Position numbers and translations under genes: made by a program. Source: Flavobacterium gelidilacus DSM 15343 (GTDB taxonomy: Bacteria > Bacteroidota > Bacteroidia > Flavobacteriales > Flavobacteriaceae). Taken from it: DNA of 64,000 nt. The notes beneath the pieces are model-generated. The model saw only the letters and a list, made by a program, of their open reading frames with translations. It was not told the DNA's origin and did not search any database. Below, in pieces: positions 1-64,000 of the stretch. The stretch covers positions 258,257 through 322,256 of the forward strand of contig NZ_KE383904.1 of NCBI RefSeq assembly GCF_000422685.1. Direction: 5' to 3'. How positions within the stretch are numbered: the stretch's first letter is position 1; each line of letters starts with the position of its first letter.

Positions 1-554
1 TTTCATCATTTGACCCAAAATTGATTTCCAACAGAAAAGACATTTTAGCTATGGATAAGTCGGTAGAAGCTTACGGACAAATGACACAAATGAATAAAAT
101 GGGTTTCTTACCAAGACTAAACGCTTTTGGAAGTTATGAATTATATGATACCAAAGTTTTTCAAACTGGTGCAAAAGGATATACAGTTGGAGCTCAATTA
201 TCTTGGAGTGTTTTTGATGGATACAAAACTATCGGAAAATATCAAAAAGCAAAAGCAGATTATGACAAAGCTCAAACCGAAAGTCAACAATACAAAGCAC
301 AAAGTCAGTTGGAATTAAATAAAACCAATCGTCAATTAGTAGATGCTGAAAACAAAGTAAATCTTTCAAAATTAGCTTTAGAGCAATCACAAGAAGCTTA
401 TAGAATTAGAGAAAATCGTTTCAAAGAAGGTTTAGAAAAAACAACCGATTTATTAAATTCAGAAACCTTACAATTCCAAAAAGAATTAGAATACTTACAA
501 GCCGTTTTTGAATATAATTTCACCCAAAAATATTTAGAATTTTTAACCAAATAA
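1..554 (+). CDS. TolC-family outer membrane efflux protein, C-terminal part
   Basis: Outer-membrane channel of a tripartite efflux pump, exporting substrates from the inner-membrane RND pump across the cell envelope. The reading frame is open from base 3 through the window edge, so the gene starts upstream and only about 184 C-terminal residues are seen. These show a strand region rich in aromatic residues (WSVFDGYK, the conserved W-x-hydrophobic-F-D/N-G turn of TolC proteins) followed by long Gln/Lys/Glu-rich helices and the usual ending with an aromatic-rich helix. The membrane-fusion gene follows after about 90 bases, forming the normal TolC-MFP-RND order. The TTG at 21 is an internal Leu codon, not a start. 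Confidence 0.93.
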   Translation, partial: SSFDPKLISNRKDILAMDKSVEAYGQMTQMNKMGFLPRLNAFGSYELYDTKVFQTGAKGYTVGAQLSWSVFDGYKTIGKYQKAKADYDKAQTESQQYKAQSQLELNKTNRQLVDAENKVNLSKLALEQSQEAYRIRENRFKEGLEKTTDLLNSETLQFQKELEYLQAVFEYNFTQKYLEFLTK

Positions 555-646
555 GATGAAAGAAACGAGAAGAAAGAGAAAAGACAAAATTTTTAAGATT
601 TCTCAAATTTCTCAAATCTGTGTTCCAAAAAAATAAAATTATCAAG

Positions 647-1738
647 ATGAAAACAAAAATAACGACATTAATCCTTTCAGCTCTTTTCCTAATCTCTTGT
701 GGTGACGAAAAGAAAAACGAAATCGCAACTGAAACTCCAATCGCAGTAAAAGTTAGTGGAACAACAGAAAACGATAACAGTCCATTTGTAACGGCAAGTG
801 GAAAAATCGAATCCCAAAAAAGTGCCAATGTAAGCACAAGAATGATGGGTTACGTAACCAAAGTCAATGTAAAAATGGGACAAAAAGTAAGTCAAGGTCA
901 ATTATTGGTAAGCATCAATAACACAGATTTACAAGCTAAAAAAGCACAAGTTGACGCTTCTATTTTACAAGCAACTGCAGGATTCAATAATGCAAAAAAA
1001 GATTATGAGCGTTTTAAAACTTTGTTTTCACAGCAAAGTGCTTCTCAAAAAGAATTAGACGATATGACATCTCGTTACGAAATGGCAAAAGCTGGTTTAG
1101 AAGGAGCAAAGCAAATGCGTAACGAAGTTATGGCTCAATTTTCTTACTCAAATATTACAGCACCATTTTCTGGAGAAGTTACAAATACTTTCGTAAAAGA
1201 AGGTGATATGGCAAACCCAGGAATGCCTTTAGTAAGTGTAGAAGGAAACGGCTTAATGCAAGTAATGGCAATGGTTTCTGAAGGAGATATAACTTCAATC
1301 AAAAACGGAATGTCTGTTGATGTTTTAGTAAAATCATCCAACCAACAATTAAAAGGGAAAGTTAGTGAAGTTAGTGGTTCAGCAACAAATACTGGTGGAC
1401 AATATTTAGTAAAAATCAATTTAGATAAAACAGATAAAAATATCCTTTCGGGAATGTTCGTAAATGTTCAATTTCCTATTGAAAAAACAAAGGCTAAAGC
1501 AGAAACAGAAACAAAAAAATCAGATAGGATTTTAGTTCCAGAATCTGCATTAGTAAATCAAGGTCAATTAACTGGAATTTATACTGTAAGTAATAATGTA
1601 GCCATTCTTCGTTGGATAAGAACAGGAAAATCATTCGGAAATCAAGTAGAAGTTCTATCAGGATTATCAGCAGATGAAAAATACATAGTTTCAGCAGAAG
1701 GAAAATTATACAACGGAGTAAAAGTTAGTATTCAGTAA
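647..1738 (+). CDS. RND efflux membrane-fusion (periplasmic adaptor) lipoprotein
   Basis: Periplasmic adaptor that joins the RND pump to TolC. The ATG at 647 is chosen over an upstream GTG at 620 because it gives a clean lipoprotein signal with the lipobox LISC and acylated Cys18. After it come a lipoyl/barrel-sandwich half (VKMGQKVSQGQLL), a helical hairpin rich in Lys/Ala/Gln, the second lipoyl half (TAPFSGEV...VKEGDMANPGMPL) and beta-barrel and membrane-proximal domains. About 363 residues is typical for the family. It sits between the TolC gene and the RND gene. The substrate cannot be told from the sequence. Confidence 0.95.
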   Translation: MKTKITTLILSALFLISCGDEKKNEIATETPIAVKVSGTTENDNSPFVTASGKIESQKSANVSTRMMGYVTKVNVKMGQKVSQGQLLVSINNTDLQAKKAQVDASILQATAGFNNAKKDYERFKTLFSQQSASQKELDDMTSRYEMAKAGLEGAKQMRNEVMAQFSYSNITAPFSGEVTNTFVKEGDMANPGMPLVSVEGNGLMQVMAMVSEGDITSIKNGMSVDVLVKSSNQQLKGKVSEVSGSATNTGGQYLVKINLDKTDKNILSGMFVNVQFPIEKTKAKAETETKKSDRILVPESALVNQGQLTGIYTVSNNVAILRWIRTGKSFGNQVEVLSGLSADEKYIVSAEGKLYNGVKVSIQ

Positions 1739-1822
1739 TTAGTTTTTAGTATTCAGTCGCAGTTTTCATAAAGTTTGAAACCTGAAACTAAAAAAACTAA
1801 AAAAACTTTTAAACAAAAAATT

Positions 1823-4800
1823 ATGCAAGAAGGTATAGCAGGTAAAATAGCCCATTTTTTCATCAATTCTAAATTGACCATTCTATTAATGGTAGGTTTG
1901 ATGATAATTGGAGTATATAGTTCGTTTTTAATTCCACGTGAAGAAGAACCACAAATTAACGTTCCAATGGCCGATGTAATGATTGGTTATCCAGGAGCAA
2001 GTCCGGCAGAAGTTGAAAGTCGTGTCATAAAACCACTTGAAAAAGTATTGTCAAACATCAAAGGAGTGGAGCATTTACATAGTATGGCTATGAATGGTCA
2101 AGCTATGATAATTGTGCAGTTTTATGTGGGAGAAGATTCAGAGCGTTCGTATGTGAAATTATACGATGAGTTGATGAAAAACGAAAATATTTTCCCGAAA
2201 GGTGTTTATAAACCAATGGTAAAAACACGTTCTATTGACGATGTTCCTATGTTGGGGTTAACGCTTTGGAGTGAAACATTAAACGATTTTGAAATTCGTC
2301 AAATTGCAGAAGAAGTTACCTCTGAAATTGAAAAAGTAAAAGATGTTGCCATTACTAAAGAAATTGGTGGAAGAACTCGTCAGCTTAAAGTGGTTTTAGA
2401 CAAAGATAAAATGGCAGAAAACGGAGTAGATGCTCTTGGAATTATGCAAATGATTCAAGCCAATAATGGAAGCTCACAATCAGGAAGTTTTGTGTCAAAA
2501 GACGAAGAGTTTTTAGTTACAACAGGAGAATTTTTATCAAATTCAGAAGATGTAGAAAACTTAGTAATTGGCGTAAATGCAAATATGCCCGTTTATTTAA
2601 AACAAGTAGCTAAAATTCAAGACGGACCAGCAACACCAAGTAGTTATGTGTCTTTTGGATATGGAAAAGCGAATGAAAAATATACCAAAAACAAATCAGA
2701 ATATCCAGCCGTTACGATTTCAGTAGGAAAAGTAAAAGGTGCAGATGCGATGAAAATTTCAGATAAAATTCTTGAAAAAGTCGAGGGTCTAAAGAAAAAT
2801 TTAATCACAAATGATGTGCATGTTGAGGTTTCTAGAAATTACGGAGAAACGGCTTCACACAAAGTAGGTGAATTATTAATGCACCTTGGAATTGCAATTA
2901 TTGCGGTAACGCTTTTAGTAATGTTAGCTATGGGTTGGCGTGGTGGATTAGTAGTATTCTTTTCTGTACCCTTAACCTTTGCATTAACACTATTTGCTTA
3001 TTACATGTTAGGGTATACTTTGAACAGAATTACACTTTTTGCACTAGTTTTCGTAGTAGGAATTGTGGTAGATGATAGTATTATTATAGCCGAGAATATG
3101 CACCGACATTTCAAAATGAAGCGATTGCCTTTCAAACAAGCAGCTATTTTTGCAATTAACGAAGTAGGAAATCCAACGATTTTAGCAACGTTTACCGTAA
3201 TTGCTGCGATTCTTCCAATGGCTTTCGTATCAGGAATGATGGGACCATATATGAGTCCAATGCCAATTGGTGCTTCTATTGCAATGTTACTTTCATTGTT
3301 TGTAGCTTTAACGGTGACACCTTATTTAGGATATCATTTATTACACGAAAAAGACGAACAAAAAGAGAAAGAAGAGCAAGGTTTAGAAACTTCTTGGATT
3401 TATAGAATGTACAATAAATTGGAACGACCATTTTTAGATAGTTCTACAAAACGTAGAGTAATGTTAGGAGTTACTGTTTTGTTGTTAATGGGTTCTGTAG
3501 CGATGTTTTTCACGAAATCAGTTTTAGTTAAAATGCTACCATTTGATAATAAAAACGAGTTTCAAGTAGTAGTAGATATGCCTGAAGGAACAACGTTAGA
3601 AAGAACAGCTGCTGTTACACAAGAAATTGCTCAATATTTGACTACAATTCCAGAAGTGGTAGATTATCAAAATTATATTGGAACTTCTGCACCAATCACG
3701 TTTAACGGACTAGTTCGTCATTACGATTTGCGTGGAGGAAGCAATATGGCTGATATTCAAGTAAACTTATTACACAAAGCAGATCGTGACTTACAAAGTC
3801 ATGATATTGCAAAAATTGTACGTCCAGAAGTGCAAAAAATTGCTAAAAAATACGGAGCTAATGTCAAAATTATTGAAGTTCCACCTGGACCACCAGTTTT
3901 ATCCACTTTAGTTGCCGAAATTTATGGACCAGATTACAAACAACAAATTGAAGTTGCCAATCAAGTAAAAGGAATTCTTGAAAAAACAGCGGATATTGTA
4001 GATGTGGATTGGATGACAGAAGACAATCAAGTTGAATACACCTTAGAAGTTGATAAAGAAAAAGCAATGCTTAACGGAATTGCTCCTCAACAAGTAGTTG
4101 GAAATCTGACGTATTTATTAAAAGAATATCCAGTTTCAAGCCTGTATGATGAAAATTCAAATAATAGTGTTGGAATCGTTCTTTCGTTAGATGATAAAGA
4201 CAAATCATCATTACAAGATATTCAAAACTTAAAAATTAAAGGAAGTAGAGGTAATGTTGTTCCAGTTTCTGATTTGGTAAAAGTGGTTGAAGGAACGTTA
4301 CAAAAAACTATTTATAGAAAAGACCAAAAACGAGTAGTTTATGTAACGGCTGATATGGCTGGAGATTTAGAAAGTCCTGTTTATGCTATTTTAGGCATGA
4401 ATGAAGAATTGCAAAAAATGAAACTACCAAAAGGCTACAAGGTAAATGAACTGTACATGGAACAACCTACAGATGAAAGTGATTTCACGGTTAAATGGGA
4501 TGGAGAATGGCAAATTACCTTAGAAGTATTCCGTGATTTAGGAATTGCTTTTGGAGTAGTAATCGTAATCATTTATATGTTGATTGTTGGATGGTTTCAA
4601 AACTTTAAAACGCCAATGGTCATGATGATGGCTATTCCACTTTCATTAGTCGGAATTGTATTTGGTCACTGGTTGTTAGGAGCTTATTTTACAGCAACAT
4701 CTTTTATTGGAATGATTGCTTTAGCAGGAGTAATGGTGCGGAATTCCGTCTTACTGATTGACTTTATAGAAATACGATTAAACGATGGTGTTCCTTTAAA

Positions 4801-5053
4801 ACAAGCTATTATTGAAGCTGGAGCTGTTAGAACAACGCCAATTTTACTAACAACAGGGGCAGTTGTAATTGGAGCAGTAATCATACTTTTTGATCCAATT
4901 TTCCAAGGATTAGCCATTTCGTTAGTATTTGGAGCAATTGTTTCAACTGTATTAACCTTAATTGTTGTGCCATTAATTTATTACATCGTGGAACGTAAAA
5001 AATGGGAGAAACAAGATGTGATTAAAGAAAATAATGATGAATCTAATATATAA
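1823..5053 (+). CDS. RND-family efflux transporter (AcrB/HAE1-like) inner-membrane pump
   Basis: Proton-driven inner-membrane pump of the tripartite system. I chose the ATG at 1823; a TTG at 1775 would add 16 Lys/Thr-rich residues. The protein has about 1076 residues with the usual duplicated layout: TM1 near the N-terminus (SKLTILLMVGLMIIGVYSSF), a large periplasmic porter domain, a six-helix block around residues 350-520, a second porter domain and a final helix block. The TM4 proton-relay pair is present in GIVVDDSIII. The short loop after TM1 (IPREEEPQINVPMADV) and the overall pattern match a multidrug-type branch better than a metal-exporting CusA branch, but the substrate is not assignable. 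Two small genes follow closely and probably share its mRNA. Confidence 0.95.
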   Translation: MQEGIAGKIAHFFINSKLTILLMVGLMIIGVYSSFLIPREEEPQINVPMADVMIGYPGASPAEVESRVIKPLEKVLSNIKGVEHLHSMAMNGQAMIIVQFYVGEDSERSYVKLYDELMKNENIFPKGVYKPMVKTRSIDDVPMLGLTLWSETLNDFEIRQIAEEVTSEIEKVKDVAITKEIGGRTRQLKVVLDKDKMAENGVDALGIMQMIQANNGSSQSGSFVSKDEEFLVTTGEFLSNSEDVENLVIGVNANMPVYLKQVAKIQDGPATPSSYVSFGYGKANEKYTKNKSEYPAVTISVGKVKGADAMKISDKILEKVEGLKKNLITNDVHVEVSRNYGETASHKVGELLMHLGIAIIAVTLLVMLAMGWRGGLVVFFSVPLTFALTLFAYYMLGYTLNRITLFALVFVVGIVVDDSIIIAENMHRHFKMKRLPFKQAAIFAINEVGNPTILATFTVIAAILPMAFVSGMMGPYMSPMPIGASIAMLLSLFVALTVTPYLGYHLLHEKDEQKEKEEQGLETSWIYRMYNKLERPFLDSSTKRRVMLGVTVLLLMGSVAMFFTKSVLVKMLPFDNKNEFQVVVDMPEGTTLERTAAVTQEIAQYLTTIPEVVDYQNYIGTSAPITFNGLVRHYDLRGGSNMADIQVNLLHKADRDLQSHDIAKIVRPEVQKIAKKYGANVKIIEVPPGPPVLSTLVAEIYGPDYKQQIEVANQVKGILEKTADIVDVDWMTEDNQVEYTLEVDKEKAMLNGIAPQQVVGNLTYLLKEYPVSSLYDENSNNSVGIVLSLDDKDKSSLQDIQNLKIKGSRGNVVPVSDLVKVVEGTLQKTIYRKDQKRVVYVTADMAGDLESPVYAILGMNEELQKMKLPKGYKVNELYMEQPTDESDFTVKWDGEWQITLEVFRDLGIAFGVVIVIIYMLIVGWFQNFKTPMVMMMAIPLSLVGIVFGHWLLGAYFTATSFIGMIALAGVMVRNSVLLIDFIEIRLNDGVPLKQAIIEAGAVRTTPILLTTGAVVIGAVIILFDPIFQGLAISLVFGAIVSTVLTLIVVPLIYYIVERKKWEKQDVIKENNDESNI

Positions 5054-5058
5054 ACATT

Positions 5059-5364
5059 ATGAAACTACTAATAATTACAGCAATAAAAGAGTTTGAAAAA
5101 GAAATCAAACAGAAATTAAAAAAAGCAAAAGTAGAAACGTTTTCTTATAAAAATGTCATTGGATATAGAGATAATACAGAAGATGTAATAGAATCAAATT
5201 GGTTTTCAAGCGAAATGAATAAATCAGAATCTATATTATTTTATGCCTTTGTAAAAAAAGAAAATGTTGACATGTTATTTGATTCTATTAACGAGTTTAA
5301 CGCAAAACAAGAAACGCTTTCACATATTCATGTAGCCGTTTTGGCAATTGAAAAATCAAATTAA
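5059..5364 (+). CDS. Small P-II-like/ferredoxin-fold protein of the RND operon
   Basis: A 101-residue protein starting 5 bases after the RND pump stop, so certainly co-transcribed. It begins MKLLIITAIKEFEKEI and ends HIHVAVLAIEKSN, a pattern of alternating beta strands and amphipathic helices that resembles the P-II/DUF3240 alpha-beta fold of small cytosolic proteins often placed behind RND pumps. No signal peptide, membrane segment or cysteine is present. A regulatory or substrate-sensing role for the pump is inferred from position only. The fold assignment is by eye and moderately sure. Confidence 0.75.
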   Translation: MKLLIITAIKEFEKEIKQKLKKAKVETFSYKNVIGYRDNTEDVIESNWFSSEMNKSESILFYAFVKKENVDMLFDSINEFNAKQETLSHIHVAVLAIEKSN

Positions 5365-5376
5365 AAAAAAGAAAAA

Positions 5377-5565
5377 ATGGTAAATAAATTAATAACAAGA
5401 ATCGCAGGAATATTTATAATACTAAGTGTTCTATTAGGAATGTATGTAAATCCAAACTTTTATTGGTTTACTTTATTCGTTGGAGCAAATCTGCTTCAAT
5501 CATCATTCACCAATTGGTGCTTATTAGGAGATATACTTCGAAAAGTATTTAAAGTGAAAGACTAA
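5377..5565 (+). CDS. DUF2892-type small inner-membrane protein
   Basis: A 62-residue protein with two hydrophobic helices and the motif GANLLQSSFTNWCLLGDILRK, which matches the YgaP-type membrane domain (DUF2892) with its conserved asparagine, Gln-Ser and Cys. In many bacteria this domain sits behind a rhodanese; here it stands alone, 12 bases after the P-II-like gene and at the end of the RND operon. A strong terminator follows. Function in the efflux operon is unknown; the single conserved cysteine could take part in thiol chemistry. Confidence 0.8.
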   Translation: MVNKLITRIAGIFIILSVLLGMYVNPNFYWFTLFVGANLLQSSFTNWCLLGDILRKVFKVKD

Positions 5566-5578
5566 ATAAAAATTTTTA

Positions 5579-5611
5579 AAAGCCGTTTTAATTTCTAAAA
5601 CGGCTTTTTTT
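5579..5611 (+). terminator. Intrinsic terminator of the RND operon
   Basis: An AAGCCGTTTTA stem pairs with TAAAACGGCTT around a short loop and is followed by a run of seven T. It lies just after the DUF2892 gene and ends the efflux operon. Confidence 0.85.
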
Positions 5612-5636
5612 ATCACTAATAATAAATTAAAATATA

Positions 5637-5939
5637 CTATCTGTTTACAATACTAACAGCGGTTCCAGTTATATTCACAGTGATATAGCCACTTGAAGTT
5701 AGTTCTATGTCAACAGCGATTCCTACCACAGCATTGGCATTCAATTTTTCAGCATTTTCTGTTAATTTTTCAAAAGCTTTTGCCTTGATTTCAGAAACAC
5801 TTTCACTAATGCCTTCGTAATATTTTTCCATATTAAAAGTCATGGTCATTTTTTGACTATTGACAGCAATTCCCGAAACAATACCTCTGTATGCTAAAAT
5901 TTTATAATCTTCTACGGAATTGGTTGTGGTTAAAATCAT
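5637..5939 (-). CDS. YbjQ/UPF0145 family protein
   Basis: A 100-residue cytosolic protein of the YbjQ (DUF74, UPF0145) family, sometimes labelled heavy-metal-binding. The family pattern is clear: an N-terminal strand (MILTTTNSVEDYKILAYRGIVSGIAV), a helical middle with ESVSEIKAKAFEKLTENAEKLNANAVVGI spread over about 30 residues, and a C-terminal strand ending in a G-T-A-V motif. Members form pentamer-like rings of unknown function. It is transcribed alone, convergent to the RND operon. Metal binding is not supported by obvious ligand clusters here. Confidence 0.88.
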   Translation of the reverse strand: MILTTTNSVEDYKILAYRGIVSGIAVNSQKMTMTFNMEKYYEGISESVSEIKAKAFEKLTENAEKLNANAVVGIAVDIELTSSGYITVNITGTAVSIVNR

Positions 5940-6004
5940 TGGTTCTTAATTTTTGTTTATAATTAGTAGTTCAAATTAACTTATTGTTACTAATTTTTTT
6001 AATT

Positions 6005-6430
6005 TTAAGAGAAGATTCTCAATTCACTTCCAGTTAATGCAGTGTTATATTGTGTTAAATTTTTAGAACCTGGGCCACTCAAATGTTGCCCTGCATTACT
6101 AAAATTAGCTCCATGATTTGGACAATGAAAATCATTACTACTAGCTACATAATTTACACTTGTTCCATCGTGAGTGCAAGCAGCAGAAACGGCTAAAAAT
6201 GTTCCAGTATTTGTACGAGCAATTACAATTCCATTAGTAACCATAAAACCACCATTTGTAGCTAATGAACCAGTAGAAACATCTACAGTAAAATCTACAC
6301 CTGAAGGAGCAGGAGCAGGGCTGCCTGAGCCGTCATTGCTACAACTTGTTGTTAATCCACCTATACATGCAGGAACTAAAATTAGTGCTGCTCCAAATCC
6401 TGCTTTTGAAAAAAATTCTTTTCTTGTCAT
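6005..6430 (-). CDS. Rieske [2Fe-2S] lipoprotein
   Basis: A 141-residue exported iron-sulfur protein, probably a periplasm-facing electron carrier. Both Rieske cluster motifs are intact: C85-T-H87 and C103-P-N-H106. The ATG at 6430 is chosen because it starts a Tat-like signal (TRKEFFSK with an RK in place of RR), which fits export of a folded cofactor protein. A Cys at residue 22 or 30 could be lipidated. A Gly/Pro/Ala linker separates the anchor from the domain. It follows the TonB receptor gene but also has its own copy of the shared GTAGGG-N16-TGTT site, so it probably belongs to the local sigma regulon. It lacks the transmembrane helix of bc1-type Rieske subunits. Confidence 0.9.
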   Translation of the reverse strand: MTRKEFFSKAGFGAALILVPACIGGLTTSCSNDGSGSPAPAPSGVDFTVDVSTGSLATNGGFMVTNGIVIARTNTGTFLAVSAACTHDGTSVNYVASSNDFHCPNHGANFSNAGQHLSGPGSKNLTQYNTALTGSELRIFS

Positions 6431-6457
6431 AATGTTTAAGCTTTTATATTTTAATAA

Positions 6458-6481
6458 CAATTTCAGCCCCAAAAGCCCTAC
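6458..6481 (-). promoter_or_regulatory. Candidate ECF-sigma promoter, site D
   Basis: On the minus strand GTAGGG (6481-6476) is followed after exactly 16 bases by TGTT (6459-6456), with the A-rich stretch AAAAAAA just upstream. The start of the Rieske gene is about 46 bases below the GTAGGG box. The same arrangement occurs at three other places in this cluster. Confidence 0.6.
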
Positions 6482-6493
6482 TTTTTTTAAAAC

Positions 6494-9031
6494 CTAAAAA
6501 CTATATCTAACAAAAATATTTGGAGTTCTTTTTAGAGCATATGTATTAACTTGCTCTACAGAATTAGAATTAGAATTTATTCTGTAAAATTGATTTAGGT
6601 TAGTTTTTGAATTCAATAAATTTTGGATTGAGAAACCAATTTTCATTTTAGATTTTTGAGTTAAATTAATATCATAAGAACCCGATAAATTAATTTGAAA
6701 GAAATTTTTTAAATTAGTTGAATTTGGATTTGAATATGCTATTTCTGTAGAACTATTACTTAAATATATTGGTGTTAAACTTATTGGGAGAGTTGTAGGT
6801 TTCCCAGTAAACCATTGTGCTCCAAGTGATAAGTCTAATTTATTGAAATTAGTAATTATTGCCGATTTAATAGTATGTTTTATTTCGAAATTATTGGGAA
6901 ATGAAGAAGGAGTTAAATTCTTAAAAGTATAATCATTTTGAGTGAAGGCATAACTTACCCAAAACATTAAATTTTTATATTTTTTTTGAGTTAAAAATTC
7001 GGTGCCATAAACAGTATAACTTCCATTTGTTCTAATAAATTCAAATTGATTTTGAAAAGCTTCTGTCATAGAAGTAATTCCATCTACTTTTTTGTAAAAA
7101 TTATCAACAGTTAATAACCAATTTTTTTTAGAAAATAAAAAACCAAGAGATACTTGGTTACTTTTGATTATTGGAATAGCATTATTGTTTGATAAAACCC
7201 ATCTTCTTTTTTCAATTCCTAAAAAATCTTTTTGTAAATCTACAATTTGCGATGTGACTTGGTGTTTTTTTTCTGCCAAAAATTCTATTGAAAAAAAGGG
7301 TGCAATTTTATAATTAAGTTGTATTCTCGGTTCAAAAATAAAAGATTGAAATTGTTCAATATAATTTTGTCTTATTCCAAACGTACTTAAAAACTTATCA
7401 TTCTTTGAAAGATATTTTAGTTCACCAATTATGGCATGATTACGTAATACATGTTTATTGTTTCTAGAGAAAGTAGGACTATTTATTTTGTCATTATTTC
7501 TTATTCCAATTTCATTGTATTGATAACCATTAGAAAAGGAAAAAACATTAGATAAAATATGATTGTTTTCTAATTTTATACCTATGTCTAAAATCGTATT
7601 TTCTTGATTAAAAATTTGATTATTTTGTATAGATTGATTTTCAGATTGTATATTGAAATAAGAAGTGTAAATAGAAATTTTTGAACTATTTTTCGGATTC
7701 CAATTGGTCTTAAACATCACATTTGCTCCATAAGTTTCTTGATCAAGGACACTTTGTTTAGTTATTATAGTGTTGTTTTCGTTTTTAGATTGATTAATAT
7801 CCAAATCATTTGAAAAGTGCAAAACATCAATAAAAAAATCAGTTTCTTTTTTTATTTTTTGATGATATTGTAAAGATAAATCATAAAAATAAAAATACAC
7901 ATCAGAATTGTAACTAGTATTTAGATTATTAGTTACTATAGTGTTTTGAAACACTTTATTGTAATAATTTTTATAGGTTGACGAACTAAGTAAATCAGTA
8001 AATGAACGTCTTCCGCTAATTTCTAAATTTGATTTTTTTGAAGTTTTTAATTTGGTGTAGAAATCAACATTAATCATATTTATGCCAAAAGCACCAGTTG
8101 ATTTTTCTATTGAATCTGTTTGTGTTGAAATTAGAACGGAACTCGAAACACCATTTCCATAAAAAGAAGAAGTTCCGTTTTTTGAAAGCGTTATTTTATG
8201 AGTTAGATTTGGATTTAAAACAGAAATTAATCCAAAAAAATGCCCTGTTTGATATAGTTGAATGCCATTCCAAAGAAATAAATTTTGATCATGAGTACCA
8301 CCTCTAATACTCATATTAGAAATTGTTCCATCCGTTATGTTTATTCCAGGAATTTGTTGAATTGTTTGAAAAACATCAGGTTCAGATAATCCGGGTAATA
8401 ATCCTTGTTTTTTTGGATTTATTTCAAAAGTTCCGTCTCTTTTTTTTATAATTCCTTTCGTAAGATATTCTTCAAAGATGAAAATATTTAATTCATTGAT
8501 CTTATTTTTTATATAAATTTTTAGGCAATCATTTCCATCAAAATCTGAAGTTTGAATTGTTTTTATATCATAATTCAAGTGAGAAATTTCAATTTCATTA
8601 GTTGATTTTAATTGCAATTCAAAAAAACCTAAAGGATTAGAAATAGCGTAATTATTAGAGTTTTTTATATGAATGGAAGCATTTTCAATTGGAAGTTTTG
8701 CTTCATCATCATAAAGATAGCCACAAACAGTTTTGTCTAAGTTTTGATTGTTAACAACAGAAATATATTTACCAGAAACAAAAATAAATTTAAGTTGCGT
8801 TTTTTGAGTTATATAATCAAGCTTGTCAAATAAAGATAATGAATTTTTTGGAGGAATAATTTTAAATGAAGTAATTTCATCTTCAATAAAATTAAAATTG
8901 ACTTTGTGTTGTATGCTTATTTTTTCTAAAATTTCTTTCAACAAGAGACCTTCATTTTTGTCTTGTGCCACCAATTTTGGAACTAAAACAAAAAAAGCAA
9001 TTATAATTAGTATTATATTTTTTTTTATCAC
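6494..9031 (-). CDS. TonB-dependent receptor with STN signalling domain (FecA-like)
   Basis: An 845-residue outer-membrane receptor that takes up a ligand with TonB energy and reports its presence to FecR. Order: signal peptide (ending about LVAQ, residue 22), a STN domain near 28-95 of the type that contacts FecR, a carboxypeptidase-regulatory-like beta domain near 101-190, a plug domain (DVFQTIQQIPGINI... SIRGGTHDQNLFLWNG) and a 22-strand-type barrel ending in a terminal Phe (RYSF). There is no SusD partner, so a siderophore, haem, metal or cofactor ligand is more likely than a glycan, but the ligand is unknown. Its start overlaps the fecR stop by 4 bases (ATGA), so the two are translationally coupled. 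Confidence 0.93.
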   Translation of the reverse strand: MIKKNIILIIIAFFVLVPKLVAQDKNEGLLLKEILEKISIQHKVNFNFIEDEITSFKIIPPKNSLSLFDKLDYITQKTQLKFIFVSGKYISVVNNQNLDKTVCGYLYDDEAKLPIENASIHIKNSNNYAISNPLGFFELQLKSTNEIEISHLNYDIKTIQTSDFDGNDCLKIYIKNKINELNIFIFEEYLTKGIIKKRDGTFEINPKKQGLLPGLSEPDVFQTIQQIPGINITDGTISNMSIRGGTHDQNLFLWNGIQLYQTGHFFGLISVLNPNLTHKITLSKNGTSSFYGNGVSSSVLISTQTDSIEKSTGAFGINMINVDFYTKLKTSKKSNLEISGRRSFTDLLSSSTYKNYYNKVFQNTIVTNNLNTSYNSDVYFYFYDLSLQYHQKIKKETDFFIDVLHFSNDLDINQSKNENNTIITKQSVLDQETYGANVMFKTNWNPKNSSKISIYTSYFNIQSENQSIQNNQIFNQENTILDIGIKLENNHILSNVFSFSNGYQYNEIGIRNNDKINSPTFSRNNKHVLRNHAIIGELKYLSKNDKFLSTFGIRQNYIEQFQSFIFEPRIQLNYKIAPFFSIEFLAEKKHQVTSQIVDLQKDFLGIEKRRWVLSNNNAIPIIKSNQVSLGFLFSKKNWLLTVDNFYKKVDGITSMTEAFQNQFEFIRTNGSYTVYGTEFLTQKKYKNLMFWVSYAFTQNDYTFKNLTPSSFPNNFEIKHTIKSAIITNFNKLDLSLGAQWFTGKPTTLPISLTPIYLSNSSTEIAYSNPNSTNLKNFFQINLSGSYDINLTQKSKMKIGFSIQNLLNSKTNLNQFYRINSNSNSVEQVNTYALKRTPNIFVRYSF

Positions 9032-9939
9032 CTACTTGTAACTAATTCAAAAGAATTTTCATTTATTTTTTTTATTTTTAAGTGATAGTTTGAGGCAATA
9101 ATTTGTAAAGTTATATCTATATTGTCAGTTGGAATTGTTCCTGTAAATAATTGTTCTGATTTAAAATCATAGGTTTTCAAAGATATATTGTATTGAATTT
9201 CAATTTCTTGAATAAGATTTTTAAATTTTTCTTTTTCAAATTTCATTTCGTTCAAAGTCCAAAGCGGCTTATTTTCTGTTACAGATTGATTAATAATCAT
9301 TTTATTATTCTCAAATGAAACAGTTTGTCCTTTTAAAAGGATAACTTCATTTTTGGTTGATTTTACTCTTACTTTCCCTTCATAACAAGTTACATCAAAC
9401 CTTTTATTTCTTGATTTAACATTAAATTGAGTGCCTAAAACTGTTACTTTTCCTGAGTTTGTATTTACCGTAAATTTTTTGCCTTTTGCAACTTTAAAAT
9501 AAGCTTCTCCAGACAAATTTAATTGCCTTTTATTGTACCAATTCCATTTGCTATATTCAATTTTAGAACCAGAATTCATAACAACTTCTGAATTATCTGG
9601 TAAAGAAAATACGTTTTGTTTTCCATTTATTGCAATTTCAGTAATTTCAGAAAAGGCCTCTAATCCTAAAAAAAGGCCAAAACCAATAACTAAAACGGCT
9701 GCTATTTTTAGATACCAATTTTTATATAGTGGTTTAGTTTTATTTAGTTTTATTTTGGAAGATATTACTTTGTCAAGCATTTCTTCTTCATTATTTTTAT
9801 CTGTTTCTATTTCTAATTCAGATGAATATTTTTTAATTTTTTCATATATAGCAAAATCCTCCTGACTTTGGAATTCATTTAATTCCGTTTTAGTCATTTC
9901 GCCATTGAGCCATTTAGATAGTTTGTAATTTTTTTCCAT
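9028..9939 (-). CDS. FecR-family anti-sigma factor
   Basis: A 303-residue single-pass membrane regulator. The N-terminal about 75 residues are cytosolic and would hold the sigma factor; a helix near residues 75-97 (WYLKIAAVLVIGFGLFLGLE) crosses the membrane; the periplasmic FecR domain follows (FSLPDNSEVVMNSGSKIEYS, GEAYFKVAKGKKFTVNTNSG, VTVLGTQFNVKS) and a DUF4974-type C-terminal domain completes the protein. It lies directly downstream of the sigma gene but with its own GTAGGG-type site in the 57-base gap, and it is coupled to the TonB receptor by a 4-base overlap. Expected job: release or activate the sigma factor when the receptor binds its ligand. Confidence 0.94.
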   Translation of the reverse strand: MEKNYKLSKWLNGEMTKTELNEFQSQEDFAIYEKIKKYSSELEIETDKNNEEEMLDKVISSKIKLNKTKPLYKNWYLKIAAVLVIGFGLFLGLEAFSEITEIAINGKQNVFSLPDNSEVVMNSGSKIEYSKWNWYNKRQLNLSGEAYFKVAKGKKFTVNTNSGKVTVLGTQFNVKSRNKRFDVTCYEGKVRVKSTKNEVILLKGQTVSFENNKMIINQSVTENKPLWTLNEMKFEKEKFKNLIQEIEIQYNISLKTYDFKSEQLFTGTIPTDNIDITLQIIASNYHLKIKKINENSFELVTSR

Positions 9940-9950
9940 GATTATATTAT

Positions 9951-9976
9951 AACATAGTAACTATACTTTACCCTAC
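9951..9976 (-). promoter_or_regulatory. Candidate ECF-sigma promoter, site A
   Basis: On the minus strand GTAGGG (9976-9971) and TGTT (9954-9951) are separated by 16 bases, preceded by AAAAAA. It lies between the sigma gene and fecR, 34 bases from the fecR start codon to the box. It would drive fecR and the TonB receptor. Confidence 0.6.
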
Positions 9977-9996
9977 TTTTTTAGATAAAGTGTATG

Positions 9997-10509
9997 CTAT
10001 TTAAAATAGTCGAATTCTTTTCTCAATTCAGTTAAAGCAATATGTATTCTTTTTTCCACTGCTTTTACACTAATATTCAATATTTCAGCTATTTCGCTAT
10101 ATTTTTTTCCGTCAATTCGGTGCATTAAAAAAGCAACACGCTGGGTTTCATTTAATTTTTCAATAGCCTTAAGTAACTTCTCTTTAAATTGTGATTCTTC
10201 TAATAAAAATTCTGGATTTTCATGGATTCGATCATTTTGAGTATTGCTTTTTTGATATTTTAATTTTACTTTTTCATGTGTTATTACATTTAAAGAAGAA
10301 TTAGTTGCGATTGTATAAACATACGATTTGGCTTTTTCTAGAGGAACATCGGCACAATTTTGCCAAAGTTTAATAAATGCATCTTGTGTTATGTCTTCGG
10401 CTTGACTTAGATTGCCAAATTTGTAATAAAGATAATTTCGTAAGGCATTTGCATTTTTTCTAAAAAAAATAGAAAATACACTTTCATTACAAACTTCAGA
10501 AGATGACAT
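9997..10509 (-). CDS. FecI-type ECF RNA polymerase sigma-70 factor
   Basis: A 170-residue extracytoplasmic-function sigma factor. Region 2 is seen in NLSQAEDITQDAFIKLWQN, which binds the -10 element, and region 4 in KKYSEIAEILNISVKAVEKR, a helix-turn-helix for the -35 element. Length and order match the two-domain ECF class used in Bacteroidota polysaccharide and iron regulons. It heads the sigma-FecR-receptor set and is divergent from the lipoprotein operon at 10608. No GTAGGG box faces this gene, so it may be expressed from a housekeeping promoter while its targets carry the box. That regulatory assignment is inference. Confidence 0.94.
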   Translation of the reverse strand: MSSSEVCNESVFSIFFRKNANALRNYLYYKFGNLSQAEDITQDAFIKLWQNCADVPLEKAKSYVYTIATNSSLNVITHEKVKLKYQKSNTQNDRIHENPEFLLEESQFKEKLLKAIEKLNETQRVAFLMHRIDGKKYSEIAEILNISVKAVEKRIHIALTELRKEFDYFK

Positions 10510-10551
10510 GTTTAAATAAATTGATTAGGTAAATTTATACTTTTTTTTTAA

Positions 10552-10578
10552 AGTAGGGTTTTTTATTTGTAAATTGTT
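10552..10578 (+). promoter_or_regulatory. Candidate ECF-sigma promoter, site B
   Basis: GTAGGG at 10552-10557 and TGTT at 10575-10578 are separated by 17 bases, with TTAAA just upstream. The lipoprotein start codon at 10608 is 50 bases below the box. The site lies in the divergent gap beside the sigma gene. Confidence 0.6.
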
Positions 10579-10607
10579 TTTAATTAAGTTGTAGCACACA
10601 AAAGATT

Positions 10608-11639
10608 ATGAAAAAGATAAATATATTTTTAATTATTGTTCTAGGGATTCTTAGTACAAGTTGTCAAAATGAAGAGAGTGAAATTGAGAACCCTAATCAA
10701 AACGTAAATAATATTGTTGTAGGTTCACCTTTGTTTGATTTAATTTCTAGAACCACACAAAACCCTACAGAAATAGATAATGTTATAGACAACTGTAGTG
10801 GTTTTAGTGTTCAGCTTCCCTTAAGTTTGACTGTTAATGGTGTGGCTGTTAATGTTGCTACCAATTTGGATTACCAAAATGTTCAAGATATTAAAAATCA
10901 GTATACTTCAGATAATGATATAGTCTATTTAGATTATCCTGTTACAGTAATATTTAAAAATTTCAGTACAGAAAACGTCTCAAATTATTCACAGTTTCAT
11001 GATTTAGTTGAAAACTGTGAATATGATAATGGTTTTAATGAAATAGATTGTATCTCATTTAATTTTCCTTTAGTTATAAATATTTATAATGCAGATAATC
11101 AAATTGCAGATTTAATAACAATTCAAAATAATGAACAATTTTACAATTATATTAATGGATTAAATTCAAATATAATTGCAGCATTTGCGTTTCCTATAAC
11201 TATGACAGGTTCAAGTGGTGAAAATGTAATAATATATTCTAATACTGAATTAGAATCGTTTATAAACAACGCTATAGATGATTGTGTCACAAATTCTGGA
11301 GGAACTGGGACATTAGATTTAGAAACGGTTTTAACATCTGGGAGTTGGTATATTTCGTACTATTATAAGAATATCGACGGAACCTATTACTACAATGGAT
11401 ACAATTTTACATTTTTAAACAATGGTGATTCACAAGTAGTAAAAAACGCAGGAGTTATAAATGGAAGTTGGCTGATAGAGTTAGATAATGGAATTCAAAA
11501 ACTAGATTTAAATTTTGAAGGAGACTCCTTGTCAGAAATAAAAGAAGATTGGAAAGTAACAGAGTTTTCCGAAACAAATATAAGATTGAAAAAGACTGAA
11601 AACAGTGAAATTAGATATTTGTATTTTGCAAAAAATTAA
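10608..11639 (+). CDS. Lipoprotein with two Cys-bounded repeats and a lipocalin-like tail
   Basis: A 343-residue exported lipoprotein of no recognised family (lipobox STSC, Cys19). Residues 63-137 and 148-226 are two diverged copies of one module: each starts with Cys, then an F-x-x-x-[LF]-P-L strand, a middle strand, a second proline strand ([YF]-P-[VI]-T) and ends N-x-[VI]-x-x-C-like with a closing Cys, suggesting a disulfide per module. Residues about 240-343 form a separate beta domain (SGSWYISYYY ... NGYNFTF ... YLYFAKN) shared with the next gene. It is the first gene behind site B. A ligand-binding or cofactor-scavenging surface role is possible but not shown. Confidence 0.85.
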   Translation: MKKINIFLIIVLGILSTSCQNEESEIENPNQNVNNIVVGSPLFDLISRTTQNPTEIDNVIDNCSGFSVQLPLSLTVNGVAVNVATNLDYQNVQDIKNQYTSDNDIVYLDYPVTVIFKNFSTENVSNYSQFHDLVENCEYDNGFNEIDCISFNFPLVINIYNADNQIADLITIQNNEQFYNYINGLNSNIIAAFAFPITMTGSSGENVIIYSNTELESFINNAIDDCVTNSGGTGTLDLETVLTSGSWYISYYYKNIDGTYYYNGYNFTFLNNGDSQVVKNAGVINGSWLIELDNGIQKLDLNFEGDSLSEIKEDWKVTEFSETNIRLKKTENSEIRYLYFAKN

Positions 11640-11662
11640 TTATAAACTTAAATATTTTTACT

Positions 11663-12133
11663 ATGAAAAAAATTAAATTAATTCCTTTATTAGCAATGAT
11701 TTTTATGCTAAATGTTGCTTCAATGTGTAGCAATGATGATGATTCAAATTCATCGAGTAACTCTGATCCAGTTCCAGTAATTAATACTATGTCTCAAGGC
11801 ACTTGGAGGATTACTTTTTATGAAGATTCTGGTGAAAATCATACGAACTATTTTACTGGGTATAATTTTACTTTTGGCACATCAAATGTCCTTACAGCTT
11901 CAAATGGAGTAGATATATATACAGGAATATGGTCAGTGACAAATAGTGATACTAATGATGATAGTCCAAGTAATGATTTGGATTTTAATATTCTATTTAC
12001 TTCACCAACAAATTTTTCAGATGAATTATCTGATGATTGGGATATTTTATCACGAACTGATACAAAAGTTGAATTAGTAGATGTAAGTGGAGGAAATGGA
12101 GGAACCGATTACCTCACATTTGAAAAAAATTAA
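11663..12133 (+). CDS. Small lipocalin-like lipoprotein
   Basis: A 156-residue protein with an N-terminal export signal and a Cys at residue 22 (ASMC, an untypical lipobox because of the Met), followed by an Asp/Ser/Asn-rich linker. The remaining about 115 residues align with the C-terminal domain of the preceding gene: GTWRITFYE, TGYNFTFG, a GIWSV strand, LDFNILF, DDWDILSRTDTKVEL and the ending YLTFEKN. This is a compact eight-strand-like barrel reminiscent of Flavobacterial lipocalin-like proteins. It is 23 bases from its neighbour and ended by a terminator, so the two form one operon. Function unknown. Confidence 0.82.
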   Translation: MKKIKLIPLLAMIFMLNVASMCSNDDDSNSSSNSDPVPVINTMSQGTWRITFYEDSGENHTNYFTGYNFTFGTSNVLTASNGVDIYTGIWSVTNSDTNDDSPSNDLDFNILFTSPTNFSDELSDDWDILSRTDTKVELVDVSGGNGGTDYLTFEKN

Positions 12134-12140
12134 AAATTTT

Positions 12141-12177
12141 AAAAAAGCCATCAATTAAGTTTGATGGTTTTTTTTTG
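12141..12177 (+). terminator. Intrinsic terminator of the lipoprotein operon
   Basis: CCATCAA at 12148-12154 pairs with TTGATGG at 12161-12167 and is followed by nine T. It separates the two-lipoprotein operon from the redox operon behind site C. Confidence 0.85.
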
Positions 12178-12194
12178 TTAAAAAAATATTTTAG

Positions 12195-12220
12195 GTAGGG
12201 TTTCAATTTGTTTAATTGTT
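12195..12220 (+). promoter_or_regulatory. Candidate ECF-sigma promoter, site C
   Basis: GTAGGG at 12195-12200 and TGTT at 12217-12220 are 16 bases apart. The site sits right after a terminator and 61 bases before the ATG at 12262, so it is well placed to drive the five-gene redox operon that follows. Confidence 0.6.
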
Positions 12221-12261
12221 TTAACATTATAATGAGTCTAAAAAATCTAAATAACACATTT

Positions 12262-12657
12262 ATGAATAGCAAATTAAAAAAGATATTGATTGTTTTAGGA
12301 ATAGTTTTATTGGTTGGTTTTTATGGATATAATTACATAATGCATGGTGGAGCTAGAGATATTCAATTAGAGGAAAGTGCTTTTGTAGTTTCTTCAAATG
12401 ATATTAAAAATGAATTTACTAAGAACATAGATGAAGCAACAAAAAAATATCTTAATAAAACTATTGAAATTTCTGGACTAATTTCAAACATTAAGGATAG
12501 TATAGTTACAATTGATGAAACTATTTTTTGCAAAATGATTTCTTTTAAAAATGTTAAAGAAAATAAAGACAAGATAACCATAAAAGGAAGACTTGTTGGC
12601 TTTGATGACCTTTTGGGAGAAATTAAACTAGACGAATGTAATATAAAAACCAACTAA
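12262..12657 (+). CDS. Membrane-anchored OB-fold (tRNA_anti-like) protein
   Basis: About 131 residues when started at the ATG at 12262, which gives a Lys-rich N-terminus followed at once by a hydrophobic anchor (ILIVLGIVLLVGFYGYNYIM). An upstream ATG at 12208 would add 18 residues and lies before or at the likely transcription start. The soluble part (YLNKTIEISGLISNIKDSIVTIDETIFCKM ... KITIKGRLVGFDDLLGEIKLDECNI) has the strand order of the tRNA_anti-like OB-fold family found widely in Bacteroidota. Function is unknown; it is the first gene of the operon with DUF5777, haem c, YceI and DUF2271 genes. Confidence 0.8.
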   Translation: MNSKLKKILIVLGIVLLVGFYGYNYIMHGGARDIQLEESAFVVSSNDIKNEFTKNIDEATKKYLNKTIEISGLISNIKDSIVTIDETIFCKMISFKNVKENKDKITIKGRLVGFDDLLGEIKLDECNIKTN

Positions 12658-12665
12658 CTAAAATT

Positions 12666-13544
12666 ATGAAATTAACAAAAGTCACTCATTTGCTTTTTTT
12701 GTTTTTAGCATTTAATCTTGCTAATGCTCAAGACGATTTATTGGATCAATTAGATTCAATTCAACCTAAAGAAAAAGGAATTGCTACTGCAGCTTTCAAA
12801 GGATTGCAAGTATGTAATATGCAATCAACCAAACTACCAGTTAAAGGGGAGTTTTACTTTTTGGTATCTCACCGTTTTGGGGATTTATCAAATGGATTAG
12901 ATAACTTTTTTGGGCTGGATAATGCCTTAACAAAAATTGGAGGAATTTGGGGTGTTACTAATTGGTTGTCACTAGGTGCATCAAGACATACTTATAATAA
13001 AACTTATGAGTTAGCTGCTAAATATAAATTTATAAGCCAAAGAGAAGAAGGTTTTCCTTTTACTATTGTTGGGTATAATACTATGGATATAAATAGTGAT
13101 TTAAAAAAAGACAACAACCCTCAATTGGTCTTTCAAAACAGATTGCAATATTCGTCTCAATTAATAATTTCTAGAAAATTTTCAGAATCATTTTCAATGC
13201 AAGTATTGCCAATATTTGTTCATAAAAATCTATATGATAATACTATTGATCAAAAAGAAACTTTTTTAATAGGAGCTGGAGGAAGGTATAAACTTAGTAA
13301 ACGATTGAGTCTAAATGCAGAATATGCCTATAGAACAAACGTTGATAGTGGTTTGTCTAATTCACCATTCAATAATCCACTAACTGTTGGTTTAGATATT
13401 GAAACAGGAGGACATGTTTTTCAATTGGTTTTTGCTAACAGTCAACCAATGAATGATGTCGCAATGTTAACAAATGCAAGAGGTAATTGGGACTTTAAAA
13501 GAGGGCCACTTTATTTCGGATTTAATATGTACAGAGTTTTTTAA
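12666..13544 (+). CDS. DUF5777-type outer-membrane beta-barrel protein
   Basis: A 292-residue exported protein (signal peptide ending LANAQ) made of alternating amphipathic strands with many aromatic girdle residues and a final Phe, typical of an outer-membrane barrel. Marks of the DUF5777 family include the segment EFYFLVSHRFGDLSNGLDNFFGLDNA near residues 60-85, LSLGASRHTYNKTYELAAKYKF and the ending FKRGPLYFGFNMYRVF. The haem c gene starts 12 bases downstream. In this operon it may act as the barrel of a porin-cytochrome-like conduit or simply as an anchor; only the barrel nature is supported. Confidence 0.87.
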   Translation: MKLTKVTHLLFLFLAFNLANAQDDLLDQLDSIQPKEKGIATAAFKGLQVCNMQSTKLPVKGEFYFLVSHRFGDLSNGLDNFFGLDNALTKIGGIWGVTNWLSLGASRHTYNKTYELAAKYKFISQREEGFPFTIVGYNTMDINSDLKKDNNPQLVFQNRLQYSSQLIISRKFSESFSMQVLPIFVHKNLYDNTIDQKETFLIGAGGRYKLSKRLSLNAEYAYRTNVDSGLSNSPFNNPLTVGLDIETGGHVFQLVFANSQPMNDVAMLTNARGNWDFKRGPLYFGFNMYRVF

Positions 13545-13556
13545 AAATAAATAAAG

Positions 13557-13928
13557 ATGAAAAAAACAATTCAATTAATACTATTTATAGCAGTAGTAAC
13601 AATTTCAATTAGTGCACTTAATTCATGTGATTCTAGTACTTATGAAGAGATTTCAAAAATTACAAATCCTACTTATGAGGCTAATATGAAATCAATATTC
13701 ACTTCAAATTGTACAAGTTGTCATAGTGAAAATGGCACGCAACAATCACCTTATTTAACTACTTATGCTGAAGTTAAAGATGGAATCGAAAACGGAGTAG
13801 TTCTATGTATTATAGATAATCCAGAAGATTGTTTTTATAGTGATATTATGCCACCAGCTGGAAGAATGCCACAAACAACAATTGATTTAATAAAACTTTG
13901 GCAAACAAACGGATATGTTGAACAATAA
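13557..13928 (+). CDS. Mono-haem c-type cytochrome-like lipoprotein
   Basis: A 123-residue lipoprotein (LNSC, Cys24) with one CxxCH haem attachment site at residues 52-56 (CTSCH). The layout, with about 10 residues of helix before the site (YEANMKSIFTSN) and a Met after it in IMPPAGRMP, fits a small class I-like cytochrome c domain in which Met98 or Met104 would be the sixth ligand. It is the electron-carrying member of the operon, between the barrel gene and YceI. Two extra Cys (84 and 92) flank the DNPED loop and may form a disulfide. It is short but complete; no other haem site is present. Confidence 0.88.
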   Translation: MKKTIQLILFIAVVTISISALNSCDSSTYEEISKITNPTYEANMKSIFTSNCTSCHSENGTQQSPYLTTYAEVKDGIENGVVLCIIDNPEDCFYSDIMPPAGRMPQTTIDLIKLWQTNGYVEQ

Positions 13929-13938
13929 AAAACAAATT

Positions 13939-14484
13939 ATGAAAAATTTTAAAATAATTTTATTCGGATTACTTTTCATTAATATGGGTTTTGCCCAAAA
14001 AATGTTAACCAGAACAGGAGAAGTAAAATTTGAAGCTTCAATGCCCGGAATCGAAGAAGTAGCTGGAACAAGTACAACTTCATCTTGTGTTTTTGATAAA
14101 TCTACGGGTGATATTGCAGCACTAACACTAGTAAAATCCTTCAAGTTCAAAGCCCCATTAATGGAAGAGCATTTTAATGAAAATTATATGGAATCTTCAA
14201 CTTATCCAAAATCAACTTTTAAAGGAAAAGTTATAGGTTTTGATTCGTCAAAATTAACAGATAAAGCACAAACGTATGATTTAGAGGGGGATCTAACAAT
14301 TCATGGAATTACAAAAAAAATAAAGACAAAAATAACATTAACTCCTTCAGGAGAAAAACTGATTGTAACTTCTAATTTTTCTGTAAAACCAGTTGATTAT
14401 GGAATTAAAATTCCAAGTTTAGTGAAAAGTAAAATTGCTGAAAATGCAAGTATAGCACTAAAGTTTAATTTAGAAAAACAATAA
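13939..14484 (+). CDS. YceI-family periplasmic lipid/quinone-binding protein
   Basis: A 181-residue exported protein. The ATG at 13939 gives a standard signal peptide (LLFINMGFAQ); an upstream ATG at 13915 overlaps the previous gene and is not needed. The body shows the YceI lipocalin-like pattern: TRTGEVKFEASMP, a F-D-K-S-T-G strand, FKFKAPLMEEHFNENYMES, STFKGKVIGF, and the conserved LTIHGITKKIKTKITL strand pair. YceI proteins bind isoprenoid lipids such as polyprenols and quinones (family knowledge). Placed between a haem lipoprotein and a presumptive flavoprotein, a quinone-related role is plausible but inferred. Confidence 0.9.
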   Translation: MKNFKIILFGLLFINMGFAQKMLTRTGEVKFEASMPGIEEVAGTSTTSSCVFDKSTGDIAALTLVKSFKFKAPLMEEHFNENYMESSTYPKSTFKGKVIGFDSSKLTDKAQTYDLEGDLTIHGITKKIKTKITLTPSGEKLIVTSNFSVKPVDYGIKIPSLVKSKIAENASIALKFNLEKQ

Positions 14485-14515
14485 AATAAACAATTAACAT
14501 ACAAACTATTTTATC

Positions 14516-15376
14516 ATGAAAAAAACAGGAATTATAGCATCAATTTTACTGTGTTTTGTAATAAATTCATTTGCTCAAACACAAGGAACATTAACATTTT
14601 CATATAATCAGCCACAGCCAACAAATCCTGCGCCAAATGCTGGTATAAAAAATGTTTATGCTGTTTGGATTGAAAATGCAGCAGGAACTTTTATTAAAAC
14701 AAAAGCAAGATATGTTTCAGCTTCTACAGATGATCATTTGCCTTCTTGGGGTGCAAAAGCAGGTTGTTCAAGTGCTACTGCGGTAGCAGCCACTGGAAAT
14801 AATTGCAATGTTACTGACGGATTAACAGGTGCAACAAGAACCAACACTACAGCGCCAACAGCTTTTGGCTCAAAAACTATTACATGGGATGGGAAAAATG
14901 TTGTAGGAACAACTAATGGAACAACAGTAGCTGACGGTAATTATGTGGTTTGGATTGAAAGTTCTTGGAGAGATTCTGGTTCTAATAATCATGGTGCAAT
15001 TGCAAGTTTTACATTTACAAAAGGACCAACTACTGTGCATCTCACTCCAACTTCACCGAGTACATTTTTTGATAGTGTAGTGATTGATTGGGTGCCTTCA
15101 GGTCTTTCGGTTGAAGAAGTTAAAAATACCGAGCCTGTCGTAGTCATTTATCCAGTTCCATCAACTGGTGTTTTTAATATCGATTTTAAAAATGAGATTG
15201 AAAGTATAGAAGTATATAATTTATTAGGTCAATCTGTTTATTCAGAAAAATTAGACACTGCAAATGTATCAACAACAAAGAAAATAGATTTGTCTAATTT
15301 AAATAATGGAGCATATATTATTAGTCTGACTAATGTAAACGGTACATCAAATTATGAGGTAATATTGAATAAGTAA
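14516..15376 (+). CDS. DUF2271-type protein with flavinylation motif and T9SS type A tail
   Basis: A 286-residue secreted protein. Residues 1-20 are a signal peptide (NSFA|Q). Residues about 24-195 match the DUF2271 pattern (NVYAVWIENAAGTFIKT near 46-62, DHLPSWGA, KTITWDGKNV, DGNYVVWIESSWRDSG). Inside it lies D101-G-L-T-G-A-T107, which fits the D-x-x-[ST]-G-A-[ST] signature at which ApbE attaches FMN; Thr107 would carry the flavin. Residues about 205-286 are a T9SS type A sorting domain (VVIYPVPSTGVFNI ... VYNLLGQSVYSEKL ... NNGAYIISL). It ends the operon and is convergent with apbE. Expected product: a cell-surface or released covalent flavoprotein. The flavinylation is inferred from the motif. 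Confidence 0.86.
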   Translation: MKKTGIIASILLCFVINSFAQTQGTLTFSYNQPQPTNPAPNAGIKNVYAVWIENAAGTFIKTKARYVSASTDDHLPSWGAKAGCSSATAVAATGNNCNVTDGLTGATRTNTTAPTAFGSKTITWDGKNVVGTTNGTTVADGNYVVWIESSWRDSGSNNHGAIASFTFTKGPTTVHLTPTSPSTFFDSVVIDWVPSGLSVEEVKNTEPVVVIYPVPSTGVFNIDFKNEIESIEVYNLLGQSVYSEKLDTANVSTTKKIDLSNLNNGAYIISLTNVNGTSNYEVILNK

Positions 15377-15403
15377 AGTTAGTTTATATTTTTTTTTAAT
15401 TTT

Positions 15404-15433
15404 AAAAACACCTTTTTTTAAAGGTGTTTTTTT
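15404..15433. terminator. Bidirectional terminator between redox operon and apbE
   Basis: AAACACCTTT pairs with AAAGGTGTTT, with A-rich and T-rich flanks on both sides, so it can stop transcription from either direction. It touches the apbE stop codon at 15432-15434. Confidence 0.85.
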
Positions 15434-16430
15434 ATTCAACATCCATAACAATAGATTTTAAATGAGGCGTTTCATAAACTTGAAAATTCCCTTTTTCATC
15501 AGAATATATTAAATAGGCTTGAATTTCTGGGCGAGATTCTAAAAACAGTTTTGCTTTTTCAATTCCCATAACTAAAATGCCAGTTGCAGTTGCATCAGAA
15601 GTAATACATTTATTTGAAAAGACAGTAGCACTTAATAAATTATTTTTAGTTGGATAACCAGTCTTTGGATCAATATGATGAGCATATTTTATTCCGTTTT
15701 CTATAGTATATCTTCTGTAATCTCCAGAAGTAGCAATGCCTATATTTTCTAATTTTATAATTGCTTTTAAAGGATTTGTTGCTTCTTTATTGTCTATAGG
15801 TTTTTCTATTCCAACTGTCCAGTTTGAATTATCGGGTTTTTTGCCTTTTGCATAAACTTCACCACCAATTTCAACTAAATATGAATCAATTTTTTTGGAG
15901 TTTAAAAATTCAGAAACTACATCTACTGAATAACCTTGTGCAAAAGCATTAAAATCTAATTTCACTCTTGAATCAATTTTTACGACTCTATTTCCTTTTA
16001 ACTTAATTAATTCAAATCCCACAAATTCTAATACACTATCAATCTTGTTTTTTTCGATTATTTGTTTTTTTTCAGGACCAAAACCCCAAATATTTACTAA
16101 AGGGTAAACTGTTGGGTCAAAGGCACCATTTGTATTTTTCCATACCTCTTTTGCTTTTTTAAAACATGCTTTAAAGTATTTATCAACTTTTACATTTTTA
16201 TCATTATTATTTATTCTTGAAATAATTGAGGTTGGTAAATATGTGGAAACAGATTTATCAAAATCAGCTAGGATTTTTTCGATTTCTGATTGAAAATTTC
16301 TGTTTTGAGAATCAAAATAACTAATGTGATAAGTTGTTCCTTGAGCTTCACCTTCAATTTTTATAGATTCTTGTTGAGAAAATGCAATTGAAGAAAAAAA
16401 GAAGAATAGTAAAAAATAATTGGTTTTCAT
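15432..16430 (-). CDS. apbE: FAD:protein FMN transferase
   Basis: Exported flavin transferase of 332 residues that cleaves FAD and links FMN through a phosphoester to Ser or Thr of target proteins. Visible marks are the signal peptide (SIAFSQ), the early GTTYHISYF strand, STYLPTSIISRIN, GAFDPTVYPLVNIWGFG, the RVKLDFNAFAQGYSVD segment, HHIDPKTGYP and the Mg-binding SDATATGILVMG region near the C-terminus. In Flavobacteria ApbE is usually met next to the Na+-NQR genes; here it faces a DUF2271 protein that carries the target motif. It has no GTAGGG box upstream, so it may be expressed constitutively and serve several targets. Confidence 0.95.
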   Translation of the reverse strand: MKTNYFLLFFFFSSIAFSQQESIKIEGEAQGTTYHISYFDSQNRNFQSEIEKILADFDKSVSTYLPTSIISRINNNDKNVKVDKYFKACFKKAKEVWKNTNGAFDPTVYPLVNIWGFGPEKKQIIEKNKIDSVLEFVGFELIKLKGNRVVKIDSRVKLDFNAFAQGYSVDVVSEFLNSKKIDSYLVEIGGEVYAKGKKPDNSNWTVGIEKPIDNKEATNPLKAIIKLENIGIATSGDYRRYTIENGIKYAHHIDPKTGYPTKNNLLSATVFSNKCITSDATATGILVMGIEKAKLFLESRPEIQAYLIYSDEKGNFQVYETPHLKSIVMDVE

Positions 16431-16566
16431 TTTTAAAATTTAAAAGAATAACTAAATTTATTAATTCTGATTTTTCATAAATATAAATTTAGTGTTTTTA
16501 AATGAAAAATTAATTTTTTTAGCATTAAAAAAACAATGTAAATTCTAAAATTAAAATTCAAAAACT

Positions 16567-16574
16567 TATATTTG
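16567..16574 (+). promoter_or_regulatory. Housekeeping -7 element (TATATTTG) of ffh
   Basis: TATATTTG matches the Bacteroidota TAnnTTTG promoter element and lies 26 bases before the ffh start codon. No clear -33 TTG at the standard spacing is seen. Confidence 0.6.
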
Positions 16575-16599
16575 CAACTTATAAAAATCACAAACCATT

Positions 16600-17937
16600 A
16601 TGTTTAATAATTTAACCGATAAATTAGATAAAGCGTTTCATATTTTAAAAGGGCACGGAAAGATTACTGATGTAAACGTTGCCGACACCTTAAAAGAAGT
16701 ACGTAGAGCTTTATTAGATGCCGATGTTAACTTCAAAATTGCTAAAGATTTTACCACTAAAGTAAAAGAAAAAGCAATTGGTCAAAACGTGTTAACTAGC
16801 TTGCAGCCAGGACAATTGTTGGTAAAAGTTGTTAAAGACGAATTAACCGAATTAATGGGTGGAGACGTTGAAGGTATCAATTTATCTGGAACACCTTCAG
16901 TGATTTTAATGTCAGGTTTACAAGGTTCTGGAAAAACAACTTTCTCTGGAAAATTAGCCAATTACCTTAAAACTAAAAAGAATAAAAAACCATTATTGGT
17001 AGCTTGTGATATATATCGTCCAGCGGCAATTAATCAGCTTCACGTTGTTGGAGATCAAATTGGTGTTGAGGTTTATTCTGAACCAGAAAATAAAAATCCA
17101 GTTGAAATTGCTCAAAATGCAATCAAACATGCTAAAGCTAACGGTTTTAATGTAGTAATTGTCGATACAGCTGGTCGTTTAGCCATAGACGAACACATGA
17201 TGAACGAAATTGCTGAGGTTCATAAAGCGATTCAACCACAAGAAACATTGTTTGTTGTGGATGCAATGACTGGACAAGATGCTGTAAATACTGCAAAAGC
17301 ATTTAACGATAAGTTAAACTTTGATGGAGTTATTCTTACCAAATTAGACGGTGATACTCGTGGTGGAGCTGCTATTTCTATTAAATCAGTTGTTGATAAA
17401 CCTATTAAATTTATTGGTACAGGTGAAAAAATGGACGCTATCGATGTGTTCTATCCTTCACGTATGGCTGATAGAATTTTAGGAATGGGTGATGTTGTTT
17501 CCCTTGTGGAAAGAGCACAAGAACAATATGACGAAGAAGAAGCAAGAAAATTACAAAAGAAAATTGCTAAAAATGAATTTGGTTTTGATGATTTCTTATC
17601 ACAAATTCAACAAATAAAGAAAATGGGTAGCATGAAAGACTTGGTTGGAATGATACCAGGTGCTGGAAAAGCTATGAAAGATGTTGAAATCGAAGATGAT
17701 GCATTCAAACATATTGAAGCAATCATTCATTCAATGACGCCAATTGAAAGAAGCAAACCTTCATTAATTGATGTAAAAAGAAAAAATAGAATTGCCAAAG
17801 GATCAGGGACAAAAATTGAGCAAGTAAATCAATTGATGAAGCAGTTTGAACAGATGAGCAAAATGATGAAGATGATGCAAGGTGGCGGAGGAAAAAATAT
17901 GATGAAAATGATGCAAGGCATGAAAGGCATGAGATAA
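16600..17937 (+). CDS. ffh: Signal recognition particle protein
   Basis: GTPase of the signal recognition particle that binds signal peptides of nascent proteins and brings ribosomes to the membrane with FtsY. The 445-residue protein has the N domain, the GTPase domain with GLQGSGKTT (G1), DTAGR (G3), TKLDGD (G4) and the SRP-type insertion, and a Met-rich M domain ending in repeated MMKMMQG segments that hold the signal peptide and 4.5S RNA. Length and order are standard. It is transcribed alone and ended by a strong terminator. I do not see the SRP RNA gene nearby. Confidence 0.98.
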   Translation: MFNNLTDKLDKAFHILKGHGKITDVNVADTLKEVRRALLDADVNFKIAKDFTTKVKEKAIGQNVLTSLQPGQLLVKVVKDELTELMGGDVEGINLSGTPSVILMSGLQGSGKTTFSGKLANYLKTKKNKKPLLVACDIYRPAAINQLHVVGDQIGVEVYSEPENKNPVEIAQNAIKHAKANGFNVVIVDTAGRLAIDEHMMNEIAEVHKAIQPQETLFVVDAMTGQDAVNTAKAFNDKLNFDGVILTKLDGDTRGGAAISIKSVVDKPIKFIGTGEKMDAIDVFYPSRMADRILGMGDVVSLVERAQEQYDEEEARKLQKKIAKNEFGFDDFLSQIQQIKKMGSMKDLVGMIPGAGKAMKDVEIEDDAFKHIEAIIHSMTPIERSKPSLIDVKRKNRIAKGSGTKIEQVNQLMKQFEQMSKMMKMMQGGGGKNMMKMMQGMKGMR

Positions 17938-17943
17938 TAGTTA

Positions 17944-17972
17944 AAGACGCGTTTTATCGCGTCTTTTTTTTT
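17944..17972 (+). terminator. Intrinsic terminator of ffh
   Basis: AGACGCG pairs with CGCGTCT around TTTTAT and is followed by nine T, directly behind the ffh stop. Confidence 0.9.
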
Positions 17973-18044
17973 ATAAAATATAAATCAAACAACTACAAAT
18001 ATTCAACAGATTCTGAAATTAATTCAGAATAAACAACACAAAAA

Positions 18045-18932
18045 ATGATTTTATTAGACGGTAAAAAAGTATCAGAAGACATTAAAAATGAAATTACTGC
18101 TGAAGTAGTAAAAATGAAAGCTAATGGAGAAAAAGTCCCTCATTTAGCAGCAGTTATTGTGGGTAATGATGGGGCAAGTTTAACTTATGTAAGAAGTAAA
18201 GTAAAAGCTTGTGAAAGAGTAGGGTTTGAGTCTACTTTAGTAAAAATGCCAAGCACAACTTCTGAAACTGAACTGCTTAAAAAAATCAAAGAATTAAACG
18301 AAAATGATGATATTGATGGATTCATCGTTCAGTTGCCTTTGCCTAAACAAATCGATACTCAAAAAGTATTAATGGCAGTAGATCCAAGTAAAGATGTTGA
18401 CGGATTTCATCCTGAGAATTTTGGAAAAATGGCTTTAGATATGTCAACTTTTATTCCGGCAACTCCTTTTGGAATTCTTGAATTATTAGAAAGATATAAC
18501 GTTGATACAGCGGGGAAACATACTGTTGTTATTGGTCGTAGTCACATTGTGGGTCGTCCAATGAGTATCTTAATGGGAAGAAAAGGTTTTCCTGGAAATT
18601 CAACCGTTACTTTAACGCATAGTCATACTAAAAACATCAACCAAATTACTAGTCAAGCTGATATTATTATTACAGCATTAGGAGTTCCAAATTATCTAAA
18701 AGCTGAAATGGTAAAAGATGATGTTGTAGTTATAGATGTCGGAATTACACGTGTAGCTGACGAAACAACAGAAAAAGGATATAGAATTACTGGTGATGTA
18801 GATTTTGAAAATGTTTCAAAAAAAGCCTCATATATAACTCCAGTTCCTGGTGGAGTAGGACCAATGACAATTGCTATGTTGTTAAAAAACACACTTTTAG
18901 CCAGAGAACAAAAACGAATGAAAAATTCTTAG
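18045..18932 (+). CDS. folD: Bifunctional methylenetetrahydrofolate dehydrogenase/cyclohydrolase
   Basis: Cytosolic one-carbon enzyme that converts 5,10-methylene-THF to 10-formyl-THF through the methenyl form, using NADP. The 295-residue sequence carries the FolD marks: the YVRSKVKACERVGF motif with the catalytic Lys, GFIVQLPLPKQ, the DVDGFHPENFG loop, GRSHIVGRPMSILM in the nucleotide-binding domain and the C-terminal PVPGGVGPMTIAMLLKNT. Complete and unremarkable. It stands alone between the ffh terminator and a small acetyltransferase gene; the gap after it holds a 13-base inverted repeat. Confidence 0.98.
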   Translation: MILLDGKKVSEDIKNEITAEVVKMKANGEKVPHLAAVIVGNDGASLTYVRSKVKACERVGFESTLVKMPSTTSETELLKKIKELNENDDIDGFIVQLPLPKQIDTQKVLMAVDPSKDVDGFHPENFGKMALDMSTFIPATPFGILELLERYNVDTAGKHTVVIGRSHIVGRPMSILMGRKGFPGNSTVTLTHSHTKNINQITSQADIIITALGVPNYLKAEMVKDDVVVIDVGITRVADETTEKGYRITGDVDFENVSKKASYITPVPGGVGPMTIAMLLKNTLLAREQKRMKNS

Positions 18933-18951
18933 TTAATTCTTAAGAACACAA

Positions 18952-19003
18952 ATAAATTTCACAAGTTATCACAGTTTATTTTGTGTAAATTTGTGAAATT
19001 TAT
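18952..19003. repeat. 13-base perfect inverted repeat downstream of folD
   Basis: ATAAATTTCACAA at 18952-18964 is exactly inverted as TTGTGAAATTTAT at 18991-19003, with a 26-base centre that itself contains further ACA/TGT words. No clear T-run follows, so a classic terminator is less likely than a dispersed intergenic repeat. Confidence 0.65.
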
Positions 19004-19034
19004 ATTTTAACATTATCCCATATTTAATAATAAA

Positions 19035-19526
19035 ATGAAAATAATTCAAGCTAATATAACTCAATTACCAATTATTGCAGCATTAGCTTATGCAATTTGG
19101 CCTTCAGCATATGGAAAAATTTTATCAGTTGAACAACTCAAATATATGTTGGAGAAGTTTTATAGCCTTGAAGCTTTAACGGAACAATTAGAGCAACGTA
19201 GTCATGTTTTTTTATTAGCGGAAGAAAATGGAATATTTGTTGGATATGCTTCCTATGAATTGAATATTGAAGGCAATAAGACTAAGGTTCATAAAATTTA
19301 TGTTTTGCCTGAAACACAAGGAAAAGGTTTTGGTGTTCAATTGTTAAATGAAATGGAAAATAAAGCTAAAGAAGCTCAAAATAAAATTTTATTCTTGAAT
19401 GTAAATCGATTTAATAAAGCCCAACATTTTTATAAAAAATTAGGTTTCGAAATCGCTTATGAAGAAGACATCAAAATTGGAAATGATTATTTAATGGAAG
19501 ATTTTGTGATGGAAAAAAAGATTTAA
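19035..19526 (+). CDS. GNAT-family N-acetyltransferase
   Basis: A 163-residue cytosolic acetyltransferase. The acetyl-CoA pyrophosphate loop is seen in the strand-loop-helix KIYVLPETQGKGFGVQLLNEME, in which Q-G-K-G-F-G is the conserved Q/R-x-x-G-x-G/A signature, and the second half shows the usual NVNRFNKAQHFYKKLGFEI ending. The substrate (small molecule, peptide or tRNA-related) cannot be told. It is convergent with the DUF2254 gene with only 4 bases between the stops, and 100 bases after folD. Confidence 0.92.
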   Translation: MKIIQANITQLPIIAALAYAIWPSAYGKILSVEQLKYMLEKFYSLEALTEQLEQRSHVFLLAEENGIFVGYASYELNIEGNKTKVHKIYVLPETQGKGFGVQLLNEMENKAKEAQNKILFLNVNRFNKAQHFYKKLGFEIAYEEDIKIGNDYLMEDFVMEKKI

Positions 19527-19530
19527 TTTT

Positions 19531-20841
19531 TTACTCAGACAAAATTCTTTTTGATCTTTCGAGTAAATCATTAAGGTCAATATCTTCTTTAATCGTTTGT
19601 TTTCCAATATTTAAAATCATTGTGGCATGTTTTCTAACTGCTTTTTTGTAATTTTCTTTTTTTACAAATCCATATATTGTTATTTGTGCTTCCATTAACC
19701 TAATAATTACAGCTGGACTTCCTGCTGAAAATTGTCGAATTTGATTAAATGAAGCATTTAACAAACCTTCAAAATCTGTAGTGTTTGCAATTATCCTTAA
19801 ATTTTGTTTGTCATCAATTCTATATTTAGAAGGGAACTCAATTTGTGAAAAACGACACGTCGTAGCTGTTAAATTATCTATACAAGTAATAGCGGTATAT
19901 GGATCATTTACTCCAGGAGAAAGTGCTCGTGAAGCTATTTCAACCATTTGATGAATGGAGAACTCAAGGTCTTGATCTGCAACTTTTGTTTTTCCAATAA
20001 CGAATTGATTACAAATTTCTTCGATTTGTTCTTTGTTTAAATCATTGTTGAAGTTTAATTTTCCCATTTCAATGCCTTCAACTAAGTGATCTCCTGGTCT
20101 AAAAAATAATTCTAATAGGGCATCATAAGAAGAGACTATTTTTAAAAGTGCTTCACTGTCAATATATTGAATATAACCACTTTTAGGGGATTTAATAGCT
20201 ATAGAGTTAATATATTTTGTTTTAATAATATCAACAATATTGATTTTTTCATTTTCTAGTTCTTCTCCCATTTTATTAGGATACAAAGAATTAATTTGTT
20301 TGTAAATAACTTCTGAAATATCTGAAATAACTTTATCAGCCTGAATGCTTGTTGCTATTTTATGTATAAATATGATAAGAAGTATTATGTTGATTAAAGC
20401 GGTAATTATGGCTACAAGAATCGAAATTACAGGTATAAAGGTGTAATCATCACCTTCTTTTATAGCATTTAGAACAAAAAGACAATATAAGTAGGTTGCG
20501 ACGTATGAACCTAAAACAACTTGGTTAAGTCTTACATACATGAAGTTTTTAATTAACCTTGGGCCAAATTGGGATGAAGCCAAAGTTAATGCCACAAGAG
20601 TCACTGAAAAAACGGTTCCTGCAACACCAATCATGGCTCCGGAAATTGTGGATAATATGCTTCTAGCTGAATCAGCACTAGTAACAAAAAAGTATTTACC
20701 CAATCCATCTTGTGAAAATGTAAACTCTTGATCTATTATTACTAAACTTACAGAAAGGGAAATTGAAATAATGATAATCAATACTGGGATAAACCAAAAG
20801 GTATCCATTAATTTATTATAGAAAAACAGTATTTTTTTCAT
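19531..20841 (-). CDS. DUF2254 family membrane protein
   Basis: A 436-residue integral membrane protein. The N-terminal 170 residues hold about four hydrophobic helices (near residues 15-37, 60-85, 105-125 and 140-160), and the remaining two thirds are soluble and cytosolic, including SPKSGYIQYIDSEALLKIV, ALSPGVNDPYTAITCIDNL and a final helical part. These are the markers of DUF2254, a family of predicted channels or transporters of unknown function. The gene is monocistronic. The soluble domain resembles a compact ligand-binding module, but no catalytic motif is visible. Confidence 0.88.
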   Translation of the reverse strand: MKKILFFYNKLMDTFWFIPVLIIIISISLSVSLVIIDQEFTFSQDGLGKYFFVTSADSARSILSTISGAMIGVAGTVFSVTLVALTLASSQFGPRLIKNFMYVRLNQVVLGSYVATYLYCLFVLNAIKEGDDYTFIPVISILVAIITALINIILLIIFIHKIATSIQADKVISDISEVIYKQINSLYPNKMGEELENEKINIVDIIKTKYINSIAIKSPKSGYIQYIDSEALLKIVSSYDALLELFFRPGDHLVEGIEMGKLNFNNDLNKEQIEEICNQFVIGKTKVADQDLEFSIHQMVEIASRALSPGVNDPYTAITCIDNLTATTCRFSQIEFPSKYRIDDKQNLRIIANTTDFEGLLNASFNQIRQFSAGSPAVIIRLMEAQITIYGFVKKENYKKAVRKHATMILNIGKQTIKEDIDLNDLLERSKRILSE

Positions 20842-21004
20842 TTTAATAAAGAATTTTACAATCGAATAGTATTCACTGCCATTTAAAATTAATTATATAA
20901 TTTTAGTAATCTTATTTTATCAAATTTAACAACTAGAAAGAGGCTATTTAAATTAAAACTTCAATAAACTTAGCCTAAGTTTTGTTTTTAATTTCAACTT
21001 AATA

Positions 21005-22852
21005 TTAATTTTCTTTTAAGGCATTAGTAAATGCATCAAGTCCACCCACAATAGGTAAAGTTAAAATGGTTCCGTCTAAATCAATTGTTAATTCCGTTCC
21101 AGGTTCTGGATGTAAAGTATATTCTTTATCGCTTGAAAAAATCATTAATCCTATTTGTTGCCCTTTTTTGATGATTTGATCATCTGGCATTAAATCGAAA
21201 GATACTTCATAGAATTTACCTGCGGCTAGAGGTTCACCTTTTCTTATGGAACTATGGTTTTGAGGGTCAGCCCAACCACGAGTAATGATATTGTCATTAA
21301 TTTTTGTTCCTCTTCCTTCATTCCAAGGAAGTGACACTAACCAAACCGATAAATTTGCAGCAGGCTTGCTACTTGATAATTTAACTGTAATTTTTGGTAC
21401 TCCAGATATGTGAACGTCTTGTGAAAATTTTGGAGTAACATATAAAACACGGTGATTTGTGTTTTCTGCTCTAGCTAAAATTTCACCAGTAAAAGAATAA
21501 TTGTCAACTAAAGTTTCTTTACCTTGATTTGAAGATTTAGTTGTTGTTAAGCCTCCAACTTTCGGAGCACCTTTAGTTAAATAAAATGATATTGATTTAG
21601 CATCTGGGTTTGGGTAATCTTTATATGGTGTTGGGTTGTTCATGTCATCATTTTCGCGGACAATCCATGCTTTGTTTGTTTCTTTTTCAATGCCATTATC
21701 AATACCAAATAAATAATGTGTAAACCATTTGTTCATCATACTAATTGGTGGCTGACCACCGTGAGCATTTTGATGGTAATAAATACCTGTTTCTAAGCCC
21801 ATTTCTTTGGCTTTCTTGTAAATGCGGTAACTATGTTCTGGCATAACATTCCAATCGTTAAAACCATGGGACATTAACATAGCAGCTTTCATGGTTCCCA
21901 TATGATTTAGATAATCACGTCCAGCCCAAAAATCGTTATAATCTCCCGTAATTCTATCCATGCCGTTTTTCATTTCGGTATCACGAATTACAGCATTACT
22001 ATAAGCACGTTTAGATTCATCACCACTGTGAATAAAATCATATAAAACATCTACATCTTCACCTAAATAACCTCCAGGTGAGCGTACTAATCCGTTAGAT
22101 CGATAATAATGATAATAAGATGTATTTGGAGCAACAGGAATGATAACTTCTAAGCCTTTTACTCCTGTTGTAGCTGCTGCAAGTGGAATAGTTCCATTAT
22201 ATGAAGTTCCTGTCATGCCTACCTTTCCAGTAGTCCAATAAGCCTTAACTTTTTCGTTTCCATCAGGAGTTGTGTAGCCTTTTGCTCGTCCGTTTAACCA
22301 ATCTATAACTGCTTTTGGAGCTAAAGATTCATTTTCACCACCAACTGTTGGTGAACCTTGTGATAAACCTGTTCCAGGAGAACAAGAATGTACTACAATA
22401 AAACCTCTAGGTAACCAAGTTGAAACTTGTGAGTTTGATATAATAGGACGTTTACCTGTTCTAACCACTTCTGCATGAACACGTTCTTTTCCTATTTCTC
22501 CTAATTCATGATTTACATCCCAAAAACCACCTTCTACATCTGGTGCAACACCAGAATAATAGGGGCTTGATTCATAAATTATAGGAAGTTTTAATCCTTC
22601 AGTATCAGTTTGAATAGGTCTAGTGACATCAACATACATTCGATCTTTTTTACCATCACCATCAGTATCAAAAGTTGTTTCTACCCAAAGATCATGTCTA
22701 ATCCATTTTTCAGAATCTTTAAATTCAGGAACAATTTGTGCCTCACCATTTTCAAAAATAGGAACAGATTTTACCACCGTTTGTGCTTGAGCAGAAATAA
22801 AAGGTAAAATTAGTATTGATAAAAAGAAACTTAATTTGATTAGTTTTTTCAT
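21005..22852 (-). CDS. Secreted Xaa-Pro dipeptidyl-peptidase/CocE-family serine hydrolase
   Basis: A 615-residue exported serine hydrolase of the PepX/CocE family that removes X-Pro dipeptides or hydrolyses related esters. The signal peptide ends at SAQAQ. The alpha/beta-hydrolase core holds the nucleophile S217 in GTSYNGT, with D333 in HGFNDWN and H364 in HQNAHGG as the likely triad, and the C-terminal third is the beta-sandwich (DUF-type PepX_C) with ending LTLPIVGG. Also of note is the DTDGDGKKDRMYVD segment near residue 62, resembling a calcium-type loop. Length fits the family. Substrate not certain. Confidence 0.93.
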   Translation of the reverse strand: MKKLIKLSFFLSILILPFISAQAQTVVKSVPIFENGEAQIVPEFKDSEKWIRHDLWVETTFDTDGDGKKDRMYVDVTRPIQTDTEGLKLPIIYESSPYYSGVAPDVEGGFWDVNHELGEIGKERVHAEVVRTGKRPIISNSQVSTWLPRGFIVVHSCSPGTGLSQGSPTVGGENESLAPKAVIDWLNGRAKGYTTPDGNEKVKAYWTTGKVGMTGTSYNGTIPLAAATTGVKGLEVIIPVAPNTSYYHYYRSNGLVRSPGGYLGEDVDVLYDFIHSGDESKRAYSNAVIRDTEMKNGMDRITGDYNDFWAGRDYLNHMGTMKAAMLMSHGFNDWNVMPEHSYRIYKKAKEMGLETGIYYHQNAHGGQPPISMMNKWFTHYLFGIDNGIEKETNKAWIVRENDDMNNPTPYKDYPNPDAKSISFYLTKGAPKVGGLTTTKSSNQGKETLVDNYSFTGEILARAENTNHRVLYVTPKFSQDVHISGVPKITVKLSSSKPAANLSVWLVSLPWNEGRGTKINDNIITRGWADPQNHSSIRKGEPLAAGKFYEVSFDLMPDDQIIKKGQQIGLMIFSSDKEYTLHPEPGTELTIDLDGTILTLPIVGGLDAFTNALKEN

Positions 22853-23070
22853 GGTTCTTTTGTCTTTATTGTCTTAATGTTTGTTTGCAGTTTATGCTAT
22901 AAATTGTGGTATATTAATCACAAGCATAACAAATATAGACAAAATTTTGAATCGTAGTGATTTTAAAGAAGGAAAAAACAAAGTCCAAACCATTAAAATA
23001 AAACTTTTTTTAGAAGTAATTTTTCAGCTTTCTGTACACTAAATTCTATTTTATGTATTGTAAACTAATA

Positions 23071-24915
23071 TCAAATACTTTCAACAAACTTTAAAAATAC
23101 TTTTTTGTGAAGTTCAAGATCCAAATTAGGAGAAAGTGATGCACGAACAATATAATCTTTGTCACCTTCTTTTGTAGTTCCTTGAGTAGATGTTGCAGGT
23201 ATAGTCCAATAGCACCCTTTTAACTGTCCGTAACTTACACAAAATTTACTTTCGTTAGGGATTTCGGTAATCATTAAATGGATTAATTTAAGATTTAAGG
23301 CTCTTTTATAAGTTTCTTTTTCTGCATCAGTATTTCCTTTTGTAGGAAGATCTAATGAAAACACTGAAGGTGTAAATCCTTGTTCGGCTAATTCCTCTGA
23401 AACAAAATTTATTTTGGCTTCAGGCAAAGTAGCGTTGATAAAGTTTACAAAATCACGAGTGTTTTTATAAGCATCAATAATTCTTTGATTCATTGAAGGC
23501 AATTGTTTGGCTAATATCTCATATTGAAGCGCTGTAGCTTCATTATCACAAAGATCTAGATGAATGGCTATTTTTTCCATCAAAGCAGTTGTTTTTTTAT
23601 TCCCTACACAGTAACCAGCAGTACATTGTCCGCCACTTGGAAATTTTGATCCACTTGCAAATGAAATTGTTATAACGGAAGCAAGTATATCATCTTCACC
23701 TAAAAAGTGTACATTGGGACAAAATGTTTGATCTAAAATAAAAACAGGATCAATAGCAATTGTACCTTTTGCAGTTTTGCGTTCTTGGCTTAAAACATTT
23801 TTTAAATCTATAAGATTTGGAACTTCAACTCTTGGGTTTGTTGGAATCTCAGCAATGATGTATGGAACTGCATCTTCATTTGCAATTTGAGATAAAACCG
23901 TGTCAATACTTTGAACCATGTCATTATCACCATCTACTAGTAAATCTACTATTTCAACATTATCAATACAAGCTGCAACACGTCTTGCTTGGTCATTTGT
24001 TCCACCATAACAATTAGGAGGAACGACAATTTTTATCGCTTTTCCTTTATGATTTTCTATTGCATCATGAATTAATCCCATTAAAATTGCATACTGGATT
24101 GATAATCCACTTGAAGCGACCAATGGTTTGGTATTTGTGTTAGTTATCTTTTTAATTGAATCTAAAACCGATTTTTTGTCTGTTTCAATATTTCTAGTTG
24201 TAGTATTAACAGCAGCTTGAGATACAAGTAATTTCAAAGCTGAAAGAGAATCATCTGGTGTCATCGCAATGGTTTCTCTTCTTCTTACATGCTGAATATC
24301 TGAAATGTAATTTTCATTTTGCGCTCCGTTTACAACCAAAACACTTCCTAAGTTGTTATAAAGACTTATAAGAAAATCAACTCCAGTTGGAATGTTAATT
24401 ACACCAAATTTTTCTTCATTTGAAATTAAAATAGTACTACCATTAAAAGCTGGAATTGCCTCTGTGTTTTCAACTTTCTTTAAATCAAAAGTATAGCCAT
24501 AAATGGTTTTTACTATTTCAGCATCAAAAAAAGCAGGTAATTCACCCGTATAAATAATTTGGGTGTTTTTATGGTCTAATAAATTTTTTCTTAGAACAGC
24601 TAAAACAGGAACTGTCATTGATGAGAAACTAATTACATTTTCTGATTTTAGATTGTTTAAGTTAGCAATTCCCCATTCTAGAATACAAGACAAAGGATGA
24701 CCTAAACGAATATAATCGTAAGCAGTTGGTAATTCACTTAGTGCCGATAATTCTGAGTTACTGTTGTTGTATAAGGTCTCAAACTCCTCTAGAAATTGAG
24801 TTTTAGCAGCTTTTTCATCATAAATATCTAATCTATGAGTTGTTATATTTAACCAGCCAATAGGCATGTTTTTTAGTACTTCTTTAATATAATTTAGCAT
24901 TTTATTTTCTTTCAT
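23071..24915 (-). CDS. PLP-dependent Cys/Met-metabolism-family enzyme
   Basis: A 614-residue cytosolic enzyme with an extended N-terminal part before a fold-type I PLP domain. The cofactor lysine is K424 in SFASGSKFPSGGQ, and AEIPTNPRVEVPNL, AIDPVF and the Gly-Ser-Gly motifs around 268-272 and 303-306 match the cystathionine beta-lyase/gamma-synthase superfamily. The 614-residue length is much longer than the usual about 400, because roughly 220 residues of degenerate domain precede the core; this long form is known from Flavobacteria. A Met at residue 6 could be an alternative start. The reaction is not assignable by eye. Confidence 0.85.
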   Translation of the reverse strand: MKENKMLNYIKEVLKNMPIGWLNITTHRLDIYDEKAAKTQFLEEFETLYNNSNSELSALSELPTAYDYIRLGHPLSCILEWGIANLNNLKSENVISFSSMTVPVLAVLRKNLLDHKNTQIIYTGELPAFFDAEIVKTIYGYTFDLKKVENTEAIPAFNGSTILISNEEKFGVINIPTGVDFLISLYNNLGSVLVVNGAQNENYISDIQHVRRRETIAMTPDDSLSALKLLVSQAAVNTTTRNIETDKKSVLDSIKKITNTNTKPLVASSGLSIQYAILMGLIHDAIENHKGKAIKIVVPPNCYGGTNDQARRVAACIDNVEIVDLLVDGDNDMVQSIDTVLSQIANEDAVPYIIAEIPTNPRVEVPNLIDLKNVLSQERKTAKGTIAIDPVFILDQTFCPNVHFLGEDDILASVITISFASGSKFPSGGQCTAGYCVGNKKTTALMEKIAIHLDLCDNEATALQYEILAKQLPSMNQRIIDAYKNTRDFVNFINATLPEAKINFVSEELAEQGFTPSVFSLDLPTKGNTDAEKETYKRALNLKLIHLMITEIPNESKFCVSYGQLKGCYWTIPATSTQGTTKEGDKDYIVRASLSPNLDLELHKKVFLKFVESI

Positions 24916-24947
24916 TATTTTTATTTTGAGTTGGAAAGGAGCATTAA

Positions 24948-25745
24948 TTATTTCTTCTTAAAAGTCTTGTTTGGAGTAGCTCTTTGTCCTGGTATACTTC
25001 TGTCAACTTTAGGTAAACTAGCTTCTTCTGTTTTGCTTGAAGGTTCGATTAATTCGTTTAGTTGTGTGATTTCAGATTCAGTTAAATCTCTAAATTGTCC
25101 GACTGGAACATCTAATGAAATATTAATGATACGAGTTCGTTTTAAGGCAACAACTTCGTAATCTAAATATTCACACATTCTACGAATTTGGCGGTTTAAA
25201 CCTTGTGTTAAGATAATTCGGAAAACGGTTTTACTAATTTGTTCTACTTTACATTTTCGTGTTAAAGTTTCTAAAATCGGAATTCCGTTACCCATTCTTT
25301 GGATAAAGCGTTCTGTAATTGTTTTGTTTACGGTTACAATATATTCTTTTTCGTGATTGTTTCTGGCACGAAGAATTTTATTGACAATATCACCATCATT
25401 TGTCATAAAGATCAATCCTTCACTGGCTTTGTCTAAACGTCCAATAGGAAAAATACGTTCTGGATAATTGACATAATCAACAATATTATCACGCACACTT
25501 TGATTAGTTGTGCATTCAATTCCAACAGGTTTGTTAAAAGCTAAATAGATACGTTTTTCAGTATTTTCATTAATCATAACACCGTCGACACGAACAGCGT
25601 CTTTTGAAGTGATTTTAGTTCCCATTTCTGGCACAACTCCATTAATTGTAACTCTTCCTTGTTCAATTAACTTATCGGCTTCTCTACGGGAACAATAACC
25701 AGATTCTGATAAAAATTTATTAATTCGTGTTGCATTTTCTTCCAT
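24948..25745 (-). CDS. rluF: 23S rRNA pseudouridine(2604) synthase
   Basis: RsuA/RluF-type pseudouridine synthase that modifies 23S rRNA. The 265-residue protein starts with an S4 RNA-binding domain (RINKFLSESGYCSRREADKLIEQGRVTING) and continues with the catalytic domain, whose aspartate lies in IGRLDKASEGLI; the C-terminus ends in a Lys/Thr/Pro-rich tail. The QGLNRQIRRMCEYLDYEVVALKRTRI segment is characteristic of RluF rather than RsuA. Only 5 bases separate the -7 promoter element from the ATG, so the mRNA is probably leaderless. It lies 32 bases downstream of the PLP-enzyme start on the same strand. Confidence 0.94.
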   Translation of the reverse strand: MEENATRINKFLSESGYCSRREADKLIEQGRVTINGVVPEMGTKITSKDAVRVDGVMINENTEKRIYLAFNKPVGIECTTNQSVRDNIVDYVNYPERIFPIGRLDKASEGLIFMTNDGDIVNKILRARNNHEKEYIVTVNKTITERFIQRMGNGIPILETLTRKCKVEQISKTVFRIILTQGLNRQIRRMCEYLDYEVVALKRTRIINISLDVPVGQFRDLTESEITQLNELIEPSSKTEEASLPKVDRSIPGQRATPNKTFKKK

Positions 25746-25749
25746 AGTG

Positions 25750-25757
25750 CAAAGATA
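25750..25757 (-). promoter_or_regulatory. -7 element (TATCTTTG) of rluF, close to the start codon
   Basis: On the minus strand TATCTTTG ends 5 bases above the rluF ATG. With the usual offset, transcription would start at or within a few bases of the start codon. Confidence 0.6.
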
Positions 25758-25766
25758 TGAAATAGA

Positions 25767-25794
25767 ATTATGAATTGTGAATTATGAATTGTGA
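25767..25794. repeat. Tandem duplication of a 14-base intergenic word
   Basis: ATTATGAATTGTGA occurs twice in direct tandem (25767-25780 and 25781-25794) immediately upstream of the rluF promoter element, followed by a partial third copy. Confidence 0.8.
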
Positions 25795-25931
25795 ATTTCT
25801 AAAGCTTCAAGATTATTTAGAATTTAGTATAAAATTGAAAATTGGTTTAAACTTTTAGAAGTTAAAAGACCAAAAAATTCATGTTATTCTATGTGTTTTT
25901 AAAAGTGCTAATCTATAATCAAAAATAAAAG

Positions 25932-25962
25932 CAAAAAAAAATCCCGATTTTCATCGGGATTC
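25932..25962 (-). terminator. Intrinsic terminator of the nif3-CdsZ-like operon
   Basis: On the minus strand AATCCCGAT pairs with ATCGGGATT around GAAA, followed by nine T. It stands 4 bases after the stop of the 25966 gene. Confidence 0.9.
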
Positions 25963-25965
25963 ATA

Positions 25966-26745
25966 TTACATTTTAGCAAAAAGCTTTTCCATTTTTTCTC
26001 TTTCTTCTTCAGCTAACATACTGTCAACTAAAATTCTACCACTGTGTTCATCAGTGATGATTTTCTTTCTACCAGCAATTTCCATTTGAGTTTGTGGTGG
26101 AATTGTAAAAAAAGATCCTGCAGAAGCGCCACGTTCGATAGAAACAACTGCCATTCCGTTTCTTACACTAGATCTAATTCTATTGTAAGCGTTTAACAAT
26201 CTTTCTTCTATTTGTTTTTGATATTCTTCTGATTTTTTAGTTAAGAACGTTTCTTCTTTTTCAGTTTCAGATAATATATCGTTTAATTCAGATTTTTTAT
26301 GCTTTAAGTGTGTTTGTTTAGATTCTAAACGCTCTTTTGATTGTCCGATAACTTCTTTTTTGTGTTCTAAAGAAGCTTTCATTTCTTTAATATGCTTTTC
26401 AGCCAATTGAATTTCTAATTCTTGAAATTCCATTTCCTTAGCTAAAGAGTTGAATTCTCTATTATTACGAACATTATTTTGTTGTTCTAAATATTTTTTG
26501 ATTGAAGTTTTATGCTCATCAATTGCATTTTTCTTTTCTTTGATTTTTTCATCAATGCTTTCCAAGTCAGCTTTTAACTTATCTAAACGAGTAGTTAATC
26601 CTGTAACTTCATCTTCTAAATCTTCAACTTCTAAAGGCAATTCACCTCTAACATTTCTGATTTCATCAATTTTAGAATCGATTAGTTGTAAAGCATATAA
26701 TGCTCTTAATTTGTCTTCAACGTTTAATTCTTTAGTAGCTGCCAT
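25966..26745 (-). CDS. CdsZ-like coiled-coil protein with a cysteine-less zinc-ribbon region
   Basis: A 259-residue cytosolic protein made of a long coiled-coil hairpin (about residues 35-185, rich in Glu/Lys) and a C-terminal domain whose sequence (IPPQTQMEIAGRKKIITDEHSGRILV) matches the zinc-ribbon domain of CdsZ-like proteins. In relatives four cysteines hold zinc; here the corresponding positions are S208, S211, D232 and S235, so no Cys remains. The gene lies 3 bases after the Nif3-family gene on the same strand and has its own terminator. Function of the family is poorly known; roles with RNA or proteins are proposed. That the metal is lost is inference from the alignment. Confidence 0.82.
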   Translation of the reverse strand: MAATKELNVEDKLRALYALQLIDSKIDEIRNVRGELPLEVEDLEDEVTGLTTRLDKLKADLESIDEKIKEKKNAIDEHKTSIKKYLEQQNNVRNNREFNSLAKEMEFQELEIQLAEKHIKEMKASLEHKKEVIGQSKERLESKQTHLKHKKSELNDILSETEKEETFLTKKSEEYQKQIEERLLNAYNRIRSSVRNGMAVVSIERGASAGSFFTIPPQTQMEIAGRKKIITDEHSGRILVDSMLAEEEREKMEKLFAKM

Positions 26746-26748
26746 ATT

Positions 26749-27843
26749 TTAAAAGTACTTAACTGGATTTGTATTTTCTTGTGATAAAATGATTGCAAAA
26801 TTAGTGATTTTTTCTTTAAGATAATCAACAATATAGTTTTTTGTAAATCTTTCACTTTCAAAATGACCAATATCGGCCAATAAAAGTTGATTTTCAGCTT
26901 CATAAAATTGATGGTATTTTAAATCTGCCGTTAGATAAGCGTCTGCTCCAGAGGCAATAGCGTTCTTTATAGCATAACTTCCTGATCCACCTAGAACAGC
27001 AACTTTTTTAATAGGTTTTCCTAAAAATTGACTATGTCTAATGCCTTTGCAATCTAGTTTTTCGCTAATTAATTGTAAGAAATCTGATTCTGAAAGCGCA
27101 TTTTTAAGCGAGCCAACTCTTCCTAAACCTATATTTTGATGTTTGTTTTCAATGTTATAAATTTCATAAGCTACTTCTTCATAAACATGATTTGAAAATA
27201 ATGCTTTTATGATTTTTGATTGTAAATGCTTTTCAAATGTGACTTCAATTTTTATTTCTTTGGCTTCTACAAACTCAAATTGCGAACCTACTTCTGGATT
27301 ACTATTTTCATTTCCCATGTAAGTTCCAATTCCTTGACTGCTGAAACTGCAATCTTCATAATTTCCTATATTTCCAGCACCAGCATCAAACAAAGCGTTT
27401 CTTAATTTTTCAGCATTATCAGAAACTGTATAAGTCACTAATTTTTGAATATAATTTTCTTTTGGAATTAATACTTTTGAATTTTCTATTCCTAAAGCAT
27501 CACAAAATATTTTATTAACTCCATCCTTATGATTATCTAAAGCTGTATGAACGGCATAAACTGCTACGTCATTTTTAATTGCTTTTATAACTGCTCTTTC
27601 TACATAGTTTTTTCCTGTGATTTTCTTTAAACCACCAAAAAGAATAGGATGGAAGCATACAACTAAATTACAATTATTAGTAATTGCTTCATCAATAACT
27701 GCTTCTAATGCATCGTGACAAACTAAAATTCCTGTCAGATTTGCATTAGAGTCACCAACTAACAAACCAACATTATCAAAACTTTCGGCATAACCTAGTG
27801 GAGCCATTTCTTCAAGAATTGCAAGTGTGTCTTTAATTTTCAT
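26749..27843 (-). CDS. Nif3-like dinuclear metal centre hexameric protein
   Basis: A protein of about 364 residues of the NIF3/DUF34 family, a ring-shaped hexamer with a two-metal centre. The ATG at 27843 is chosen; the longer start at 27882 adds residues that are unlike the family's MKIKDTLAILEEMAPLGYAESFDNVGLLVGD start. Markers are the conserved VCFHPILFGGLKKITG, AVYAVHTALDNHKDGVN, and C-terminal LGGSGSYAIKNAIASGADAYLTADLKYHQF motif with metal-binding His, Asp and Glu. An insertion domain in the middle is usual for this longer subclass. It is divergent from lpxK and forms an operon with the CdsZ-like gene. Confidence 0.94.
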   Translation of the reverse strand: MKIKDTLAILEEMAPLGYAESFDNVGLLVGDSNANLTGILVCHDALEAVIDEAITNNCNLVVCFHPILFGGLKKITGKNYVERAVIKAIKNDVAVYAVHTALDNHKDGVNKIFCDALGIENSKVLIPKENYIQKLVTYTVSDNAEKLRNALFDAGAGNIGNYEDCSFSSQGIGTYMGNENSNPEVGSQFEFVEAKEIKIEVTFEKHLQSKIIKALFSNHVYEEVAYEIYNIENKHQNIGLGRVGSLKNALSESDFLQLISEKLDCKGIRHSQFLGKPIKKVAVLGGSGSYAIKNAIASGADAYLTADLKYHQFYEAENQLLLADIGHFESERFTKNYIVDYLKEKITNFAIILSQENTNPVKYF

Positions 27844-27925
27844 TTGAAAGTAATTTTGTTTAACAAAGTAACGAATAATCATTTCAAGATAAAAATTAGA
27901 TGCAAAAAAAGTGTATTTTCGTGCT

Positions 27926-28945
27926 ATGAATTTTTTTCGAAAACTACTTTTTCCGGTTGCCTTAATTTATTGGCTTGTAACTTTTATTAGAAATTTTCTA
28001 TATGATATAGGAGTGTTTAAAAGTGAATCCTTTGATGTTCCAATTATTGCTGTTGGAAATTTGAGTGTTGGTGGCACAGGAAAATCACCTCAAATTGAAT
28101 ACCTAATTCGTTTGTTGTCTGATAATTATCAAGTAGCAACTTTAAGTCGTGGCTATAAAAGAAGTACAACAGGTTTTGTTTTAGCAGATCATAATGCGAA
28201 TGCCAAAACACTTGGTGATGAACCTTTTCAGTTTTATTCAAAATATCCCAAAACTATTGTGGCTGTTGATGAAAATAGAGTAGAAGGTATTGAGATTTTA
28301 TTAGAATTAGATAAAAAACCAAGCGTAATTTTATTAGATGATGCTTATCAACATAGGAAAGTTAAAGCTGGTTTTTATATTTTATTGACTGCGTATGATG
28401 ATTTATTTTGTGATGATTTTATTTTGCCTTTCGGGAATTTACGCGAACCAAGTTTTGGGAAAAATCGTGCCGATATGATAATTGTCACTAAATGTCCAAA
28501 TGATATTGACGAACTTGCACAAAAGAAAATTAAAGATAAATTGAAAGTTTCGCAACCTGTTTATTTTACAACTATTGCTTATGATAGTTATGTTAATAGT
28601 GAATTGGGACAACTTTTGGTAAATGAAATTAAAGAAGAAGAAAAAGTTGTAGTTGCCGGAATTGCAAAGCCAAAACCATTTTTTGATTTTTTAGAAGCCA
28701 AATCAAGTGAAACAATGATTTTTTCTGACCATCACAATTTCGAAGAAAAAGATATAAATTCAATTTTAAATAAAGCAAAAAACAATAAAATCATTACAAC
28801 CGAAAAGGATTATGTAAGATTGAAAGATAAGTTGCCAAAAGAGCAACTTTATTATTTACCAATTCAATCGCAATTTATAAATTTAGGTTCAGATTTTAAT
28901 AACAAAATAAAAGATTATGTGGAACAAAGTTCAAGAAACTGTTAG
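27926..28945 (+). CDS. lpxK: Tetraacyldisaccharide 4'-kinase
   Basis: Inner-membrane-associated enzyme of lipid A synthesis that phosphorylates the 4' position of the lipid A disaccharide. The ATG at 27926 is chosen because it gives the normal FFRKLLFPVALIYWLVTFIRNFLYD membrane-attaching start; the GTG at 27911 adds only five residues. The P-loop-like VGNLSVGGTGKSPQIEYL motif and the DDAYQHRKV and DHHNFEEKD stretches are family marks. About 339 residues, complete. The purine nucleoside phosphorylase gene starts inside its last 29 bases. Confidence 0.96.
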   Translation: MNFFRKLLFPVALIYWLVTFIRNFLYDIGVFKSESFDVPIIAVGNLSVGGTGKSPQIEYLIRLLSDNYQVATLSRGYKRSTTGFVLADHNANAKTLGDEPFQFYSKYPKTIVAVDENRVEGIEILLELDKKPSVILLDDAYQHRKVKAGFYILLTAYDDLFCDDFILPFGNLREPSFGKNRADMIIVTKCPNDIDELAQKKIKDKLKVSQPVYFTTIAYDSYVNSELGQLLVNEIKEEEKVVVAGIAKPKPFFDFLEAKSSETMIFSDHHNFEEKDINSILNKAKNNKIITTEKDYVRLKDKLPKEQLYYLPIQSQFINLGSDFNNKIKDYVEQSSRNC

Positions 28946-29732
28946 TTTTATTCAGTCAAAAACCAATAGTTTTAAACCCGATTTTGGAGTTATTTTAGGT
29001 TCAGGTTTAGGAAATTTTTCAGAAGACATTCAGATTGAATATACTTTAGCTTATAAAGACATTCCTAATTTTCCAGTTTCAACGGTTGAAGGTCATAAAG
29101 GAGCTTTATTATTTGGATCAATTGGTTCGAAAAAAGTAATGGCCATGCAAGGTAGATTTCATTTTTATGAAGGTTATAACATGCAAGAAGTTACTTTTCC
29201 GGTTCGTGTAATGAAATATTTAGGTTTGCAAAACTTAATTGTATCGAATGCTTCTGGTGGTGTTAATTCAAATTTTGTTGTGGGTGATGTGATGATAATT
29301 ACAGATCACATTAATATGATGCCAGAACATCCTTTAAGAGGACATAATGATGAACGTTTTGGACCGCGATTTGTAAATATGAGTGAGCCTTATTCTAGAA
29401 AGTTAATTCTAAAAGCAAAAGAAATTGCTAAAGAATTAAATATTGATGTTAAAGAAGGGGTTTATGTAGGTTTGCAAGGACCAACTTTTGAAACGTTAGC
29501 CGAATATAAAATGGTAAAAGCTATTGGTGGTGATTGCGTTGGAATGTCAACAGTGCCAGAGGTTATTGTTGCCAAACATATGGATATGGATTGCTTTGGA
29601 ATTTCAGTAATTACAGATATGGGTGATGTGGAAAGTATAGAAGAAGTTAATCATGAAGAAGTTCTAAAAGCTGCGAAAAAAGCAGAACCACATGTAAGAG
29701 AGTTGATTAGAAATTTAATTATTAGTATTTAA
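28917..29732 (+). CDS. punA: Purine nucleoside phosphorylase, PNP-I type
   Basis: A 271-residue cytosolic salvage enzyme that splits inosine or guanosine with phosphate. The family signature is complete: GVILGSGLGNFSEDI, TVEGHKGALLFG, MQGRFHFYEGY, the NASGGVNSNFVVGDVMIITDHINMMPEHPL stretch, YVGLQGPTFETLAEYKMV and GVGMST-like CVGMSTVPEVIVAKHMDM. The start lies within lpxK, a 29-base overlap that suggests translational coupling. Its last codons overlap the stop of the convergent hybrid kinase by 18 bases. Confidence 0.95.
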   Translation: MWNKVQETVSFIQSKTNSFKPDFGVILGSGLGNFSEDIQIEYTLAYKDIPNFPVSTVEGHKGALLFGSIGSKKVMAMQGRFHFYEGYNMQEVTFPVRVMKYLGLQNLIVSNASGGVNSNFVVGDVMIITDHINMMPEHPLRGHNDERFGPRFVNMSEPYSRKLILKAKEIAKELNIDVKEGVYVGLQGPTFETLAEYKMVKAIGGDCVGMSTVPEVIVAKHMDMDCFGISVITDMGDVESIEEVNHEEVLKAAKKAEPHVRELIRNLIISI

Positions 29733-31190
29733 TTGTTCAATTATTGTCTTATAAAATAATTTTGAATCAGTTGGTTTGCTTATATAATCATTCATTCCAT
29801 TTGATTTATAGTTATTTATAGAACTTTCACTTTCAATAGCTGCAGTAAAAGCAATTATTGGTGTTTTGGTATTGAATTTTCTTATTTTTTCAGAAACTTT
29901 ATCACCATTAATATCAGGAAGATTGATATCCATAATTATTATATCATAATAGTTATGTTTTGATAAATTTAAAGCTTCTTTACCATTTGATGCAATAGTA
30001 CAGAAAGCCTTGTGTTTTTCAATAAGTTTTCTTGTGACTATTTGTGTAATGCTATTGTCTTCAACGAGTAAGAAATTTTTATTTTCCAAAACTGAAAAAT
30101 CAATTTCATAAATTGGTTCAATATGTTCTTTAACGGTTTTAAAAACAAGTTCAAAATTAAAATTACTTCCAACATTCTCTTCACTACTAAGATTTATTGA
30201 ACTGCCTAAATGTTCCAGTAATTTTTTTACAATAGCTAAGCCTAAACCAGTTCCACCAAATTTTCTATTAATTTCAGTCGAGCCTTGTGTAAAGTTTTCA
30301 AATATTAATTCTTGTTTGTCTTTTGGAATTCCCATTCCATTGTCAATAATTTCAAATTTTATAGTGACTTCTTGTTCTGTTTCTTTACTTAGTTTTAAAT
30401 TCGTTGTTACTGTTCCATTGCTACTAAATTTTATAGCATTTGAAATTAAATTAATTAAAATTTGTGTAATTTTAGTTGGGTCACCAATAACCTTTCTTGG
30501 TATTTCTTCATCAATATTTACCTCACACTTTACATTGTTTAATTTTGCAATTTCATTAAGAGATTTGTCAATATTTATAATGTCTTTTCTAAGATTAAAT
30601 TCTATTTCTTCTGTCAATAAATTTGGAGACTCAATTTTATTAATTTGAAGGACGTCATTAATTAAGTTCATCAAATGGCCAGCCGAAATTTTTAGAGAAA
30701 TCAAATTTTCCATTTGACTTTCCTTTGGATCTTCATTAATTAATATTTCAGAGATAATATTAATTGCGTTTAAAGGAGTCCTTAATTCATGACTTATAGT
30801 TGCTAAGAAATCACTTTTAGCTTTAATAGCTTTTTCTGATTTTTCTTTTTCCTGTTCTAATTCCTTATTTTTTTCTTTTAAAAGATTGTGATTTTTAAAT
30901 TCAATGGTATTGTTTTTATACAAAGACAAGCTTAAAAGAGATAATATTGCAACCAAAGCAATGCTTAAAAGGTTTACTAATTTATTAAAATGTTTTGTTT
31001 TGTCGTTTTCAGAAATATTTGTTTTAGGATGATTGTTGTCGGGAGTAATGTCAGAATTATTAGTTGTTTGAGTTACTTTAAGATTACTGCTTATTGTATT
31101 TGTGTTCGTAGAAGTTACAAACGTTTCACCAGTTTTTGCAATTGTACAAATACTAAAAAAAAGAAAAATAAAAAGAAGCCACCTTTTCAT
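29715..31190 (-). CDS. Hybrid histidine kinase with a minimal sensor region
   Basis: A 491-residue two-component protein. Residues 1-18 look like a signal anchor, followed by a Thr/Asn-rich extracytoplasmic stretch of about 50 residues with no recognisable sensor domain, a transmembrane helix near 71-91, and a coiled-coil linker. The kinase core carries the phospho-acceptor H134 in ATISHELRTPLNA, N251 in the N box and the G boxes (DNGMGIP, GGTGLGLAIVKK). A receiver domain follows, with phospho-acceptor D421 in IIIMDINLPDINGD. The reading of a reduced sensor is unusual: comparable kinases in this group often carry TPR or ligand-binding domains. Downstream partner unknown. Confidence 0.93.
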   Translation of the reverse strand: MKRWLLFIFLFFSICTIAKTGETFVTSTNTNTISSNLKVTQTTNNSDITPDNNHPKTNISENDKTKHFNKLVNLLSIALVAILSLLSLSLYKNNTIEFKNHNLLKEKNKELEQEKEKSEKAIKAKSDFLATISHELRTPLNAINIISEILINEDPKESQMENLISLKISAGHLMNLINDVLQINKIESPNLLTEEIEFNLRKDIINIDKSLNEIAKLNNVKCEVNIDEEIPRKVIGDPTKITQILINLISNAIKFSSNGTVTTNLKLSKETEQEVTIKFEIIDNGMGIPKDKQELIFENFTQGSTEINRKFGGTGLGLAIVKKLLEHLGSSINLSSEENVGSNFNFELVFKTVKEHIEPIYEIDFSVLENKNFLLVEDNSITQIVTRKLIEKHKAFCTIASNGKEALNLSKHNYYDIIIMDINLPDINGDKVSEKIRKFNTKTPIIAFTAAIESESSINNYKSNGMNDYISKPTDSKLFYKTIIEQLNTNN

Positions 31191-31225
31191 ACCAAAAGTT
31201 TTTTTTTAAAAAGGGAATTTATGAA

Positions 31226-32221
31226 TTATTTTTCTATATAAGTTATTAAATCTATAATTCTTGAAGAATAACCAATTTCATTATCATACCATCCTACAAT
31301 TTTAACCATATTATCTATCACAGAAGTCAGTTGAGCATCAAACAAACAAGAATTAGTATTTCCAATAATATCAACAGAAACGATTGGGTCTTCTGTGTAA
31401 TCTAAAATATTCTTTAAGCTTGTTTCAGAGGCTTGTCTAAAAGCATCGTTAATTTCTTCAATCGTAACTTTGCGCTTTACATTTAAAGTGATATCGGTCA
31501 AAGAACCGTCTGGAACGGGAACACGAATTCCACAGCCACCAATTTTACCTTCTAATTCAGGAAAAATTTTAGTTAATGCTTTAGCTGCACCAGTTGTTGT
31601 AGGAACAATGGATTGTGAAGCACCACGAGCTCTTCTCAAATCTTTATGAGGTTGATCGTGTAAACTTTGGTCTGTAGTATAGGAATGAACTGTAGTAATA
31701 TATGCTTGTTCAACTCCACATAGTTCTTGCATGATTTTTAGCATTGGAGCAGCATTATTTGTAGTGCAACTTGCATTTGAAATTATAGTTTCAGAGCCAT
31801 CCAAAATTTGTTCGTTTACACCTAGAACAACAGTTTTTATGATTTCATCTTCTGGTGGAACAGATAAAATAACTTTTTTCGCTCCAGCTAAAATGTGTTT
31901 GTTTAATAATTCTGAAGTTTTAAATTTTCCAGTAGCTTCAATTACTACATCAATATTTAAAGATTTCCAGTCTAAGTTTTTGATTTCTTTTTCACTAAAA
32001 TATAAAAAAGATTTATCATTTATAACTATCGAATTTAAAGTGTGAGACACTTTTTCTTTTAAAACACCATGAATGCTGTCATATTTAATTAAATGACTCA
32101 TGGTTTTTGTATCAGCAATGTCATTAATGGCAATAACTTCTATAGTAGGATGATTTAACAATAAGCGAAAAACATTTCGACCTATTCTTCCAAAACCATT
32201 AATTGCAATGCGTGTTTTCAT
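31226..32221 (-). CDS. gap: Type I glyceraldehyde-3-phosphate dehydrogenase
   Basis: Glycolytic dehydrogenase oxidising glyceraldehyde 3-phosphate with NAD(P) and phosphate. Its 331 residues start with the dinucleotide-binding GFGRIGRNVFRLL loop, and the catalytic Cys lies in SNASCTTNNAAP. The substrate-binding region THVHSYT-type sequence is here TTVHSYTTDQ, then HKDLRRARGASQSIVPTTTGAAKAL, and the C-terminal WYDNEIGYSSRI motif. All are standard. The adjoining intergenic gap holds a large inverted repeat. A Flavobacterium may carry more than one gap; this one is transcribed alone. Confidence 0.97.
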   Translation of the reverse strand: MKTRIAINGFGRIGRNVFRLLLNHPTIEVIAINDIADTKTMSHLIKYDSIHGVLKEKVSHTLNSIVINDKSFLYFSEKEIKNLDWKSLNIDVVIEATGKFKTSELLNKHILAGAKKVILSVPPEDEIIKTVVLGVNEQILDGSETIISNASCTTNNAAPMLKIMQELCGVEQAYITTVHSYTTDQSLHDQPHKDLRRARGASQSIVPTTTGAAKALTKIFPELEGKIGGCGIRVPVPDGSLTDITLNVKRKVTIEEINDAFRQASETSLKNILDYTEDPIVSVDIIGNTNSCLFDAQLTSVIDNMVKIVGWYDNEIGYSSRIIDLITYIEK

Positions 32222-32253
32222 TTTTTTTGTGGTTATTTTTTTTAGGTTAAATG

Positions 32254-32334
32254 TTTAAAAGGTTATGAGTTTAAAAGACTTTGTGTTTATTGTAGCACTT
32301 GACTTTTAATCTTTTAAACTCATAACCTTTTAAC
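32254..32334. repeat. 24-base perfect inverted repeat between gap and lipA
   Basis: Arms 32255-32278 and 32310-32333 are exact reverse complements, separated by a 31-base centre. The arm pattern TTTAAAAG...GAG.TTAAAAGA recurs in diverged form near 46175-46199. It could form a very strong hairpin in RNA; it lies between the gap start and the lipA stop and ends the lipA transcript, but there is no long T-run. Confidence 0.8.
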
Positions 32335-32339
32335 CTCTT

Positions 32340-33215
32340 TTATAAAATATGCTTTTCTGCGTGATAAGATGAACGAACTAAAGCACCACTTTCAACATGT
32401 CTAAATCCAAGTTCTTTTCCGATTTTTTCGTACTTTTCAAATTGTTCTGGAGTGATAAATTCTTTAACAGGCAAGTGTTTTTTTGAAGGTTGTAGATATT
32501 GTCCAATAGTTACAATGTCTACTTTAGCATTTGCTAAATCGTGTAAAACTTCGATGACTTCTTCTTCAGTTTCACCTAAACCTAGCATAATTCCAGATTT
32601 AGTTCTTTTGATACCTTGTTCTTTTAAGTAACGTAAAACCTCTAAACTTCTATCATATTTCGCTTGAATACGAACTTCACGAGTCAAACGTTTAACTGTT
32701 TCCATGTTATGTGAAACTACTTCTGGAGCAACTTCAACTATTCGGTCAATATTTCTTGTATTTCCTTGAAAATCAGGAATAAGTGTTTCTAATGTTGTAG
32801 TAGGATTCATTCTGCGAATAGCTTTCACCGTTTCTGCCCATATAATTGAACCCATATCTTTAATATCATCTCTATCTACACTAGTAATTACTGCATGTTT
32901 GATGCTCATTAATTTGATAGAACGAGCTACTTTTTCTGGTTCGTCCCAATCTACATCTTCTGGGCGACCTGTTTTTACACCACAAAAACCACAAGAACGC
33001 GTACAAATATTTCCTAAAATCATAAAAGTTGCAGTTCCTTCACCCCAACATTCTCCCATGTTTGGACAACTTCCTGATGCGCAAATAGTATTTAGTTTAT
33101 ATTTGTCAACCAAACTGCGAAGTTCAGTGTATTTTTTTCCTGTCGGAAGTTTTACACGAAGCCATTTTGGTTTTGGTTCTCTTGGTGGAAATACATTTTC
33201 TATAACGTTGTTCAT
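32340..33215 (-). CDS. lipA: Lipoyl synthase
   Basis: Radical-SAM enzyme that inserts two sulfurs into octanoyl-lipoyl domains of dehydrogenase complexes. The 291-residue protein contains the auxiliary cluster cysteines ([12 protein letters not shown]) and the radical SAM motif C-T-R-S-C-G-F-C, followed by the expected [25 protein letters not shown] and ending [11 protein letters not shown]. Length and order are normal. A TATATTTG promoter element lies 20 bases above the start on the minus strand. The gene is not with lipB here. Confidence 0.97.
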
Positions 33216-33234
33216 GGAAATAAAATTTGAATTG

Positions 33235-33242
33235 CAAATATA
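33235..33242 (-). promoter_or_regulatory. -7 element (TATATTTG) of lipA
   Basis: Minus-strand TATATTTG 20 bases above the lipA ATG, the standard Bacteroidota element; no -33 TTG at 19 bases. Confidence 0.6.
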
Positions 33243-33332
33243 CGATAATGAATTTAGAATACTGAAATTACATTTTAGAAAATAAAGTTAAATAAACTGA
33301 AATGAATTCAATTAATTGCAACCAGTAAAATT

Positions 33333-33893
33333 TTATTTCTTCTTAATAATTTCTGCTAATAATTTTTTGCCTCGAAGTAATTTTATTTTAATATTATTCA
33401 AAGGTTCTTCAAGTTGATCAGCAATTTCTTGATAGCTCATTTCCTGAAAATAACGCATTTGAATAACTTCCTGATAAGCAGGTTTTAATTCTTTAATGCA
33501 AAGTAATAATTGGGCTAAATTTTGTTCAATAATTAATTCATCCTCAGCAGTTGGAGAATCATCAGCAATTGAATTGGCATAATTTGAATCATCGGTATTG
33601 TCTACAAAAAGAGAAGATTTTTTTTTGCGAAGCATATCAATGTGTACGTTTTTAGCAATTGCTATAAGCCAAGTGTTAAAACCATATTCGGCGTTGTAAG
33701 TAGTGATTTTATCAAAAGCTTTGGCAAATGTTTCGATAGCAATATCTTCTGTATCAGTTTCGTTTTCTGTGCGTTTTATCATAAATCCATACACTTCATT
33801 CCAATAGAAATCCAATAAAAAAGTAAAAGCAACTTGGTCACCTTTTTTAGCTTTTTCAATATTGGTTTGTATTATGGCTGAAGTTATTTCCAA
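33333..33893 (-). CDS. ECF RNA polymerase sigma factor
   Basis: A 186-residue sigma-70-type factor of the ECF class. Region 2 is seen in TEDIAIETFAKAFDKITTY and region 4 in YQEVIQMRYFQEMSYQEIADQLEEPLNNIKIKLLRGKKLL. It has no FecR neighbour. Its start overlaps the stop of the upstream GT2 glycosyltransferase gene by 10 bases, so the two genes are translated together on the same strand. An envelope-stress role is possible from the neighbour only. Fairly common pair in Flavobacteria. Confidence 0.92.
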   Translation of the reverse strand: MEITSAIIQTNIEKAKKGDQVAFTFLLDFYWNEVYGFMIKRTENETDTEDIAIETFAKAFDKITTYNAEYGFNTWLIAIAKNVHIDMLRKKKSSLFVDNTDDSNYANSIADDSPTAEDELIIEQNLAQLLLCIKELKPAYQEVIQMRYFQEMSYQEIADQLEEPLNNIKIKLLRGKKLLAEIIKKK

Positions 33894-34993
33894 TGTACTG
33901 GTTTTGAGAAAATATTAGTTAAAAATATGTTGACATGTGTAAATATAAGCACTAATTCTATAATTGGATACCAAAACATTACATCTTTTTCATTTAATTT
34001 TCCAGCTCCATAACCTAGTGAAATCCAACAGAAAATATATCTAAAAAATATGATTCCTAAAACAATCATCCATTGAAATTGAAATGCTAATAAAAGAATA
34101 GCTAAAACAAAGAACAACAATTGCGAAAGAAAATATAAACTTAATTGAAATTTATCAAAAGGTTTGTATAATTTGGCTGTAGTTACGTGTCTTCTTTTTT
34201 GGTTAAACCAATCTTTGTAAGTTGTTCTTGGAGTTGAATAGGTAAAACTTTCGGGTGTAAAAACAATAGCTGTATTTTCTTTATCAGCTGCTTGATTGAT
34301 AAACAAATCATCATCACCAGAACGAACTCGCATGTGATCCATAAATCCACGATTATCAAAGAAAACAGATTTTTTGTAAGCTAAATTTCGGCCAACACCC
34401 ATATAAGGTTTTCCGATTTTAGCCCAAGAAAAATATTGAACGGCAGTCAATAAAGTTTCGTAACGAATAATTTTATTTAAGAAAGAGTTCTTGATTTTAT
34501 CATAAGCACCATAACCTAAAACAATTGTTTTTTTCATGGTAAATTGTGCAGTCATTTGTTGTAACCAATCCTTAGAATTTGGATAGCAATCTGCATCAAT
34601 AAACACCAAGTAATCTTTTGTTGCAGCTTTAATTCCTAATGTTAAGGCAAATTTTTTGTTTCCCCAAAAGGCTTCATTGTTTTCAACTTTAACTAATTTT
34701 ACAGTTGGATATTGTTTTTCATATGCTTCAAAAATATCCAAAGTTTCATCGCTAGAAGCATCGTCAATTAAGACAATTTCATAATCTGAATAATTTTGAT
34801 TAATTAATAAAGGGAAAAATTTCTTTACGTTTTCAGCTTCGTTTTTTGCACAAACAATTACTGAAACAGGAACTTTTTTGGGAGTAATATCTTGTTTGTG
34901 AGCAAAAGTAAATTGGCCAAAAATTCCGATATAATAAATAAATTGAATAACAACTATTGCTATGAAAGCATAAAGTAAAATGAATAAAATCAT
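33884..34993 (-). CDS. Membrane glycosyltransferase family 2 protein
   Basis: A 369-residue inner-membrane glycosyltransferase. An N-terminal transmembrane helix (ILLYAFIAIVVIQFIYYIGIFG) precedes a GT-A domain with the VSVIVCAKNEAENV start, DDASSDETLDI and the DADC metal-binding motif; RSGDDDLFINQAAD matches a second conserved acidic patch, and KRRHVTTAKLYKP is the acceptor-side QxxRW-like element. Two to three further membrane helices end the protein. The sugar and acceptor are unknown. It shares an operon with the ECF sigma gene. Confidence 0.92.
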   Translation of the reverse strand: MILFILLYAFIAIVVIQFIYYIGIFGQFTFAHKQDITPKKVPVSVIVCAKNEAENVKKFFPLLINQNYSDYEIVLIDDASSDETLDIFEAYEKQYPTVKLVKVENNEAFWGNKKFALTLGIKAATKDYLVFIDADCYPNSKDWLQQMTAQFTMKKTIVLGYGAYDKIKNSFLNKIIRYETLLTAVQYFSWAKIGKPYMGVGRNLAYKKSVFFDNRGFMDHMRVRSGDDDLFINQAADKENTAIVFTPESFTYSTPRTTYKDWFNQKRRHVTTAKLYKPFDKFQLSLYFLSQLLFFVLAILLLAFQFQWMIVLGIIFFRYIFCWISLGYGAGKLNEKDVMFWYPIIELVLIFTHVNIFLTNIFSKPVHWK

Positions 34994-35002
34994 TTCTATA
35001 AA

Positions 35003-35206
35003 TTAGTTATGAGTTGGCTCGCTACAATCTTTCATTTGTTCTGGCGTTTTTCCGCAAAAACCACAACTTTCTCCATCTTTGTTTAAAAACGGACTTTGGC
35101 TAGCACATGTTCCAGCAAATTTACCGTCTTTTTTTGCCCAAATTTTAATGGCAATTCCAGCAAAAGCTAGAGCTAATAATCCTATGGTTAGTAAAATAAG
35201 TTTCAT
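35003..35206 (-). CDS. Small cysteine-rich membrane protein resembling NqrM
   Basis: A 67-residue protein with one N-terminal membrane helix (MKLILLTIGLLALAFAGIAIKIW) and a short periplasmic or cytosolic tail with Cys at residues 34, 48, 51 and 60 (FAGTCASQ ... SCGFCGK ... DCSEPTHN). The layout recalls NqrM (DUF539), the iron-delivery factor for the Na+-NQR complex, which has one helix and a cysteine cluster, although the identity is only in pattern. No NQR gene is in the window. It lies 10 bases upstream of the GT2 gene on the same strand, with its own -7 element. Confidence 0.68.
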   Translation of the reverse strand: MKLILLTIGLLALAFAGIAIKIWAKKDGKFAGTCASQSPFLNKDGESCGFCGKTPEQMKDCSEPTHN

Positions 35207-35231
35207 CTTTTTATGTAATTTTTATTTGCTG

Positions 35232-35239
35232 CAAAGATA
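35232..35239 (-). promoter_or_regulatory. -7 element (TATCTTTG) before the NqrM-like gene
   Basis: Minus-strand TATCTTTG 26 bases above the start of the small membrane protein. Confidence 0.55.
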
Positions 35240-35251
35240 TGAAAGTTTGTT

Positions 35252-35322
35252 TGATTTTTAGATTTTCAGATGATAGATTTTCGGACAGTCTGAATATCCA
35301 ATATCCGAATATCTAAAAATCA
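35252..35322. repeat. Nested inverted repeat between the NqrM-like gene and murB
   Basis: TGATTTTTAGAT at 35252-35263 is exactly inverted at 35311-35322, and inside it TTCAGA at 35265-35270 pairs with TCTGAA at 35289-35294. The murB stop follows directly. Confidence 0.7.
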
Positions 35323-36330
35323 CTAAATAACATTTACTTCTGCTTGAATTTGAATTCCGAATTTTTTAAAAATTGTATCTTGAATATTTCTTGAAACAGC
35401 CAAAATTTCTTGTCCAGTAGCATTGCCATAATTTACTAAAACCAAAGCTTGATTTTTGTGAATTCCAGCATCACCAAAGCGTTTGCCTTTAAAACCAGCT
35501 TGTTCGATTAACCAACCAGCTGGGACTTTTACTTCCGTTTCCGAAACAACATAATGAGGCATTTCTGGATGATTTTGCTTTGCTTTATCGTAATCAGCTT
35601 TTAAGATTATTGGATTTTTAAAAAAACTACCACTATTTCCAAGTTCTTTTGGGTTTGGAAGTTTACTTTGTCTAATAGAAATTACAGCATTACTAATCTC
35701 TTTTAAAGTAGGATTTGTAATATTGTTTTTTTCTAATTCAGTATCAATTGCCCCATAAGAAGTATTGATTTTATGATTTGTCTTGGTTAGTTTGAAAGTT
35801 ACATCAGTAATAATGTATTGATTTTTTAATTCGTTTTTAAAAACACTTTCTCTATAACCAAATTTACAAGTCGCTTTATCAAATGATTTTATACTTTGAT
35901 TATCAATTTTCATGGCAGTGCAACTATCAAAAGTGTCTTTAATTTCAACACCATAAGCACCAATATTTTGAATTGGTGTAGTACCAACATTTCCCGGAAT
36001 TAGAGATAAATTTTCAATGCCTCCAAAATTGTGTTCAATACACCAAAGTACAAATTCATGCCAGTTTTCTCCAGCTTGCGCTTTTATCCATGCAAAGTTT
36101 TCGTCTTCATTTACAATTTCAATTCCTTTTAAATTAACATGAACTACTAATTTTTCAATATTTTGAGTCAGTAACATATTGCTTCCACCGCCAAGAACAA
36201 AAATGTCTTGATTAGTTTTTAAAACTGAAGCCAATTCAGTCGTGTTTGAAACGGCAATAAACTCTTTTGCTTGAGCTGAAATGCCAAACGTATTATATTC
36301 TTTTAATTGAAAATTAGATTGAAAATTCAT
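35323..36330 (-). CDS. murB: UDP-N-acetylenolpyruvoylglucosamine reductase
   Basis: FAD enzyme of peptidoglycan precursor synthesis that reduces UDP-GlcNAc-enolpyruvate to UDP-MurNAc with NADPH. The 335-residue protein has the FAD-binding motif LGGGSNMLLT, the FGGIENLSLIPGNVGTTPIQNIGAYG stretch, the reactive GNSGSFFKNP motif with the catalytic Ser, and the ending AGWLIEQAGFKG with GDAGIHKNQALVLVN. It is a type I MurB by length and motif. A TATTTTTG element lies 18 bases above the start. Confidence 0.97.
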   Translation of the reverse strand: MNFQSNFQLKEYNTFGISAQAKEFIAVSNTTELASVLKTNQDIFVLGGGSNMLLTQNIEKLVVHVNLKGIEIVNEDENFAWIKAQAGENWHEFVLWCIEHNFGGIENLSLIPGNVGTTPIQNIGAYGVEIKDTFDSCTAMKIDNQSIKSFDKATCKFGYRESVFKNELKNQYIITDVTFKLTKTNHKINTSYGAIDTELEKNNITNPTLKEISNAVISIRQSKLPNPKELGNSGSFFKNPIILKADYDKAKQNHPEMPHYVVSETEVKVPAGWLIEQAGFKGKRFGDAGIHKNQALVLVNYGNATGQEILAVSRNIQDTIFKKFGIQIQAEVNVI

Positions 36331-36347
36331 GTATAAAATTTAAAGTG

Positions 36348-36355
36348 CAAAAATA
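36348..36355 (-). promoter_or_regulatory. -7 element (TATTTTTG) of murB
   Basis: Minus-strand TATTTTTG 18 bases above the murB ATG; clear match to TAnnTTTG. Confidence 0.6.
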
Positions 36356-36383
36356 AGATTTATTATTCAATAATAATATCAAC

Positions 36384-37463
36384 TTAAAGTTTAAAAATCT
36401 TGTACGATTGAAGAGTAGATTGAATAATAATTTCTGTTCTCTGTTCGTGTGTGTCTGTGATGAAAATTTGTCCAAAAACATCATTGTTTACCATAGAAAC
36501 TATTTTTTGAACTCGAGTTTCATCTAATTTATCAAAAATATCATCAAATAATAAAATAGGTAAAACACCACTTTTTTCTTTAATGAATTCAAATTGAGCT
36601 AGTTTTAAGGCAATCAAAAATGATTTCTGTTGTCCTTGTGATCCAAATTTCTTAATAGGAAAACCATCAATTTCAAACGATAAATCATCTTTGTGTATTC
36701 CAACCGAAGTATATTGTAAAGCCTTATCTTTTGGTAAATTGTTTTTTAATAAATTTTCTAACGAATTTTCAAACAATTGGCTTTCATATTTTAATTGTAC
36801 TTCTTCTGCAGAATCTGTTATAGTTTGATGGTGTTTTTGAAAAATCGGAATAAAACTATCTAAAAACTGTTTTCTCTTATTGAATATTTTCAATCCAATT
36901 TCAGCCATAGGTTCGTCATAAATAGCTAAATTGTCAGCGTCAAAAACCTGATTTAAAGCAAAATACTTCAACAAGGCATTTCTTTGGGATACGATTTTTT
37001 GGTAGCGAATTAATTGATTTAAATAGGAATTATCTAAAATAGAAATCACACTATCAATAAACTTTCTGCGAGTTTCACTTCCTTCTGTTATTAAATCAGA
37101 ATCTGAAGGAGAAATAATTACTAAAGGAATAAAACCAATGTGTTCAGAAAGTTTTTCATATACTTTTCCATTGCGTTTTATGGTTTTCTTTTGGCCTTTT
37201 TTTAGACTGCAGACTACTTTTTCTTCCTTGTTTTCTTTCTCGAATATTCCATCTATTACAAAAAACTCTTCACCATGCTTTATATTTTGACTTGCTAATG
37301 GATTAAAATAACTTTTTCCATAGGACAAATGATAGATCGCATCTAAAACATTTGTTTTTCCAACACCATTTTTCCCAACAAAGCTATTGATTTTGGTATC
37401 AAAGTCATATTGTAGATCAGTTATGTTCTTGTAATTAAGTAAGGAAATGGATTTTAAAAACAC
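36384..37463 (-). CDS. recF: DNA replication/repair protein RecF
   Basis: Single-strand-gap repair protein that loads RecA with RecOR. The frame is open up to 37505, but I prefer the GTG at 37463, because it starts [12 protein letters not shown], the family's usual N-terminus; the ATG upstream would add 14 unlike residues. The Walker A motif is [20 protein letters not shown] and the C-terminal part shows the ABC signature ([20 protein letters not shown]) and Walker B ([13 protein letters not shown]). About 359 residues, normal. Not close to dnaA or dnaN in this window. Confidence 0.94.
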
Positions 37464-37590
37464 TAGTAAATTTAAGGTTTTGGAGGTGAAAAAATAGTAA
37501 AGCACAAATTTAAGGGTAATTAATGGAATAATAATGTTGAGATTGTTTTTAATTTTCTTAAATTTTTTATGGCTAATTCAATAAAAGTTA

Positions 37591-37598
37591 TATTTTTG
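37591..37598 (+). promoter_or_regulatory. -7 element (TATTTTTG) before the TPR gene
   Basis: TATTTTTG ends 21 bases above the ATG at 37620; it would drive the TPR-ribH pair. Confidence 0.6.
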
Positions 37599-37619
37599 CA
37601 CCTCATTAAATTAAAATAA

Positions 37620-38402
37620 ATGGCAACGTATAACAAAAGAGGATATAAAGCACCTAAACCGAAAGATATTGCAGATGATGCAACAAATGAAATTGATGGA
37701 ACTTATGATGGTGATAGTACTACAGCAGAAGTTTTTGAAACCTTAGATGTTCAAGCTAATAAAGCGGAAGACTGGGTTGTTAAGCACCAAAAATTAATAA
37801 TGGGAGTTGTTGGAGCAATAGTTCTTTTGTTAGTAGCTTATTTTGCTTATGACAGATTTATTGCTGTACCTAATGAAGAAAAAGCGGTTAACGAAATGTT
37901 TCAAGCGCAACAATACTTTAAGCAAGCGGTTGACGGACAAGCTACTCCAGATTCTTTATTTACTTTAGCTTTAAAAGGGGCTGAAGGGAAATTAGGATTT
38001 GAAGGAATTATTTCAGAATATTCTGGAACTAAGTCAGCTAACTTGGCTCAGTATTATGCTGGAATGTCTTATTTAAACTTAAAAGATTATAAAAATGCTG
38101 TTGAGCATTTAGAGAAATTTTCTTCTGATGATGAAATGTTAAAGCCAATTGCTTTAGGAGCTATCGGTGATTCATTTTCTGAATTGAAAAAAGTTGATGA
38201 TGCACTTTCATATTATTTAAAAGCAGCTGAAGCTTCTGATAATGATTTTACTTCTCCTCGTTACTTTATGAAACATGGTTTATTAGCTATGATGAATGGT
38301 AAAAAAGAAGCAGCTTTAAAGTCATTCAAAACAATTAAAGAAAAATATAGCACTTCTTCTGAAGCTGCAAATATTGATGGATACATTGCAAGAGTTGAAT
38401 AA
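37620..38402 (+). CDS. Membrane-anchored TPR protein (YfgM-like)
   Basis: A 260-residue protein with a soluble N-terminus of about 55 residues, one membrane helix near 59-80 (LIMGVVGAIVLLLVAYFAYDRF), and a periplasm-facing helical part containing three to four TPR repeats (for example SANLAQYYAGMSYLNLKDYKNAVEHLEKF and IGDSFSELKKVDDALSYYLKAAE). The order resembles YfgM-type Sec-associated chaperone proteins. It is followed by ribH after 2 bases, a typical Flavobacterial pairing. Its exact partner is not known. Confidence 0.88.
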   Translation: MATYNKRGYKAPKPKDIADDATNEIDGTYDGDSTTAEVFETLDVQANKAEDWVVKHQKLIMGVVGAIVLLLVAYFAYDRFIAVPNEEKAVNEMFQAQQYFKQAVDGQATPDSLFTLALKGAEGKLGFEGIISEYSGTKSANLAQYYAGMSYLNLKDYKNAVEHLEKFSSDDEMLKPIALGAIGDSFSELKKVDDALSYYLKAAEASDNDFTSPRYFMKHGLLAMMNGKKEAALKSFKTIKEKYSTSSEAANIDGYIARVE

Positions 38403-38404
38403 AT

Positions 38405-38884
38405 ATGGCAACAGAAAACAAAAATTTATCTAATTACGATAAAAACACAATCCCAAACGTGAAAGATTTTCGGTTTGGGATTGTTGTTTCAGAATGGAAC
38501 GACGATGTTACAGAAGGACTTTTTAATGGTGCTTTTGATACATTAATTGATTGTGGGGCAATTTCAGAAAACATTGTAAGATGGAATGTGCCAGGAAGTT
38601 TTGAATTAATCTTTGGTGCAAAAAAAATGCACGAAGAATCAGAAGTTGATGTTATAATTGTAATTGGTTCTCTAATTAAAGGCGAAACAATGCATTTTGA
38701 ATATGTTTGTGAAGGAGTTACACAAGGTATAAAAGATTTAAACTTGATGTATGACATTCCTACGATATTTTGTCTTTTAACAGACAACAACAAACAACAA
38801 TCATTAGATAGAAGTGGTGGGAAACACGGAAACAAAGGAGTTGAAGCAGCCATTGCAGCTATTAAAATGGTAACTTTGGGTTAA
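38405..38884 (+). CDS. ribH: 6,7-dimethyl-8-ribityllumazine synthase
   Basis: Riboflavin biosynthesis enzyme that joins the pyrimidine and dihydroxybutanone phosphate; usually forms a 60-mer shell. The 159-residue sequence has the FGIVVSEWND start, the GAFDTLIDCG helix, VPGSFELIFGAKKM, the GSLIKGETMHFEYVCEGVTQGIKDL motif with the catalytic His, and the NKQQSLDRSGG ending. It is 2 bases behind the TPR gene and followed by a terminator. The flavin supply is of interest because apbE occurs elsewhere in the window, but there is no operon link. Confidence 0.97.
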   Translation: MATENKNLSNYDKNTIPNVKDFRFGIVVSEWNDDVTEGLFNGAFDTLIDCGAISENIVRWNVPGSFELIFGAKKMHEESEVDVIIVIGSLIKGETMHFEYVCEGVTQGIKDLNLMYDIPTIFCLLTDNNKQQSLDRSGGKHGNKGVEAAIAAIKMVTLG

Positions 38885-38903
38885 AATTGACTTAAAAAAT
38901 AGT

Positions 38904-38931
38904 TAACCTACTCATTTGAGTAGGTTTTTTT
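38904..38931 (+). terminator. Intrinsic terminator of the TPR-ribH operon
   Basis: AACCTACTC pairs with GAGTAGGTT around a short ATTT loop, then six T. Confidence 0.88.
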
Positions 38932-38988
38932 ATGGCTTTTAGCTAATAATTCTGTAAATTTGATTATTATTTAACTAACAAAAATGCT

Positions 38989-39264
38989 ATGTTTATTAAA
39001 TCATTGTTAAGACTTCATTCTCATAGAAGGTTTGATTATCAACCTCGCTATTATGATGAACAAAAAGAGCAAAGAGAACAAAGACTTGAAAACAGACGAC
39101 TATTGAGAGATACTGAGAAACGTATTTCCTTTAGAACGGGTTGGCATGCAGAAAGTAAAATGTATTCTTCAAGGTCTAGTAGTTTTAGAATAGCAATAAT
39201 AGCTGGTGTTTTAATCTTAATTTGTTACTTCATTTTACGTTCGCTAAATATTGATTTATATTAA
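38989..39264 (+). CDS. Small protein upstream of mutL with a C-terminal membrane helix
   Basis: A 91-residue protein. The N-terminal 60 residues are strongly charged and Arg/Glu-rich (HRRFDYQPRYYDEQKEQREQRLENRR) without known motifs; residues about 66-86 form a hydrophobic helix (FRIAIIAGVLILICYFILRSL). It ends exactly where mutL begins, with the TAA touching the ATG, so the two are translationally linked. It is recurrent next to mutL in related Flavobacteria as far as I recall. Function unknown; a basic surface with a membrane tail could bind nucleic acid or a membrane partner. Confidence 0.78.
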   Translation: MFIKSLLRLHSHRRFDYQPRYYDEQKEQREQRLENRRLLRDTEKRISFRTGWHAESKMYSSRSSSFRIAIIAGVLILICYFILRSLNIDLY

Positions 39265-41100
39265 ATGTCAGCAAAAATAAAACTATTACCTGATCACGTT
39301 GCCAATCAAATTGCCGCTGGAGAAGTTGTTCAACGACCTGCTTCTGTAGTCAAAGAATTGATTGAAAATGCAGTAGATGCAAATGCTTCAGAAATAAAAT
39401 TAATAATAAAAGACGCTGGGAAAACCTTAATTCAAGTAATTGATAATGGTTCTGGTATGAATGTTATTGATGCAAGAATGTGTTTTGATCGCCATGCTAC
39501 TTCAAAAATAAAAAATGCAGAAGATTTATTTGATTTACATACCAAAGGATTTCGTGGTGAAGCTTTAGCCTCAATCGCTGCTATTGCTCATGTAGAATTA
39601 AAAACGAAACTAGTTGCTGAAGAACTTGGAACACATATAATAATTGAAGGAAGTAAATTTACATCTCAAGATGTTGTTGTGTCTCCAACTGGAACTTCTT
39701 TTTCAGTTAAAAATTTATTTTATAATATTCCAGCCCGAAGAAATTTTCTTAAATCAGATACAGTAGAGTTTAGGCATATTGTAGATGAGTTTCAGCGTGT
39801 TGCTTTGGCTCATCCAAATATTTCTTTCATTTTATACCACAATGGTGAAGAATATTTAAACTTACCCATTTCAAATTATAGACAACGTATTGTAAATCTT
39901 TTTGCAGGAAAAACCAATGAAAAATTAGTTCCTGTAACTGAAAATACAGATATAGTTGCAATTCACGGATTTGTTTCAAAACCAGAATTCGCCAAAAAAA
40001 ATAGAGGAGAACAATTTCTATTTGTTAACGATAGATATATTAAAAGCGGTTACTTGCATCATGCGATTATGAATGCATATGATGGTTTATTAAAAGAAGG
40101 GACACAACCTTCTTATTTTTTATATTTTGACGTACCAAAACATACCATTGATATTAATATTCATCCGACAAAAACAGAAATTAAGTTTGATGATGAGCAA
40201 TCTATTTATGCTATTTTAAGAGCGAGTATTAAGCATAGTTTGGGTCAATTTAATGTGTCACCAATTTTAGATTTTGAAAGGGATTCTAATTTAGATACAC
40301 CATACGAATATTCTAAAAAAGAAGCAGATGTTCCTATAGTTGAGTTTGATGCTACTTTTAATCCTTTTAAAAAGTCTGATGATAAGCCTGTTCGTCAAGT
40401 ATATCACAAACAAGAAACGGCAAATTGGGAAAGTTTGTATGTTGGATTAACAGATGAATTTCAATCTAAAAGCAATCATTATGAAGCCGATGAAGTTGCA
40501 ACTTCATTGTTTGATGATGTAGAAGTAGACTCAGTAGTTCAAAAAAACTATCAATTACAAAAGAAATATATCATAAGTCCAATAAAATCAGGCTTATTAA
40601 TTATTGATCAACGAAAAGCTCACCAGCGTATTTTGTATGAACAATTTTTGACAAATATTACTATATTAAAAGGAAATAGTCAGCAATTGTTGTTTCCTTT
40701 GTCAATTATAATGTCATCACACGAACTAGAATTGCTAAAAGAATTAAAAGTTCAATTAGAACATACAGGTTTTGTATTCGATAAATTCACAAAAGAAACT
40801 GTTATTTTTTCAGGAATTCCGACCAATGTTCAAGAAGGAAAAGTGCCTAGTTTGTTAGATGATTTAGTTAACGACTTGCAACAAGATTTTCCACAAAGTA
40901 GTTTTTCGCAGAATGATAGCATAGCTAAATCTATGGCAAATAGTTTAGCAATAAAAACAGGAACTTATCTAACACAGTTAGAAATAGACAACATGGTCAA
41001 TGCTATGTTTGCTTGTAAAGATCCAAATATTTCACCTTTTCATAAACCAACATTCATCACAATAACAACGGATGATTTAGATAAACGATTTTCTTTATGA
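39265..41100 (+). CDS. mutL: DNA mismatch repair protein MutL
   Basis: Matchmaker ATPase of mismatch repair, 611 residues. The N-terminal GHKL ATPase is standard: IAAGEVVQRPASVVKELIENAVDA, ATSKI, TKGFRGEALASIAAI. The C-terminal dimerization domain contains the segment QQLLFPLSI. The endonuclease signature DQHA(x2)E(x4)E is altered: residues 448-459 read DQRKAHQRILYE, with Arg for His, Lys for Ala and Gln for Glu, and the later cysteine motif near C584 is CKDPNISPFHKP instead of the usual CPHGRP. The nuclease activity may be lost. The next gene overlaps its end by 4 bases. Confidence 0.96.
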   Translation: MSAKIKLLPDHVANQIAAGEVVQRPASVVKELIENAVDANASEIKLIIKDAGKTLIQVIDNGSGMNVIDARMCFDRHATSKIKNAEDLFDLHTKGFRGEALASIAAIAHVELKTKLVAEELGTHIIIEGSKFTSQDVVVSPTGTSFSVKNLFYNIPARRNFLKSDTVEFRHIVDEFQRVALAHPNISFILYHNGEEYLNLPISNYRQRIVNLFAGKTNEKLVPVTENTDIVAIHGFVSKPEFAKKNRGEQFLFVNDRYIKSGYLHHAIMNAYDGLLKEGTQPSYFLYFDVPKHTIDINIHPTKTEIKFDDEQSIYAILRASIKHSLGQFNVSPILDFERDSNLDTPYEYSKKEADVPIVEFDATFNPFKKSDDKPVRQVYHKQETANWESLYVGLTDEFQSKSNHYEADEVATSLFDDVEVDSVVQKNYQLQKKYIISPIKSGLLIIDQRKAHQRILYEQFLTNITILKGNSQQLLFPLSIIMSSHELELLKELKVQLEHTGFVFDKFTKETVIFSGIPTNVQEGKVPSLLDDLVNDLQQDFPQSSFSQNDSIAKSMANSLAIKTGTYLTQLEIDNMVNAMFACKDPNISPFHKPTFITITTDDLDKRFSL

Positions 41101-41846
41101 TGAACATCACCGAAACAGTGAAACAGCTGTTGATAATTAACGTTTTATTTTTCATAGGAAGCCAATTTGTGCCAGCTTCTTATGATTTATTAGCTTTGCA
41201 TTATTTTGAAAGCGATAAATTTAAGCTATGGCAACCATTAACATCTATGTTTATGCATGGAGGTTTGATGCATATAGCCTTTAATATGTTTGCGTTGTAT
41301 TCTTTCGGAAGTGCTTTGGAACATAGATGGGGTGCAAAGAAGTTTATCTTTTTCTACATTTCTTGTGGTTTAGGTTCAGCCGTATTATATTCTGCTTTTA
41401 ATTATTATCAATTTCATGAAGCTATTCAACCCTTATTAAACGGTGGTTTGTCTAAATCAACGATTTTAGAAGCAATGAATACACAAAAATTCAATTCGTT
41501 TGATGGAATAATTTCTCAAGAACAATTTAATTCCTTTTCAAGTGTATTTTATGGAACAGCAGTTGGTGCTTCTGGTGCAATATATGGTTTATTAGTTGCG
41601 TTTGCCTTTTTATATCCAAATGCTGAGTTAGCTTTGATGTTTATTCCAGTTCCAATAAAAGCAAAGTATTTTGTTCCAGGAATTTTAGTAATTGATTTAG
41701 TTTTAGGATTAAAAGGAAATTCGCTTTTTGGAGATGGTGGCACAGGAATTGCTCATTTTGCTCATTTAGGTGGTGCATTATGTGGTTTCATAATGATGTG
41801 GTATTGGAAGAAAAATCAATTTAACGATAACCGTTGGGATAGATAA
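41097..41846 (+). CDS. Rhomboid family intramembrane serine protease
   Basis: A 249-residue polytopic protease that cuts membrane helices. The catalytic serine is in GASGAIYGLL, and the histidine lies in GIAHFAHLGGALCGF of the last helices. The typical FMHGGLMHIAFNMFALYSFG motif, with the HxxxN pair, is present in TM2. About six hydrophobic helices. Its start overlaps the mutL stop by 4 bases (ATGATGA), so the mutL-rhomboid pair is one operon. Its substrates are unknown. Confidence 0.94.
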   Translation: MMNITETVKQLLIINVLFFIGSQFVPASYDLLALHYFESDKFKLWQPLTSMFMHGGLMHIAFNMFALYSFGSALEHRWGAKKFIFFYISCGLGSAVLYSAFNYYQFHEAIQPLLNGGLSKSTILEAMNTQKFNSFDGIISQEQFNSFSSVFYGTAVGASGAIYGLLVAFAFLYPNAELALMFIPVPIKAKYFVPGILVIDLVLGLKGNSLFGDGGTGIAHFAHLGGALCGFIMMWYWKKNQFNDNRWDR

Positions 41847-41875
41847 GTATAGTAGATTTTAGAATAAATAAACAC

Positions 41876-42718
41876 ATGAATATTTTTCAAGATTTAAAAA
41901 ATCAATACACAAATAATGGTATTGTTCAAAAACTTATTTTTTGGAACATAGGCTTATTTTTGTTGACTATTATTTTCTTTTATAATTTTAAATCGGGTGA
42001 TTTTTCTTTTCCTATTTGGGTTGCTCTGTATTCTTCATTTTCAGATGTACTAACAAAACCATGGACATTGATTTCTTATATGTTTGTTCATTCAGGATTT
42101 ATTCATTTATTGTTTAATATGCTGATGTTGCATTTTGTAAGCCGATTTTTCCTTACATTTTTTACTGAAAAACAATACTTAGTAGTTTATTTACTTGGAG
42201 GAGTTTTTGGTGGATTGGTATTTGTTACAATTTATTATTTTTTAGGAATAAGAATTCCAGTTGTTGGAGCAAGTGGTGCTATTATGACTTTATTAGTTGC
42301 AGCAACAGCTTATTCACCTTATTATATTTTACAAATTCCTTTGATTGGAAGACTAAAATTGTGGCATGTAACAGCTTTAATTCTTTTCATAGATATTCTG
42401 CAATTATTGTTGGTAAATACGGGTGGACATATTGTTCATCTTTCAGGAGCTTTTTTTGGTTTCTTATATGTATTTTTATTAAAAAGAGGTACAGATTTAG
42501 CCAAGCCTTTTTCTAATTTATCTTTTAAAAGACCTATAAAAAAGAAAACACCTTTTTCAAAAGTTCATGTAAATAAAGCTGCATCAAACCTTTCTAAAGC
42601 TCCTAAAACAGATGTTGAGCAGAAAAAAGTTGATGATATTTTGGATAAAATAAGTAAATCAGGTTATGATAGTTTGACAAAAGAAGAAAAAGAATTTCTT
42701 TTTAAACTTGGAAAATAA
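41876..42718 (+). CDS. Second rhomboid family protease with cytosolic tail
   Basis: A 280-residue rhomboid, 29 bases after the first one. The HxxxN helix is FVHSGFIHLLFNMLMLHF, the nucleophile lies in VVGASGAIMTLL and the catalytic His in NTGGHIVHLSGAFFGF. Unlike its neighbour it has about 70 extra C-terminal residues, Lys-rich, ending DSLTKEEKEFLFKLGK, which look cytosolic and match a conserved short helix in related proteins. The pair are not close duplicates; they look like two old paralogues kept together. Confidence 0.93.
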   Translation: MNIFQDLKNQYTNNGIVQKLIFWNIGLFLLTIIFFYNFKSGDFSFPIWVALYSSFSDVLTKPWTLISYMFVHSGFIHLLFNMLMLHFVSRFFLTFFTEKQYLVVYLLGGVFGGLVFVTIYYFLGIRIPVVGASGAIMTLLVAATAYSPYYILQIPLIGRLKLWHVTALILFIDILQLLLVNTGGHIVHLSGAFFGFLYVFLLKRGTDLAKPFSNLSFKRPIKKKTPFSKVHVNKAASNLSKAPKTDVEQKKVDDILDKISKSGYDSLTKEEKEFLFKLGK

Positions 42719-42724
42719 GTAAGG

Positions 42725-43765
42725 ATGAAGAACCAAACATGGTTAAGTAAAATTATGCGTTTTTTAAATATTGTACTAGTTATAGTTACAATACTTGCTT
42801 ATGTTTTACCTTTTTTAGCACCCAAATTATTTCCTTTATTAAGTGTGTTTACCTTGGTTTTGCCTTTTCTATTAATTCTAAATTTTCTGTTTTTTATTTA
42901 TTGGTTACTTCAATTAAAAAAATACACTTTCATTTCTGGAATTGTATTGTTATTAGGGATAACATTCATTAACAAGCTATATAAATTTTCTGAAACAAAT
43001 ATGCCAGAATCAGAAAACGATTTTGTTATAATGAGTTATAATGTGCGATTATTCAATTTGTATGAATGGTTACCCAAAAAAGATGTACCAAAAGAAATTA
43101 ATAAATTTATAGCTCAAGAAAATCCAGAAATACTATGTATTCAAGAATTTTCTCTTGTTGATGCAATCAATTTTAGTCAATATAAATATAATTACATTAA
43201 CGTAGAAGGAAAGAAAAATAAATATGGTCAAGCTATTTTTTCAAAATTTAAAATAATAAATGAAGGAGAAATTGCATTCCCAAATTCCTCTAATAAAGTG
43301 ATTTATGTAGATGTTTTAAAGAAAAAAGATACAATTAGAGTATATAGTATGCACATGCAATCTGTAAAAATTAGTACAGATATTAATGAGAAAATTGATG
43401 AGGCAAAATCAAAATTTATTTTCAAAAGAATTAGTGAAGCTTTCACAGAACAACAACAGCAAGCAGAATTAATTAGGAAAAATGTAGAGGATTGTAAATT
43501 GCCAAAAATTATTTGTGGTGACATGAATAATAGTGCTTTTTCATATGTTTATAGATTAATTAAAAGCGATTTAAAAGATTCGTTTGAAGAAGCAGGTTCA
43601 GGTTTTGGTAAAACCTATAATTTTAAATATTATCCAGCACGAATAGATTATTTATTAGTTGAAAAAGAATTCGCAGTGAAACAATACCAGTCATTTGATT
43701 CTTTTTTTAATAGTGATCACTTTCCGATTTCTACAAGATTAGAATTGAAAAGGAAAGACAAGTAG
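42725..43765 (+). CDS. Membrane-anchored endonuclease/exonuclease/phosphatase family protein
   Basis: A 346-residue protein with two or three N-terminal hydrophobic helices (about residues 10-90) and an EEP-fold catalytic domain. The marks are the SYNVRLFN start, NPEILCIQEFS, the YSMHMQS motif, CGDMNNSAFSYVY and the terminal SDHFPISTRL, which carry the metal-binding Asn, Glu, Asp and His. The substrate could be a lipid head group, a phosphoester or DNA; family membership does not decide. It is convergent with the WbqC gene, with only 3 bases between the stops. Confidence 0.91.
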   Translation: MKNQTWLSKIMRFLNIVLVIVTILAYVLPFLAPKLFPLLSVFTLVLPFLLILNFLFFIYWLLQLKKYTFISGIVLLLGITFINKLYKFSETNMPESENDFVIMSYNVRLFNLYEWLPKKDVPKEINKFIAQENPEILCIQEFSLVDAINFSQYKYNYINVEGKKNKYGQAIFSKFKIINEGEIAFPNSSNKVIYVDVLKKKDTIRVYSMHMQSVKISTDINEKIDEAKSKFIFKRISEAFTEQQQQAELIRKNVEDCKLPKIICGDMNNSAFSYVYRLIKSDLKDSFEEAGSGFGKTYNFKYYPARIDYLLVEKEFAVKQYQSFDSFFNSDHFPISTRLELKRKDK

Positions 43766-43768
43766 TAT

Positions 43769-44380
43769 TTATAAAGTTTGCTTTTTTAAATAATCAACAG
43801 CATATCGTCCTTCATTAAATAATAAATCTAGAATACTGAGATTATTAATAAAGCCATGTTTGTCGTCAAAAACTTGGGTATAAGATTCTAATTGAGTAGT
43901 ATCTTTTTTTCCATCGACTAAATAGCGTAAATCATTTTCGTTTTCAATAGTATGAAAATATTCTGTCGTTTTTAAAAAAGGTAAATCAATTCCTAAACAT
44001 GAATTTACGATTTCAAATGTTTCGAAATTTAAATCCATTAAGAATTTATATTTTTTCTGATAAATAGGCAAAATATCATCTATAAAGTACTCAAAAAAAG
44101 GAGAATTTTTATAAGCTGCTTCAAGTGATTTTAAATGATTTTTTTGCCAATCTGCAGTTTCATCAAGAAGTACATGTTTATATTTCTGCTTTTTTTCTGT
44201 AGAATGTTTAACCGAAATATTAAGTAATTGAATGCCGTTTGCACTGTAAATGTACATTCGATTTCTATTGGTTTGCTTTTGAAAATTATCATCTACTTCA
44301 AATACTAATTTATCTGCTTGAATCATTGCTATATAATGACTGACAGAAGGGAAATAGGTTGGATGAAGTAATGTTTTCAT
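43769..44380 (-). CDS. WbqC-family protein
   Basis: A protein of about 203 residues. The ATG at 44380 gives the family's HPTYFPSVSHYIAMIQADKLVFE start; the frame reads on into the lepB gene, but that extension is spurious. The stretch ADKLVFEVDDNFQKQTNRNRMYI and the following SVKHSTEKKQKYKHVLLDET are the WbqC signature, a family of proteins found beside polysaccharide genes and also, as here, as the last gene behind lepB in Flavobacteria. Predicted function is in glycan biosynthesis or N-acetyl transfer, not established. Confidence 0.87.
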   Translation of the reverse strand: MKTLLHPTYFPSVSHYIAMIQADKLVFEVDDNFQKQTNRNRMYIYSANGIQLLNISVKHSTEKKQKYKHVLLDETADWQKNHLKSLEAAYKNSPFFEYFIDDILPIYQKKYKFLMDLNFETFEIVNSCLGIDLPFLKTTEYFHTIENENDLRYLVDGKKDTTQLESYTQVFDDKHGFINNLSILDLLFNEGRYAVDYLKKQTL

Positions 44381-44393
44381 TGTTTTTAAAAGA

Positions 44394-46157
44394 CTACTGA
44401 TTTTCTTCTTTGTTTTTCTTTTTACTTCTAAAGTAGTCAAACGCAAAATAACCAGCCAATAAGAACAAGAAATATTTAAAATATGATTGTGGTTGACCTT
44501 CACCACTTACTGTAGTAAACATTCTATCCCAACGAATTTTGTTCATTATTCCTTGTGCATTTGAATCCCAACTCATCCAAATAAAGATTGGTTTTCCAAC
44601 AATATGATCAGCAGGAACATAACCCCAATAACGTGAATCTTCAGAATTATGACGATTGTCTCCCATCATCCAATAATAATCTTGTTTAAAAGTATATGAT
44701 GTGGCAATTTGACCGTTAATTCTAATTTCATTTCCAGTTTGTTGTAAAGTGTTTCCTTCGTATTCTGTAATTATTCTTTTATAATAAGGAAGTGTTTCTA
44801 TATTTAATTCCACTGTTTTTCCAGCTTGAGGAATGTAAATTGGTCCTAAATTGTCTTTTGTCCAGTTCTTTTGATTAGGTCCATGAGGAAAAATATCATG
44901 CATTTCTTTAGTACTTATTACCGATTTTTGACTTTTAATCAAATTAACAAACTCTAGAGGAAGTCTGTTGATACATAATAAGTTTTTGTTTTTGTCTTCA
45001 AATACGACAAATTTATTTGATTCTTTTATTCTAGTTATGATGTTTTGTAATTCAATGTCTTTAATTTTTGGATCAATTTTAAATTCATACGAGAAAATGG
45101 TATTTGTTGTGTCAATCATCTTTTCGAGATTTGAAACACCTGGAATTTTCTTTAATTTCTCCACATTTTCTGAAGTTAAAGCCGGAAAATAAGCAGTTTT
45201 TTGCTCTGCAAGAAATCCATATCTATCGTGAGTGTTTAAATCACTAAATAAAGTATTGTAGTCAATATTATCAACAGGTTCTACTTTTGCTGAATATGAA
45301 AACTGTGGTTTTGCTCTTTCTGATAAAACTAAAACCTTATCGTTTACATATAATTCAGAATTTTTAACTTCAATTTTATCACCAGGAATTCCGACACATC
45401 TTTTTACGTAATTTGATCTTTTGTCGATTGGTTTCCAAGCATATCTATGTAAAGGATCTCTAAATTGGTAAACAGTATCAATTGGCCAATTAAAAACAAC
45501 GATGTCATTATTCTTTATTTTTTCATAACCAGGTAATCTAAAATAAGGTAATTGTGGCCAAATAGTATATGATTTAGTTTTTATGAAAGGTATTGTATCA
45601 TGAACCATTGGAGCAGCAACTGTTGTCATTGGAGTTCTTGCGCCATAATTATATTTACTTACAAATAAGAAATCACCAACCAATAACGATTTTTCTAATG
45701 AAGATGTCGGAATCGTAAAAGGCTGAATAAAATAAGTATGTACAAAAGTAGCAACGACGATCGCAAATAATAATGAGCTAACAGTGTCTGCTGTTTTGTT
45801 TTTTGGTACTAAACTTCTATCAGTAATATATGTTGGGTTTTGTGTGTAATTTATATAATAAATATAAAAACCTAAAGTCAGAATGACTAAAGCTGTATCT
45901 TTTGTGGAGTTATATCCAAAACTTCTAATCGTTTCTACCCAAACAACAGGAATCATTATTAGGTTGATAATAGGAATGAATAATAAAAAAGTATACCATT
46001 TAGGTCTGTTGATAATTTGCATTAAAACTATTGCATTGTAAACAGGAATAAAAGCTTCCCAAGCTTGTCTACCTGCTTTTACATATAATTTCCAAGTTCC
46101 TAATCCATGGATTAGTTGAACTATCAATATGAAGAATAACCATTGTAATGCTGTCAT
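44394..46157 (-). CDS. lepB: Signal peptidase I with N-terminal membrane domain and large insertion
   Basis: A 587-residue membrane serine protease that removes signal peptides. It is far longer than the usual about 320. Residues 1-115 are a four-helix membrane domain resembling DUF5684; the peptidase core starts with a helix near residue 125. The nucleophile S153 is in PTSSLEKSL and the general base K252 in YVKRCVGIPGD; an insertion of about 170 residues separates the latter from the C-terminal GDNRHNSEDSRYWGYVP near 515-532. Long insertions of this kind are known in Bacteroidota. dapB lies upstream in the same operon. Confidence 0.93.
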   Translation of the reverse strand: MTALQWLFFILIVQLIHGLGTWKLYVKAGRQAWEAFIPVYNAIVLMQIINRPKWYTFLLFIPIINLIMIPVVWVETIRSFGYNSTKDTALVILTLGFYIYYINYTQNPTYITDRSLVPKNKTADTVSSLLFAIVVATFVHTYFIQPFTIPTSSLEKSLLVGDFLFVSKYNYGARTPMTTVAAPMVHDTIPFIKTKSYTIWPQLPYFRLPGYEKIKNNDIVVFNWPIDTVYQFRDPLHRYAWKPIDKRSNYVKRCVGIPGDKIEVKNSELYVNDKVLVLSERAKPQFSYSAKVEPVDNIDYNTLFSDLNTHDRYGFLAEQKTAYFPALTSENVEKLKKIPGVSNLEKMIDTTNTIFSYEFKIDPKIKDIELQNIITRIKESNKFVVFEDKNKNLLCINRLPLEFVNLIKSQKSVISTKEMHDIFPHGPNQKNWTKDNLGPIYIPQAGKTVELNIETLPYYKRIITEYEGNTLQQTGNEIRINGQIATSYTFKQDYYWMMGDNRHNSEDSRYWGYVPADHIVGKPIFIWMSWDSNAQGIMNKIRWDRMFTTVSGEGQPQSYFKYFLFLLAGYFAFDYFRSKKKNKEENQ

Positions 46158-46174
46158 TTTTTATTTTTTAAAAG

Positions 46175-46199
46175 TTTAAAAGTTCGCGAGCTTAAAAGA
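46175..46199. repeat. Diverged copy of the gap/lipA repeat arm
   Basis: The 25-base stretch matches the 32254-32278 arm at 19 of 25 positions, keeping the flanks TTTAAAAG and TTAAAAGA and a central GAG. Confidence 0.55.
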
Positions 46200-46220
46200 A
46201 ACCCGGAGACAAGATATATT

Positions 46221-46919
46221 TTATATTCCTAAAACGTCTTTCATTGTAAAGACTCCTTTCTGTTCTATTAACCATTCAGCGGCAATTACAGAACCCAGTG
46301 CAAATCCTTCTCTATTGTGTGCTGTATGTTTTATTTCTATTTGATCTACTTCAGAATCGTAAAAAACGCTATGTGTACCTGGTACGTTTTCAATTCTTTT
46401 GGCTTCAATATGAATTTCGTTATTTTTTGGATTTTCTAAAGTCCAATTCGTGTAATCTGAATTATCGATAACACCTTTTGCTAATGAAATAGCTGTTCCA
46501 CTTGGTGCGTCAAGTTTTTGTGTGTGATGTATTTCTTCCATTGAAACGTTATATTGTTTCAAGTTATGCATCATTTTTGCTAAATAATCATTTAGTTCAA
46601 AAAAAACATTTACACCTAAACTAAAATTTGAGCTGTAAATGAAACTTCCCTTATTAATTTCACACAATTCAGCCATTTTTTCATAATTATCTAGCCAACC
46701 TGTTGTTCCTGAAATAACAGGAATGTTGTTGTTTAAACATTCAGAGATATGAGTTACGGCAGAATCGGGAACACTAAAATCAATTGCAACATCAGCATTT
46801 TTCAATCCTTCAAAAGAATCAGTACTTGATTTTTTTAACACTATAGAATGTCCTCTCTCTAAAGCTATTTTTTCAATAACTTTTCCCATTTTTCCGTAGC
46901 CTAAAAGTGCAATTTTCAT
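46221..46919 (-). CDS. dapB: 4-hydroxy-tetrahydrodipicolinate reductase
   Basis: Reductase of the diaminopimelate pathway for lysine and peptidoglycan. The 232-residue protein has the GYGKMGKVIE nucleotide-binding loop, the SGTTGWL motif, SNFSLGVNVFFELNDYL and the substrate-binding EEIHHTQKLDAPSGTAISLAKG motif with the catalytic His and Lys, and the ending GVFTMKDVLGI. Normal length. It stands in the run parA-parB-DUF5683-dapB-lepB-wbqC. Confidence 0.96.
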   Translation of the reverse strand: MKIALLGYGKMGKVIEKIALERGHSIVLKKSSTDSFEGLKNADVAIDFSVPDSAVTHISECLNNNIPVISGTTGWLDNYEKMAELCEINKGSFIYSSNFSLGVNVFFELNDYLAKMMHNLKQYNVSMEEIHHTQKLDAPSGTAISLAKGVIDNSDYTNWTLENPKNNEIHIEAKRIENVPGTHSVFYDSEVDQIEIKHTAHNREGFALGSVIAAEWLIEQKGVFTMKDVLGI

Positions 46920-46973
46920 GTAGATTAGTGTAAAGAAATTAATGTTTGTTACAGTTTGAAGCGTTAATTATAG

Positions 46974-47534
46974 TTAAAAATTGTAATTAAAAGACAATCC
47001 TACATTTTGCCTATTGTTCAACTGATTTTGATATAAATCTGGTTTTACAGATAGGTTGTCATTCACGTTAAACTGAATTAGATGTGCGTCGACATTAGCA
47101 TCTACTATATTTAGAATGTAAATTCCAACAGTAAGTAGCATAGATAAATCTCTGTTTCTTTGGTGAAATTTTTGAGCACTAATTAAACGAGCATCATCTA
47201 GATTTCCATAAATAGGATGATTTGGATCTGAGGTTCCATCAAGTCTTCTTTTATACTCATCCCTAAATTTATTATATTCTCTTTGGTTGAAAGTATAAGA
47301 ATATATTGAAATCCCCAAACCAGCATAAACAATAGGAATTTTCCAATATTTTTTATTATATGCTTGTCCAAGACCAGGTAAAATTGCGGAATAAAAAGCA
47401 GCTTTTGATGGTTTCAAAGGATCTATTGTTGTAACAACAGTATCTTTTACCTTAATAATTTCGGGTTTTTGTGCAAAAAGAGTAGTGCTACAAAAAAACA
47501 AAATAAGTAAATATATGAAAACTGTTTGCTTCAC
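46974..47534 (-). CDS. DUF5683 domain exported protein
   Basis: A 186-residue protein with a signal peptide (FCSTTLFAQ) and a region PSKAAFYSAILPGLGQAYNKKYWKIPIVY that matches DUF5683: a Gly-Leu-Gly-Gln motif followed by two or three membrane or barrel-like segments. The start codon overlaps the parB stop by 1 base. The family recurs in Flavobacteria between parB and dapB. Role unknown; probably an envelope protein rather than a chromosome partner. Confidence 0.87.
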   Translation of the reverse strand: MKQTVFIYLLILFFCSTTLFAQKPEIIKVKDTVVTTIDPLKPSKAAFYSAILPGLGQAYNKKYWKIPIVYAGLGISIYSYTFNQREYNKFRDEYKRRLDGTSDPNHPIYGNLDDARLISAQKFHQRNRDLSMLLTVGIYILNIVDANVDAHLIQFNVNDNLSVKPDLYQNQLNNRQNVGLSFNYNF

Positions 47535-48430
47535 TATTCTTTAATAAGTTTCAAAATACGTTCAAAATCTTCTTCAGAGTGAAATGGAATAGTAATTTTC
47601 CCTTTTCCATTTCCAGCTGATTTAATATCTACTTTTGCTCCAAAATAATGTGCAAAAGTTTTCTTTTGTTCTTCATCTATTTGAAAAGAATCAGCCTTAG
47701 GTTTCTTAGCTTTTGGTAAAAGACTTTCTTGGTATTTTTTTACTAAAGCTTCAGTATCTCTAACAGATAAATTTTCCGTAACGATTTTATGATAAATATC
47801 TCCTTGAACATCATTATCTTCTATATTTATTAATGCTCTTCCGTGACCCATAGAAATAAAGCCATCACGAATTCCGGTTTGGATAATTGGATCTAATTTT
47901 AATAAACGAAGATAATTGGCAATGGTTGAACGTTTTTTACCAACACGATCACTCATTTGTTCTTGTGTAAGATTGATTTCGTCAATTAAACGTTGGTATG
48001 ACAAAGCAATTTCAATAGGATCTAAGTCATGACGTTGGATATTTTCAACCAAAGCCATTTCAAGAGATTCTTGATCATTTGCTATGCGAATATATGCAGG
48101 AACAGTTTCAAGACCAATTATTTTTGAAGCTCTTAAACGTCTTTCTCCAGAAATTAATTGGTATTTGTTAAAGTCAAGTTTACGAACTGTAATCGGTTGT
48201 ATTACACCTAGTTCTTTAATTGAGGTTGCTAATTCGTTAAGCGTATCTTTATTAAAATTTGTTCTAGGTTGAAACGGATTTATCTCGATTGAATTAATAT
48301 CTAATTCAACAATATTTCCTACTACTTTATCTGCATTTTTATCTTCTACCGATTTTATATCATTGGCAGGATCTTTTAAAAGAGCTGATAGTCCTCTTCC
48401 TAATGCTTGCTTTTTTACAGCTTTTGTCAT
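47534..48430 (-). CDS. parB: Chromosome partitioning protein ParB
   Basis: CTP-dependent DNA-clamp that loads on parS sites and segregates origins with ParA. The 298-residue protein has the N-terminal ParB/Srx domain with ISGERRLRASKI (GERRxRA motif), a helix-turn-helix in QEQMSDRVGKKRSTIANYLRLLKL, and a C-terminal dimerization domain. The parA gene lies 3 bases upstream on the same strand. I did not find a convincing parS site inside the window. Confidence 0.97.
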   Translation of the reverse strand: MTKAVKKQALGRGLSALLKDPANDIKSVEDKNADKVVGNIVELDINSIEINPFQPRTNFNKDTLNELATSIKELGVIQPITVRKLDFNKYQLISGERRLRASKIIGLETVPAYIRIANDQESLEMALVENIQRHDLDPIEIALSYQRLIDEINLTQEQMSDRVGKKRSTIANYLRLLKLDPIIQTGIRDGFISMGHGRALINIEDNDVQGDIYHKIVTENLSVRDTEALVKKYQESLLPKAKKPKADSFQIDEEQKKTFAHYFGAKVDIKSAGNGKGKITIPFHSEEDFERILKLIKE

Positions 48431-48433
48431 CCT

Positions 48434-49201
48434 TTATGCTTTATTTTTTCTAATAATTTCTTCAGCCAATTGTAAATAATTAGAAGCACCTTTACTGGTA
48501 GCGTCATAATTAATTATACTTTCACCAAAACTTGGTGCTTCACTCAATTTAATATTTCTTTGAATGATTGTATTGAAAACCATATCGGAGAAGTGTTTTT
48601 GTACTTCTTCAACCACTTGATTTGATAAACGTAAGCGGCTATCAAACATAGTCAATAGTAAGCCTTCAATATCTAAATCAGGATTATGTATTTTTTGAAC
48701 ACTCTTAATGGTTGTTAACAGTTTACCTAATCCTTCTAAGGCAAAATACTCACATTGAATAGGGATTATTACGCTATCGGCAGCTGTTAAGGCATTTAAT
48801 GTTAGTAAACCTAGAGAAGGAGCACAATCTATTAAGATGTAGTCATATTTATCTTTAACGCTTTCTAATGCTTGTTTAAGCATGTACTCGCGATTTTCTT
48901 TATCCACTAATTCTATTTCAATAGCTACTAGATCGATATGAGCTGGAATAACCCATACATTGGGTGCAGAACTAGTTATTATAGCTTCATCTGGAGTGTT
49001 GCTATGTTCTAAAATTTGGTAAGAACCAATTTCAACAGATTCCACGTCGATGCCTAATCCACTACTGGCATTTGCCTGTGGATCTGCATCAATTAAAAGC
49101 ACTTTTTTTTCCAAAGCTCCTAATGAAGCCGCTAAATTTATTGACGTTGTTGTTTTACCTACACCACCTTTTTGATTTGCAATTGCAATGATTTTACCCA
49201 T
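48434..49201 (-). CDS. parA: Chromosome partitioning ATPase ParA
   Basis: Walker-type ATPase (Soj-like) that pulls ParB-bound origins along the nucleoid. The 255-residue protein has the deviant Walker A motif KGGVGKTTTSINLAAS, a Walker B-type LIDCAPSLGLLTLNAL, and the signature Lys and Asp positions expected; the C-terminal DNA-contacting basic stretch is ordinary. It heads the parA-parB-DUF5683-dapB-lepB-wbqC run and has a well-matched promoter upstream. Confidence 0.97.
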   Translation of the reverse strand: MGKIIAIANQKGGVGKTTTSINLAASLGALEKKVLLIDADPQANASSGLGIDVESVEIGSYQILEHSNTPDEAIITSSAPNVWVIPAHIDLVAIEIELVDKENREYMLKQALESVKDKYDYILIDCAPSLGLLTLNALTAADSVIIPIQCEYFALEGLGKLLTTIKSVQKIHNPDLDIEGLLLTMFDSRLRLSNQVVEEVQKHFSDMVFNTIIQRNIKLSEAPSFGESIINYDATSKGASNYLQLAEEIIRKNKA

Positions 49202-49225
49202 TTGATATATTAAAATTAGGAACTG

Positions 49226-49255
49226 TAAAAATACAATTAATTATGGTTTTTTCAA
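49226..49255 (-). promoter_or_regulatory. parA promoter: TTG, 19 bases, TATTTTTA
   Basis: On the minus strand a TTG (49255-49253) and TATTTTTA (49233-49226) stand exactly 19 bases apart, the Bacteroidota -33/-7 spacing, with the parA ATG 25 bases further. The last base of the -7 element is A instead of G. Confidence 0.6.
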
Positions 49256-49380
49256 GTCTAATTTGTTAACAATAGATTAAAGTTATTAGTAAGGTTATAT
49301 AGTGGTAGCTTTTTAAGCTTTAGCTTCTCTAATTAACAATTTTATAGCGTCTTTTAGCAACTAAATAGTAAAGTATTAAT

Positions 49381-49388
49381 TACTTTTG
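49381..49388 (+). promoter_or_regulatory. -7 element (TACTTTTG) before the GDPD gene
   Basis: TACTTTTG ends 20 bases above the TTG start at 49409. Confidence 0.55.
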
Positions 49389-49408
49389 TAAGATAAAAAT
49401 CAGCTGTT

Positions 49409-50320
49409 TTGAAAAAAATAATATTATCGTTTTTGGTGTTCGTGTTTTGTTTTTCAACAATTTTAGGTCAAGAAAAGAGTCACACAATTTCATTTAATTC
49501 TGAAAAGGCATTCAAATCCTTCTTTCGTTCATCAAGTAATTTCTACCCAATTGTCAGTGCGCATAGAGGTGGTCCAACTGTTAATTTTCCCGAAAACTGT
49601 ACAGCCACTTTTCAAAATACAATTCAATATAATCCCGCGATTATTGAGACAGATATTGCCATGACCAAAGATTCGGTTTTAGTTATGATGCATGATAATA
49701 CATTAGATAGAACGACAACAGGTACGGGGAATATTTTCAATTATACCTACGAAGAATTGCAACAATTTTTTCTAAAAGATAATGAAGGAAATGTCACAAC
49801 TTATAAAATAGAAACTTTAGATGAAATTTTAAATTGGGGAAAGAACAAGGTAGTTTATACTTTAGATGTAAAAAGAGGTGTGCCTTTTAAAAAGGTTGTA
49901 GATGTTGTGAAAAGAAACAATGCCGAGAATTATTCTATTATAATTACTTATAATGCAAATCAAGCTGCTGAAGTTGCAGCTATAGCTCCTAATTTATTGC
50001 TATCAGTATCTGCCAGAGGTAAAGAAGACATAGAGCGTATGGAAAGCTTAGGAGTGAAAGTTGAAAATATGGTTGCTTTTGTTGGTGTAACTTTTCCAAA
50101 ACCAGAAGTTATGACATACATGAAGTTAAAAGGAATTACTTGTATTTCTGGTACAATGGGAAATATAGATAAAAGTGCTGAAGCTAAAAATGACTCTATA
50201 TATTTAGATATAATAAACGCGGGTGTAATGATTATTTCTTCAGATAGGCCAAAGGAAGTAGCTCAACAAATGCAATTATATATTGAAGAACACAAGTTAA
50301 AAAGTAAATCAATAAAGTAA
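49409..50320 (+). CDS. Exported glycerophosphodiester phosphodiesterase family protein
   Basis: A 303-residue exported enzyme expected to split glycerophosphodiesters. A TTG at 49409 gives a good signal peptide (LSFLVFVFCFSTILGQ), which no ATG does as well. The GDPD catalytic signature is complete: SAHRGGPTVNFPENC, IETDIAMTKD and MMHDNTLDRTTTGTG, which supply the His, Glu, Asp and second His. A Gly-Lys-rich C-terminus follows. Location is the periplasm or cell surface. It is monocistronic. Confidence 0.93.
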   Translation: MKKIILSFLVFVFCFSTILGQEKSHTISFNSEKAFKSFFRSSSNFYPIVSAHRGGPTVNFPENCTATFQNTIQYNPAIIETDIAMTKDSVLVMMHDNTLDRTTTGTGNIFNYTYEELQQFFLKDNEGNVTTYKIETLDEILNWGKNKVVYTLDVKRGVPFKKVVDVVKRNNAENYSIIITYNANQAAEVAAIAPNLLLSVSARGKEDIERMESLGVKVENMVAFVGVTFPKPEVMTYMKLKGITCISGTMGNIDKSAEAKNDSIYLDIINAGVMIISSDRPKEVAQQMQLYIEEHKLKSKSIK

Positions 50321-50341
50321 TACAAAGAGTTTATAAAAAAG

Positions 50342-50371
50342 AAAAACACGATGATTAAGTCGTGTTTTATT
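50342..50371. terminator. Bidirectional terminator between GDPD gene and micro-ORF
   Basis: AAAACACGA pairs with TCGTGTTTT around TGATTAAG; A- and T-rich flanks on both sides. Confidence 0.8.
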
Positions 50372-50373
50372 AT

Positions 50374-50484
50374 TTAGTCTCTTTTTGGACTATTTTTCTT
50401 GTCTCGTTTTTCTGCTTTTTTTTCTTTAGCAGTTTTAAGCGGTTCTTTCTTCTCTGTTTTTTTAGCGTCTTGACTCTTTGCCAT
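50374..50484 (-). CDS. Very small Lys/Glu-rich protein (36 residues)
   Basis: An ORF of 36 codons plus stop on the minus strand starting with MAKSQDAKKTEKKEPL and ending KNSPKRD. About half the residues are Lys or Glu and no hydrophobic segment exists, so it is a highly charged, probably disordered small protein. It is directly followed by the bidirectional hairpin. Small Lys-rich proteins with the start MAKSQ are common in Bacteroidota as I recall, which is why I believe it is real. Function unknown; RNA- or ribosome-association is a guess. Confidence 0.6.
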   Translation of the reverse strand: MAKSQDAKKTEKKEPLKTAKEKKAEKRDKKNSPKRD

Positions 50485-50550
50485 AATATAAAGTTTTAAG
50501 TAAAGATAATAAATTAAATTTCATTAAATACAAAACTAAAACTTTTTTGC

Positions 50551-53500
50551 TTATCGTGATAGGCTAAAATGAGCTCTAAAAGTTCTAGAAATATTGTTTT
50601 CTTCAAAATTAACTGTGAACCAATAATCACTTGCGGGTAAGGAGTATCCATTAAAAGTTCCGTCCCAACCTGGACTGTTGGTTGATATTTGTTTAATGAG
50701 TTTCCCATACCTATCATAAATAAATACTTCTACTTTGTTTAGATTACTTAAACCTGTGATTGTCCAAAAGTCATTTATTCCATCACCATTTGGTGTAAAA
50801 AAGCGAGGGTAATTTATTATAAGAATATCTTTTGACAAGGGTGGAGAACATTCATTTTTATCTGTGACAGTAACGGTGTGACTACCAGCAGAAACATTGC
50901 TAAAGATGTTGCTGTTTTGAAAGTTTCCATTGTCTAATTGGTATAAATAATCTCCACTATTAAAAGCTAAAACAGTTATAATTTGATTTTCTGAAAAGGC
51001 TCCACTTGTAGTATACTCAACACTAGTTAAAGTTGGCTCTAAAATAGTTACACTTATAGTTTGTGGAACAGCACACTGATTTGGGTTTGGAGTAAATGTG
51101 TAACTTCCTGAAACTAAATTGTTAATTGTGGAAGGATTCCACGAACCGTTTATTCCATTAGGAGAAGTAGTGCTTAAAGTTGGTGCATTTGTACCTTTAC
51201 AAAATGTTAGGACATCGTCAAAATCGGGTAATATGCCACTAGATACGGTAATTGATATTTGATAAGGTTGAATATTTTGACATCCAGTTGTTTGTGGTGT
51301 AAATGTATATGTGGTTGTCCCAGTATTTGAAGTGTTAATTGCAGTTGGATTCCAAGTTCCATTAATTGGAGTTGTATTTGATGATGTAGTTGGCAAAATT
51401 GGAGCTGTTGCATTCAAACAATAAGTAGTTGGTATCACTGGAAAAACTAGTGTGATGTTTATTTGAGGATTTACAGTTACAGTTATAGTTTCGCTTATTC
51501 CTTCACAACCATTAAGTATTGGAGTAACTATATAAGTAACAGTTCCTGAAGTGCTACCTGAATAAGATAATGTTTGTGCAATTGTATTACCAGTTCCGTT
51601 TGAAAAGCCTGTAACGTTTGATGAAGTAGCAGTCCAATTAAAAGTTGCACTCGTATTTGAAGCTACTAAAGAAATAGCAGTTGTTTCATTAGAGCAAATT
51701 GTATTTGAACCTGTATAGGAAAGCGTCGTATTCGTTGGAAAAATGGTTACATTTATGGTCTGCGACACGGCACATTGATTAGCATTAGGTGTAAATGTGT
51801 AACTTCCTGAAGTTGTATTATTAATAACTGAAGGATTCCATATACCAACAATTCCATTAGGAGAGGTTGTATTTAAAACTGGTGCATTTGTGCCAGAACA
51901 CAATGATATGGTAGCATTGAAATTAGGTGTAATATTAGTTGCAACTGTAATGTTTAAAGAATAAGTGGTGTAATTTATACAAGGATTTGATTGTGGAATA
52001 AATGTATAAGTTGTAGTTCCAATAGTTGATGTATTAATGGCTGCTGGATTCCAAGTCCCATTAATTGGCGTTGTATTTAATGATAGTGATGGTAGTGTTG
52101 GAGCAGTTGCATTCAAACAATAAGTAGTTGGAATAGCAGCAAAAGTTGGGGTAATGTTCGTCTGTGGATTTACAGTTATGGTTATTGTTTCAACCATTCC
52201 TTCACAACCATTAACCATTGGAGTAACATTGTAAGTGACAGTTCCAGTTGTACTTCCGGAGTAAACTAAAGTTTGTGTAATTGTATTTCCAGTTCCGTTA
52301 GAAAACCCGGTTGTATTTGATGAATTGGCTGTCCAATTAAAAGTAGCACTTGTATCTGAAGCCGTTAATGTAATGGCTGTTGCTTCAGTTGAACAAATTG
52401 TTGTTGTTCCAGAATAAGAAGCCGTTGTCATTGGTAAAAGTGTAACGGCTGTTCTTATATTGCTTATACAACCAGTAGTTAGGTTATAGGCTTCAGCATA
52501 AAAAGTTCCTATAACAGTTGGAGTATAGTTTGCTGAATTTGATTGCAGTAAATTCCCGTTGGTTGGTGCATCATACCAATTGACACTTTCATTAGCATTC
52601 ACAGTTACATTAAGTGTAGTGTTTTGATTATTACAAAGTGATTGATTACCATTTGATATCGGTGAATTTGGTAATGCATTAATAACTACAGTAAAAATAT
52701 CAGATAAAGTCGAGCAAAAAGGATTGCTTAAATTAGATATATCATTTGCGACTTTCACTCTGTAATAAGTAGTAGTTGTAATGGTTGGAATGATGTAAAT
52801 AGAAGAATTTTCTCCTGTTATATCTACATAATTAATGTTATCGCTACTTTGTTGCCATTGGTAAACATTTGAAGCGGTTCCAGTTGTGGTGACTTGTAAT
52901 TGATTGTTGGTAATAGTTTCGTTTTCGCAAATAGAAATTGTATTAGATGGATTTCCGCTATTTGTAATATTACTGTATTCACCACAAGCACGAAACATGA
53001 TGTCGTCTATTGCCAAGTCATTACCACAGCCACCAATACCGTTGTTTCTCATTTTTAGAATTACCGAAGTTTGACCTGCACCCATAGTAAAGACTAAACC
53101 AAATTGATTCCATATAGGATTTGGAGTTCCGTTAATGTTACCTGTGTTACCTGATTGTAATAAAATGGTGTCTGTAATGTCCCAAATTTCAAATGTCACA
53201 TTTACAGGAATTCCAGTTCCAGGACAACCTCCTGAGGCTGAATTTATAATATTAATTACCCAAGCCGAAAATTCAAAAGTAGTATTACTACACAAACCGG
53301 TTACAGTTCTTTTGTAAAACTGACCGGGTGTATTACTGGCATTAACTATTAAACTTTTACCATTTATGCCATCAGGCTGATTATCTGGAGTATGATCTAA
53401 TGAATAGAGCCAATTGTTTCCAATAAGATCTGTTCTATAGAACAAAGTATATTGTCCATCATTTGGAAAGCCACTGTTTACGTAAGTGTAGTTAGTTACA

Positions 53501-53649
53501 CCTGCAGGCAAAGCTGGTCCGTAAGTTGTATCACTTCCAAAGTTTTCAAAAAATATGGGAGCACCACTACTTCCATTGCAGAAACCTAATTGGCTAAAGG
53601 CTATTGTATAGTTAAATAAAAGGACTAATAAAATGTAGTTCTTGTTCAT
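50551..53649 (-). CDS. Large adhesin-like protein with T9SS type B sorting domain
   Basis: A 1032-residue surface or secreted protein. The signal peptide ends near TIAFSQ. Residues about 25-222 form a jelly-roll-like module with FFENFGSDTTYGPALPAG and paired cysteines; residues 230-410 contain Ig-like modules. Residues 412-644 and 645-877 are two copies of one unit (for instance ICSTEATAITL / ICSNETTAISL, FSNGTGNTI twice, PTTYCLNATAP twice). The end is a gliding-associated C-terminal domain (FFTPNGDGINDFWTITGL, IYDRYGKLIKQI, GWDGTFNG), the type B signal. A role in adhesion or matrix binding is plausible but not shown. Confidence 0.93.
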   Translation of the reverse strand: MNKNYILLVLLFNYTIAFSQLGFCNGSSGAPIFFENFGSDTTYGPALPAGVTNYTYVNSGFPNDGQYTLFYRTDLIGNNWLYSLDHTPDNQPDGINGKSLIVNASNTPGQFYKRTVTGLCSNTTFEFSAWVINIINSASGGCPGTGIPVNVTFEIWDITDTILLQSGNTGNINGTPNPIWNQFGLVFTMGAGQTSVILKMRNNGIGGCGNDLAIDDIMFRACGEYSNITNSGNPSNTISICENETITNNQLQVTTTGTASNVYQWQQSSDNINYVDITGENSSIYIIPTITTTTYYRVKVANDISNLSNPFCSTLSDIFTVVINALPNSPISNGNQSLCNNQNTTLNVTVNANESVNWYDAPTNGNLLQSNSANYTPTVIGTFYAEAYNLTTGCISNIRTAVTLLPMTTASYSGTTTICSTEATAITLTASDTSATFNWTANSSNTTGFSNGTGNTITQTLVYSGSTTGTVTYNVTPMVNGCEGMVETITITVNPQTNITPTFAAIPTTYCLNATAPTLPSLSLNTTPINGTWNPAAINTSTIGTTTYTFIPQSNPCINYTTYSLNITVATNITPNFNATISLCSGTNAPVLNTTSPNGIVGIWNPSVINNTTSGSYTFTPNANQCAVSQTINVTIFPTNTTLSYTGSNTICSNETTAISLVASNTSATFNWTATSSNVTGFSNGTGNTIAQTLSYSGSTSGTVTYIVTPILNGCEGISETITVTVNPQINITLVFPVIPTTYCLNATAPILPTTSSNTTPINGTWNPTAINTSNTGTTTYTFTPQTTGCQNIQPYQISITVSSGILPDFDDVLTFCKGTNAPTLSTTSPNGINGSWNPSTINNLVSGSYTFTPNPNQCAVPQTISVTILEPTLTSVEYTTSGAFSENQIITVLAFNSGDYLYQLDNGNFQNSNIFSNVSAGSHTVTVTDKNECSPPLSKDILIINYPRFFTPNGDGINDFWTITGLSNLNKVEVFIYDRYGKLIKQISTNSPGWDGTFNGYSLPASDYWFTVNFEENNISRTFRAHFSLSR
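51040..52416 (-). repeat. Tandem protein-coding duplication within the adhesin gene
   Basis: Two units of about 233 codons (offset 699 bases), coding residues 412-644 and 645-870, share most of their sequence, including Cys positions, GTGNTI and TTPINGTWNP motifs. They are diverged enough to be old. Confidence 0.85.
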
Positions 53650-53909
53650 TATTGCTAAAATTTATTGGGTAAAAAAACATTTTTATAAATATAATACCAA
53701 ATATTTAAACATTTCGATAAATTGGTTTCATAAAAACTATACACATAAAACAATAGTAAAAAGCTATAATTATTAGTTATATGCTGCATAATTGAAATCA
53801 ATATACTTTATTTATTATTTTGTATAGGTGATGTAAAGGTCAATAAAACATTTACGTAATTGGTTTTTTAAATAAATGCGAATAATATTTTTAATGTATT
53901 CATGAACTA

Positions 53910-53939
53910 TTGTTCTTTTCATCACAAACTTTATCTTTA
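53910..53939 (+). promoter_or_regulatory. Promoter TTG, 19 bases, TATCTTTA
   Basis: TTG at 53910-53912 and TATCTTTA at 53932-53939 are exactly 19 bases apart. Transcription would begin near 53946, which rules out the ATG at 53902 as start and favours the TTG at 53950, giving an almost leaderless mRNA. Confidence 0.55.
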
Positions 53940-53949
53940 CAAAAAAAAC

Positions 53950-54504
53950 TTGAAAATAATCATTCTAACTCCTATGGAGATTGAGCAGAAGAAAGTGCTT
54001 AATGCTTTGTCTAGAATAACTACTTTAAAACATACTTATGAAGTAAAAGTTTCTGGTATTGGTAGAGAAAGTACAGCCAAAGCTTTATTGAATTTGCCAA
54101 CAAACGATATTTGTGTGTTAATGGGTTTTGCAGCTGTTGTCGGTAAAGAAGTTCATTTACCTGCATATTTAGGTATGGGTAAGCCTATTGAAATTAGGAC
54201 TTCTTCTTTGTTTGGTTATGAAGGAGGTTTATTTGAAAATGGAAAACCTATTCATTCAGATCCTAAATTGAAGTTGCCTTGTTTGTCTTCATTAACCTCT
54301 GATAAATTTGTTAGAACGACAGATTTAGATGAAGGAACTGTCATAAATATGGAAGATTATACCTTTATGTATTTAAAGAAACCTCAAGACTTTATTGTTC
54401 GAATCATTTCTGATTTTTTGCCTCATGAAACAGAAATTGACTTTTTTGAACATGTAAAAGCAATTGATTTTATGGATGGAGTTTTGGCTTTAGAACAAAT
54501 TTAA
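53950..54504 (+). CDS. Nucleoside phosphorylase/MTA-SAH nucleosidase-like protein
   Basis: About 184 residues when started at the TTG at 53950, which begins KIIILTPMEIEQKKVLNAL, the typical MTA/SAH nucleosidase-like start (compare MKIGIIxAMxxE). The rest shows the phosphorylase superfamily pattern (EVKVSGIGRESTAKALLN, VLMGFAAVVGKEVH, a MEDYTFMYL stretch) but it is shorter than a full nucleosidase and the usual C-terminal Asp-rich motif is not clear. Catalytic residues cannot be confirmed. The alternative start at ATG 53902 would need transcription to begin earlier than the promoter indicates. Confidence 0.8.
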   Translation: MKIIILTPMEIEQKKVLNALSRITTLKHTYEVKVSGIGRESTAKALLNLPTNDICVLMGFAAVVGKEVHLPAYLGMGKPIEIRTSSLFGYEGGLFENGKPIHSDPKLKLPCLSSLTSDKFVRTTDLDEGTVINMEDYTFMYLKKPQDFIVRIISDFLPHETEIDFFEHVKAIDFMDGVLALEQI

Positions 54505-54596
54505 TTGTTTTTATCAAATTGTATTTCTAATAAAATAACTAGAAATAATATTAATCATGAACTTATTTTTTAAATTTGTTTTATAAACAATATAAT

Positions 54597-56225
54597 ATGA
54601 AATTATTAAAAACACTCTTTTTTTTAGTATTATTTATCTTTATCTCTTGTGGGACAAACAAACAACAAGCAGATTTGGTTATTACAAATGCGAAAATTTA
54701 TACTGTAAACAATGCTTTTGAAATTGTTGAAGCTATTGCGATTCGAGATGGTAAAATTATTGCCACTGGTTCCTCTAAAGAAATAAATGAAACTTTTGAG
54801 GCTACAGAAATTATTGATGGCAAAAACCAATTTGTGTATCCGGGTTTTTATGATGCTCACGCTCACTTATATCGTTTGGGTATCACTATGCAAATTGTAA
54901 ACTTAAGAGATACAAAGAGTTTTGATGAAATTATTTCTAGAGTAATAGATTATCAGAAAAATAATAATGTAAACTTTATTGAAGGACGCGGTTGGGATCA
55001 AAATGATTGGGAAAATAAAGAATTTCCATCGAGAGAAAAGTTAGATGAATTATTTCCTGATACACCAGTAGTTTTAACGAGAATAGACGCTCATGCAATG
55101 CTTGTAAATGGTAAAGCTTTAGAATTAGCAGGTATTACTGCTGCAACTAAAATTGAAGGAGGTCAAGTTGAAGTTGTTAATGGCAAAACAACTGGAATTT
55201 TAGTGGATAACGCTATGGCCTTAATAAATAAAATTATTCCAGAGCCAGATTTAAAAACTAATATTCAAGCTTTAAAAGATGCTCAAAAAATAGTTTTTGA
55301 TTATGGAATTACTACTATAAATGAAGCAGGTTTAGAACGAAATATTATTGAGTTAATAGATAGTTTACAAAAGGCAAATGAACTTGATTTGAATATTTAT
55401 GCCATGGTGCGTGCTTCAAAAGAAAACCTTGATTATTATACAAAAAAAGGAATTTATAAAACAGATAAATTAAATGTGCGTTCCTTTAAATTTATGGGTG
55501 ATGGTGCTTTGGGTTCAAGAGGAGCTTGTTTACACTTGCCTTATTCAGATAAACCAAAACAATTTGGAGCTTTATTGTCACCAATTAATGATATAAAAAA
55601 GGTTGCTAGACAAATTGCTAATTCAGATTATCAAATGAATACACATGCTATTGGTGATTCTACAAATTCGGTTATGTTAGAAATTTACAAAGATGTTCTA
55701 AACGGCAAACCTAATAGAAGATGGAGGATTGAACACGCTCAAATTATGCTAGAAAAAGACTTTGATTATTTTAGTCTTGGAATTATTCCTTCGGTTCAAC
55801 CAACACATGCTACTTCTGATATGTATTGGGCAGAAGATAGGGTTGGAAAAGATAGAATTAAAAATTCATATGCCTATAAGAAAATATTGGATAAAGCAGG
55901 TGTAATTGCTTTGGGAACAGATTTCCCTATAGAAGAGGTGAATCCAATGCTTACATTTCATTCGGCTGTAGCCCGAAAAGATTTAAAAAATTATCCAAAG
56001 GATGGATTCCAAATCCAAAATGCCTTAACAAGGAAAGAGACCTTAAAAGGGATGACAATTTGGGCAGCTTATTCTAATTTTGAAGAAGAAGAAAAGGGAA
56101 GTTTAGAAGTAGGCAAATGGGCAGATTTTACTATTTTTTCAGACGATATTATGACAATGCCAATTGAAAAAGTACCTTATGTGTTGCCAAATCATGTTTT
56201 TATAAAAGGGAAGAAAGTAAAATAG
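54597..56225 (+). CDS. Amidohydrolase family lipoprotein (YtcJ-like)
   Basis: A protein of about 542 residues. The ATG at 54597 gives a clean lipoprotein signal with FISC (Cys18). The metal-dependent hydrolase marks are YDAHAHLYRLG near the start, the DGALGSRGACLHLPYS stretch, THAIGDST, RIEHAQIM and the C-terminal GTDFPIEEVNPML and WADFTIFSDD. This corresponds to the YtcJ/Exoenzyme-regulatory subgroup of the amidohydrolase superfamily; the substrate is unknown. The lipid anchor would place it on an envelope membrane. Followed by a strong terminator. Confidence 0.93.
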   Translation: MKLLKTLFFLVLFIFISCGTNKQQADLVITNAKIYTVNNAFEIVEAIAIRDGKIIATGSSKEINETFEATEIIDGKNQFVYPGFYDAHAHLYRLGITMQIVNLRDTKSFDEIISRVIDYQKNNNVNFIEGRGWDQNDWENKEFPSREKLDELFPDTPVVLTRIDAHAMLVNGKALELAGITAATKIEGGQVEVVNGKTTGILVDNAMALINKIIPEPDLKTNIQALKDAQKIVFDYGITTINEAGLERNIIELIDSLQKANELDLNIYAMVRASKENLDYYTKKGIYKTDKLNVRSFKFMGDGALGSRGACLHLPYSDKPKQFGALLSPINDIKKVARQIANSDYQMNTHAIGDSTNSVMLEIYKDVLNGKPNRRWRIEHAQIMLEKDFDYFSLGIIPSVQPTHATSDMYWAEDRVGKDRIKNSYAYKKILDKAGVIALGTDFPIEEVNPMLTFHSAVARKDLKNYPKDGFQIQNALTRKETLKGMTIWAAYSNFEEEEKGSLEVGKWADFTIFSDDIMTMPIEKVPYVLPNHVFIKGKKVK

Positions 56226-56242
56226 TGTTTAGGATTTATTAT

Positions 56243-56278
56243 AAAAAAAACACCAACAATATTGTTGGTGTTTTTTTT
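56243..56278. terminator. Bidirectional terminator with perfect palindromic stem
   Basis: A 20-base perfect palindrome at 56251-56270 (CACCAACAAT and its complement) with A8 before and T8 after; it ends the amidohydrolase gene and the 56304 gene on the opposite strand. Confidence 0.9.
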
Positions 56279-56303
56279 ATAATATTAAGATATTCAAATC
56301 TAT

Positions 56304-56687
56304 CTATTTAGCAACCTTAAAAACAATTTTTTGTTCCGCATCATTTCTAGACATTGTGATTTCTTTTGGACTTATTTTGTAAATGGTCCATGTAGTTTTT
56401 CCACGTCTGTCGGTTGTAGTAATTACATTCTTATTTAGCGTCCATGTGCCTTCAAGGTCGACCATAAAACTAAATTTAAAAGTCATATCTTCTTTAAACT
56501 CAATTGTTGTCAATTCAAGCATTTCTTTAGTTTCCTCATATTCTTCTTTTGAAAATTTAGGGTTAATCAAATCAAAAAATTCCCATTTCCTCGAAACAGT
56601 TTCAACTGTAATTTCGGTATTATCAGTTTGAGCATGTAAACTAACGGAGCTAATAAAAATAAGAAATAAGATTAAATTATTTTTCAC
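56304..56687 (-). CDS. Exported lipocalin-like small protein
   Basis: A 127-residue protein with a signal peptide (SSVSLHAQ) and a compact beta domain: RKWEFFDLINPKF, LELTTIEFKEDMTFKFSFMVDLEGTWTLNKNVITTTD, WTIYKISPKEITMSRND. The repeat of W-x-x-x and T-x-F strand patterns resembles lipocalin-like family proteins that are frequent in this group. Function unknown. It sits alone between the amidohydrolase terminator and the methylmalonyl-CoA mutase operon. Confidence 0.82.
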   Translation of the reverse strand: MKNNLILFLIFISSVSLHAQTDNTEITVETVSRKWEFFDLINPKFSKEEYEETKEMLELTTIEFKEDMTFKFSFMVDLEGTWTLNKNVITTTDRRGKTTWTIYKISPKEITMSRNDAEQKIVFKVAK

Positions 56688-56710
56688 GTAAAATGTTTTT
56701 TAATATAAGA

Positions 56711-58834
56711 TTAATCTTCCAACAAAACTTCTAAAATTGTTATGGCTGCATCACTAATTTTTGTTCCTGGACCAAAAACGGCTACTGCACCAGCATCAAA
56801 TAAGAATTGATAATCCTGAGCTGGAATTACTCCACCTACAACAACCATAATGTCCTCTCTGCCGTATTTTTTTAGTTCTTCAATTACTTGTGGAACTAGA
56901 GTTTTGTGTCCAGCTGCTAAAGAAGAAACTCCTAAAATATGCACGTCATTTTCAACGGCTTGTTTGGCTGCTTCTTTAGGGGTTTGGAATAATGGGCCAA
57001 TATCAACGTCAAAGCCAACATCTGCATAACCAGTGGCTACTACTTTTGCGCCTCTATCGTGACCGTCTTGTCCCATTTTGGCAATCATAATTCTTGGACG
57101 ACGACCTTCTTTCATAGCAAAAGCATCAGCTAATTGTTTAGCCTTTTCAAAGCTTTCATCATTTTTTATTTCTTTACTATACACTCCACTAAAACTTCTA
57201 ATTTGTGCTTTATATCTTCCATAAATTTCTTCTAAAGCATCACTAATTTCACCTAATGTTGCTCTTTCTTTTGCTGCTTCTACTGCTAAAGATAATAAAT
57301 TTCCGTTTGCATTTTTAGCACAATCGGTTAATTTAGCTAAACATTCTTTTACTTTAACATTGTCTCGTGAAGCTTTTATTTGTTCTAATCGTTCAATTTG
57401 TTGTTTGCGAACCATATCATTGTCGACATCCAAAATATGTAATGGATCTTCTTTTTCTAAACGGTATTTGTTTACACCTACAATAATATCTTGTCCGCTA
57501 TCAATACGAGCTTGTTTACGAGCAGCTGCTTCTTCAATACGCAATTTCGGAATTCCTTCTTCGATAGCTTTTGTCATTCCACCAAGGGATTCTACCTCTT
57601 CAATTAAAGCCCAAGCTTTATCAGCAATTTCAGCAGTTAAACTTTCTACATAGTAACTTCCTGCCCAAGGATCAACAGTTTTGGTGATTTTGGTCTCTTC
57701 TTGTAAGAAAATTTGTGTGTTACGAGCAATTCTAGCAGAAAAGTCAGTTGGTAATGCAATGGCTTCATCTAATGCATTGGTGTGTAAAGATTGTGTCCCT
57801 CCAAAAGCAGCAGCGGCAGCTTCAATAGTTGTTCTTGCTACGTTGTTAAAAGGATCTTGTTCTGTTAAACTCCAACCACTAGTTTGACAATGTGTTCTTA
57901 AAGATAAGGATTTATCACTTTTGGGATTGAATTGTTTTACAAGTTTTGCCCACAACATTCTTCCAGCACGCATTTTAGCAATTTCCATAAAATGGTTCAT
58001 TCCGATTGCCCAAAAGAACGACAATCTTGGTGCGAAAGTATCAATGTCCATTCCAGCTGCAATTCCAGTTCTAATATAATCTAAACCGTCAGCTAAAGTG
58101 TAAGCTAATTCAATATCAGCCGTTGCTCCAGCTTCTTGCATGTGATAACCCGAAATAGAAATCGAGTTAAATTTGGGCATATTTTTACTAGAATATTCAA
58201 AAATATCAGCAATAATTTTCATAGATGGAGTAGGTGGATAGATGTATGTATTTCTAACCATAAATTCCTTTAAAATATCATTTTGTATAGTTCCAGATAA
58301 GTCCTTAATATCAACACCTTGTTCCATAGCAGCTACAATATAAAACGCCATAATTGGTAAAACTGCACCATTCATAGTCATGGAAACTGACATTTCATCT
58401 AAAGGAATTTGGTCAAAAAGCACTTTCATGTCTTCTACAGAATCGATGGCAACTCCTGCTTTTCCTACATCTCCAAAAACTCTTTCATGATCTGAATCGT
58501 AACCTCTATGCGTGGCTAAATCGAAGGCAACTGACAAACCTTTTTGTCCTGCCGCTAAATTTCTTCTGTAAAAAGCATTACTTTCTTCTGCTGTAGAAAA
58601 TCCAGCATATTGACGAACCGTCCAAGGTCTTTGTACATACATTGTTGCATAAGGACCACGAAGATTTGGTGCAAAACCTGCTGCAAAACCAATGTGTTCA
58701 AGTTTTTCAATATCTTCTTTCGAATACGTTGATTTTACTTCTATATTTTCTGCAGTAAGAAAGTTTTCATTGTTTGATACTTCTGATTTCTGACTTCTGA
58801 CTTCTAACTTTAAATGTTTGATGTTTTTTCTCAT
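56711..58834 (-). CDS. scpA: Methylmalonyl-CoA mutase, large subunit
   Basis: B12-dependent mutase interconverting methylmalonyl-CoA and succinyl-CoA, 707 residues. The TIM-barrel part shows [36 protein letters not shown] and [11 protein letters not shown]; the C-terminal cobalamin-binding domain has [20 protein letters not shown] with the axial-ligand His in D-x-H-x-x-G. The first 35 residues are unlike the family: residues 9-20 ([12 protein letters not shown]) are coded by the repeat word GAAGTCAGAAGTCAG and look like absorbed intergenic repeat. Its partner mutA lies 3 bases upstream. Confidence 0.96.
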
Positions 58835-58837
58835 GAC

Positions 58838-60199
58838 TTATTCTTCAGCATTTAATCGTTCTTGTTCCATTTTTTCTGCTAAACGTTTTTCGATTATAGG
58901 TGTGATTAACGTTTTTCTTGGATTGTTTTTCACAAAAGGATATAACTCTAAATCGTGTTTCATTTTGTCGTTTTTGTTGGGATATTTATTAGTTCCTAAC
59001 AAAATTTCTTTTCCGTTATCGAATAATTCTTGTTCTTTTTGATCTGATTCGTTAATTTTCCTTTGAATTGTTCCTTCAATTAATTGTGTAATAAAACCAC
59101 CATTTGCTTCAATATCTTTAAATAATTCTAAAGCTTTGTCTGCTAATTGTTCTGTTAACGATTCAATGTAATAAGCACCGTCAGCCGGATTATTTACTTT
59201 ATCAAAATAACTTTCTGTTTTAAGAACAAGTAATTGGTTTCTGGCTATTCTATCTCCAAATTCATTGTCTTTATGATATAATGCATCATAAGGCAAATTA
59301 GCTACTTCATTCGCTCCACCTAGAATAGCTGACATGCATTCAGTTGTTGTGCGAAGCATATTTACATTATAATCATATAATGTTTTATTTCGTTTTGAAG
59401 GTGTTGCTATGATGTTACATTCATGTGAATGATTGTATTCTTTGGCTAAAGTATTGAATAACATTCTTAAAGCTCTTAATTTGGCAATTTCAAAAAAGTA
59501 ATTAGTCCCAACTGCAACTTCAATAGTGATAGGTTGGTTTAAGTTTTCAACTCTATTAAAATATTCGTTTATATGTGCTAGAGTATAAGCTAATTGTTGT
59601 ACCATATTTGCACCAGCATTTTGATAAATGCCAGATTGAATGGTTAAAAATGGAATTCTAGAACTAACTTGATTTAAGAATTTAAAATCAGTTTCTAAAT
59701 TTTTATACCAGTTTCCGTCTTTTACTAATTGTCCGATTGGATCGATTTGTATTAAGAAAGTGGCTTTGTTTTTTGATGCAAATTTTGTTAGTTTGTTAAC
59801 GAAATCGATTGATATAAATTTCAAATTGAAATAATAAGAAACATTTTCAAAAGGAAGATTTTTTAGTAAGCTTTCTAAAGAAATAGTTTCATTTTCAATT
59901 GTAAACCTTATACTTTCTGCTCCTCTTTTTAGAGAATCAATTGTTTTTGAATTAGATTTTTCTACATCATGAACGTAATTGTTTTGTAGAATTTTAAATT
60001 CAGAAACCCTTGTTTGAACATTATTGGTTAAATTATCTTCATCGTTATGATAAAAAGGTTTCACTTTGATGCCCTCTGAACTTTCCCAAACTAACTTTTC
60101 ATTATAGTCAGCTCCTTTTAATTCAAATTGAATTTGTTGTTTCCATTGTTTGGAAGTAACTTTTTCAAATCCATTAAATAAATTATCTTCTTTTATCAC
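58838..60199 (-). CDS. mutA: Methylmalonyl-CoA mutase, small subunit
   Basis: A 453-residue subunit of the mutase, homologous to the catalytic barrel of the large chain but without the cobalamin-binding domain; it stabilises the heterodimer. Marks are GFEKVTSKQWKQQIQFELKG, YQNAGANMVQQLAYTLAHINEYF, LAKEYNHSHECNI and ADKALELFKDIEANGGFITQL. The active-site residues of the large chain are not conserved, as expected. It is upstream of the large subunit and 46 bases downstream of the divIC-like gene. Confidence 0.95.
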   Translation of the reverse strand: MIKEDNLFNGFEKVTSKQWKQQIQFELKGADYNEKLVWESSEGIKVKPFYHNDEDNLTNNVQTRVSEFKILQNNYVHDVEKSNSKTIDSLKRGAESIRFTIENETISLESLLKNLPFENVSYYFNLKFISIDFVNKLTKFASKNKATFLIQIDPIGQLVKDGNWYKNLETDFKFLNQVSSRIPFLTIQSGIYQNAGANMVQQLAYTLAHINEYFNRVENLNQPITIEVAVGTNYFFEIAKLRALRMLFNTLAKEYNHSHECNIIATPSKRNKTLYDYNVNMLRTTTECMSAILGGANEVANLPYDALYHKDNEFGDRIARNQLLVLKTESYFDKVNNPADGAYYIESLTEQLADKALELFKDIEANGGFITQLIEGTIQRKINESDQKEQELFDNGKEILLGTNKYPNKNDKMKHDLELYPFVKNNPRKTLITPIIEKRLAEKMEQERLNAEE

Positions 60200-60245
60200 G
60201 ATTGTTGAATTTATTTATTCCAAAATTTTACACTTATTTGGAATT

Positions 60246-60599
60246 CTATTTAAAATCTTTTTTTGACTCTTCATTTTGTAAATCATCTTCAAACTCTATG
60301 ATGTAAATATCTTCGCTATCCTTTTTCATAAAATATTTTTCGCGAGCATATTTTTCAATCATATCTGGGTTTTGAAGCTTTTTTATTTTAATGCTATCAG
60401 AAGTTATCTCCTCTTTATAGTATTTTTGATTAGCTTCTAATTCATTTATTTCTTTATTTAAAAGTCTATGATCAAGATACGAATAATTGTCTAAAAACAA
60501 CATCCAAATTATAAAAAACAACACTACTAAAAAATACCTGTTCCAAATAATTTTTAGAAAAGGGTATTTTATGCGTAATTGTTGAATTTTTTTGAACAT
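60246..60599 (-). CDS. FtsB/DivIC-family septum formation initiator
   Basis: A 117-residue single-pass membrane protein. A short basic N-terminus is followed by a helix at about 23-41 (FLVVLFFIIWMLFLDNYSYL) and a coiled-coil (NKEINELEANQKYYKEEI), and the conserved IEKYAREKYFMKK motif of FtsB/DivIC. It joins FtsL and other divisome parts at the division site. The start codon adjoins the udk stop codon without a gap. Confidence 0.92.
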   Translation of the reverse strand: MFKKIQQLRIKYPFLKIIWNRYFLVVLFFIIWMLFLDNYSYLDHRLLNKEINELEANQKYYKEEITSDSIKIKKLQNPDMIEKYAREKYFMKKDSEDIYIIEFEDDLQNEESKKDFK

Positions 60600-61211
60600 T
60601 TATTTTTCTATTCGTTGATTGATTACGGCTCTTACTACATCAATTGCTACTGTATTGTACTTATCATTTGGAATAATTATGTCGGCATAAGCTTTTGTTG
60701 GTTCAATAAACTGCTGATGCATTGGTTTAAGCGTGTTTTGATAACGATTTAACACTTCATTCATGTCTCTTCCACGTTCGGCAATATCTCTTTTTAAACG
60801 TCTTATTAGTCTTTCATCAGAATCAGCGTGTACGAATATTTTAATATCAAATAATTCTCTAAGTTCTGGATTGGCTAAGATAAGAATTCCTTCTACAATC
60901 ATTACTTTTCTTGGATGAGTTATAATAACATCATCAGTTCTATTGTGAGTAACAAATGAATAAACGGGTTGTTCAATTGTTTTTTCTTCTTTTAATTGTT
61001 TTAAATGTTCTACTAAAAGTTCGAAATCTATGGCTCTTGGGTGGTCAAAATTAATTTTAGTTCTTTCATCATAAGCCAAATTAGATGTTTCACGATAATA
61101 GGAGTCCTGTGAGATGATTCCAACTTCCGTTTGAGGTAACTCGTTCATTATTTGATGTACAACTGTAGTTTTTCCACTTCCTGTACCACCTGCAATTCCA
61201 ATTATAAGCAT
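60600..61211 (-). CDS. udk: Uridine kinase
   Basis: A 203-residue cytosolic kinase that phosphorylates uridine and cytidine. It contains the P-loop GIAGGTGSGKTTVV, the SQDSYYR substrate segment, FDHPRAID, and the VEGILIL (Walker B) and RRLKRDIAERGRDMNEVL motifs. Complete and of normal length. It heads the udk-divIC-mutA-mutB run, with a TAAATTTG element 23 bases upstream. Confidence 0.97.
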   Translation of the reverse strand: MLIIGIAGGTGSGKTTVVHQIMNELPQTEVGIISQDSYYRETSNLAYDERTKINFDHPRAIDFELLVEHLKQLKEEKTIEQPVYSFVTHNRTDDVIITHPRKVMIVEGILILANPELRELFDIKIFVHADSDERLIRRLKRDIAERGRDMNEVLNRYQNTLKPMHQQFIEPTKAYADIIIPNDKYNTVAIDVVRAVINQRIEK

Positions 61212-61233
61212 AAAATGTATCTTTATTATTCGA

Positions 61234-61241
61234 CAAATTTA
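61234..61241 (-). promoter_or_regulatory. -7 element (TAAATTTG) of udk
   Basis: Minus-strand TAAATTTG 23 bases above the udk ATG. Confidence 0.5.
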
Positions 61242-61301
61242 AGTATTTGAATTTAATTTTTATGTTTAATTTAAACTTAAAAAAATAATTATAAAAAAGG
61301 C

Positions 61302-61331
61302 TTGTAGTTGTAAATTTAAGCTTTATATTTG
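61302..61331 (+). promoter_or_regulatory. tRNA-Pro promoter: TTG, 19 bases, TATATTTG
   Basis: TTG at 61302-61304 and TATATTTG at 61324-61331 are exactly 19 bases apart, a full match to the Bacteroidota -33/-7 consensus. The tRNA starts at 61344. Confidence 0.75.
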
Positions 61332-61343
61332 CACCTCACTTTT

Positions 61344-61418
61344 CGGGGTGTAGCGTAGCCCGGTCATCGCGCCTGCTTTGGGAGCAGGAGGTCGCAGGTT
61401 CGAATCCTGCCACCCCGA
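61344..61418 (+). tRNA. tRNA-Pro (TGG)
   Basis: A 75-base cloverleaf: acceptor stem CGGGGTG/CACCCCG, D arm, anticodon stem CCTGC/GCAGG with loop TTTGGGA (anticodon TGG at 61379-61381), T arm GCAGG-TTCGAAT-CCTGC. The discriminator is A and the terminal CCA is not encoded. A terminator hairpin follows directly, so it is transcribed alone. Confidence 0.97.
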
Positions 61419-61420
61419 CA

Positions 61421-61454
61421 AAAGCCTTCTTGTAAATTCAAGGAGGCTTTTTTA
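61421..61454 (+). terminator. Intrinsic terminator of tRNA-Pro
   Basis: AGCCTTCTTG pairs with CAAGGAGGCT (one G-T pair) around TAAATT and is followed by seven T. Confidence 0.88.
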
Positions 61455-61538
61455 CTTTATAAAAACTTCAATAACTTATAATTATACTAAAATAGATTTT
61501 TTGTAAGCTATAATACATTTCAATTCATTCAAAATTAT

Positions 61539-61546
61539 TACTTTTG
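61539..61546 (+). promoter_or_regulatory. -7 element (TACTTTTG) of trxB
   Basis: TACTTTTG ends 19 bases above the trxB ATG at 61566. Confidence 0.55.
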
Positions 61547-61565
61547 GGACTTTAAAATTATAATT

Positions 61566-62513
61566 ATGTCAGATACTATAGAAAAAGTAAAATGTTTAAT
61601 AATTGGTTCTGGACCTGCAGGATATACAGCTGCAATTTATGCATCAAGAGCTAATATGTTTCCGGTTTTATATCAAGGAACGCAGCCAGGTGGTCAGTTA
61701 ACAACAACAAATGAAGTAGAGAATTGGCCTGGAAATCCTGAGGGAATCACCGGACCAGAAATGATGGTTGGTTTACAAGCTCAAGCACAACGTTTTGGAG
61801 CAGATGTTCGTGATGGTTGGGTAACTAAGGTGGATTTTTCTGGTGATGTTCATAAAGCTTGGATTCAAGATGATAAAGAAATACACGCTGAAACTATTAT
61901 TATTTCAACTGGTGCTACTGCTAAATATTTAGGCTTGCCTTCTGAACAAAAATATTTAAATTTAGGTGGTGGAGTTTCAGCTTGTGCCGTTTGTGATGGT
62001 TTCTTTTATAGAAATCAGGAGGTTGTGATTGTTGGAGCAGGAGATAGTGCTTGTGAAGAAGCTCATTATTTGTCTAAATTATGTACAAAAGTTACCATGA
62101 TTGTTAGAAAAGACGAATTTAGAGCATCTAAAATTATGGCTGAACGTGTACGTAAAACTGAAAACATTTCAATTTTATACAATACAGAAACTGATGAGGT
62201 TTTAGGAGATGGTCAAGTTGTAACAGGTGTTAGAGTAAAAAACAATGTAACAGGCGTTTTAACAGAAATTCCAGCAACTGGATTTTTTGTAGCTATTGGT
62301 CACAAACCAAATACTGATATTTTTAAAGATTATCTAGATTTAGATGAAACAGGATATATTAAGAATATTCCTGGTACAGCTAAGACAAATGTTCCTGGAG
62401 TGTTTGTTGGTGGTGATGCTGCGGATCATGTCTATAGACAAGCTATAACTGCTGCTGGAACAGGTTGTATGGCTGCGTTAGATGCTGAAAGATATTTGGC
62501 TGCTAAAGAATAA
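61566..62513 (+). CDS. trxB: Thioredoxin-disulfide reductase
   Basis: Low-molecular-weight flavoenzyme reducing thioredoxin with NADPH, 315 residues. The FAD loop is IIGSGPAGYTAAIYASRA, the redox-active pair is C-A-V-C in SACAVCDGFF, and the NADPH domain carries VVIVGAGDSACEEA; the ending GVFVGGDAADHVYRQAITAAGTGCMAALDAERYL matches. All parts present. It is transcribed from its own promoter and followed by a hairpin terminator. No thioredoxin gene lies nearby. Confidence 0.98.
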   Translation: MSDTIEKVKCLIIGSGPAGYTAAIYASRANMFPVLYQGTQPGGQLTTTNEVENWPGNPEGITGPEMMVGLQAQAQRFGADVRDGWVTKVDFSGDVHKAWIQDDKEIHAETIIISTGATAKYLGLPSEQKYLNLGGGVSACAVCDGFFYRNQEVVIVGAGDSACEEAHYLSKLCTKVTMIVRKDEFRASKIMAERVRKTENISILYNTETDEVLGDGQVVTGVRVKNNVTGVLTEIPATGFFVAIGHKPNTDIFKDYLDLDETGYIKNIPGTAKTNVPGVFVGGDAADHVYRQAITAAGTGCMAALDAERYLAAKE

Positions 62514-62564
62514 TTTTTTATTCTATTTAGATATTTAGAAAAATTAAGTCTATTTATAAATTAA

Positions 62565-62600
62565 TAAACCTAACAGATTTTTAAATTTGTTAGGTTTTTA
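62565..62600 (+). terminator. Intrinsic terminator of trxB
   Basis: AAACCTAACA at 62566-62575 pairs with TGTTAGGTTT at 62589-62598, followed by T's. Confidence 0.85.
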
Positions 62601-62639
62601 TTTTAAATAAAGTTTATAAATAATCCATACAGTTTTCTA

Positions 62640-62712
62640 TCTAACCCTGATGGGAATGGCATCTTTTTTATAGTTTGAAAAACTGTAAAAAAATAGAATG
62701 GACAGCAGGAAT
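62640..62712 (+). ncRNA. Structured intergenic RNA resembling the Flavo-1 motif
   Basis: The stretch has the sequence order that I recall for a recurrent Bacteroidota intergenic RNA motif (Flavo-1): CCCTGAT, GGCATC, a hairpin, then a purine-rich block and AGCAGGA. Here a 12-base-pair hairpin (62664-62675 with 62681-62692, one G-T pair, loop TGAAA) is enclosed by CCTG (62646-62649) pairing with CAGG (62706-62709). It lies in the gap between convergent genes, downstream of both. No coding potential. Family membership rests on memory of the consensus and needs a covariance-model search. Confidence 0.5.
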
Positions 62713-62754
62713 TACATAACTAAATAAGGCACTGACCTACTGTTTCTAAAGAAT

Positions 62755-63591
62755 CTATTTTTCAATTTTTTGAAGTGTTGCATTATTTCTAAAAACAGGT
62801 AATTCTACTTTTGCATCTCCAAGAAGTTCAATTTCAGATTTTCCTGTGGCAGAAATGGTTACTTTATCTTTTACATTTATTTCGCAATAGCTATACATTT
62901 CTGTGGATAAACTCATTTCATTAACAGCTAGTTTTTTTGCTTCTAATTTGGCATCGTTATCTAATCTTATGTTAGCCATTTTGGCTTCACCTTCAATTGC
63001 AGCTTTAGATTTTTGATACATATCTAATTTTAAATTCGCAGTAGCAATCAATGCTTTTAATTCGCTATCTGCACTTAATTCTAATGTTGTTTTCTCCGCT
63101 TTTATATTTAATTCGGCTTCTGATTTATCATTGAGTATAAGTGTGAAATCGGTAGATTTTACATTTAAAAATGATTTTGAACTGTCAAAATTTTTGATGG
63201 TTATGTTGTCTAAGCTCAAATCGGCTAAAGCATTTAGAGTAGCTTCATTTTTAACGACTACCATTTTTAAATCATTGGTATAATTAATTCTAATGCTAAA
63301 TTTTTTAGCTCTTATAACATCTTTGGTTGAATAAAGTTTTAAAGTTGATCCAATAATTTCAAAGATAACAGCATCATGCAAATTATCATCAGCTTCAATT
63401 TCAACTGAATTTTTATCAGATTTAACCAAGAAAACTTCTAAGTTATCTGCAATATCAACAGCATCAAAAGTATCAATTTCTTTGACTGTAACTGTTATGA
63501 TTTTAGATCCTTTAATTTTTTCTTTCTTTTGTGCATGAGAAAAAGTTGTTATAAATAAAACAACAATGATATAAGATATTTTAAATTTCAT
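62755..63591 (-). CDS. DUF2807 (GIN-domain) beta-helix exported protein
   Basis: A 278-residue exported protein (signal peptide FITTFSHAQ). The body is a DUF2807-type right-handed beta-solenoid: a head segment near DTFDAVDIADNLEVFLVKSDK followed by short strand-turn repeats of 16-20 residues, such as the Ser/Asp/Lys-rich turns SKSFLNVKS, KSEAELNIKAEK, DAKLEAKKLAVN. Such proteins are found on the cell envelope of Bacteroidota; function unknown. A second DUF2807 gene, partial, follows immediately upstream on the same strand. Confidence 0.87.
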   Translation of the reverse strand: MKFKISYIIVVLFITTFSHAQKKEKIKGSKIITVTVKEIDTFDAVDIADNLEVFLVKSDKNSVEIEADDNLHDAVIFEIIGSTLKLYSTKDVIRAKKFSIRINYTNDLKMVVVKNEATLNALADLSLDNITIKNFDSSKSFLNVKSTDFTLILNDKSEAELNIKAEKTTLELSADSELKALIATANLKLDMYQKSKAAIEGEAKMANIRLDNDAKLEAKKLAVNEMSLSTEMYSYCEINVKDKVTISATGKSEIELLGDAKVELPVFRNNATLQKIEK

Positions 63592-63611
63592 AGTATTAAT
63601 TTAATTTGATA

Positions 63612-63619
63612 CAAATGTA
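63612..63619 (-). promoter_or_regulatory. -7 element (TACATTTG) before the DUF2807 gene
   Basis: Minus-strand TACATTTG 21 bases above the start at 63591. Confidence 0.5.
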
Positions 63620-63632
63620 TGTTTTTTTATAG

Positions 63633-63667
63633 ATCAAAAAAAACACCAGTTTTTGGCTGATGTTATT
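63633..63667 (-). terminator. Intrinsic terminator of the partial DUF2807 gene
   Basis: On the minus strand AACATCAG pairs with CTGGTGTT and is followed by eight T. Confidence 0.75.
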
Positions 63668-63672
63668 TTTTT

Positions 63673-64000
63673 TTATTTTTTTGAAACACTTGCACCCGAA
63701 CTTTCGTCAACTTTTATTTGTTTTGGAGTGGTATAATACTTTATACTACTTCCGCTTGAAGCATCTGCATCTAGTGACACAGTTGGATTTACTTTTGTAG
63801 AACTTCCGCTAGAAGATTTGCAAACAGCATTGGCTACTTCTAAGTCATTTAAAATAATAGAACTTCCACTCGAAGATTCTGTTCTTAAATTTTCTGATTT
63901 ACCATTTGCTACAATTTGGCTACCACTGCTACTATCACAAGTTAGATTTTTAGCGTTAACACGTAATTTCATTTCGCTACCACTACTTGATTTTAAATCT
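63673..64000 (-). CDS. Second DUF2807-type repeat protein, C-terminal part
   Basis: About 109 C-terminal residues of a gene that continues beyond the window edge. The frame is open from base 64000; the ATG at 63972 is internal. The sequence is a regular repeat with the turn SSSGS every 20 residues or so (LTCDSSSGSQIV, LRTESSSGSSII, AVCKSSSGSSTKV, LDADASSGSSIKY, ESSGASVSKK), a parallel beta-solenoid with a serine turn as in DUF2807 proteins. It lies upstream of the 62755 gene with a terminator in between. Confidence 0.85.
   Translation of the reverse strand, partial: DLKSSSGSEMKLRVNAKNLTCDSSSGSQIVANGKSENLRTESSSGSSIILNDLEVANAVCKSSSGSSTKVNPTVSLDADASSGSSIKYYTTPKQIKVDESSGASVSKK

Follow-up and report, generated by a model that had tools for sequence, protein, structure and literature searches.

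The window, a stretch of 64,000 nucleotides from Flavobacterium gelidilacus DSM 15343, holds a cluster in which genes for an ECF sigma factor, a FecR-type anti-sigma factor and a TonB-dependent receptor lie side by side, each over its Pfam cut-off, next to genes for envelope and redox proteins (Table 1). The open reading frames named by the first-pass annotation were confirmed at their positions, and the starts were corrected to the ATG at 6436 (not 6472) for the Rieske gene, the ATG at 12262 (not 12208) for the OB-fold gene and 13939 for the YceI gene; starts at 6472 (Rieske) or 12208 (OB-fold) would make the reading frame run into the promoter. Most of the families proposed there pass their Pfam cut-offs, among them the Rieske 2Fe-2S protein, in which both ligand motifs are also present, and DUF2271 falls below its own. 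The label "FecA-like" holds in the sense of a TonB-dependent receptor with a plug domain, nothing more specific being meant; the N-terminus of this receptor looks STN-like by eye only, with no Pfam STN match up to E 0.1. The profiles of the lipoproteins LP1 and LP2 gave 36 matches each, in 27 loci.

Table 1. Genes and candidate promoters of the cluster, numbered from the first nucleotide of the window.
Feature	Position	Strand	Evidence
Rieske 2Fe-2S lipoprotein	6005..6436	-	PF00355 42.1 bits (cut-off 20.3); C-x-H and C-x-x-H read in the sequence
TonB-dependent receptor, presumed signalling	6494..9031	-	Plug 32.6 bits; homologue in 24/101 loci
FecR-type anti-sigma factor	9028..9939	-	FecR 68 bits; FecR_C 24.6 bits (cut-off 24.4)
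ECF sigma factor	9997..10509	-	Sigma70_r2 46.5 bits; Sigma70_r4_2 64.1 bits
Lipoprotein LP1	10608..11639	+	no Pfam family over cut-off; LP1/LP2-type homologue in 27/101 loci
Lipoprotein LP2	11663..12133	+	resembles the end of LP1; no Pfam family over cut-off
Membrane-anchored OB-fold (tRNA_anti-like) protein	12262..12657	+	PF12869 39.2 bits
DUF5777 outer-membrane barrel	12666..13544	+	PF19089 287 bits; 12 strands predicted
Mono-haem c-type cytochrome lipoprotein	13557..13928	+	Cytochrom_C 22.4 bits (cut-off 21.3)
YceI-family periplasmic protein	13939..14484	+	PF04264 57.9 bits
DUF2271-like secreted protein, proposed surface flavin carrier	14516..15376	+	TGAT motif; T9SS tail
ApbE, FAD:protein FMN transferase	15432..16430	-	PF02424 279 bits; convergent
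Putative promoter GTAGGG-N16-TGTT of the Rieske gene	6453..6481	-	motif search of window and genome
Putative promoter GTAGGG-N16-TGTT of fecR and receptor	9948..9976	-	motif search of window and genome
Putative promoter GTAGGG-N16-TGTT of LP1-LP2	10553..10581	+	motif search of window and genome
Putative promoter GTAGGG-N16-TGTT of the OB-DUF5777-cytochrome-YceI-DUF2271-like operon	12195..12223	+	motif search of window and genome

The evidence for a shared promoter rests on the spaced two-box motif GTAGGG-N16-TGTT, which has five matches in the 3.44-Mb genome, four of them ahead of the four units of the cluster, with none for the reversed control and none elsewhere in the 64-kb window. The first-pass annotation had already linked these units by a common promoter sequence, and the concentration of four of the five genomic sites at this locus makes that link stronger than was then stated. 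In relatives, repeated upstream sequences being counted once, GTAGGG precedes 28 of 46 fecR homologues and all six Rieske genes of regulator-bearing loci (window included), as against none of the three in regulator-less loci, and the spaced motif occurs at 112 sites in 181 loci, 20 of them ahead of the OB-fold gene. The stricter form GTAGGG-N16/17-TGTTNTA has two matches in the genome of F. gelidilacus, both at the cluster, and none in the regulator-bearing genome G208. Short motifs are unconvincing on their own, and the spaced motif was used instead: AAGTAGGG occurs 3 times in the window against 0.86 expected and GTAGGGT 5 times against 1.97, each count being reached by 5 of 100 shuffles, and AARGTAGGG occurs 17 times in the genome, 3 of them at the cluster, against 44 for its reversed control. 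A promoter nearly confined to the locus in its own genome and recurring in relatives argues for the sigma control proposed earlier; its own sigma factor, whose binding to these sites is putative, probably activates the cluster.

The first-pass annotation had staked its reading on the conservation of gene order in related genomes, and the order is indeed conserved. We compared 101 DUF5777 loci, for which 60 and 40 places were taken out of longer match lists, mostly best scores first, and some of which end at contig boundaries; 87 close loci remain when the 14 with a distant DUF5777 are set aside. The OB-fold protein, the mono-haem cytochrome and YceI all lie within 3 kb of DUF5777 in 84 of these 87 (OB-fold singly in 85, YceI in 86), and among 80 named loci, which overlap partly with the genomes of the earlier sets, YceI is found within 8 kb of DUF5777 in 79, the cytochrome in 78 and the OB-fold protein in 56. 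The OB-fold protein, DUF5777, the mono-haem cytochrome and YceI are the constant core, and its conservation across loci excludes a chance cluster. In another genus, Kaistella gelatinilytica (L181) carries ten genes in a row in one direction, in the order sigma factor, FecR, TonB receptor, Rieske, OB-fold, DUF5777, cytochrome, YceI, DUF2271-like and ApbE, with 0-137 bp between neighbours except where two reading frames overlap by 28 bp; L102 and L111 show the same unidirectional order from the sigma factor (followed by FecR, receptor and Rieske) through the core to YceI. The signalling set is present in 23 of the 87 close loci, and a Flavobacterium johnsoniae strain (L149) combines sigma factor, FecR and receptor with the core. 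What did not hold is the idea of the full gene set as one obligatory unit: the Rieske protein, ApbE and the DUF2271-like protein, found in 7, 9 and 11 of the 101 loci, were rejected as constant members of the core, the DUF2271-like domain being present in 13 of 101 genomes of the genus and, in a family draw, in 1 of 120, the window's own genome only. At least 583 DUF5777 relatives were confirmed in one scan.

What is new here is the neighbour of this constant core, a protein that ends in a type IX secretion (T9SS) tail and whose domain is exchanged from one genome to another: it is DUF2271-like (flavin), a cupredoxin (blue copper) or a DOMON domain (haem-b type). Among the 101 loci, 46 have such a carrier (21 DOMON, 14 cupredoxin and 11 DUF2271-like), never two classes in one locus, and the window has the flavin type. 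These 46 belong to the 722 genes within 2.5 kb, and the 1014 genes farther out include none; untailed cupredoxins number 3 and 2, respectively. Over whole genomes, 21 of 23 DOMON places, 15 of 18 cupredoxin places (a count that includes G040 and G018, which lack a core cupredoxin, and one two-domain gene counted twice) and 12 of 15 DUF2271-like places of the genus draw lie at the core. All 14 cupredoxin carriers have both the domain and the tail, with the type-1 copper His, Cys, His and Met invariant; the DOMON carriers have the tail and the Met in 21 of 21, the domain in 17 of 21 and a His in or adjoining one column in all 21 (exact column in 17); and the DUF2271-like carriers have the tail in 11 of 11 and DUF2271 at E ≤ 0.01 in 8. 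ApbE is found near DUF5777 in 9 of the 101 loci and 5 of the 80 named ones, every time with a DUF2271-like carrier. Since a cupredoxin or DOMON protein occupies the place beside the core in relatives, the surface carrier appears exchangeable; a DUF5777 tree of 156 rows, built by a quick search with distant, short and repeated rows left out, requires at least 12 changes among the three types over 86 rows, a count uncompared with shuffled labels. On the other hand, no carrier was recognised in 52 of the 101 loci, and a further 3 contain an untailed cupredoxin only, which counts against an electron-transfer reading; some of these loci (L057, L064) encode proteins that have a T9SS tail but no known redox domain.

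The carrier of the window is called DUF2271-like because its match, 16.9 bits, is below the PF10029 cut-off of 27.3, and strict membership of DUF2271 is unsupported. PF10029 has no match over the whole genome, and its cut-off is passed by 1 of the 11 carriers (L115, 28.7 bits), which is without a TGAT-type motif; FlgD_ig is over its own cut-off in L094, L107, L118 and both L141 copies. The first profile of these carriers drifted onto T9SS tails (83 matches) and was replaced by one limited to the domain (11 matches). Compared with true DUF2271, for which 10 of 15 places over cut-off gave extractable reading frames, the profile scores 21.7 (P 0.014, probability 3%) against 8.4-17.7 for 12 controls, which is suggestive only. 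Confidence in the structural model is low (pLDDT 70.6), and only its tail is informative, matching the NucA CTD of a T9SS complex (8glk_D); the tail scores 50.8 bits against 27 for PF18962 (Por_Secre_tail) and 37.3 against 23 for TIGR04183. The window protein has the [S/T]GA[S/T] motif as TGAT, and its gene faces apbE across a gap of 55 bp. The motif is aligned in 8 of the 11 homologues and absent from that position in L099, L109 and L115, all beside ApbE, L099 having it elsewhere. The genome encodes three ApbE proteins, of which the other two adjoin DUF3570 and the nqr operon.

The core cytochrome keeps a single CxxCH and a distal Met-Pro in 94 of the 95 loci having it, L047 deviating, and is thus of c type. 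The DUF5777 barrel is modelled with 12 strands (pLDDT 83.7), its nearest solved folds being NanC, EstA, FapF, OmpG, COG4313 and KdgM. The locus resembles porin-cytochrome conduits such as MtrCAB in that an outer-membrane barrel, a c-type cytochrome and a redox protein of the cell surface are encoded together, and a distant DUF5777 (L090) adjoins an MtrC/F-like six-haem lipoprotein, a 4Fe-4S protein and NrfD. It differs from them, however, in the predicted strand number (12 against 20 or more), in having a mono-haem cytochrome instead of a multihaem one sheathed by a large barrel, and in the T9SS tail of the surface protein. The predicted strand number excludes DUF5777 as an Mtr-like haem wire, and the passage of electrons through the barrel is unsupported: a predicted 12-strand barrel with a mono-haem partner is too narrow for such a wire, and as regards the crossing of the outer membrane this counts against the electron-transfer reading.

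The model we propose, to which we lend rather more belief than doubt, is that of a sigma-controlled envelope electron-transfer module with an exchangeable surface carrier. The binding of a ligand to the TonB receptor would signal through FecR and free the sigma factor, which would turn on the four promoters of the locus, as their conserved sites suggest. YceI would bind a quinone or another lipid-soluble redox compound, and the cytochrome lipoprotein would serve as a one-electron carrier; the role of the DUF5777 barrel and the OB-fold protein would be to keep the complex at the outer membrane or to let a small mediator through. Before export, ApbE would place FMN on the threonine of the TGAT motif in the DUF2271-like domain; in the last step the redox protein would leave through the type IX system and be attached to the cell surface. 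The flow would most likely be outward, reducing something outside, perhaps the ligand of the receptor (for example a ferric or cupric complex). That flavin, copper and haem carriers replace one another strengthens the redox part of the first-pass reading and speaks for an envelope redox chain, under sigma control, whose last member on the surface can be exchanged; a Pfam scan of the cluster proteins gave no quinol-oxidising membrane protein, which counts against electron transfer. More broadly, one Flavobacteriales core of periplasm and outer membrane (DUF5777, mono-haem cytochrome, YceI and usually the OB-fold protein), joined to a T9SS-exported carrier swapped between flavin, blue copper and haem b and placed in some lineages under a nearly private ECF sigma regulon, may define a class of extracellular electron-transfer systems, a generalization for and against which we find the arguments balanced.

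Could the cluster instead serve the capture of haem, a metal or a cofactor, the receptor importing its ligand, the barrel passing small molecules, YceI binding a lipid and the surface proteins acting as haemophore-like binders? Iron or haem is the classical stimulus of FecI/FecR/receptor sets, small-solute porins are among the folds that the barrel resembles, and 13 of the 101 loci have a gene for a FecCD-type permease no more than seven genes away from DUF5777 (263 bits to FecCD in the one checked). We nevertheless hold capture to be improbable, as what a covalent flavin, type-1 copper and Met/His-ligated haem have in common is electron transfer and no nutrient, the cytochrome retains CxxCH and Met almost throughout, and the distant DUF5777 lies within an NrfD/multihaem cluster. 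An inward flow, in which an extracellular enzyme or compound would reduce the surface carrier and this would feed the cytochrome and the respiratory chain, seems equally unlikely to us: sequence fixes no direction, and the potentials of type-1 copper centres and of Met/His haem in DOMON domains are as a rule positive, which suits them to accepting electrons, but the flavin version is expected at a lower potential and the Pfam scan revealed no extracellular dehydrogenase family among the cluster proteins of the window. That a sigma-controlled DUF5777 system and a DUF2271-like/ApbE flavoprotein are independent neighbours by chance, as the promoterless apbE on the opposite strand and the 90 of 101 DUF5777 loci without a DUF2271-like gene might suggest, is most improbable in view of the 31 bp that separate this gene from YceI on the same strand, its position with apbE downstream in the same direction in L181, its 12 of 15 places at DUF5777 in the genus draw and the other carriers beside the same core.

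The envelope electron-transfer module we favour shares with FecI/FecR/FecA signalling the ECF sigma factor, the FecR with its FecR_C domain and the TonB receptor, but its units encode a redox core and not a ferric-citrate transporter, behind the promoter GTAGGG-N16-TGTT. To our knowledge, the exchange of electrons between Bacteroidota and their surroundings is little understood. If our model is correct, it provides a defined and testable system in which a widespread core works with surface carriers of three alternative cofactors, assigns DUF5777 a function and brings type IX secretion into redox chemistry; the promoter gives a direct route to finding what the receptor senses. We found no description of this system among the literature matches listed and no paper on DUF5777; those for T9SS with DOMON contained nothing on it (a Chryseobacterium match was an author name in a reference), and the only match for T9SS with cupredoxin concerns the copper island of another organism. 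In the part of PMC8238504 available to us, PepSY-like ApbE/DUF2271 flavinylation systems are described and flavinylation of a DUF2271 protein is shown in E. coli; the likeness is an ApbE beside a secreted protein with a [S/T]GA[S/T] motif, and the differences are the T9SS tail of the window substrate and the core of DUF5777, cytochrome, YceI and OB-fold protein. The available main text of that paper never mentions DUF5777, YceI or Rieske proteins, and the cluster proteins scanned include neither a PepSY-like protein nor DUF4198. In the portion of PMC8981235 at hand, a YceJ-YceI path is put forward in Shewanella from co-expression and cited work, with YceI, as here, a proposed periplasmic electron mediator for extracellular reduction; unlike there, no YceJ-like cytochrome b is present among the window cluster proteins scanned. 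Finally, according to the accessible part of an RNA-seq study of iron in Riemerella (PMC5429918), a YceI-like gene, perhaps not the core YceI, changes by log2 1.16 under iron limitation.

The four genes encoding the OB-fold protein, the DUF5777 barrel, the mono-haem cytochrome and the YceI protein form a conserved core. The locus set comprises the window and 100 retrieved loci, 101 in all, of which 87 have a close DUF5777. DUF5777 relatives are present in 57 of the 120 family-draw genomes (one per genus) and in 75 of the 101 genus genomes, and within 3 kb of DUF5777 at the 87 close loci lie the OB gene in 85 cases, the cytochrome gene in 86, the YceI gene in 86 and all three together in 84. 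The order is either OB-DUF5777-cytochrome-YceI or cytochrome-YceI-OB-DUF5777, so that the core genes have been kept together despite rearrangement. Of the named genomes, the best 80 of at least 583 confirmed DUF5777 relatives, 79 carry YceI, 78 carry the cytochrome and 56 carry OB. A sigma-FecR-TonB receptor set occurs within 8 kb of DUF5777 in 23 of the 87 close loci. Ten of the genes that the first-pass annotation had singled out form one unidirectional row in Kaistella gelatinilytica (locus L181), sigma-FecR-receptor-Rieske-OB-DUF5777-cytochrome-YceI-DUF2271-like-ApbE, whose DUF2271-like protein contains TGAT. In Chryseobacterium gambrini (L157), downstream of a Crp-type regulator gene, the row DUF5777-cytochrome-YceI-ankyrin-DOMON has gaps of 3, 9, -4 and 3 bp. 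An exported ankyrin-repeat protein is found near the core in 19 of the 101 loci, and a gene similar to it is the one between YceI and DOMON in L157.

In the window, the reading frames stand as first placed apart from three corrected starts, and the families named for them exceed the curated Pfam cut-offs, save DUF2271, which falls under its own. The OB, DUF5777, cytochrome, YceI and DUF2271-like genes form a tight unit on the plus strand (intergenic gaps of 8, 12, 10 and 31 bp), convergent with apbE on the opposite strand 55 bp away. The lipoproteins LP1 and LP2 match no Pfam family over cut-off, and their relatives are mostly found after the sigma set; by eye, a short module containing Cys and Pro seems to recur within LP1.

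Positions of the features discussed, in the window and in loci of relatives
Feature	Sequence	Position	Strand
Outer-membrane factor, membrane-fusion protein, RND pump, P-II-like protein	window	21-5364	
Rieske, corrected start	window	ATG 6436	
fecR promoter up to the ATG	window	9939-9976	
LP1	window	10608-11639	+
LP2	window	11663-12133	+
LP1 and LP2 together	window	10608-12133	
OB, corrected start	window	ATG 12262	+
YceI, corrected start	window	13939	+
Ankyrin-repeat protein	L097	12164-12685	-
Lipoprotein_15 protein	L113	8218-9129	
Lipoprotein_15 protein	L033	10820-12052	
Lipoprotein_15 protein	L043	8234-9454	
Distant DUF5777 cluster	L090	5508-12556	

The proposed common promoter was recovered ahead of all four units (Rieske, fecR-receptor, LP1-LP2 and the OB operon) as GTAGGG, exactly 16 bases and TGTT; four of its five sites in the 3.44-Mb genome are at the cluster, and the reversed control gives none. 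Among relatives with the regulators, the locus holds 3 of 3 genome-wide sites in G172, 3 of 4 in G182 and in G184, 3 of 9 in G129 and 2 of 9 in G166; since the reversed control also yields sites there (3, 3, 1, 7 and 8, respectively), it is their position and not their number that counts as evidence. Over 181 loci, with a spacer of 16 or 17 bases allowed, 112 sites were found (105 with 16) and 2 with the reversed control; they lie upstream of fecR (28), LP genes (26), OB (20), cytochrome genes (10), Rieske (6), a DUF2271-like gene (1) and other genes (16), or within genes (5). At loci with the regulators, GTAGGG precedes fecR in 28/46, LP in 20/55, OB in 11/46, Rieske in 6/6 and other genes in 10/461 cases, and at loci without them OB in 7/103, Rieske in 0/3 and other genes in 17/1645; the sigma gene itself has a site in 0/46. 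We infer from this pattern that the motif would be read by the cluster's own sigma factor. Only a few bases separate the -10 box from the fecR ATG in the window, which may mean an almost leaderless transcript or a start of fecR further downstream.

The core is in many loci adjoined by a secreted, T9SS-tailed protein, a putative carrier whose domain differs from locus to locus. It is a cupredoxin in 14 loci (PF00127 and tail in 14/14; copper ligands His56, Cys94, His97 and Met100 all invariant), a DOMON protein in 21 (domain 17/21, tail 21/21) and a DUF2271-like protein in 11 (match 8/11 at E up to 0.01, tail 11/11). The DOMON carriers have an invariant Met and a His in or adjoining one column in 21/21 (exact column 17); such a Met/His pair ligates the haem of cellobiose dehydrogenase. 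Two classes are together in none of the 101 loci, an untailed cupredoxin is the sole carrier in 3 further ones, and a recognised carrier is absent from 52. Tailed carriers account for 46 of 722 genes within 2.5 kb of DUF5777 versus 0 of 1014 beyond (untailed cupredoxins, 3 versus 2). In genomes picked for having the carrier, 21 of 23 DOMON and 15 of 18 cupredoxin places are at the core; for DUF2271-like genes, 12 of the 15 places in the genus draw adjoin DUF5777, and in the family draw they occur in 1 of 120 genomes, that of the window, and are therefore narrowly distributed. On a quick DUF5777 tree of 156 rows, one class must have given way to another at least 12 times over 86 rows. The general carrier claim is weakened by the carrier-less loci, some of which have a Lipoprotein_15 protein (L113) or T9SS proteins lacking a known redox domain (L057, L064). 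Lipoprotein_15 (secreted repeat) lipoproteins adjoin the core in L113, L033 and L043; the latter two are also matched by the cupredoxin profile, and cupredoxin is not among their Pfam matches at E 0.001.

The main argument that the core would handle electrons is the property common to the three carrier cofactors, covalent flavin, blue copper and Met/His haem, namely electron transfer. Among the matches listed from the open-access literature, none describes such a system.

For the flavin, ApbE lies near DUF5777 in 9 of the 101 loci and in 5 of the 80 named loci (best 80 of at least 583), with a DUF2271-like carrier in 9/9 and 5/5. Flavinylation by ApbE has been demonstrated for DUF2271 and DUF3570 (PMC8238504). 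The window's TGAT corresponds to the canonical motif position in a profile alignment with DUF2271 that is weak (probability 3%); the DUF2271 match is under cut-off in 10 of 11 carriers, with FlgD_ig as a competing family. The aligned motif is missing in 3 of 11 (L099, L109, L115), each adjoining an ApbE, and L115 is the sole carrier over the cut-off, yet lacks it. Each of the genome's three ApbE genes seems to have its own substrate: one belongs to the cluster, and of the two on other contigs (L214 and L215) one is downstream of an nqr operon whose NqrC has SGAT (names by reading), and the other adjoins a DUF3570 protein (124.7 bits) and a thioredoxin-looking protein.

A haem wire through the DUF5777 barrel is unlikely, given a predicted 12-strand barrel (pLDDT 83.7) and a mono-haem partner. 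The nearest structures are small porins and secretion channels such as NanC, EstA, FapF, OmpG and KdgM (query TM-scores about 0.5 or less). Of the 95 cytochrome homologues, 94 keep both CxxCH and Met; the homologue of L047 has C-x4-C-H in place of CxxCH. Respiratory clusters can include barrels of this family, as in L090, where the genes flanking a distant DUF5777 encode a lipoprotein with six CxxCH motifs and an MtrC/F domain (31.6 bits against a cut-off of 30), a 4Fe-4S protein, an NrfD (92 bits) and small cytochromes; this cluster is a candidate for a separate outer-membrane conduit. At the start of the window, the genes from outer-membrane factor to the small P-II-like protein read as an ordinary efflux-type set.
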